21,109 nt of DNA from a virus. The position numbers and the translations under genes were made by a program. The first letter of the stretch is position 1, and each line of letters starts with the position of its first letter. The notes beneath the pieces were generated by a model. It did not search any database. It was not told the DNA's origin and saw only the letters and a list, made by a program, of their open reading frames with translations. Positions 1 through 21,109 of the stretch are shown in pieces. The stretch is taken from the IMG/VR virus record IMGVR_UViG_3300045541_000137, positions 1 to 21,109 of that record; one strand, given 5' to 3'.

Positions 1-56
1 AACCCGCCTTCATGCCGGATGAGCTTGGCAAACGCCTTGTCGAAGTTTTCTTTCAC
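1..56 (-). CDS. Endolysin, GH108-type, N-terminus only (runs off window)
   Basis: Reading leftward from a GTG at 56-54, the sequence encodes MKENFDKAFAKLIRHEGG and then leaves the window. This matches the N-terminal signature of GH108 phage endolysins (Phe-Asp-x-Ala...Leu-Ile-x-His-Glu-Gly-Gly), in which the Glu of the HEGG motif (here residue 16) is the catalytic acid of the peptidoglycan glycosidase. An in-frame TGA lies two codons upstream at 62-60 and no ATG follows before the window edge, so GTG is the only credible start. No good Shine-Dalgarno is visible before it. The gene lies just beyond a hairpin terminator and close to a holin-like gene, as expected for a lysis module. Only 18 codons are visible, so the family call rests on one motif. 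Confidence 0.6.
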   Translation of the reverse strand, partial: MKENFDKAFAKLIRHEGG

Positions 57-111
57 TGGTCAGTCCGTGATCGTAGAAGTTTTAATCCCACTGGCACGGC
101 TGACTGCAAGA

Positions 112-137
112 CGATGGACAGGCCGGACTGTCCATCG
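112..137 (-). terminator. Hairpin terminator closing the structural operon
   Basis: CGATGGACAG (112-121) and CTGTCCATCG (128-137) form a perfect 10-bp stem around a 6-nt loop. It begins 13 nt after the TAA of the last small leftward gene. On the minus-strand transcript only a weak U-rich stretch (UCUU) follows, so it may terminate imperfectly and let some transcription reach the endolysin. Confidence 0.55.
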
Positions 138-149
138 CCATTGTACTGC

Positions 150-290
150 TTACTCTTCCACAGGCTGAATCTGCGGTTGCGCTTGCTCTTTGATTTTATC
201 AATCAAACCAGCCACCGCTTCATACGGCAGCTTGGACAGGCCAACCAACACAATTTGCGCTTCTTCCAGCGACAGTTCCAGCTTAATCAT
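150..290 (-). CDS. Small conserved-type phage protein, 46 aa, unknown function
   Basis: The ATG at 290-288 overlaps the upstream TGA by 4 nt (ATGA), and the ORF ends in TAA at 152-150. The product begins MIKLELSLEEAQIVLVGL and continues with a helix-forming segment KLPYEAVAGLIDKIKEQA, ending in a Gln/Pro/Glu-rich tail. From memory, short proteins with this LxLxxxEAxxVLxxLxKLPYExVxxLIxKI pattern are frequent near the end of structural operons of environmental phages; none has a function I know of. The predicted shape is two amphipathic helices joined by the LPY turn, with no membrane segment. The tight coupling supports real translation. Confidence 0.7.
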   Translation of the reverse strand: MIKLELSLEEAQIVLVGLSKLPYEAVAGLIDKIKEQAQPQIQPVEE

Positions 291-616
291 CAGTTACTCC
301 AAGGTGGTTGAAGAGAGGCATCGACCGGGTTTTTTTGAAGCTCAATCTGCCCAGCGATGTTTGCCTCATATGCGGCCACTTGTTCGGTTCCCAAGGCTTC
401 AACCACCCACTCCTGCACCTGCGCTTCAGTGAGCTGGTCATAAGGGGTGAATTCGTCTGTGGGGGCGGGAACCCCTGCCGTGCCATATACACTGGCCGAG
501 TAATTCCCGTCCGTGCCGACCAAGCGCCAATGCACGTTATACACCACATTGGTCAAGCCATCTTCCGCCAGCTTCACATCCAGCGGCCCGAGCTGCCATG
601 TATAAGCCGCAGCCAT
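290..616 (-). CDS. Phage virion-associated-type protein, 108 aa, unknown function
   Basis: The start chosen is the ATG at 616, giving MAAAYTWQLGPLDVKLAEDG, because it follows the preceding small gene's TGA by 1 nt (TGACATG) with an AAAGG ribosome site upstream. A longer in-frame reading from 739 would run through the 56-aa holin-like gene in another frame. The N-terminal half reads as beta-strand (TYTW, LTNVVYNVHWRL, YSASVYG). The C-terminal half holds FTPYDQLTEAQVQEWVVEAL, a helix ending in an aromatic/Pro tail (QPPWSN). This layout is common near tail and lysis genes of environmental phages, but I know of no established function. It overlaps the next gene by 4 nt. Confidence 0.72.
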   Translation of the reverse strand: MAAAYTWQLGPLDVKLAEDGLTNVVYNVHWRLVGTDGNYSASVYGTAGVPAPTDEFTPYDQLTEAQVQEWVVEALGTEQVAAYEANIAGQIELQKNPVDASLQPPWSN

Positions 617-617
617 G

Positions 618-788
618 TCATGTGCCTTTTTTCTTGTCGTAAATTGACCAGCCCACACCAGCAGCCGCCGCAACACCGCCAATAATCGCTTCCAAAGCGC
701 CGCCATCAATTCCATATTTAACTGCGAAGCCGCCTGCAATTGCGGTGAGGATGTGCCTAACCAATGCCTGAATTAGTACCGGATTCAT
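618..788 (-). CDS. Small holin-like membrane protein, 56 aa
   Basis: Reading from ATG 788-786 to TGA 620-618 gives a 56-residue protein starting MNPVLIQALVRHILTAIAGG. It has two hydrophobic stretches: residues about 5-23, and the Gly/Ala-rich IIGGVAAAAGVGWSI at about 35-49. A short charged KYGIDGG linker joins them and the tail is basic (YDKKKGT). This matches small phage holins of the Pam3-gp28 type, which form inner-membrane lesions releasing or activating endolysin. AGGAGAG sits just upstream, overlapping the fibre stop at 800-798. Its place between fibre and endolysin fits lysis. It could instead be another small phage membrane protein. Another holin-like gene exists at 7555-7740. Confidence 0.72.
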   Translation of the reverse strand: MNPVLIQALVRHILTAIAGGFAVKYGIDGGALEAIIGGVAAAAGVGWSIYDKKKGT

Positions 789-797
789 CTTGCTCTC

Positions 798-3700
798 CTA
801 TTCCGTGAATTCGTGAATCGCATCAAGGCCGAAATGGTCGTTGATGAATCGCAGCATCTTTTCCACATCAATCTTCAGCACCTTGCCAGTGGGTGTGTGC
901 TTGGACTTGAAAATCCACTCGTTCGTTTCAGCATCATGCGGCGAGAACAGTGTGGCGTTGCCCGCTGCATCCATCACATAAGCCTCGCCGCTGGATGAGT
1001 AGATCGAGATGCCGTTGGTCAGAGTTCCGACCGGGGCAGTGCCGTTGAAAATATCAAGATGGTTCGTGCCGACAGTAGTAGCGCGTTCCGCACTCCCACC
1101 AATCTTGAGATTGCTTGCCGATGTCAGTGTTAATGCTTGTGTCAGCGTTGCAGTCGCGCCTGCTGTGCCAGAAGCTGCCGTATAAACCAACATTCCGCCG
1201 CTGCTTAAATTCAATACGCTTCCGGCAGCAGTGTTTTTGTAAATCCAATTTGCGCCGTTGTAGTAAAGGTTGCTTGCAGCACCAAAATTGGCACCGCCGC
1301 CATAGACCGAGCCATACGACCCCAGATCAATCGCTTTTTCTGCCCAAGCGCTTGGTGCGCTGGTGCCGACACCCACTACCCCTGCCGCAGAAATGCGCAT
1401 CCGTTCGTTAGAACCGCCTGTATCAAACCGCAGATACCCTGTTGCCCGATTAGCTCGCAATATGACCGAATTAGCCAGTGTTGCGTGGGCGCTATCTGCC
1501 GCCGTAAGTTGCCCGATAACCGTTGTGGCCGCACCGTCATACCCGAACATTCGAACTTCAGTGCTGTTATCTGTTCCGGTTGTTGCTGTGCATCGAATAG
1601 CAATGCCAGTGCGCGAGTTGACTTGATCTATCACCAGAGCAGCCGGCACCACGGAACCCGGGGAGGCATTGCCAATCCCCACGCTTCCGTTGCTGTCGAT
1701 GCGCATCCGTTCGGTCGGCGCTCCACCAAGCCCGGAACCAAATACGAGGTCGCAAGGGTTATTAGCATTGGCATTCGGCGCTAGCCCTTGAATGAATGCC
1801 CCAACGACGGAACCTGTGTAATCCGCATTTGGCGCGAACGCCAGTTGCGCATAATTCCCCGTTTGGCGAGCCGAGCTATTGCGAATTATGACTTCGCCGC
1901 CCTTAGTGCCTGCGCCTGTGTTTGCAATGTCTAATCTTGTTCCAGGGCTGGCGGTGCCAATCCCCACGTTGCCTGCGCTGTCGATGCGCATGCGCTCAAT
2001 GTTGTTCGTTGTGAACGCCACCGGGTGATTGCTCTCCGCGCCGTAAAGTACATATGCCTCCGGTGGCGACGCGCCGAATTTGGCAATATAGGTGCCGTCC
2101 GTGGAGCGAAGCAGCGCCCGGTTAGTCAAAGGCGCCGCAAAATTCGCTACTGTCCCAGCCCCAGTTTGAACGTCCAGCCGGTACGCCGGAGCGTTAGTAC
2201 CAATCCCCACGTTGCCTGCCGCCGTCACCACCGCACGGATAGACCCACCCGTACTCAATTCAAACGGGCCGTTGCCGTTGTTGAGCACCACATTCCCGCC
2301 GGTCGATTCCAGCGTGATGCCAACGTTATTGGCCGAAGGGCCGTTGGTGACTCTAAGCGCTGCCTGATTGTTCAGCGCATACACCGTGAGCGGCGATGCG
2401 GGAGTAGCCGTGCCAATCCCCACGTTGCCTACGCTGTCGATGCGCATGCGCTCTGTACTGCCGTTAGTCGCATCGCTTGCCACTTGAATTGCAAAGAACG
2501 GACTTCCTCCAGAATCTGATCCGGCAATAAGTCTGTTCGTCCAGTTGCTAGCAATCGATGCGGAGAATGCAGTGACCGCTTGATTAGAGGAGTAAGCTCC
2601 GCCGTATGCCCGAACAGTGCCATTAACATCTAATCTTGCTGTTGGTGAAGCATTAGAAATCCCCACGTTGCCTGCGCTGTCGATGCGCATGCGCTCAGCA
2701 GAATTGGTCGCAAAGTAGATCGGCTGTGCTGCCTGCGTGCCCAGCGTCAAACCACCCGCCCCGCCCGTGGTCAGATACGCCCCATCTTGGCGGAAAATGC
2801 CCGATGTGGTGAATGATCCGCCCGTCAGCCCGAAGCTGGCCAGCGATGCGGCGCTGTTGCGCAATGAAAACTGCGCTTGTGCCGCCGTTCCCGTGCTGGA
2901 GTTATCCGTGCGCGTCCGGGTAACAGCATCTTGCGACTTGGAAATGTAGACAAACTCGGTCGGGTTGTTGGTGCCCACACCGAGATTGCCTGCGCTGTCG
3001 ATGCGCATATATTCCGTCGCGGTGCCGCCGATTGCGGTGTCTTGGTAGAACGTCAGGGCTGCGCTCGATTGCCGCAGCGCCCAATAGTTGTTCCCCGCCG
3101 TTTTGAACATCAGGGGCGTGGAGATGCTTGTGGTGTCAGTGCGCTGGTTGCACAGCAATGCCACAGCGCCAGTGCCTTGGATGTCTACTTTGGCGGTGGG
3201 GCTTGAAGTGCCGATGCCGACGTTGCCTGCGGCGGAAATCCGCACTCGTTCAGCCAGCACGTTGCTTGCGTCTCGTGTGGCAAAAGCTAAATACGCGGCG
3301 GCCCCGCTAGCTTCTTCAGCGCAAGTCAAGCTTGCCCGTTGTGTGGAGCCGCCACTAATAAAAAATATCTGTCCCAGCGTCGTAAACCCGCTGCCAGCTG
3401 CATAACGTCCAATACCTACCGAGCCAGTTGTGTTGGAGAACGCAGCAATATCATACGGATCGATTTTGCCAATAAGGGTTGGATGCGCGGTCAAAGACTT
3501 GCCGGTGATATTGCCCGTGCTCGAGATTGAAATGAAGTTTTGCAACTCGTTAGACCACTGCGGGGCGCTACCCGTCGACGTCAGTACGCGATATTGCGCA
3601 CCTATACCAAGCATTGTGGTCGCGCCTGCGCCGGTCTGATAGGGCACGGAGCCTGCTGCGCCGCCTGCGAGGTTGGTGGCGGTGGTCGCGGTTGCCGGGG

Positions 3701-4097
3701 CAACTTCAACAAAGTCAGCGCCATTCCAGATCACGATGGCAGTCTTGCCGTTGGCCACGGTCACGCCGGTGGTGGGGCCCACGCCCACGATCTTCACGGC
3801 GAAGCCGCCGGTGGTGTTGTTCACCACGGCATAAATCTTGGATTGGGCCGGGGCTGTGATGGTGCGCTGTGCGGCACGCGCACCCGAGCACAACAGAATC
3901 GCCTGACGCGCTTGGTTTGTCGCACCAACCGTGGTGCTGAGGGTAACGTCCGCGTCGGTGGAGAGCGTCGTGGTGCCTGCCACTGCGGTGTCCAGCAGCG
4001 AGGTGATGGCGTTGTTTACCGTGTCGCCCCATGTGCCGGCGAGCTCGCCGGTGACCGGCAGCGCCAGACCGAGAAGAGATGTGTATGAAGTTGCCAT
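798..4097 (-). CDS. Tail fibre / receptor-binding protein with GNVGIGT repeats, 1099 aa
   Basis: This is the largest gene in the window. The N-terminus (MATSYTSLLGLALPVTGELA...) resembles the virion-attachment start of fibres from environmental phages, and residues 1-135 contain a compact beta-rich region. From about residue 280 to 910 a motif of the form ERMRIDSAGNVGIGTxSP recurs eight times at intervals of about 70-110 residues, separated by variable Gly/Ser/Thr/Ala-rich segments. This is typical of trimeric beta-helical phage fibres. The last ~65 residues (EAYVMDAAGNATLFSPHDAE, then WIFKSKH...KMLRFINDHFGLDAIHEF) form a distinct charged terminal module that could aid trimer folding; I see no clear peptidase-S74 signature. 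AAGGAC precedes the ATG. It lies downstream of connector and structural genes and upstream of lysis genes. Its exact place in the virion is inferred. Confidence 0.85.
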   Translation of the reverse strand: MATSYTSLLGLALPVTGELAGTWGDTVNNAITSLLDTAVAGTTTLSTDADVTLSTTVGATNQARQAILLCSGARAAQRTITAPAQSKIYAVVNNTTGGFAVKIVGVGPTTGVTVANGKTAIVIWNGADFVEVAPATATTATNLAGGAAGSVPYQTGAGATTMLGIGAQYRVLTSTGSAPQWSNELQNFISISSTGNITGKSLTAHPTLIGKIDPYDIAAFSNTTGSVGIGRYAAGSGFTTLGQIFFISGGSTQRASLTCAEEASGAAAYLAFATRDASNVLAERVRISAAGNVGIGTSSPTAKVDIQGTGAVALLCNQRTDTTSISTPLMFKTAGNNYWALRQSSAALTFYQDTAIGGTATEYMRIDSAGNLGVGTNNPTEFVYISKSQDAVTRTRTDNSSTGTAAQAQFSLRNSAASLASFGLTGGSFTTSGIFRQDGAYLTTGGAGGLTLGTQAAQPIYFATNSAERMRIDSAGNVGISNASPTARLDVNGTVRAYGGAYSSNQAVTAFSASIASNWTNRLIAGSDSGGSPFFAIQVASDATNGSTERMRIDSVGNVGIGTATPASPLTVYALNNQAALRVTNGPSANNVGITLESTGGNVVLNNGNGPFELSTGGSIRAVVTAAGNVGIGTNAPAYRLDVQTGAGTVANFAAPLTNRALLRSTDGTYIAKFGASPPEAYVLYGAESNHPVAFTTNNIERMRIDSAGNVGIGTASPGTRLDIANTGAGTKGGEVIIRNSSARQTGNYAQLAFAPNADYTGSVVGAFIQGLAPNANANNPCDLVFGSGLGGAPTERMRIDSNGSVGIGNASPGSVVPAALVIDQVNSRTGIAIRCTATTGTDNSTEVRMFGYDGAATTVIGQLTAADSAHATLANSVILRANRATGYLRFDTGGSNERMRISAAGVVGVGTSAPSAWAEKAIDLGSYGSVYGGGANFGAASNLYYNGANWIYKNTAAGSVLNLSSGGMLVYTAASGTAGATATLTQALTLTSASNLKIGGSAERATTVGTNHLDIFNGTAPVGTLTNGISIYSSSGEAYVMDAAGNATLFSPHDAETNEWIFKSKHTPTGKVLKIDVEKMLRFINDHFGLDAIHEFTE
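1380..3250 (-). repeat. Eight dispersed in-gene copies of the fibre ERMRIDSAGNVGIGT motif
   Basis: Coding repeats inside the fibre gene lie at approximately 1380-1410, 1675-1712, 1957-1997, 2199-2235, 2413-2453, 2658-2696, 2980-3012 and 3215-3250. The copies at 1957-1997, 2413-2453 and 2658-2696 are almost identical over roughly 39-41 nt (shared core ACGTTGCCTGCGCTGTCGAT on the plus strand, one base changed in the middle copy). The others are diverged. The near-identity means these segments could serve as homology for recombination that changes the number or order of fibre segments. Confidence 0.85.
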
Positions 4098-4109
4098 GTT
4101 TTGTCCTTG

Positions 4110-4529
4110 CTAGGCGATACGCACGATAGCGCTGGTGGCGGAAGCGACAGGAAATGTCACGGTGAACACGCCGCCAGTGGGGGTTTTGTCCGCACCAAAA
4201 TCGAGTACGGCGATGGCTTTGTTGGTCTTGCTGCTGTTGTAGATCAACGCACCGCGAGCCACGATGTCGGAGGATGTCCAAGATGTGTCGGCAAAATCCA
4301 CGATTGCCGTGGTGCCGCTTAGCGTAACCGCAGCCCCGGTAAGCGTGTTGCCGCCTGCCACGTAGCCTGTAGCCACAACTTCGTTGGTGGCTGTGTAGAC
4401 AGTGGTGGCCGCGCTCAAGTCTGCGGCGTTGGTATACAGCGCGATCTTGATAACGTCGGTATCCAAATCATGCTCGCCAAGCAGAATCTCCCGCTTGAAA
4501 GATGAGCACATCCCTTGAGCAATCGCCAT
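4110..4529 (-). CDS. Short beta-rich virion protein, 139 aa
   Basis: The start MAIAQGMCSSFKREILLGEH is followed by IKIALYTNAADLSAATTVYT, a Gly/Thr-rich centre, then FADTSWTSSDIVARGALIYN and a repeated-strand C-terminus ending SAIVRIA. From memory this arrangement (MCxSFKxELL, IKIALYT, VDFADTxW, ARGALIYN, VLDFGADK) is strongly conserved among environmental phage structural proteins and is found beside the fibre or connector gene. Its exact role is not established; a tail or fibre-base component is the likeliest. There are no signal or membrane segments. The start follows the upstream stop by 1 nt (TGATATG), so translation is probably coupled. Confidence 0.75.
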   Translation of the reverse strand: MAIAQGMCSSFKREILLGEHDLDTDVIKIALYTNAADLSAATTVYTATNEVVATGYVAGGNTLTGAAVTLSGTTAIVDFADTSWTSSDIVARGALIYNSSKTNKAIAVLDFGADKTPTGGVFTVTFPVASATSAIVRIA

Positions 4530-4530
4530 A

Positions 4531-5160
4531 TCAGCTTACCCTTTCGCGGAATTGCCCCGAACGGTAGGTGTCCTGCCGCAGCTTGCCGTCGCCCAGCACC
4601 TTGAGGAGGCCAATAGCCTGCACGTAGAGTGTCTGGTACATCTGCACCATGTCCGGCTCGCCCTTCATGAAGCGAATCGCTTCGACCAGCGCGCCATTCA
4701 AAAGCGCCGAATCAAAGTCATCGCCCAGCCATGTGGTGCCAGCGGTAACGATAGACTCCGGGTAATGCCCGTAGACAAACTCAATCGAGTAGGCTGAGTC
4801 GGGCGTCGGCCCGACAATGATGGTGGCTTCGTTGGTAAAGCCGTAGTGCTGCGGAAGCCCGTACGCGGTCGGGGACGGGTAGGCTTCCCGTATAAAGTTA
4901 GCGTCTTTGTTGAGCAGGTATCGGTAATTTCCAGACGCTTCAATCACCGCAAACGAAAACGGGTAGAGAAAATCCGCAGGCAGCGTAAACAGCCGGTTGT
5001 TCAGCGTCAGCGCGCTGGACAGCGTCTTGCGCAACGCGGGAATCTGCACCGTGTTGTAGATTTTTTGTTCAGCCTGCTTGGTGAACATCGCAAGCTGATC
5101 CGCTGTGAATGTGTTTTCACAGATGTCTTGGATGTTAGCCGTCAACTCGGTGTAGTTCAT
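4531..5160 (-). CDS. Connector/tail adaptor-type structural protein, 209 aa
   Basis: The N-terminus (MNYTELTANIQDICENTFTA) is followed by a helix with KQAEQKIYNTVQIPALRKTL, a beta-rich middle (LFTLPADFLYPFSFAVI, YRYLLNKDANFIREAYPSP), a strand pair around IIVGPTPDSAYSIEFVYGHY, and a C-terminal helical segment (FMKGEPDMVQMYQTLY). This pattern resembles head-tail adaptor and tail-tube-terminator proteins seen next to gp4-like connectors in short-tailed environmental phages, where they help join the portal ring to the tail. It starts 7 nt after the preceding small gene, with TTGAGGG just upstream. A structural role is well supported by motif pattern and context; the precise ring it forms is inferred. 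Confidence 0.75.
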   Translation of the reverse strand: MNYTELTANIQDICENTFTADQLAMFTKQAEQKIYNTVQIPALRKTLSSALTLNNRLFTLPADFLYPFSFAVIEASGNYRYLLNKDANFIREAYPSPTAYGLPQHYGFTNEATIIVGPTPDSAYSIEFVYGHYPESIVTAGTTWLGDDFDSALLNGALVEAIRFMKGEPDMVQMYQTLYVQAIGLLKVLGDGKLRQDTYRSGQFRERVS

Positions 5161-5167
5161 ACTGCCC

Positions 5168-5419
5168 TCAAGCCATAGGGCCGCGGGCCATCACGCCCTT
5201 AGTGGCGGCGCCGGTGCCGCGAATCTTCACGCCGGTGGTCTTGACCTTATCTTGCGCTGTCAGCGACACGCCGTCATCCGGATTCCAGCCTTTTTTCTGT
5301 TCGAATGGCACTTCTTTGCCTGCTTTCACAGGCGTCACTTTTTTGCCTTGCATGGTGTGTGGCTCCGCGTAGGTTGAGGCCGCGCCGACTTCTTTGCCCA
5401 TCAGCTTGTGGCTAAACAT
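5168..5419 (-). CDS. Small basic virion-cluster protein, 83 aa, unknown function
   Basis: I start this at the ATG 5419-5417 (MFSHKLMGKEVGAASTYAEP). It overlaps the preceding gene's TAG by 8 nt (ATGTTTAG), the same coupling seen at three other junctions. A longer in-frame extension to 5515 lies wholly inside the neighbouring gene and reads as low-complexity shadow. The product is Lys/Gly-rich and ends KIRGTGAATKGVMARGPMA, a C-terminal pattern I recall from many environmental phage genomes without assigned function. No membrane segment or enzymatic motif is visible. It belongs to the run of small basic genes between the LamG genes and the fibre. Confidence 0.7.
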   Translation of the reverse strand: MFSHKLMGKEVGAASTYAEPHTMQGKKVTPVKAGKEVPFEQKKGWNPDDGVSLTAQDKVKTTGVKIRGTGAATKGVMARGPMA

Positions 5420-5609
5420 TGGTCTTCTGGCCTTTGTAAGCAAAAGACGACTTCTTTTGGTTGGCAACCTTGGCCATACCGCGCCCGAGCTGCTTGCGCT
5501 GGAGGCTGGTGACACCGCCCTTGGCGTAGCCTTTGGCGCTGTGCATGGACTTCTCGTGGGCTTTCACAGCCTTTTTCGCTTCGCCCTTGGCGACTTCTTT
5601 CATACCCAT
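5412..5609 (-). CDS. Small lysine-rich protein with YAKGG module, 65 aa
   Basis: The product starts MGMKEVAKGEAKKAVKAHEK (an amphipathic basic helix) and continues HSAKGYAKGGVTSLQRKQLG and RGMAKVANQKKSSFAYKG. The protein is strongly basic. It carries the [YF]xxGG...R...GxA module also visible in neighbours at 6677, 6916 and 7187. A clear AGGAGAA lies 6-7 nt upstream of the ATG, one of the better ribosome sites of the cluster. Function unknown; DNA or RNA binding or packaging into the virion are possibilities inferred only from charge and gene neighbourhood. Confidence 0.72.
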   Translation of the reverse strand: MGMKEVAKGEAKKAVKAHEKSMHSAKGYAKGGVTSLQRKQLGRGMAKVANQKKSSFAYKGQKTNV

Positions 5610-5619
5610 TTCAATTCTC

Positions 5620-5985
5620 CTAGTTGACTGTCACTTGCCCAACCGCCCCGACTGCTACCAAATCGTTTGGTGTGAGCCCTGCTGCATTTGCTTCCGCGCC
5701 GCCCACAGGATTCCAACCCCACTGTATATCGCGCGAGCCGTTTTGTGCTGATGTGTACACCAGCGACTGGTCCGGGCGGGGTCTGCGCAGTGCCTGCGGG
5801 TCGTCTACCGGGTACATCCCCTGCATGTTCTGCGGGTGGTCTACGCTCCAGCATTCCGGGCACGCCAGCACGTTGGTTTTCTTGGTGCGGACAATCAGTT
5901 CTTTCAGCCGAGGCAGGACGTAACGGAACCCGCAAACATCGCAGAATCCGAATGCCTTTTTGCCTGCGGCGAACCGATTGCCCAT
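5620..5985 (-). CDS. Zinc-ribbon structural-cluster protein, 121 aa
   Basis: The N-terminus MGNRFAAGKKAFGFCDVCGF contains CxxC (residues 15 and 18), and a second CxxC occurs in NVLACPECW (about residues 42-45). The 23-residue spacing suggests a small zinc ribbon. Next come a Pro/Gln-rich QNMQGMYPVDDPQALRRPRP segment and a C-terminal DIQWGWNPVGG with an Ala/Val tail. Similar proteins occur, from memory, beside connector genes of environmental phages; some relatives appear to lack the cysteines. A GAGG ribosome site precedes the ATG and the gene follows the gp4-like connector by 2 nt. A minor virion or connector-associated role is inferred; transcriptional control is less likely given its place in the late operon. 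Confidence 0.72.
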   Translation of the reverse strand: MGNRFAAGKKAFGFCDVCGFRYVLPRLKELIVRTKKTNVLACPECWSVDHPQNMQGMYPVDDPQALRRPRPDQSLVYTSAQNGSRDIQWGWNPVGGAEANAAGLTPNDLVAVGAVGQVTVN

Positions 5986-5987
5986 GG

Positions 5988-6674
5988 TTACCTCGACCTG
6001 AACATGCGTGGCGTCAGTCTTAAGGATGCTTTCTCTCTGTCCTCGCCCGCAGCCAAGTCAAACTGCTCGTCGTAGGCGGCCTTCAGCATCTGAATCCGAT
6101 CCATCAGCGCCGGGTCTTTCTGCGCCAAGTAATAGGCCAACCCGGCCACCAAACACGGCAGGAAACGGAACTGAACGTCCGGGGTCTGAACGCCCGCGCC
6201 CGCGTCCTGAATGCGGCGCATACGCCAATACACCAGCGTGTAGGTCTGGGTGGTGTCGGGCACCGGCCACACGGTCACTTCGGGTGCGTCACGCAGCCGC
6301 TGAACATAAATCTGGATCGGGCGGCCCTGCACGTTTTTGTTGGGGATCGTCGCGTAGGTGGACACACTAATCCGCGAGATGGCCAAGTCAGCCTGCGTTG
6401 AGCCGCTGCCGGTGCGCACGACATGATCGAGCAGATCAATGGTGTCGGCTGGGAGCGGGTATGTGGCCGTGCCGGGCGTGAGCACCTGTGTGCCCTGCTC
6501 GATGGTCCACATATTAATGCCGCGGTTCTGCCACTCAATCGTCAGCAGGTTCATGGACCGCCGAGCGGTTCGCAGGTCATACCCCGAACGCATCTCGCGC
6601 CCAGCACGCTCCCACGCCTCTTCAGCGATTTCAGTGAAATCCAAGTTGAACGCGGTTGTGCCGGATGTGGTCAT
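5988..6674 (-). CDS. gp4-like head-tail connector (head completion) protein, 228 aa
   Basis: The N-terminal part (DFTEIAEEAWERAGREM, YDLRTARRSMNLLTIEWQNR, INMWTIEQGTQVLTPGTATY) is the arrangement typical of P22 gp4-like head completion proteins. These bind under the portal as a ring of twelve, lock packaged DNA in and form the tail platform. A beta-rich middle (ISRISVSTYATIPNKNVQGR, YTLVYWRMRRIQDAG) and a helical C-terminus (LPCLVAGLAYYLAQKDP, then a long helix) complete it. Its length is somewhat above P22 gp4. It follows the preceding small gene after a 2-nt gap. The P22-type portal encoded upstream makes this the expected partner. Confident as a connector; exact orthology to gp4 is by pattern only. 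Confidence 0.8.
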   Translation of the reverse strand: MTTSGTTAFNLDFTEIAEEAWERAGREMRSGYDLRTARRSMNLLTIEWQNRGINMWTIEQGTQVLTPGTATYPLPADTIDLLDHVVRTGSGSTQADLAISRISVSTYATIPNKNVQGRPIQIYVQRLRDAPEVTVWPVPDTTQTYTLVYWRMRRIQDAGAGVQTPDVQFRFLPCLVAGLAYYLAQKDPALMDRIQMLKAAYDEQFDLAAGEDREKASLRLTPRMFRSR

Positions 6675-6676
6675 AA

Positions 6677-6919
6677 TTACCTTTTCGCGGTCTTAGCCGA
6701 CTGTTTGAATGCCGCAGCAGTCGGGGCGCCTTTGGCGCCGGGCTTGCGCATCTTCTCGCCTGAGCCCGCAGCAATGCGTTTGCGCTTGGCGTTGATGTTC
6801 TCGTAAAGCCCGCCCGCGGCATACATGTCCACATCCTGAGGATGATCCTTGCGGACAATCTTCTTGGGTTTAGGCATCTTTTTGGGGTTAATGGCCCCCA
6901 TGCCGCGGCTCGGTCTCAC
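6677..6919 (-). CDS. Small basic protein with YAAGG module, 80 aa
   Basis: The ATG at 6919 overlaps the upstream TGA by 4 nt (ATGA); an internal ATG at 6901 (MGAINPKKMPKPKKIVRKDH) is an alternative start. Next come DVDMYAAGGLYENINAKRKR and IAAGSGEKMRKPGAKGAP, then TAAAFKQSAKTAKR. The protein is very basic and probably extended. The YAAGG...R...GxxG segment aligns by eye with the modules of the genes at 5412, 6916 and 7187. I recall this exact type of ORF as frequent in environmental phages, always unassigned. No enzymatic motif is visible. Confidence 0.72.
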   Translation of the reverse strand: MRPSRGMGAINPKKMPKPKKIVRKDHPQDVDMYAAGGLYENINAKRKRIAAGSGEKMRKPGAKGAPTAAAFKQSAKTAKR

Positions 6920-7185
6920 AGCATCCGCCCTTTGGTTTTGCCGCGCTGGGCGCAGCCGTCAGCTCGCTTGGAGGCAGAGCCCACAGAGCCGCCTTTGGCG
7001 AAAGCCGGCTTGGCTTTCGGCTTGCGCGGAGTCATTTTGGCCGGCGCGCCCTCGTCCGGGGACGGAGGCTGGCCCATCTCGGCGGTGTATACGTCGCGGG
7101 GGCGTTTCACCGGCTTTTTAGGCATCGCGCCCTCGTCCGGAGACGGGGGCTGGCCCATGTCCGCAGTGTAGATGTCGCGGGGCAT
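6916..7185 (-). CDS. Small protein with an internal tandem repeat and GG module, 89 aa
   Basis: The first 46 residues contain two near-identical copies of PRDIYTADMGQPPSPDEGA (residues 2-20 and 28-46; the second has V and E substitutions) joined by a lysine-rich linker. The C-terminal part is FAKGGSVGSASKRADGCAQR followed by GKTKGRML, matching the end of the upstream neighbour (RSADGIAKKGKTK). The repeat half is acidic and proline-rich, the tail basic. It begins 1 nt after the preceding stop (TGACATG) and overlaps the next gene by 4 nt. Function unknown. The repeat suggests a recent duplication and possibly a linear binding motif. Confidence 0.72.
   Translation of the reverse strand: MPRDIYTADMGQPPSPDEGAMPKKPVKRPRDVYTAEMGQPPSPDEGAPAKMTPRKPKAKPAFAKGGSVGSASKRADGCAQRGKTKGRML
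7025..7185 (-). repeat. Tandem in-gene duplication (PRD[IV]YTA[DE]MGQPPSPDEGA)
   Basis: Two DNA segments of about 57 nt, at roughly 7048-7104 and 7126-7182, encode the two protein repeats. They keep high nucleotide identity, for example GCCCTCGTCCGG and GGCTGGCCCAT in both on the plus strand. The intervening 21 nt encode the MPKKPVK/R linker. Differences are few, indicating a young duplication or conversion between the halves. Confidence 0.8.
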
Positions 7186-7186
7186 G

Positions 7187-7558
7187 TCAGCACTTCCCGC
7201 CGGACTTCATGGCGATCTGTTTGGCTTTGGTCTTGCCTTTCTTGGCAATGCCGTCAGCAGAGCGGGTAAAGCCGCCAGCAGAGTAGCCTTTGGCGCCCTT
7301 CTTCATGCCTTTGGTTTCGGCCTGCTCGTGCTTGACCATGGCTTTGGGGGCGCCTTTAGCTTTCATAAAGGCCACTTCCTTCTTCATCATCGCTTTGGAT
7401 TCTTTCATGTCACCGCCCTCGTTGAATTTGCGGCCCTTGTCGGCCTTTACGAACTCTTTTCCAACCGACTGCGGAACACCAACACGCTTGGCCGCTGCCG
7501 GATCATTGGCCACCATGGCCATCAAATTGTGCTGCTTTTGCGATTTAGACGGCATCAT
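7187..7558 (-). CDS. Small Lys/Met/Gly-rich protein with GG module, 123 aa
   Basis: The start MMPSKSQKQHNLMAMVANDP is followed by AAAKRVGVPQSVGKEFVKAD, a lysine/methionine-rich helix (MKESKAMMKKEVAFMKAKGA PKAMVK), and then GYSAGGFTRSADGIAKKGKT with a KSGGKC end. The N-terminal region (KxQxxxMxxVANDPxxAKRVGVPQSVGKEF) is, from memory, a widespread motif in phage proteins of unknown function. The C-terminal module matches the gene at 6916. The ATG overlaps the holin-like gene's TGA by 4 nt; a second ATG follows immediately. The terminal GGKC with a single cysteine is unusual. Confidence 0.74.
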   Translation of the reverse strand: MMPSKSQKQHNLMAMVANDPAAAKRVGVPQSVGKEFVKADKGRKFNEGGDMKESKAMMKKEVAFMKAKGAPKAMVKHEQAETKGMKKGAKGYSAGGFTRSADGIAKKGKTKAKQIAMKSGGKC

Positions 7559-7740
7559 TTACCCCGAATTTTCCTAACCAAACCGCGTACGGTATCGGTT
7601 TCGATTATGCGGATGGCAGTCCAAACAATTGTAAACACTGCGGCAATAGATGGCAGCATATCGACTAGGGTTCCAACCACAGTCACAATTGATAAAGCAT
7701 CAACCACGTGCTTTACCGTTTCACTTGTCGCTTCGCTCAT
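7555..7740 (-). CDS. Holin-like small membrane protein, 61 aa
   Basis: After a short polar start (MSEATSETVKHVV), residues about 14-26 (DALSIVTVVGTLV) and about 29-46 (LPSIAAVFTIVWTAIRII) are hydrophobic. They are separated by an Asp-Met-Leu-Pro turn, and the protein ends with the basic VRGLVRKIRGK. This hairpin of two membrane segments with a basic cytoplasmic tail is the usual form of small class II-like holins. From memory it resembles the DAxSxxTVVxTLVDMLPxIxxxFTIVWTxIRIxE family annotated as holin in environmental phages. It overlaps neighbours on both sides by 4 nt. It sits away from the endolysin, and a second candidate exists at 618-788, so which one triggers lysis is open. Confidence 0.75.
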   Translation of the reverse strand: MSEATSETVKHVVDALSIVTVVGTLVDMLPSIAAVFTIVWTAIRIIETDTVRGLVRKIRGK

Positions 7741-8009
7741 TTACAACCCCACCGTTTAAGACTAGCAGCCTTGCGTGTTGGCCGCCCTTTTTCATCTTTC
7801 ATCGGGCCGGGCATTCCGCTCATTCTTGAGCAAAACGACTTCTTGCGGCCAGCATCTGCTTTGGTTTTCGGGTTCGGCGCCGGAGCCTTGAGGTTGGACC
7901 CCGTAGCCGCGTTATAACGCGCACGGCCCTTGGCGGTGAGCCCAGCACCTTGCGATGCCGGTAGCTTCTCGCCACGACCTACCGCCAAAGACACATTTTT
8001 CTTAGCCAT
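7737..8009 (-). CDS. Small basic protein with KSFCxRMSGM motif, 90 aa
   Basis: The product starts MAKKNVSLAVGRGEKLPASQ and continues GLTAKGRARYNAATGSNLKA, a Pro/Lys-rich linker, RKKSFCSRMSGMPGPMKDEK and RPTRKAASLKRWGCK. Two cysteines (in SFCSRM and RWGCK) flank a basic segment. From memory, the LTxKGRAxYNxATGSNLKAPxPxP...KSFCxRMxGMPGPMKDxKGxPTRKxxxLxxWxC pattern is highly conserved among environmental phages yet unassigned. The protein is strongly basic, suggesting nucleic-acid or membrane contact. It overlaps the upstream gene by 8 nt (ATGGCTAA) and the holin-like gene by 4 nt. Confidence 0.75.
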   Translation of the reverse strand: MAKKNVSLAVGRGEKLPASQGAGLTAKGRARYNAATGSNLKAPAPNPKTKADAGRKKSFCSRMSGMPGPMKDEKGRPTRKAASLKRWGCK

Positions 8010-8385
8010 TTACGGACTCCACCGGAAACCATGCAGGATCATACGGCTTGGTTGTGTAGCCCGTGACACCATCCATCAGCGCATCGTCAGGCTTGGCGAA
8101 CACCCATGTGCCCTGCACCGTTTCCTGCGCCACCGACCACGCGGTTGTGTAGCCTTGCTGGGGGTCTTTCACGCCGGTGGCGACATTCACGCCGAAGATC
8201 GGAAAGTGCCGTGCCTCAGCATCAACCTGCACCGCCTCATCGGGCGTCAGGTCATCCTTGGGCACCACCTGCCCGGTCGATACGTCGAGCAGGTCAGGCG
8301 CGTTGATCGATGCCACCATGTTGGCGTAGATGACTTCCAGCGCGGTCTGTGCCGCAGCTTCGGTGGGGAAAATTAAGTAGTCCAT
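8002..8385 (-). CDS. Unknown phage protein downstream of LamG genes, 127 aa
   Basis: The start MDYLIFPTEAAAQTALEVIY is followed by an acidic middle (DVSTGQVVPKDDLTPDEAVQVD) and a C-terminal half with FPIFGVNVATGVKDPQQGYT, TAWSVAQETVQGTWVFAKPD and YDPAWFPVESVNG. The segments WxxxxETVxGxWVFxxP and YDPxWFP recall small accessory proteins encoded beside fibre-like genes of environmental phages. No catalytic motif, membrane segment or cysteine pattern is visible. It follows the LamG gene by 2 nt. A virion or fibre-accessory role is only inferred from position. Confidence 0.7.
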   Translation of the reverse strand: MDYLIFPTEAAAQTALEVIYANMVASINAPDLLDVSTGQVVPKDDLTPDEAVQVDAEARHFPIFGVNVATGVKDPQQGYTTAWSVAQETVQGTWVFAKPDDALMDGVTGYTTKPYDPAWFPVESVNG

Positions 8386-8387
8386 GG

Positions 8388-9203
8388 CTACACCGTCGGG
8401 GGTAGAGATTTATAGGGATGGCCTGCGGGCAGATTGGCTTCCAAGCCCCACTTCCACGCGAGGTAGCCTTCAACGCGCTGACGCACCGCCGTCGATAAAG
8501 CGGATTGAGTAATCACAATCTCGCCAATTGATGCGTTCAGCGGGGACGAGCCTGTTGCAAAGGCCCCTATGGTGTGGTTGGTAGTGGCCGAGTTGCGATC
8601 TACAGTCTGAACAGTGTTGGTAATAGAGCCGCCGTTTTTGTTGCCGTACAGCGTTGAGACGCTGTTGTCATACACAGCCCCGTAAAATTCCGGCCCGAGC
8701 GCGATGACACCGCACGATCCGCCATAGCTTACCCACCACGAACCCATGACGGCGGGGGTAGTAGAAATCGCCGCTAGATAGTTGGCGGTGCCGACCCCAG
8801 CTGACGTGCCCGCCCCCACAACAAACTGCGGGGATGTCGCATCCCACTTTATCGCCACAAACATGCTGTAACTACTATCGCCAGCCGGGATAGTGCCGTC
8901 GGGCAGAAGCATGATGTCATTGGTGCCGTCAAACTTGATTCCAGGCTTGCCATTGATCGCCGTGGCCGTGTAAGTCGGTTGGTTTGTGGCAGTGGCTTGC
9001 GCTGCATTTCGCCCATTGCCAGACTTATCAGCCCACTGGCTGACAGTTGCCCCGTTGAGCGTAATGGTGCTGGTATCTTCAGCATCGAGCCACAGCGCGG
9101 TAGCGAGTTCAGTCGGTCGCCACAGCTTAGGCCCACCAAACAGCGTGCCATCCCACCGATAGGGGTGGTCATACGGGAGTTGCGTGACTAATTCCATCGG
9201 CAT
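8388..9203 (-). CDS. LamG/ConA-like lectin-fold virion protein (paralogue 2), 271 aa
   Basis: After an N-terminal segment with LPYDHPYRWDGTLFGG, the product carries LATALWLDAEDTSTITLNGA, then TVSQWADKSGNGRNAAQA and a FDGTNDIM segment. These are hallmarks of LamG/concanavalin-like jelly-roll domains that bind glycans. The C-terminus (RQRVEGYLAWKWGLEANLPA, GHPYKSLPP) is the full-length ending of this family. It is a paralogue of the adjacent upstream gene. In a virion such a domain could bind cell-surface sugars or decorate the capsid or fibre. It begins 1 nt after the preceding stop (TGATATG). Fold and duplication are well supported; carbohydrate binding and virion location are inferred. Confidence 0.78.
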   Translation of the reverse strand: MPMELVTQLPYDHPYRWDGTLFGGPKLWRPTELATALWLDAEDTSTITLNGATVSQWADKSGNGRNAAQATATNQPTYTATAINGKPGIKFDGTNDIMLLPDGTIPAGDSSYSMFVAIKWDATSPQFVVGAGTSAGVGTANYLAAISTTPAVMGSWWVSYGGSCGVIALGPEFYGAVYDNSVSTLYGNKNGGSITNTVQTVDRNSATTNHTIGAFATGSSPLNASIGEIVITQSALSTAVRQRVEGYLAWKWGLEANLPAGHPYKSLPPTV

Positions 9204-9204
9204 A

Positions 9205-9924
9205 TCAGAACCCTCCCCACTTCCAAGCTAAGTAGCCTTCGAGTAGTTCTCTCTCCGCTTTTGTAGAGTCGTTTGGCGTAGCTACAATTTCAACCATTGG
9301 GCCGCCGTGAATATAATTAACAGTTTTAGCCAATCTAGGAGCTGCCAAAAATGCGTTAGCGCCGCAAACCGCAAGGATGAATTTAGTGGCACTTCTTGTC
9401 CAAAACGTCCCTCGGGACATTGTTGGCGATGCGTTCTTATCCTTAATCATCGCCCCCGAAAAATACGATGACAAGGTGGCTGGATCATTAATTCCGCCAG
9501 AGCGAAACAAATTAACACTCGTTATAGAAGTCGCTGATATCGGAAAATAATCTTGAATCCCAACCGATCCAATAAGCGTTTGAGTTACCCCTGCCCCCGT
9601 TCTCTGGGCAACGATATACCAGCTCCACCCCGCGCCAGTCCAGTTTGACCCCGCAGTTAAATCATCGTCGACGCCATCAAATATGATGGCAGGGGACGCC
9701 ACCCATCCTGTCATGGCATAGGTTGGCTGTAAGCCAGCCGCGGCTTGGGAAAAATTCCGCCCATTGCCCGACTTATCGCGCCACTGGCTCACCGTCGAGC
9801 CATTGAGCGTGATCGTGCTGGCGTCGGCGGCGTCGAGCCACAGGGCGGTTGATATCTGCGCGGGCGTCCACGCTCCACGAAAGCACGGGTGTGCCGGTAA
9901 CGAGAAGCCGAAGCCGAAGCTCAT
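9205..9924 (-). CDS. LamG/ConA-like lectin-fold virion protein (paralogue 1), 239 aa
   Basis: The product contains ISTALWLDAADASTITLNGS followed by TVSQWRDKSGNGRNFSQAAA and IIFDGVDDDLTAGSNW, the same jelly-roll signature as its downstream neighbour. It ends early: LLEGYLAWKWGGF and stop, where the paralogue continues for about 15 more residues through NLPAGHPYKSLPP. The middle is diverged, and its DNA is visibly AT-richer than flanking genes, suggesting separate acquisition rather than a very recent copy. It overlaps the preceding stop by 1 nt (TGATG). Likely a surface-exposed virion protein with glycan-binding potential. The short C-terminus may be functional or a truncation. Confidence 0.77.
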   Translation of the reverse strand: MSFGFGFSLPAHPCFRGAWTPAQISTALWLDAADASTITLNGSTVSQWRDKSGNGRNFSQAAAGLQPTYAMTGWVASPAIIFDGVDDDLTAGSNWTGAGWSWYIVAQRTGAGVTQTLIGSVGIQDYFPISATSITSVNLFRSGGINDPATLSSYFSGAMIKDKNASPTMSRGTFWTRSATKFILAVCGANAFLAAPRLAKTVNYIHGGPMVEIVATPNDSTKAERELLEGYLAWKWGGF

Positions 9925-10181
9925 CAGTAAATCGCAACCATGTTAGTGGCAGTCGTGCTGGTAGCCATTACGCGCAAAACCTGCACGGGGATGATCGAGC
10001 CCGTAGGCACGTTCAGGAAAGTCACTACGTCGCCCGTAGCAGTCGTCACCCGCACGTTGCCAAACACGCCAACATAAATAACTGAGGGCGACACAAGATT
10101 CACCGTATCGCTCGGTGTCACCACCGCCGCCGACCCCGGATACATCGGAAACGTCGGGCTGTAATTGGTTTTCTGACCCAC
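9924..10181 (-). CDS. Small beta-rich virion-type protein, 85 aa
   Basis: The sequence starts MGQKTNYSPTFPMYPGSAAV and continues VTPSDTVNLVSPSVIYVGVF, GNVRVTTATGDVVTFLNVPT and IIPVQVLRVMATSTTATNMV. It is almost entirely strand-forming with no charged helix. This is the pattern (TPSDTVxL...IYVGVxGNVxVxTAxGDxVTFxxVPxGxxxPVQVxRVxATxTTAT) of a small conserved phage structural protein whose place in the virion I cannot name; a spike-base or decoration protein is a guess. It lies 13 nt downstream of the previous structural gene. Confidence 0.72.
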   Translation of the reverse strand: MGQKTNYSPTFPMYPGSAAVVTPSDTVNLVSPSVIYVGVFGNVRVTTATGDVVTFLNVPTGSIIPVQVLRVMATSTTATNMVAIY

Positions 10182-10194
10182 GGCGGCCCCCTAA

Positions 10195-10728
10195 TTAAGC
10201 GTCAGCGAACGGAGTGACAACAGACCCAGAGCCGAGCAGCACGCCTTGCACGAGGTATTCGAGCGAAGACAACGCGGTGATGGTGATGACCGAGCCAACG
10301 GCGCCGCCTGTGGTGCTGCCGTCAAGGTTGATGACGTCGTTGGACGCAGCAGGGGCGAATCCAATGGTTGCGCCAGAAGAGTCCGTGTCCACCACCAGCA
10401 AAGAGCCGATAAATTTGTCGGTGCCGTCAGTCTTGATGGCCACAGCAGTCGCTGCGGTATCAACCACGATGGTGTAGGTGGTGCCGATGTTGTTCAGCGT
10501 GTTAGGGTCAGAGCCGGGGCCGGATGTCACCGGATCAGCCGTGGCGATGATCGCCGGCAGCGTCAGAATCAGCGTCGCGTCGTTGGTGCGGATCACCTTG
10601 CCAGCGTGAGCGGCAACGGTCAGGGAGAGCGTATTGGTGCCGTTAACGACGTTAACGACAGAGCCGGGGCCTTGGGCGTAGAAGCCGTTCAAGGAGCGGA
10701 CCGGACCTTGGAAAGTGGTGGTAGGCAT
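10195..10728 (-). CDS. Beta-rich head/decoration-type structural protein, 177 aa
   Basis: The start at ATG 10728-10726 (MPTTTFQGPVRSLNGFYAQG) is preferred. It overlaps the TAA of the homing-endonuclease gene by 1 nt (TAATG) and has AAAGGA upstream; an in-frame extension to 10791 would lie inside that gene. The protein has small-residue-rich strands: SVVNVVNGTNTLSLTVAAHA, GKVIRTNDATLILTLPAI, a middle with TYTIVVDTAATAVAIKTDG, and an end LSSLEYLVQGVLLGSGSVVT. Such proteins, with LTxAxHAGKxIxxxxAxxxLTLPA, are common in virion gene clusters of environmental phages. A capsid-surface or fibre-base role is inferred. Alternatives cannot be separated by sequence alone. Confidence 0.75.
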   Translation of the reverse strand: MPTTTFQGPVRSLNGFYAQGPGSVVNVVNGTNTLSLTVAAHAGKVIRTNDATLILTLPAIIATADPVTSGPGSDPNTLNNIGTTYTIVVDTAATAVAIKTDGTDKFIGSLLVVDTDSSGATIGFAPAASNDVINLDGSTTGGAVGSVITITALSSLEYLVQGVLLGSGSVVTPFADA

Positions 10729-11318
10729 TAAAGCATTCCTTTCAAATGAACATACTTGAGCGCCAATTTTCTTGCCGAACTGGTACAACACCCAACTTGT
10801 CGACCGCGCTCAGCGTACGACAGATGGTCATTTTCTACCAAAAACTTGATCTTTGCCCGGTAATTCGCGTCCGAGAAATATCTTCGCAACTGAGCATCCG
10901 ATAGGCGTTTTCTAAATTCGGGCTCAGCGTAATCAAAAACCGTTGCCCGTCGCCCTTCGCTAATGCGTTTGCGCACTTCGTCGGAATGCGTTTTATTCCG
11001 CATCGGGGCTTTGGAAAAATCAGCAATGTTGTAGGCTACCCGCTCGTCAAAAAACGCTTCGCCATTCAAAAACGCTTCTTCGATTACGTCCAAGTCAGAA
11101 ACGTTTTCGCAAATAACTTCTATCGAAGCAACAAAACTGTCGGCCCCATCTCGGTTATAAGTGCGCTGCAACTTAATGTTTGGGTGCTTTTGCCAACGTA
11201 AAAGTCGAAAATGCTCTCTAAGCCGTTTGTGCAAATTCTGGGATTGCCCTACATAGCACTTGCCTGAGCGCACATGAACGATCTTATAAATGCCCGCGAG
11301 TTTTGTGCTGTATGGCAT
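10728..11318 (-). CDS. Free-standing GIY-YIG homing endonuclease, 196 aa
   Basis: The N-terminus has the GIY-YIG core: AGIYKIVHVRSGKCYVGQSQ (GIY at about residues 9-11, YVG at about 22-24), followed by the conserved Arg in NLHKRLREH. The catalytic Glu is probably in the VIEEAFL segment at about residues 78-82. The middle carries KTHSDEVRKRISEGRR, a NUMOD3-like DNA-binding repeat, and the C-terminal RGRQVGCCTSSARKLALKYV looks like a helix-turn-helix-type recognition segment. These enzymes nick or cut DNA at a homing site to spread their own gene. It is AT-richer than its neighbours and has its own promoter (11358-11386). It sits between the capsid terminator and the next virion gene, with no visible intron. 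Confidence 0.88.
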   Translation of the reverse strand: MPYSTKLAGIYKIVHVRSGKCYVGQSQNLHKRLREHFRLLRWQKHPNIKLQRTYNRDGADSFVASIEVICENVSDLDVIEEAFLNGEAFFDERVAYNIADFSKAPMRNKTHSDEVRKRISEGRRATVFDYAEPEFRKRLSDAQLRRYFSDANYRAKIKFLVENDHLSYAERGRQVGCCTSSARKLALKYVHLKGML

Positions 11319-11357
11319 GCCCTACGTCCAAAGGTGTTGTGAAAGCCACATGCTGTC

Positions 11358-11386
11358 TTTTTAACAGGCCCGTACGGGAAGGTCAA
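11358..11386 (-). promoter_or_regulatory. Sigma70-like promoter for homing endonuclease and downstream structural genes
   Basis: On the minus strand, TTGACC (11386-11381, 5 of 6 to consensus), a 17-nt spacer and TAAAAA (11363-11358, 4 of 6) precede the endonuclease ATG by about 40 nt. The spacer contains the perfect 10-bp palindrome CCCGTACGGG (11369-11378), a plausible operator that would place a bound repressor between the boxes. The promoter would restart transcription after the capsid terminator. The -10 box is weak, so strength is uncertain. Confidence 0.5.
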
Positions 11387-11470
11387 GATAAAGTTGAGGC
11401 GTTACGACACAGGTAACGCTCGATACAAAGCTAGTAATCCGTAAAGTACCCCGGGAACACTCGATACAAG

Positions 11471-11493
11471 AAAAAGGGGCCTTTCGGCCCCTT
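11471..11493 (-). terminator. Strong intrinsic terminator after major capsid gene
   Basis: On the minus-strand transcript an 8-bp stem AAGGGGCC/GGCCCCTT (plus coordinates 11474-11481 and 11486-11493) closes on a GAAA tetraloop and is followed by five uridines. GNRA loops are unusually stable, so this should end most capsid transcripts 30-50 nt after the stop codon and protect the 3' end. It separates the highly expressed capsid from downstream genes. Confidence 0.88.
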
Positions 11494-11523
11494 CCAAACA
11501 CTTGTAAGTGCTTGATTTACTTC

Positions 11524-12435
11524 TTAGTTGCTGCCGGGCGAACCAAAGATGCCGAGCGGGTCAGACACACCGAACGAATAACGCTCGCGGGCCTTGTAGC
11601 GGGTGTTGCCGGTGTCAAAATCACCGTCCATTCCGGTTTGCATCGGAGTACGGACGAAGTGCTTCAGGCCATTCGGCACGTCGGTCAACAGGAACCATGC
11701 GTTGGTGTCCGTCAGCCAGTGGTTGACAGAGTAACCTTCGGGGATGGAACCGTTGTTCTTCAGTGCGTTGATGTCGTTGTCGGCGGTGCCAACACGCAGC
11801 TCGGTCTCAAGGAGACGAGTTGCAACGAACATCAGCGACGGCGGGACGACCAGCTTGCGGGGCTTGGCAGCGATCAGCAGACCGCGCTCATCCGTCCAGC
11901 CAGCGATCTGAATGACAGCGGCCTCAAGCGAGGTCTCATTCAGGTCAGCGCCCGTCGTGGGACGGTTGCTGTTGATGCCACCAGAAATCAGGGGGTGGTC
12001 GGTGGCGCACAGAACCTTGCCGTCACCGTAGGTGGGGCCGCCCGTGAAGGCTTGGTTCAGGATGGAGGCAGCCTTGACCTGCTTGGTGTAGGCCATGGCA
12101 CGAGCCAGCGCCTTGGTATAACGAGCCGAGAGGCTGTCATACAGATTGTCTTCAATCGCTTCTTCAGTGATCGAGAAACCCATGGCGATGGTTTCGTGGT
12201 TGTAGCGCGCAGTCCATGCTTCTTGCGCGTTGTCGTAACGAATGGCGGAGCCTTCGTTTTTGACCGGAGCTGCGGAGAAACCGGACAGCTTGGTTTCTTC
12301 TTCGAACGAACGCTCGGAAGTTTCGGTTTCGAAAATTTCCTTGTGTTCTTCGCCGTAGCGCTTGTACTCCAGACCGAACAACGCATTCAGGCCGGGCAGG
12401 AGTTCCTTGAGTAGCTGGGCACGAGAAATTGCCAT
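11524..12435 (-). CDS. Major capsid protein, HK97-fold / gpT-like, 303 aa
   Basis: The protein forms the icosahedral shell. Its start (MAISRAQLLKELLPGLNALF) leads into an acidic N-arm-like region (YGEEHKEIFETETSERSFEE), then VKNEGSAIRYDNAQEAWTAR and YNHETIAMGFSITEEAIEDN. A helix follows with YTKALARAMAYTKQVKAASI, then the DERGLLIAAKPRKLVVPPSL region. This follows the pattern of Mu gpT-like head subunits with HK97 fold, at usual length. TAAGGAGAG lies upstream, combining the previous gene's stop with a strong ribosome site, and a strong terminator follows. Position right after scaffold and decoration genes supports the call. No separate protease is visible nearby, so scaffold removal may not need one. 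Confidence 0.88.
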   Translation of the reverse strand: MAISRAQLLKELLPGLNALFGLEYKRYGEEHKEIFETETSERSFEEETKLSGFSAAPVKNEGSAIRYDNAQEAWTARYNHETIAMGFSITEEAIEDNLYDSLSARYTKALARAMAYTKQVKAASILNQAFTGGPTYGDGKVLCATDHPLISGGINSNRPTTGADLNETSLEAAVIQIAGWTDERGLLIAAKPRKLVVPPSLMFVATRLLETELRVGTADNDINALKNNGSIPEGYSVNHWLTDTNAWFLLTDVPNGLKHFVRTPMQTGMDGDFDTGNTRYKARERYSFGVSDPLGIFGSPGSN

Positions 12436-12447
12436 GTTTTACTCTCC

Positions 12448-13080
12448 TTAGACGCCAGCAGTAGCGTTGTAAGTGTGGTAGGTGGCGTTGAACTTGACGA
12501 TAAATTCAACGAAGTTGCCGGAGGTGTTCTTGGTGTCAGTCACCACATCAACCACGCGGATCGGCAGAATTGTCGTCACGTTGTTGATGAACACGCCCAT
12601 ACGGCTGTTGCCAGTCGCGGCGACGCCGGTGTTCAGCACGAGCTCAGCGTTACAGGCGATGGCATTGCCACGGCTGATGTAAGCGGGGAGCAGGCCGCCC
12701 GAAGCGTTATCCGCCACGGCGCTGGTGACGTTCGCGACCTTGAACAGGGCGTTGGGGTCATCACACACGTAAGCTTGGATGTCGTCAGCCACGATGCTGC
12801 CGGGGTAATACTGAGAGAACAGCTTCTGCTTGGTGGCCGGGTTGGTGTAAGAACAACCCAAGAACACGCCAACCACGCCAGCGACAGGGCTGGTTTGGTT
12901 TTGCAGGGTGGTGATGATGATTGTGCCATCGTTCTTGTATTGCACAACGTCGCCGGTGTAGATGGCGGTGCCGTAGTTGGAAGCGATGGGAATCTGCCGG
13001 GTAGCCCCGGCAAACGGCAGGCCGCCGATCAGATTGACCGGTTGCAAGCCATAAGGCGCATCGACTGTAGGATAAGCCAT
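12448..13080 (-). CDS. Putative capsid decoration/stabilisation protein, 210 aa
   Basis: The product begins MAYPTVDAPYGLQPVNLIGG and continues RQIPIASNYGTAIYTGDVVQ, VVGVFLGCSYTNPATKQKLF and YYPGSIVADDIQAYVCDDPN, ending in EFIVKFNATYHTYNATAGV. It is strand-rich, with few charges and three cysteines. The APYGLxPVxxIGGxPxxGAxRxxPIAS opening is, from memory, shared by structural proteins encoded next to the capsid gene of environmental phages. The gene lies between the scaffold cluster and the capsid gene, with CAGGAG before its ATG. Decoration is inferred; it could be a second capsid or adhesion component. Confidence 0.72.
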   Translation of the reverse strand: MAYPTVDAPYGLQPVNLIGGLPFAGATRQIPIASNYGTAIYTGDVVQYKNDGTIIITTLQNQTSPVAGVVGVFLGCSYTNPATKQKLFSQYYPGSIVADDIQAYVCDDPNALFKVANVTSAVADNASGGLLPAYISRGNAIACNAELVLNTGVAATGNSRMGVFINNVTTILPIRVVDVVTDTKNTSGNFVEFIVKFNATYHTYNATAGV

Positions 13081-13094
13081 TTAAGACTCCTGAA

Positions 13095-13529
13095 TTATGT
13101 TCCGGTACCGAAAGTAACCTTCGACTTGCGCTCATTAAAGAGCGGCATCCGAGGATCATTTTCACGCATGAGATTGTTGTCGACCGAACGCATCTGATTT
13201 TCCGCTTGCGTGCGATAGAACGCGTCACGGTCATCAGCCATTTCGGTGGGGATTTTGCACAGCATCAGCCCACCAATCACGATATTGTCGCGGTGCTTGT
13301 CGCTTTCGACAGCCGCGAGCTGAATCTCGGGGTGTGCAGACGCTTTGACCGGTTCCCAACCTTCACGAAGCTTGGAAGAAACGTTCATGGGGTCAGCTTG
13401 ATTCATCGTGGACATGCGTATCCAGCGAAACACATAACCCGGTTCAGGGTTAGGATCAGGCAGCAGGGACGCAGGAGCCCAACGGCGCTTGCGCGCGGTC
13501 ATTTCACGTGAATTTCTGTTCTCAGCCAT
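13095..13529 (-). CDS. Conserved-type head-cluster protein, 144 aa, unknown function
   Basis: The product begins MAENRNSREMTARKRRWAPA and contains GYVFRWIRMSTMNQADPMNV, SSKLREGWEPVKASAHPEIQ and a strand VIGGLMLCKIPTEMADDRDA. It ends with a basic RKSKVTFGTGT. The RWIRxSTxxQxDxxNVSSKLREGWEPVxA core is, from memory, widely conserved next to scaffold and capsid genes of environmental phages. The protein has a basic N-terminus and an aromatic core and lacks membrane or catalytic motifs. It overlaps the scaffold stop by 8 nt (ATGGCTGA). A head-assembly or inner-surface role is inferred from the neighbourhood. Confidence 0.72.
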   Translation of the reverse strand: MAENRNSREMTARKRRWAPASLLPDPNPEPGYVFRWIRMSTMNQADPMNVSSKLREGWEPVKASAHPEIQLAAVESDKHRDNIVIGGLMLCKIPTEMADDRDAFYRTQAENQMRSVDNNLMRENDPRMPLFNERKSKVTFGTGT

Positions 13530-14460
13530 TTTGTTTCCTCATGTCTTCAGCAACCTGTCGGGCGTATTGTTCCAAAGTCAAACCGAGCCGCTTGGCTATG
13601 GCCTGTTGCGATGTCGTTAGCACGATTTTTCGGGGCGCAGTGGTACGAGTCGCAGGAGCCACCACCGTTTTGCGACGGGGTTTCTCTTCTGGTTCAGATT
13701 CCTCGAACTGGTCGGGGAACACTTGGCGCATACGACGGTTGATGGCGTCGTAGTATTCGTCGGAGCGAGGGTCAACGCCCTGCTTAACCAATTTCTGGTG
13801 CAGCCCCAGCGCGAAGCTCGTCATCTCATCATCGGACCCAAACCACGGATTTTCTTGCTGCCACGCAGTGACTTTGGGATCGACCTGATTCTGCGGCTGT
13901 GCCGGAGCGGTGTACTTATTTTCTACAGCAGTTTCTTCCTCTTGTAAAGCAGGAAGTGCGAAGTTAGCTACCCGATCCGCCTTAAGCTTTGCTGAAGTGA
14001 GCGACTCCTGTGCAGACGTGACCTTATCAGGATCACCCTCCTCGTATGCAGCGCGGAATTGCGCCTTGGCTTGCTCAAGCTCAAAAGTCGCGGCACGCTT
14101 AGCCTGCTCAAGTAGCGCCTCTTGGTTCTGGTTGACGGTCTGCTTAAGCTTCTTGTTTTCTTCGATGATGTTTTGCGCAAGGCGTAGTGCTTCCTCGCGC
14201 TCCCGTAGGGCAGCTTCTTTGGCTCTACGTTCGTCGTGATAGCCGCGAGTAAAGTGCTGGATACGCTTCTTAACCTTCTCGGAGTAGCCCTCCAGCTCAT
14301 CATCAGTCACCTCGGGCGGCGGCTCAGCAGGCGTGCGCCCGCGGTCCTTGGCCGGCGTGTCGTCGACAACCTCAACTTCAAACCCGTCATCAGGGGTCTT
14401 GGCGTCTTCCTTGTCGGGATCAGGAAACTCAAACTCTACTTTTTCCATGGGCATATTCAT
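13522..14460 (-). CDS. Capsid scaffolding protein, 312 aa
   Basis: The product is highly charged. An acidic N-terminus (MEKVEFEFPDPDKEDAKTPD, then EVEVVDDTPAKDR) is followed by a long coiled coil (about residues 60-175: YSEKVKKRIQHFTRGYHDER, EREEALRLAQNIIEENKKLK). Next come a linker and ENPWFGSDDEMTSFALGLHQ, and the C-terminal third is basic (EEKPRRKTVV, then TSQQAIAKRLGLTLEQYARQ), as expected for a capsid-binding tail. This is the classic scaffold plan, and the gene lies between portal-side genes and capsid. It overlaps the preceding gene by 4 nt. The C-terminal TSQQAIAKRLGLTxEQYARQ recurs, from memory, in environmental phage scaffolds. Confidence 0.82.
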   Translation of the reverse strand: MNMPMEKVEFEFPDPDKEDAKTPDDGFEVEVVDDTPAKDRGRTPAEPPPEVTDDELEGYSEKVKKRIQHFTRGYHDERRAKEAALREREEALRLAQNIIEENKKLKQTVNQNQEALLEQAKRAATFELEQAKAQFRAAYEEGDPDKVTSAQESLTSAKLKADRVANFALPALQEEETAVENKYTAPAQPQNQVDPKVTAWQQENPWFGSDDEMTSFALGLHQKLVKQGVDPRSDEYYDAINRRMRQVFPDQFEESEPEEKPRRKTVVAPATRTTAPRKIVLTTSQQAIAKRLGLTLEQYARQVAEDMRKQNG

Positions 14461-14699
14461 TCCTTACCTTGCAGTTTGCTTTCGAGCTCGTGAATACGGT
14501 CTCTCAAATACGAAATGTAGTGATCTTGCTCGGCAGACCGCTTTTTGAAAATGCGCTCCATCTCGCGGACTCTTAAAATCAGGGCTTGGGCCTGCCCTTG
14601 CATGCGAGCCATCTCGTACAGAAAAAACTCGTCTGTCGTGCCGTCGCAGGTTACGGACACCGTATCGCTGGGCGGGTCCCACTTCATATCCATGCTCAT
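14457..14699 (-). CDS. Small coiled-coil protein of head-assembly cluster, 80 aa
   Basis: The product is MSMDMKWDPPSDTVSVTCDG, then DEFFLYEMARMQGQAQALIL and a long heptad-rich helix (RVREMERIFKKRSAEQDHYI, SYLRDRIHELESKLQGKE). The N-terminal part is extended, the C-terminal 55 residues predicted coiled coil. Starts and stops overlap both neighbours by 4 nt (ATGA), so expression is coupled to the GroES-like and scaffold genes. The role is unknown; an assembly cofactor interacting with the scaffold is a guess from shape and position. The internal ATG at 14693 is an alternative start. Confidence 0.68.
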   Translation of the reverse strand: MSMDMKWDPPSDTVSVTCDGTTDEFFLYEMARMQGQAQALILRVREMERIFKKRSAEQDHYISYLRDRIHELESKLQGKE

Positions 14700-15061
14700 G
14701 GCCGGCTGATGCCGCGTGGGTCAGTGACAACGGCTTCAATGCTGTCGTCAGACATGAGGCGGTACTCCACCCCCCGGAATGTGAACCGTGTGCCGCTGTT
14801 GCTGCGGAACATCACGTAGTCACCTGCGTGACACCACGGCCCATGCGGAAACCGGTCCGTGTCTTTGTATGCCTGCGGCCCCATGTCGAGCACCAGCCCA
14901 ATGGTCGACAGCACTTTTTCGTAGTGAACCGTCTTGGCGTCTTTGACGATGCCTGATTCGTAGGTTTCTTCGACCTGTGGCAGGGCGATCAGCAGCATGT
15001 AACCAACGGGTTTTGGCAGTTGGTTTTCGATTTCTGCTTCGGTGTATTCCGGTTCAGTCAT
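14696..15061 (-). CDS. GroES-like co-chaperonin-type protein, 121 aa
   Basis: The start chosen is the ATG at 15061 (MTEPEYTEAEIENQLPKPVG), which overlaps the previous stop by 8 nt (ATGACTGA); an earlier ATG at 15088 would add nine residues. Next come YMLLIALPQVEETYESGIVK, a segment ending in VLDMGPQAYKDTDRFP, and HAGDYVMFRSNSGTRFTFRG, then MSDDSIEAVVTDP. This follows the order of the GroES/Cpn10 fold: N-terminal strand, flexible mobile loop at about residues 30-45, central VxxxGxxxY, and GDxVxFxxxxGxxFxxxGxEYxLMxDDxIxAVV near the end. Phage co-chaperonins such as T4 gp31 replace host GroES to fold capsid protein. Position beside portal, scaffold and capsid fits. The canonical GroES IVL mobile-loop tripeptide is not evident. 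Confidence 0.75.
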   Translation of the reverse strand: MTEPEYTEAEIENQLPKPVGYMLLIALPQVEETYESGIVKDAKTVHYEKVLSTIGLVLDMGPQAYKDTDRFPHGPWCHAGDYVMFRSNSGTRFTFRGVEYRLMSDDSIEAVVTDPRGISRP

Positions 15062-15251
15062 TGTCTTGGCCCATGTAAGTCTGCTCAAGGTCTGCGATTG
15101 CTGCCATTGCGTGAGTCAGACCCCGGACGACCCCACACAACTCCTTGTACGTGGCGTAGTCGGCTACCTTGCCCTCGGCAAGGTAGTTTTGTACGCGCAA
15201 TATCTCGTCCTCCAGATTGTCTTGGAGGGCGCCAAACACTGTCTTAGCCAA
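15054..15251 (-). CDS. Small helical protein between portal and co-chaperonin, 65 aa
   Basis: The product is MAKTVFGALQDNLEDEILRV, then QNYLAEGKVADYATYKELCG and VVRGLTHAMAAIADLEQTYM ending GQDND. It is all helix and rather acidic. The GxVxDYATYKELCGVVRGLxxA segment is, from memory, recurrent in small phage proteins near portal genes, without known role. It starts directly after the portal stop and overlaps the GroES-like start by 8 nt, so translation is coupled. No catalytic motif. Confidence 0.7.
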   Translation of the reverse strand: MAKTVFGALQDNLEDEILRVQNYLAEGKVADYATYKELCGVVRGLTHAMAAIADLEQTYMGQDND

Positions 15252-17738
15252 TTACTTCTCCTTTTTTGTTTTCTGCTGCACTACGGTTTTCATCAGGTCC
15301 ATCTTCAGGCGGTCAGCGTGCTGCTTGTCTTGGGACTGCATCTGCGCACCGGTTTTCTGCGCGTCGAGCGCGAGCTTCTGTTCCTCAAGAGACAGGCGGC
15401 GGTCAGCCTGCTTGGCATCGAGCGCGTCCTTCTGAGCCTTACGCTGGATGTCTTGCTGCTTGACCTGCAACTCTTGCTGCTGAATCTGCAACAGCGGGTC
15501 TTGCGCTTGCGCTTGCGCCTGCTGCTGCGCCGCCTGACTCTGGTGTATCTGCTGGAGCTGCTTGGCTGCGTCTGCGACGAGGCGGGAGAGCTGCACCTCG
15601 AACTCCTCGGGCATGGGCTGGTCTGGCGGGGGCAGGGGCACACCGAGGCGTTCCTCGATCTGCTTGCGGTAGCTGTAGCCCAAGTGTTCTGCGACGTGGG
15701 CCATGATGGCAGCCTGCATCTGCTGGGCCATGGGATTCTGGCCGATAGTGGCGCCGATCATCGGGTCCTGAATAAACGTCATGTGCGCTGTGATGTGCGC
15801 GTCGTGGTCTTGGTAGATGAACGCTTTGACCGGCTTGCCCACGAGCACTGCCATGTTCTCGGAGATCGGGTCCCGCGGGGTCTGGTCCTCGGGCATGGGC
15901 AGTATCTTGTCGGCGTTTTTTACACCCAGCACCTCGATCATCTGCCTGTGCAGATACGGCAGGTCGTAAATCTGCGGCGCTGCCTGCGCCATCTGCATGA
16001 TGGCTTGGTACTGCACCACCCGCTGGGCCATGGTGGAGCTGTTGGGGTCGCTGACCGGGATAACCTCAGTGGTGGCGTAGTCCTCGCGCCGTGCGCGCCG
16101 GGTCGCGTGTGCGGGCTCGTAGTCGTAGCTTGTGGGGGCGTACTCCGCGATGATCGACTTGAGCAGCTTAAACTCCTGCTTCATGGCGTAGTGCACACGC
16201 GCCTGCACGGCAGCCATGGGCTTGAGGGTGCGCTCCAGAATAGCCAGCGTGGTGCCCACCGGGGCGTTAGCCGACATGTCGCTTACGTTAAGATCGCTGA
16301 TCGCACCTAAACGTCGGCCTTCTTCGGTGATCTGGTTGAGCAGAGCGAGCAGCACTTGGCTCGGCTCTTTGTACGGCAGGGGCATGATGTTGTCGCGGAT
16401 GGCCCCCGAGGGGATGTCCACGTCCCGGAACTCTCCGGGGGCGATGGGCGTGTCGTCGCCCTTGATACGCATACCGCGGGCTTTGAGCCCGCCCGGCAAG
16501 TTGTTCAGTGTGCCCGCGTCCACCAGCTGACGGATGATGCTTGTGCCTGCACGCGCGTAGCCGCCGATGATGTGGATGAGGCCGAGTCCGTAGAACCCAA
16601 AGCCGATCACGTACGGGTAGTGTACGAAGTGCTGGCGCTTGAGCGGTGTGGGTGTGGGCCGCTGGGTCGCAGTCCCCGTGGGATGCTCGGGAGAGGGCAG
16701 GTGGGGCTCCCAGTTACGGCGGATAGACAGGACAGTCTGCGTGCCTTTGTCGATGGTCACCACGTACGGTGAGGGCAGGGCCACGGCGGAGGGAGATTCG
16801 GCACCATCAAACCCGGGCACGATAAGGTCTGCGTGGCACTCGAACACAGCGTACCGGTTGTCATCGGTGAGCGTGTAGCCTGCGTCCTCGGCTTTCTTGG
16901 TTTCGAGGTCGGTGTGGTACGACCGTGGCTCGCCCAAGTCGACGTCCCGGTAGAAGCCCGACGCCTGCAACTTCTGCATCTCCAGCTTGGTTTTACGCAT
17001 CACGTGGGTGACCCGCTCGGCATTGCCGAGGTCGGTGGCGCCCCATGGCACGATTACATCTTCAGCCGGCACGGTGATGCTGACCTGCCTGTCGAGGTTG
17101 GGGTCAAAGTACACCTTCTTAAAGACACTGCCAGCCAGCGCGAGGTTAAACAGCGCACGCTCGTGCTCGGTACGGTACTCGGTCATGACTTCCGTGATCT
17201 GGTAGTTCATGTCGTCACGCACACGCTCCGCAGCCTTCTCTTTCTCTGGCGTGGGGTCTCCGAGGATCATGGTCTTCACGGGGCCGGCAGCAGGGAAGGT
17301 CTCCTGCATGGTCTCGGCTTGGAACCGAATGGCAGCCTCCGACAGGACTGCGCTGTAGACGCCGCAGGCATCTTCCCACGGCTCCATGCGCTCTTCGTAC
17401 TTGAACCCAAGCACTTCCAGCCCTTTAACGTAGGTCTCGACCCACTCCTTCCGGGACTGAATGTCTGTCTCAACTTCGTCGATCAGGTCCGAGGCCAGCG
17501 TAGACAGGGTGTCTTCGTCGAGGTAGTCGGCAAGGTTGGCATCGAAGGGGATGGTGGAGTCGGAGTCGTCGCCAAAGTCGGGGGTGCGAGCGGGGGCAAG
17601 ATCAATCTCAACCGAGCCGTCTTCAAGCTCGACAACGGTGGGTTCGGCGTCGTCAAAGGCAAGCTCAAGCTGGAAGGGCTCGGAGCCGCCGGGTGGGAGG
17701 TCGGAGGGGGTTAATGCCTTGTCAACGTTTGTTGCCAT
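15252..17738 (-). CDS. Portal protein, P22-type, 828 aa
   Basis: The portal forms the twelve-subunit ring at the head vertex through which DNA is packed and ejected. The start is the ATG at 17738 (MATNVDKALTPSDLPPGGSE), which has AAGGA upstream and overlaps the preceding gene by 17 nt; a longer reading from 17825 lies inside that gene. The protein has an acidic N-terminal region (residues 20-75), a core with FKYEERMEPWEDACGVYSAV, a wing region, and a stem/clip segment with GFYGLGLIHIIGGYARAG and TSIIRQLVDAGTLNNLPGGL. A helical part with SANAPVGTTLAILERTLKPM follows. The C-terminal ~130 residues are Gln-rich coiled coil (QQQELQVKQQDIQRKAQKDA), a plausible barrel. The large size is typical of podovirus portals. 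Confidence 0.87.
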   Translation of the reverse strand: MATNVDKALTPSDLPPGGSEPFQLELAFDDAEPTVVELEDGSVEIDLAPARTPDFGDDSDSTIPFDANLADYLDEDTLSTLASDLIDEVETDIQSRKEWVETYVKGLEVLGFKYEERMEPWEDACGVYSAVLSEAAIRFQAETMQETFPAAGPVKTMILGDPTPEKEKAAERVRDDMNYQITEVMTEYRTEHERALFNLALAGSVFKKVYFDPNLDRQVSITVPAEDVIVPWGATDLGNAERVTHVMRKTKLEMQKLQASGFYRDVDLGEPRSYHTDLETKKAEDAGYTLTDDNRYAVFECHADLIVPGFDGAESPSAVALPSPYVVTIDKGTQTVLSIRRNWEPHLPSPEHPTGTATQRPTPTPLKRQHFVHYPYVIGFGFYGLGLIHIIGGYARAGTSIIRQLVDAGTLNNLPGGLKARGMRIKGDDTPIAPGEFRDVDIPSGAIRDNIMPLPYKEPSQVLLALLNQITEEGRRLGAISDLNVSDMSANAPVGTTLAILERTLKPMAAVQARVHYAMKQEFKLLKSIIAEYAPTSYDYEPAHATRRARREDYATTEVIPVSDPNSSTMAQRVVQYQAIMQMAQAAPQIYDLPYLHRQMIEVLGVKNADKILPMPEDQTPRDPISENMAVLVGKPVKAFIYQDHDAHITAHMTFIQDPMIGATIGQNPMAQQMQAAIMAHVAEHLGYSYRKQIEERLGVPLPPPDQPMPEEFEVQLSRLVADAAKQLQQIHQSQAAQQQAQAQAQDPLLQIQQQELQVKQQDIQRKAQKDALDAKQADRRLSLEEQKLALDAQKTGAQMQSQDKQHADRLKMDLMKTVVQQKTKKEK

Positions 17739-17997
17739 TTTTAATCCTTGCTCGATTTGTTGTGGGGTCGTAGGCGAACGCAGAGGCGGGCTTGCCCGTG
17801 CCACGGGCAGCTCTGTCCAACGCACGCTCTTCGGCGGTCATCTGGTCGCGGGCTTTGCCCGCAGGTGTAAGTTTTTCCGTGCCGGGGTAGAGGTGCCCTC
17901 GGTCTTGCAGGATGGCAACGGCACGGGCACGGTCGCCTACTTGAGCAGCCAGCCGGTCAATCAACTGGTTACGCCCCATGAACTTCTGGGTAGCCAT
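17722..17997 (-). CDS. Small conserved-type protein between TerL and portal, 91 aa
   Basis: The product is MATQKFMGRNQLIDRLAAQV, then GDRARAVAILQDRGHLYPGT, an acidic/basic helix with GKARDQMTAEERALDRAARG, and SAFAYDPTTNRARIKNGNKR. The MGRNQLIDRLAAQVGDRxxAxxILxxRGH motif is, from memory, common next to terminase/portal genes of environmental phages. The first half looks helix-turn-helix-like and the tail is basic, so DNA binding is possible but not shown. Its ATG shares 1 nt with the TerL stop (TGATG), and it overlaps the portal start. The first amino acids after MATQKF may be the preferred register. Confidence 0.72.
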   Translation of the reverse strand: MATQKFMGRNQLIDRLAAQVGDRARAVAILQDRGHLYPGTEKLTPAGKARDQMTAEERALDRAARGTGKPASAFAYDPTTNRARIKNGNKR

Positions 17998-19499
17998 CAG
18001 TAATAGCCTCCTCGGCGGCGGAACACAGGGTCATTGTCCTCATAATCAGTCCGCAGGGACAGCAGCCCGCCGCGCCGTACGCGGGCCAAGGCCAGTGTGC
18101 AGGCGTCCACCTCGTCGTCATGCTCGGCGGCGGGGAAGGCAATTATTTCTTCTACGGTTTCTTGGGCCCATGAGGTCTCTGGGAACCATACGTGCCCTGC
18201 TGAGAACATATCAGCCACGGCGTTCAGGCGGGCGAGCTTGTCCTGCCCTTTGCCCGGGCTGAAGTCCTGCACAAAGATGCCGCTGCGGCGCATCTCGTCG
18301 ATCAGCGGCTGGCCGCTGGCTTTGGCTTCGACAATCACGGAGTCAGGCTCCCACTCTTGGTACTGTTCCAGCGCCATTTGCTTGAGCTCGGGAAACTCCC
18401 ACTTGCCTTTGACCCGGTTGAGCAAGATGGCGTTGGTGGAATTGTCTTCCTCATGGAAAAACACGCCCCAAGTGTGGCACACGCTAAAGTCCGACCGGGT
18501 TTTGGTGGTGAGTGCAGTGTCATAAGCCTGCACAATGAAGTCGACCTTGGGTGGGGCGTCGGGCTGCCACCACTTGATCCACTCGCGCTTGATAATGGCA
18601 GACTCCGCAGCGGTCGGATTCTGCATGTACTGGGCGTTCCACTGCCACGCCGGCATACTGGCACGGGTGCGCAGCAATGAGTCGAGGCTCCACTGCTCTG
18701 GCCACAGCGACTTAGGGGGATCGGTGGGGTGGTCTTCCGGCTGGTCGGCGTTGAGAATGGCAGGAAACTCGAAAATCTCGTATTGGTCGCCGTCCGGATT
18801 GAGCGCAGCGTCCTTGATAAGGCGTCCGATGAGGTCGCGCTGGTGCCAGCGGGTGTGCAGGATGCAGATTCTGCCGCCCGGCATGAGTCGGGTGCGCAGG
18901 CCGGCACGAAACCACTCGTATGTGGTGTCTAGGGAGTCCGTGTTTCCTGCTTTGATGTCCTGTTCGGACAGCGGATCGTCCACAATAATGAGGTCGGCGC
19001 CGCGCCCGGCCAGCGCACCCCCTGTGCCAATGGCAAAATACTCGCCTCCTTGGCTTGTATTCCACTTTCCGGCAGCTTTAGCGTCGGCGGCGATGGCGGT
19101 CTGGGGGAAAATCTGCCGATATTCGGCAGTTTGCATCAGATTTCGCACTTTCCGAGCCATATCCACGGCCAATTCGGCAGTGTGTGAGGCAACAATTACC
19201 TTATGGTCGGGGTGGCGACCCAAATACCATGCTGGGTAGTAGATGGAAATCATCTGACTCTTGCCCATACGCGGCGCCATGCTCACGGCAACCCGGTCTT
19301 TGTGCCCCTGCTCGACCTGCATCAGCAGGGCGCCGAGCCTTTTGAGGTGCGTGCCGAACTTGTAGGTGGCATCGAGGGCTGCGATAAACGCCAGAAAGTC
19401 ATTCTGGCAGATGGACACGCGCTTGCGGGCCTCCAGCTCATCGAGCAAGGCTAGCAGCTCTGCTTTTTCGAAGTCAGGCAGGTGTTGCAAACGCATCAT
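17997..19499 (-). CDS. terL: Terminase large subunit (TerL), 500 aa
   Basis: This ATP-driven motor cuts concatemeric DNA and pumps it through the portal. The N-terminal ATPase holds a Walker A-type AVSMAPRMGKSQ (about residues 71-82, with G79-K80-S81), Walker B ADLIIVDDP (168-176, D174 and D175) and the coupling segment ICILHTRWHQ (211-220). The C-terminal RNase H-like nuclease shows YDTAL (D327), VIVEAK (E391) and HDDEVDA (D461, D462, D465) as metal-binding acids. Length is typical. It overlaps the small-subunit gene by 26 nt and is followed by a 91-aa gene and the portal, the standard packaging order. Confidence 0.95.
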   Translation of the reverse strand: MMRLQHLPDFEKAELLALLDELEARKRVSICQNDFLAFIAALDATYKFGTHLKRLGALLMQVEQGHKDRVAVSMAPRMGKSQMISIYYPAWYLGRHPDHKVIVASHTAELAVDMARKVRNLMQTAEYRQIFPQTAIAADAKAAGKWNTSQGGEYFAIGTGGALAGRGADLIIVDDPLSEQDIKAGNTDSLDTTYEWFRAGLRTRLMPGGRICILHTRWHQRDLIGRLIKDAALNPDGDQYEIFEFPAILNADQPEDHPTDPPKSLWPEQWSLDSLLRTRASMPAWQWNAQYMQNPTAAESAIIKREWIKWWQPDAPPKVDFIVQAYDTALTTKTRSDFSVCHTWGVFFHEEDNSTNAILLNRVKGKWEFPELKQMALEQYQEWEPDSVIVEAKASGQPLIDEMRRSGIFVQDFSPGKGQDKLARLNAVADMFSAGHVWFPETSWAQETVEEIIAFPAAEHDDEVDACTLALARVRRGGLLSLRTDYEDNDPVFRRRGGYY

Positions 19500-20022
19500 C
19501 TATCGACTCGTAGCGCTGCATGGGGGCCTGTGGGGTAGGCACAACCTCTCCCTCGATAACTTTTGACAGCCGCTCGCGCAGCATCTGCTCCAGCTCTTCG
19601 GTTGGGCGGTGGCGTAGCGTGATCTCGGCTTTTTCTGTGAACAGGCCAACGTCGCTGATCTTGCCGAGCAACTCAAGGGCCTTGATCCGAATCCGCGGGT
19701 CGGTATGGGCAGTCTCAAGCACCAACTTATTGGTGATATAAGTACGCAACTGTGCGGCAGACTCGACGACCTGCTTGTCGTATTCGGACAAGATTGCCTT
19801 CAGATGCACTACCGTCCCCGGGCTTGAGAGGTCCACTTCCGTGGCGTCCTTGGTTCCCATGAACACTGACCGGGCAGTGGCTATGTCCTTGTCGGACACC
19901 TGCACATCAGCTTCCAATTCAGCGAGCGCAGCAAAGGCAGCCTCGACGCGAGCTTGCAAATTCTCGAACGAAGGCTGATAAGTGGCAAACTCAATGTCTG
20001 TATCCACTACGGGCGTATACAT
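19474..20022 (-). CDS. terS: Terminase small subunit, putative, 182 aa
   Basis: The small subunit recognises the viral packaging site and hands DNA to TerL. The start is the ATG at 20022 (MYTPVVDTDIEFATYQPSFE); a TTG at 20028 is an alternative, and neither has a strong ribosome site. Residues 20-50 form a helical region (LQARVEAAFAALAELEADVQ), then come an acidic middle, a helix with VESAAQLRTYITNKLVLETA, and HTDPRIRIKALELLGKISDV with FTEKAEITLRHRPTEELEQM. The DPRxRxKALELLGKxxDVGLFTEK segment is characteristic of small terminases of this group. Immediate overlap with TerL supports the call. The DNA-binding helices cannot be identified with certainty. Confidence 0.8.
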   Translation of the reverse strand: MYTPVVDTDIEFATYQPSFENLQARVEAAFAALAELEADVQVSDKDIATARSVFMGTKDATEVDLSSPGTVVHLKAILSEYDKQVVESAAQLRTYITNKLVLETAHTDPRIRIKALELLGKISDVGLFTEKAEITLRHRPTEELEQMLRERLSKVIEGEVVPTPQAPMQRYESIDDAFATPA

Positions 20023-20050
20023 AGGCAACCCACGGAAGGGCGATAGGCCG

Positions 20051-20078
20051 AATATAGCACGGTTTTACGTACGCGCAA
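20051..20078 (-). promoter_or_regulatory. Candidate leftward promoter of the terminase operon
   Basis: On the minus strand TATATT (20056-20051) is a near-consensus -10 box, with TTGCGC (20078-20073; only 3 of 6) 16 nt upstream. The -35 lies within a perfect inverted repeat, so a regulator bound there could block or replace RNA-polymerase contact. It lies about 30 nt upstream of the terminase start. The weak -35 would suit activator-dependent late expression. Confidence 0.45.
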
Positions 20079-20085
20079 GCGCGTA
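20070..20085. promoter_or_regulatory. Perfect inverted repeat TACGCGC-AA-GCGCGTA (putative operator)
   Basis: Two 7-bp arms, TACGCGC (20070-20076) and GCGCGTA (20079-20085), flank AA. The repeat covers the -35 region of the candidate leftward promoter and abuts the start of the tandem array. The symmetry and 9-bp arm spacing fit a dimeric helix-turn-helix regulator. Confidence 0.5.
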
Positions 20086-20245
20086 TGGGTTGACTTAAGT
20101 GATTGCCGGCTAGATTTAAAATTTTACTGAGTTAACTTAAGTGGTTTTGAGTTTTGCTGGAATTTTACTGAGTTAACTTAAGTGACTGCCGGCCTATTTT
20201 AAATTTTTACTGACTGGCTTGAAATGTACTGAGTCAACTTAAGTG
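20083..20245. repeat. Iteron-like tandem array of a TACTGAGTTAACTTAAGTG element
   Basis: Two identical copies of TACTGAGTTAACTTAAGTG lie at 20125-20143 and 20166-20184. A copy with one change (TACTGAGTCAAC...) lies at 20227-20245, a left-degraded copy at 20083-20101 (GTTGACTTAAGTG intact) and a weak copy at 20208-20226. Copies start 42, 41, 42 and 19 bp apart, so the main period is about four helical turns. A second shared block, GTGAYTGCCGGCY followed by TTTAAA, precedes the second and the weak copies, making the period a true 41-42-bp tandem unit. The surroundings are AT-rich. Candidates are a replication origin, a packaging-recognition site or a multi-site operator. Confidence 0.85.
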
Positions 20246-20312
20246 GAGTGGTGGGATTTGAGAATGTGAAACTCAGCTCCTAGCAGGAGTGCGGAGTCCC
20301 ATCAGCCAGCGC

Positions 20313-20333
20313 GGGGGGTGGGGGTAGGGTGGG
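20313..20333 (+). other. G-quadruplex motif with very short loops
   Basis: Four G-tracts (20313-20318, 20320-20324, 20327-20329, 20331-20333) are separated by loops T, TA and T. One- and two-nucleotide loops generally give very stable parallel quadruplexes. It lies between the tandem array and the rightward promoter on the plus (non-template) strand. Confidence 0.65.
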
Positions 20334-20352
20334 TGCGCGCCAGCCCGAATCG

Positions 20353-20367
20353 GTCTAACCGTTAGAC
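20353..20367. promoter_or_regulatory. Perfect inverted repeat GTCTAAC-C-GTTAGAC (putative operator)
   Basis: Two 7-bp arms with a single central base end 2 bp upstream of the -35 box of the rightward promoter. This is a typical position for an activator or repressor dimer. It has no similarity to the other inverted repeat at 20070-20085, suggesting separate regulators. Confidence 0.55.
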
Positions 20368-20369
20368 TA

Positions 20370-20397
20370 TTGACATTCTGACCAGTGCGCGTATAAT
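20370..20397 (+). promoter_or_regulatory. Consensus sigma70 promoter driving the rightward gene
   Basis: TTGACA (20370-20375) and TATAAT (20392-20397), both exact consensus, are spaced 16 bp. Transcription should start near 20404, giving a leader of about 59 nt. A promoter this close to consensus is typical of early phage genes read by host polymerase immediately after infection. The ribosome site AAGGAG (20451-20456) lies 6 nt before the ATG at 20463. Confidence 0.88.
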
Positions 20398-20462
20398 TCG
20401 AATTGTAGTGCGGCAACACGGCCAGCCGTTCGAATGGCCTAGTTATCACGAAGGAGTTAATC

Positions 20463-21109
20463 ATGGAAGTTATTAAGACAATGCCCGAACGCTTGCTAGT
20501 GCAGGCCTACGGTGAATTTGCTAACGCTGGCACTGCCGTGGCGCAAGCCGCTGCACGTGCCGACACTGAGCGCACCCGCATCATCCAGCGATTGCTTGAT
20601 TATGCGAAGAGCGAAGGGATCGCGCCCAAGGTCGCCGTATCCGGCATCATGGAAAAGGTGGTGCTGCCATGCACCCTTACCAAAGCCGAACAGCAAGCCG
20701 GGGTTACCCCGTTGGCATCTGGCAAGCTGGCCTATTCGACCGGGCAGGCATACGCGAAGAGCATGGATGTTGCCATGCTTAAGGGCAAGCCCTTTGCACC
20801 CGGTTTATACGCTGCGCACCTGAAAGAGGCGCAGGGTCTGCGCGAAGCGGCGCATGCTGAAAAGCTGGCGAAAGCCGAAGCCGAAGCCGCGGAAAAGGCG
20901 AAGGCCGCGAAGGCCGCTGCAACCAAGGCCGCGAAAAGCAAGAGCGAGGATGCGAAGCTGGCCGCGGCACAGGCAAAGCTTGAGGCGGACAAAGCGCAAG
21001 CGGAAGTGCGCAAGGCCATCGATGCTGCGCCTGTGTCTCAGAAAACCGGAGGCAGGAAAAAGACAAAGGTCGAACCCGCGAAGGTTCTCACGCGTCATGA
21101 AGTGGCACT
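20463..21109 (+). CDS. Early-type Ala/Lys/Glu-rich protein, unknown, 3'-partial
   Basis: The reading frame is open from ATG 20463 to the window edge (215 codons without a stop). The first ~120 residues (MEVIKTMPERLLVQAYGEFA, AQAAARADTERTRIIQRLLD, YAKSEGIAPKVAVSGIMEKV) look folded and helical, with a single visible cysteine (VVLPCTLTK). From about residue 120 the protein becomes a long Ala/Lys/Glu heptad-like region (EKLAKAEAEAAEKAKAAKAA), then a basic stretch (QKTGGRKKTKVEPAK). Such tails often bind nucleic acids or form coiled coils. It is the only rightward gene and has a consensus promoter and good ribosome site, so early expression is likely. I do not recognise the family. Confidence 0.75.
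   Translation, partial: MEVIKTMPERLLVQAYGEFANAGTAVAQAAARADTERTRIIQRLLDYAKSEGIAPKVAVSGIMEKVVLPCTLTKAEQQAGVTPLASGKLAYSTGQAYAKSMDVAMLKGKPFAPGLYAAHLKEAQGLREAAHAEKLAKAEAEAAEKAKAAKAAATKAAKSKSEDAKLAAAQAKLEADKAQAEVRKAIDAAPVSQKTGGRKKTKVEPAKVLTRHEVA

Follow-up and report, generated by a model that had tools for sequence, protein, structure and literature searches.

Two of the small proteins encoded in the window (the whole 21,109 nt stretch analysed, positions 1 to 21,109 of IMG/VR virus record IMGVR_UViG_3300045541_000137) end in the same basic peptide of approximately 25 residues, and in relatives this C-terminal tag is reused on many unrelated bodies, with both bodies and tags being swapped. The tag is under selection as a peptide, the genes that carry it have a fixed position, and it is nearly restricted to one phage lineage. 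By analogy with known phage systems, we give about even chances to the shared C-terminus being a docking signal by which small, rapidly changing proteins enter the virion. The genes and modules concerned are the following.

4531..5160, minus strand: virion protein near the adaptor (phrog_2941, virion structural protein, E 4.8e-13)
5168..5419, minus strand: 83-aa protein with the C-terminus KIRGTGAATKGVMARGPMA, a second recurrent ending
5412..5609, minus strand: 65-aa protein, YAKGG hinge and SLQRKQLGRGMAKVANQ module (174 relatives in IMG/VR)
5988..6674, minus strand: head-tail adaptor of the SU10/Pam1 type, near the tagged cluster (PF24175, 52.2 bits against a cut-off of 27)
6677..6919, minus strand: 80-aa protein with a RGMGAINPKKMP N-terminal part, a YAAGG hinge and a LYENINAKRKRIAAGSGEKMRKPGAKGAPTAAAF module (phrog_16028)
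6916..7185, minus strand: tagged protein of 89 aa, two DVYTA[DE]MGQPPSPDEG-like repeats as the body, then the tag
6916..7002, minus strand: C-terminal tag of type T1, FAKGGSVGSASKRADGCAQRGKTKGRML and stop (tag HMM match, decoys <13 bits)
7187..7558, minus strand: tagged protein of 123 aa, N-module, helical KEVAFMK module and tag, with FNEGG and YSAGG hinges as joints
7187..7285, minus strand: C-terminal tag, long variant, YSAGGFTRSADGIAKKGKTKAKQIAMKSGGKC and stop (tag HMM match)
7310..7411, minus strand: middle module DMKESKAMMKKEVAFMKAKGAPKAMVKHEQAETK, flanked by two xxGG hinges (conserved in the 26-row alignment A4)
7418..7555, minus strand: N-module MPSKSxxQHNxMAxVANxPxxAKxVGxPQSVGKxF, equivalent to phrog_16759 (profile match)
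7555..7740, minus strand: 61-aa protein with one hydrophobic segment, often a neighbour of tagged genes (synteny)
7737..8009, minus strand: DUF6321 protein of 90 aa (PF19846, 88.1 bits against a cut-off of 28.5)

In the window, the tag has the consensus GG...RADGIAxRGKTKGK[MI][VI] followed by the stop codon, and the 6916-7185 and 7187-7558 products, correctly reported in the first-pass annotation to share ADG[CI]A[QK][RK]GKTK, both have the features that define the T1 family, namely a GG hinge, a DG[ICV]Ax[RK]GKT[KR] core and a location near the C-terminus. The GGKC-type end of the long variant is kept in relatives. The tag HMM found 335 matches across 160 loci in relatives, on about 56 body clusters, and the match ends one residue before the stop in 181 of the 335 and 8-13 residues before it in most others. 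When the C-termini of 2,016 genes were clustered blind to any motif, the tag came out as the strongest outlier, with 133 members spread over 58 body clusters. Among the small basic proteins of the relatives, the pattern [RKHS][GA]xG[AICVL][AC]x[RK]G was counted 247 times, in 244 cases beginning within the last 45 residues, whereas shuffles gave 0.55. The possibility that a profile search would find only a Lys/Gly background is ruled out by these counts and by the decoys (reversed and shuffled proteins), none of which reached 13 bits.

Though it had been proposed that a single module, [YF]xxGG followed by a Gly-x-Ala, unites four genes of the cluster, the hinge is what they have in common and the modules behind it are of at least three kinds. 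The hinges are where they were said to be (YAKGG at residue 28 of 5412-5609, YAAGG at 33 of 6677-6919, FAKGG at 62 of 6916-7185 and YSAGG at 92 of 7187-7558, which has an additional FNEGG at 45), and a Gly-x-Ala follows in three genes but not in 6677-6919, where there is none after YAAGG. The hinge precedes the tag in 6916 and 7187, an LYxNIxAKRKRI module in 6677 and a QxKxLGRGMAKVANQ module in 5412, and in relatives [YFLM]xxGG lies just upstream of 190 of 220 tags, 12 of 13 of the former module and all 79 of the latter. The frequency of [YF]xxGG in unique small basic proteins of the relatives is 39.2 %, compared with 3.9 % in composition-preserving shuffles. The T1 tag is absent from 5412-5609 and 6677-6919, which carry the other modules and no tag-hit annotation; the suggestion of a handling signal on differing small proteins is well supported for 6916, 7187 and well over 100 relatives.

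The KIRGTGAATKGVMARGPMA-type ending of the 5168-5419 product is found 78 times over 13 body clusters, and this product shows no similarity to the tag HMM (score -1.1). The open reading frame extends over 5168-5515; its start is most likely the ATG at 5419 (83 aa), which is preferred because it is the start called in the window and relatives have similar lengths. A common origin of the tag with this GTGAATKG ending, or with the RGxGAAxRG endings of pelagiphages, is suggested by visual comparison but not asserted here, as their tag HMM scores are no higher than those of many shuffles.

The other modules of the cluster are better catalogued. The 6677-6919 product matches the known family phrog_16028 (E 3.3e-24, residues 36-80), and proteins of this type are found in 61 phage records. 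The N-module of the 7187-7558 product matches phrog_16759 (E 6.5e-18, residues 2-47) as well as phrog_22033 and phrog_25121, both annotated as virion structural protein, and shares 74 % identity with phiKZ gp165.1 over residues 2-44. It is also present at the N-termini of jumbo-phage virion proteins, and in BUCT555 and phiKZ the N-module genes adjoin portal, capsid or structural-protein genes, which counts in favour of virion docking. AlphaFold2 predicts helices at residues 7-18, 20-26, 30-41, 49-67 and 72-83 of the 7187-7558 product, the middle module forming two helices. DUF6321 is fused to the tag in some relatives (L139, L145 and L163). The families phrog_16028, phrog_16759 and PF19846, all of unknown function, are small basic modules of the same cluster that stand alone or end larger phage proteins, and none of them is the tag. 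The tag matched no PHROG profile, ten diverse proteins, tagged or related, yielded little besides DUF6321 when scanned against Pfam and PHROG, and no published description of the tag or of DUF6321 was found in the literature. Hence, the view that the cluster holds something undescribed is upheld for the tag, as far as these searches reach, but not for the three catalogued families.

Bodies are exchanged while the tag is kept. The body of 6916-7185 is found in few relatives (e.g. L016), and the closest relative (L002/G001) has an unrelated body instead; homology between the window and L002 is lost at the start of this gene and returns with the first nucleotide of the tag, the DNA homology resuming at 7003, so the body swap falls exactly at the tag. 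Non-homologous bodies were found in 28 of 50 pairs with downstream DNA 80-90 % identical and in 12 of 58 pairs at 90-98 %, though the contigs in these counts are related to one another and the swaps do not represent independent events. Conversely, the YRKPT...EGEKD body family is found with no fewer than four different C-terminal tags. In same-body pairs, tag identity exceeds body identity in 137 of 165 (85.4 % vs 62.1 %), and tags on unrelated bodies share 77.5 % identity.

That one crossover coincides with the start of the tag, and that tag DNA is >80 % identical in some swapped pairs, would fit a recombination anchor or a recent duplication of gene ends, where the DNA is kept as a crossover site for cassettes and the peptide has no role. 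However, the codons used within a genome for identical tag residues differ nearly as often (0.537) as expected from random choice (0.548), a second estimate gave an observed/expected ratio of 0.89 (CI 0.82-0.97), no within-genome pair has identical codons throughout, and in many swapped pairs the tag DNA is only about 45-60 % identical. The near-random codons and low DNA identity indicate that it is the peptide, not the DNA, that is kept, and the near saturation of synonymous codons that the peptide is under selection. We consider a recombination anchor highly improbable, and recent tandem duplication or gene conversion of the tag is likewise disfavoured by the codon divergence. The same C-terminus on about 56 body clusters, replacement of bodies with the tag kept, and selection on the peptide together give good support to the tag being a handling signal of some kind.

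The net charge of the tag averages +6.5 per 28 residues and is never below +3, and the tag is predicted by AlphaFold2 to be disordered in the 7187-7558 product. Basicity would explain much if the tag were an RGK-type tail binding phage DNA or RNA non-specifically, with no protein receptor, the tagged proteins coating or condensing DNA or acting in the cell, and the hinge and disorder are consistent with this. However, the invariant non-basic residues (GG, D, G and T, with A nearly so) and the almost complete confinement of the tag to one phage lineage suggest a specific partner, making a nucleic-acid-binding tail unlikely.

Each phage has two to four tagged genes, located between the capsid genes and the tail adaptor. 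This location is identical in all 15 of the larger contigs, in which TerL, where present, is 46-86 % identical to that of the window. When contigs were collected using a DNA pattern of the tag only, 112 of 115 had markers of the same podovirus lineage. The lineage is widespread and comprises mostly freshwater, largely uncultured podoviruses of bacteria. Only four contigs were confirmed among matches in bacterial genomes, three of them with genes of this phage lineage, and for this reason no host was assigned.

A GroES gene is kept in the same operon as the tagged genes, and the bodies vary like host-interacting proteins; both would be expected if the tag were addressed to a host target or chaperone (phage GroES with host GroEL, a host protease or the membrane), or acted only in the procapsid, the tagged proteins not remaining in virions. 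We regard this as distinctly unlikely, since the tagged genes lie among structural genes of the late operon and the tag is kept across very divergent TerL, and thus probably across different hosts, whose partners would be expected to differ.

Among isolates, Pag-Yong1, DSL-LC04, HTVC023P and CRP-901 (the set compared) have the same capsid-adaptor gene set as the tag-bearing lineage, and the DSL-LC04 homologue of 5988-6674 is annotated as a Pam1 adaptor. In Planktothrix phage Pag-Yong1, the tagged protein is UMO75986.1 (26.7 bits with the tag HMM), and no relatives of its body were found in IMG/VR. In DSL-LC04, a shared body ends in a different C-terminal tag (WJZ48065.1). In HTVC023P, gp32 and gp51 end in RGxGAAxRGxxFxGV[FK]; a match to this ending in Cygsa01 is antisense to annotated genes and was taken as chance. 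The tag described here is absent from HTVC023P, CRP-901 and DSL-LC04 despite MCPs 57-66 % identical and, hence, is not required for building such heads. tblastn searches of isolates, run with the 28-aa consensus and with a tagged protein of 181 aa, gave no match, a weak negative given that Pag-Yong1 nonetheless has a divergent tag.

A close parallel is with T4, where the small internal proteins IPI-IPIII have divergent bodies and a shared short terminal peptide (CTS) needed for head entry; the bodies vary among related phages and at least IPI counters host restriction (PMC9026906). In both cases, small phage proteins that otherwise differ have a short terminal peptide in common. However, the CTS lies at the N-terminus, comprises about 10-20 residues and is cleaved by the gp21 protease (PMC9026906), whereas the tag is C-terminal, approximately 25 residues long and has no known cleavage. 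No separate protease was found among the subset of window proteins scanned against PHROGs, and the MCP matches include fused major head/protease families. Cleavage at the GG, raised in the first-pass annotation, found no support; packaging into the head, raised with it, is made plausible by the analogy and by where the genes lie. In SPN3US, a C-terminal propeptide is proposed to target the prohead protease into the prohead (PMC7411985), but though alike in being C-terminal, this propeptide is 64 residues long, is cleaved, and belongs to one protein only in an unrelated phage group.

In T7, the small virion proteins gp7.3 and gp6.7 are both ejected, and gp7.3 is anchored to the nozzle by its C-terminal residues 84-98, with its basic N-terminus arranged around the DNA (PMC11784390). 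The T7 genes 6.7 and 7.3, encoded near the portal gene, immediately precede gene 8, and the tagged genes are likewise in the late operon near portal/adaptor genes. A narrower form of virion docking would be a tail-channel plug, a gasket in the nozzle or adaptor that holds the DNA end, the bodies varying as unconstrained filler and having no action on the host. The resolved C-terminal anchor and unresolved basic body of gp7.3 (PMC11784390) fit this, the tagged genes adjoin the adaptor gene and a possible nozzle gene (the 4531-5160 product is perhaps a nozzle, as we infer, or a second adaptor), and the tagged bodies are poor in hydrophobic residues (20.6 %, compared with 29.7 % for the remaining genes). 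However, there are two to four different tagged proteins per phage, their bodies are replaced whole rather than drifting, and no homology to the T7 proteins was detected with the tag HMM (gp6.7 gave no score, and gp7.3 scored -1.8 bits, with 128 of 200 shuffles as good). Furthermore, gp7.3 and gp6.7 are single proteins without exchangeable bodies, and a plug of this kind seems somewhat unlikely.

If the tag is a docking signal, the virion location, binding partner, ejection and body functions that we infer would be as follows. The disordered basic tail, set apart by the [YFLM]xxGG hinge, would bind one lineage-specific virion component, candidates being the portal, the adaptor/nozzle channel or a scaffold, and any small protein ahead of it would be incorporated into the particle, each of the two to four tagged genes supplying one. 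The bodies, mostly low in hydrophobic residues and quickly replaced, sometimes with the exchange confined precisely to the body, would probably travel with the DNA and reach the host early, where they may aid ejection or counter host defences. A more elaborate version, with the odds somewhat against it, is a combinatorial cargo system in which a fixed locus at the head-tail junction holds two to four rapidly exchanged bodies directed by a common tag to one virion site, sister lineages use alternative tags, and the bodies delivered with the DNA form a reservoir of exchangeable early-acting proteins.

Were the tag a virion-loading signal, it would provide a sequence handle on the proteins that uncultured phages deliver from their virions. 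Such proteins cannot otherwise be recognised, as their bodies have nothing in common, whereas tag-terminated bodies could be listed directly as candidates for injection. The tag would, in addition, represent a small, C-terminal and apparently uncleaved cargo-loading peptide for the podovirus head or tail, and the alternative tags of sister lineages would allow a comparative search for the receptor. As isolates with the tag or a sister tag exist (Pag-Yong1 and DSL-LC04), the docking question is directly testable.

All window genes considered lie on the minus strand of the 21,109-base viral contig, and were called with a simple purpose-written gene caller, the nozzle and scaffold labels on unlabelled genes being assigned from position and weak profile matches:

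17997-19499, minus strand, TerL
15252-17825, minus strand, portal
14696-15088, minus strand, GroES
13522-14460, minus strand, scaffold-like protein (named from position and weak profile matches)
11524-12435, minus strand, major capsid protein
8009-6677, minus strand, first run of tiny genes, between major capsid protein and adaptor
5988-6674, minus strand, SU10/Pam1-type adaptor
5985-5168, minus strand, second set of tiny genes, past the adaptor
4531-5160, minus strand, virion protein, followed by the tail fibre

Tiny genes overlap by 4 bases at 7737/7740, 7555/7558 and 6916/6919, an arrangement reminiscent of translationally coupled operons. Elsewhere in the window, a GIY-YIG-like gene (10728-11318; GIYKIV...CYVGQS, by eye), perhaps a homing endonuclease, adjoins the cement-like gene g10195, and 8388-9203 and 9205-9924 encode tandem paralogous lectin-like proteins (LamG/ConA-type by eye), for which no counterpart was recognised at that locus in the mapped relatives.

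The four [YF]xxGG motifs reported for the small genes in the first-pass annotation are all present. Profile searches identified 7737-8009 as DUF6321, 6677-6919 as phrog_16028, which also occurs in cyanophages, pelagiphages and roseophages, and 7187-7558, in its first 45 residues, as phrog_16759. This stretch (the N-module) matches phiKZ gp165.1 with 74 % identity over residues 2-44, and two 'virion structural protein' families carry it at their N-termini. No library profile matched the C-terminus common to 6916-7185 and 7187-7558 (the tag) or the module of 5412-5609. Two different phages, DSL-LC05 (L164:6950-7443) and CRP-804 (L166:5019-5398), have an HNH endonuclease gene adjoining that for phrog_16028. 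In Synechococcus phage S-RIP2 (L165:4983-5495) a 170-aa protein begins with the LYANI module, and the rest of it resembles, by eye, a signal peptide and outer-membrane-like sequence. The T4-like cyanophage ACG-2014f (L266:2360-4192) encodes a 610-aa protein with a C-terminal DUF6321, its gene lying between those for the terminase proteins gp16 and gp17.

Relatives, which are metagenomic and partly redundant, were retrieved from IMG/VR using two window proteins as queries. An HMM of the C-terminal motif gave 335 matches, all of at least 20 bits, in 11,107 ORFs from 160 sequences; shuffled proteins all scored below 10 bits and reversed proteins reached at most 11. The match stops one residue short of the stop codon in 181 of the 335, and most others stop 8-13 residues before it, a long variant that 7187-7558 also has. 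In the tag, GG, D, G, G, K and T are invariant and A nearly so, and the tag-stripped bodies of at least 25 residues form approximately 56 clusters. When 2,016 unique genes were clustered by their 14 C-terminal residues, independently of the motif, the tag group was a clear outlier (133 members, 58 body clusters), the runner-up being the family of 5168-5419, with the end RGTGAATKGVMARGPMA and 13 body clusters. The tag is a real, recurrent C-terminus.

Among the relatives, [YFLM]xxGG directly precedes 190 of 220 tags, 12 of 13 LYxNI modules (the phrog_16028 module) and all 79 LGRGMAKVANQ modules (as in 5412-5609), and reads as a joint between modules, not itself a module. In 7187-7558 the order is N-module, joint, two-helix module, joint, tag; in the AlphaFold2 model the N-module and middle module are helical and the joints and tag disordered, though with a mean pLDDT of 59.9 only residues ~10-40 are reasonably confident. 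Among relatives, in the family of 6677-6919, a front part, RGMGAINPxKMP...YAEGG, is followed by the LYxNI module, a GQWSARKAQ...YKxxGGGYRD module, or both.

The DNA of the window and its closest relative (L002; TerL 86 % identical) aligns until roughly where 7187-7558 ends, and similarity returns at position 7003, which is the first tag base of 6916-7185. The body in between shows no similarity, and in L002 an unrelated 119-aa tagged gene occupies its site. When pairs among 213 canonical tags, which are not independent, were binned by identity of the downstream 300 bases, bodies were non-homologous in 12 of 58 pairs at 90-98 %, 28 of 50 at 80-90 % and 181 of 192 at 70-80 %. Ends vary as well: one body family, YRKPT...EGEKD, carries RADGCAVRGKTKGKMV, TSKGQGRVIRSKKTRIC, SVRGQGAARKTKGCKIC or ARGYGISKVTNKTKYC, nearly always preceded by the xxGG joint, and the isolate DSL-LC04 has this body with TSKGQGRVIRSKKTRIC. 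Exchange beginning at the first base of a tag is what a recombination anchor would give. Tags on unrelated bodies share a mean identity of 77.5 %, and in homologous-body pairs identity is 85.4 % for the tag against 62.1 % for the body, with the tag better conserved than the body in 137 of 165. At identical residues, same-genome tags differ in codon at 0.537 against 0.548 expected from random choice (ratio 0.89, CI 0.82-0.97, in a second set-up), and no same-genome pair is codon-identical. The tag is conserved as a peptide, not as DNA, and a role as recombination anchor is very improbable.

Gene order is largely kept in 15 larger relatives (TerL, where present, 46-86 % identical), running portal-GroES-scaffold-MCP-DUF6321-hydrophobic-N-module/tag-tag(s)-6677 family-adaptor-g5620-5412 family-5168 family-4531 family, families being named by the first coordinate of the window gene, with 2-4 significant tag matches per contig clustered within a few kilobases at that locus. 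A scan that used only a DGIAx[RK]GKT[KR] DNA pattern, and no window proteins, matched at least 120 contig stretches; among the 120 matches listed, 115 had tag HMM matches, and 112 of these 115 carried markers of the same lineage. Of isolates with a related capsid protein, Planktothrix phage Pag-Yong1 has a divergent tag on UMO75986.1 and DSL-LC04 the alternative end, and no such tag was found in the regions examined of HTVC023P and CRP-901. HTVC023P gp32 and gp51 (L204:9873-10610, 20698-21081) terminate in RGxGAAxRGxxFxGV[FK], which may be a signature of pelagiphage C-termini analogous to the tag; the tag HMM does not support kinship between the two. At the end of a Patulibacter MAG contig (L160:6584-8425), near its edge, the tag follows in frame on a membrane protein of bacterial appearance, which is probably due to chimeric assembly.

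A conserved, disordered, basic C-terminus on non-homologous proteins of adjacent structural genes in one lineage points to docking on one lineage-specific virion component, and we give about even chances to the tagged proteins docking into the virion in this way. The tag would bind a single component, and the location of the genes suggests a site in the portal-adaptor-nozzle region or on the scaffold. In T7, residues 84-98 at the C-terminus of gp7.3 are anchored to the nozzle where it joins the adaptor and its basic N-terminus encircles the DNA end (PMC11784390), so C-terminal docking of this kind is workable; a gp7.3-like plug would be a narrower form of it. Neither T7 gp6.7 nor gp7.3 scores with the tag HMM, and by this test the tag does not belong with them. 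Pure nucleic-acid binding, for which a basic peptide would also be suited, is unlikely. In T4, a single targeting peptide permits varying internal-protein bodies that serve host take-over (PMC9026906), but that sequence is N-terminal and cleaved whereas the tag is C-terminal, and the tag was not assigned to it. A host-acting or assembly-only role is a little less probable than nucleic-acid binding. The bodies may have a role in the host, may strengthen ejection or may simply occupy space; their fast wholesale replacement somewhat favours the view that they interact with variable hosts.

Follow-up and report, generated by a model that had tools for sequence, protein, structure and literature searches.

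A repeat array and conserved block beside the terminase genes of an uncultured phage family: a candidate packaging initiation site

The window, that is the whole stretch of DNA analysed, is the 21,109-base virus record IMGVR_UViG_3300045541_000137 (positions 1 to 21,109). Its leftward operon encodes, in order, a protein in the small-terminase position (TerS), the terminase large subunit (TerL), a portal protein, a major capsid protein and a tail fibre. TerL (17997-19499, minus strand) matches phrog_38 (E 7e-99) and Pfam Terminase_6N/6C. The TerS gene (19474-20028, minus strand; 182 aa) overlaps that of TerL and lies directly upstream of it, and the ATG at 20022 is probably the conserved start, M3 being invariant in the 55-member family. 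The identification of TerS is mainly positional, with additional weak similarity to the TerS of HTVC023P (hhalign probability 7%, E 0.005); the predicted structure is of low confidence (pLDDT 67) and gave no fold match in the PDB. Elsewhere in the window, a product that by eye looks like a GIY-YIG homing endonuclease is encoded at 10728-11318 among the structural genes, and a GroES-like co-chaperonin (Pfam Cpn10) at 14696-15088. GroES genes are also found near TerL in DSL-LC04 and HTVC023P.

The 434 bp that separate the TerS gene from a rightward gene beginning at 20463 house the repeats considered here. The protein of this rightward gene has no Pfam or PHROG match. Two putative promoters can be read from the intergenic sequence, a leftward TerS/late promoter (TTGCGC-16-TATATT, 20051-20078, minus strand) in a region kept in close relatives, and a rightward early promoter (TTGACA-16-TATAAT, 20370-20397, plus strand). 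An inverted repeat, TACGCGC-AA-GCGCGTA, at 20070-20085 overlaps the putative late -35. Immediately upstream of the putative early -35 is a perfect palindrome, TCTAACCGTTAGA (20354-20366), which is found in this or a near form at the matching position in many relatives and is a candidate early operator.

The preliminary description placed an iteron-like array at 20083-20245, next to the terminase operon, and direct repeats, TRF and shuffling confirmed it there, in the interval that separates the leftward TerS/TerL operon from the rightward gene. A 29-nt repeat family has members at 20115, 20156 and 20217, and the two copies of a 45-nt duplication lie at 20086 and 20169. TRF gave the array a period of 41 and a score of 113; dinucleotide shuffling of the intergenic region, repeated 2000 times, gave scores no higher than 67. 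Exact repeats reach 24 bp in length, and none in 1000 shuffles exceeded 14 bp. Since these three approaches agree, the array is not attributable to chance. On the terminase strand the repeat core reads TAAGTTNACTYAG, and four copies span 20085-20241 on the minus strand: the first, or anchored, copy TAAGTTGACTCAG at 20229-20241, two copies reading TAAGTTAACTCAG at 20168-20180 and 20127-20139 (all three with a 12/12 core match), and a diverged copy TAAGTCAACCCAT at 20085-20097 (9/12), which adjoins the leftward promoter. Five copies or partial copies of a 19-bp element, two of them identical, had been proposed. The identical pair is present at 20125-20143 and 20166-20184, but the fifth copy, at 20210-20226, is a degenerate remnant in which 10/17 bases match by eye. 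The proposed period of 41-42 bp holds for two steps (42 and 41 bp) but not for the third, which is 61 bp (core starts at 20085, 20127, 20168 and 20229). The repeats do lie within the original interval, although the feature itself runs on to about 20336.

Comparison with the seven closest genomes (L004-L010, 77-98% TerS identity; eight genomes with the window) showed that each relative carries three to seven copies of the core, separated by steps of 22, 26, 29, 32, 33, 39, 40, 50, 55, 61 or 76 bp. The core therefore survives in close relatives but the 41-42-bp spacing does not (22-76 bp). It had been argued that a step close to four helical turns would place bound proteins on one face of the DNA. 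This argument fails because spacing differs among the relatives, and no helical phase is evident in the distinct spacings (Rayleigh p about 0.20-0.26). Nor are the finer details of the proposed element retained: in place of the GTTAAC palindrome the relatives read GTTGAC or GTTTAC, and neither CTTAAG nor the TGCCGGC block is conserved. Constraint thus seems to act on the core and not on the period. Free variation in spacing had been regarded in advance as the mark of a neutral tandem duplication, and by that measure the outer copies did arise in part by tandem duplication. Genomes whose TerS proteins are 97-98% identical differ in how many copies they carry and in how these are spaced, and the three 26-bp steps of L005 and the four 29-bp steps of L009 look like recently duplicated units. 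However, the GTTNACTYAG core is retained inside the units while the filler sequence changes, the duplicated site is itself conserved, and its first copy stands at a fixed distance from the conserved block described below. As an account of the array as a whole, neutral duplication of intergenic sequence is considered very improbable.

Comparison with relatives reveals a larger element, reaching 20336, of which the array forms one arm. The other arm is a block whose alignment is common to 72 non-redundant lineages and which reads, on the terminase strand, ACCCCACC, 26-28 bp, GGGACTCC or its reverse complement, 11-16 bp, CTGAG. In the window, on the minus strand, these correspond to GCACCCACC at 20328-20336, a variant of a motif that is near-invariant as GACCCCACC in relatives; to the dyad-type motif GGGACTCC at 20293-20300; and to CTGAG at 20272-20276, which ends the block and is near-invariant across the 72-lineage alignment. 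The middle motif is GGGACTCC in 38/72 lineages and its reverse complement, GGAGTCCC, in 24/72, and the occurrence of both orientations suggests a two-fold symmetric contact. In 8/8 genomes of the window clade, exactly 30 bp separate CTGAG from the first core copy. In more distant lineages +30 to +36 is occupied by another motif that is still site-like, in 37/72 cases against 2.2 in shuffles, the set of site-like motifs having been picked after inspection of the sequences. A core that persists through changes in spacing and copy number, beside a rigid block common to 72 lineages, supports the view that this is a functional cis element.

Two other interpretations of the block were considered. 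A strict G-quadruplex motif lies on the early strand at 20313-20333, within the block; such motifs occur in 23/72 lineages (2.7 in shuffles) and are thus enriched but not universal, and the G-quadruplex was rejected as the feature being conserved. An RNA element was rejected for want of an Rfam match and of support for a consensus fold in the 72-lineage alignment, and the element is taken to act as DNA.

The relatives were collected by a TerS protein scan of viral contigs, which gave 111 relatives, of which 80 were kept; scans with two of the relatives added a few more. The isolate collection yielded neither a TerS match nor a DNA match, and the block was not found in those parts of DSL-LC04, HTVC023P and HTVC027P that were searched. 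A prophage or host source was rejected, a TerL scan of genome contigs having given no relative. When 2.9 million viral contigs were scanned for the block pattern, 74 stretches matched, and with a single exception they lie on contigs of the TerS family; the patterns were built from that family itself, however, and other forms of the block would escape them. The exception, L281, is probably a chance match. The block lies 138-691 bp upstream of TerS wherever this could be measured, and in one orientation.

The upper end of this range bears on whether the array is an operator or activator array governing the leftward late or the rightward early promoter. The array does sit between two promoter-like sites, and the last of its copies come within 19-46 bp of the late -35. 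However, its distance to the promoter is variable, and in about ten lineages some 670-690 bp lie between the element and TerS, and include an HNH-type coding stretch in those that were read. Most of these lineages retain the block and the first repeat together, although in L294 the first site is not recognisable. Since the insertion cuts the element off from the TerS promoter but in most cases leaves block and first repeat side by side, a simple promoter operator is disfavoured and a packaging or replication site fits better. The array cores also gather at one place in each full-length relative rather than being scattered genome-wide, and a dispersed regulon was rejected on this account. Control of either promoter is therefore regarded as improbable, and of the three functions first proposed for the array (a replication origin, a TerS packaging site or a regulatory array) it is the first two that stand, as roles of a functional cis element. 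The HNH-type stretch lies between the block and the TerS promoter in L019, L022, L023, L029, L034 and L050. Among TerS contigs with a nearby end, 17/58 stop at scattered positions no more than 200 bp upstream of TerS (left ends in L020, L025, L030, L032, L033, L051, L052, L056, L057 and others). This excess was rejected as evidence of termini, the positions being scattered, and is attributed to HNH or strain variation. The apparently inverted TerS of L287 looks like a chimeric contig end.

The live choices are packaging and origin, and packaging is favoured. With moderate confidence, 20085-20336 may be read as a composite site, pac- or cos-like, at which a phage family with genomes of about 64 kb initiates packaging. 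Under this reading the anchored repeat would be the binding site of TerS, joined in the window clade by the extra tandem copies; the conserved block would serve to place the TerL nuclease; and the GGGACTCC dyad would be a candidate for the point of terminase recognition or cutting. In 13 contigs of 61-66 kb the positions of TerS are scattered and no contig end falls within 1 kb of TerS, a pattern that circular or concatemeric templates might also produce. Genome ends at the block were looked for in full-length contigs and were not seen. A cos site with fixed ends is therefore unsupported, while a permuted pac type is compatible with these data. The linkage to TerS cannot in itself separate packaging from origin, because the element of every relative also sits at the junction of the early and late operons.

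The main alternative is that the region is a replication origin, in which a phage initiator would recognise the repeats as iterons, host DnaA boxes would add to them or take their place in some lineages, and the block would be the origin core. Three relatives (L012, L014 and L201) carry eight or nine DnaA boxes, with at most one mismatch and in one orientation, that abut the early side of the block. Seven of those in L012 are exact, with no other exact box in its 64-kb genome, and shuffled genomes never gave more than one box within 140 bp. The site also lies at a divergent operon junction, the early operon of which carries DNA polymerase A, a helicase and a primase-helicase, and G+C dips locally to 48-49%. 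Against this, DnaA boxes are absent from the window and from most relatives. No initiator gene was recognised next to the repeats, where an iteron origin would have its Rep gene; Pfam and PHROG comparisons and a scan of early proteins gave no initiator-family match. The helical repeat spacing of iterons is likewise not conserved, as described above. A switch in GC skew had been suggested as a further check, but in full-length relatives there is no clear switch at the site, the skew tracking gene direction instead. On balance an origin is possible but doubtful. Origin and packaging functions could also share the site. In the fullest form of this idea, which must be called unlikely, the rigid ACCCCACC-dyad-CTGAG block, the anchored TerS site and an expandable tail would serve also as a DnaA-driven origin in some lineages, an undescribed architecture spread over about 70 uncultured lineages.

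If the favoured packaging reading is correct, sequence comparison alone will have located the packaging signal of a family with no member in the isolate collection, and natural variants in repeat number, dyad orientation and insertions would provide probes of DNA recognition by TerS. If the site is an origin, phage-specific repeats and host DnaA boxes alternate at one place, and if it is a dual site, replication and packaging begin there together.

The element shares features with three known kinds of site. In common with iteron and DnaA-box origins it has direct repeats and a locally lower G+C content, and the three relatives noted above have true DnaA-box arrays beside the block; it differs in that no adjacent initiator gene is recognised, the spacing is not kept and the window is without DnaA boxes. 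In the pac site of SPP1, direct repeats span the TerS promoters, while the isolated DNA-binding domain of SF6 TerS shows little preference for repeats, and DNA recognition by TerS has been called poorly defined (PMC4737164). Direct repeats likewise lie around the promoter and the start of the small terminase gene here, as in SPP1 and SF6 (PMC4737164), but the present element has in addition a rigid block with a dyad-type motif further upstream. Lambda-like cos sites (cosQ-cosN-cosB) have one to three R sites bound by TerS and a highly conserved cosQ (PMC4669245). Their sequences are unrelated to the present element by inspection, the repeats of the latter share one orientation, and fixed genome ends at the block are not seen here. 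The resemblance lies in the combination of a conserved block, a fixed proximal repeat, variable further repeats and a TerS gene (PMC4669245). The lambda-type layout is present in this respect, with a fixed proximal repeat, at which binding of TerS is predicted, between the block and the TerS gene.
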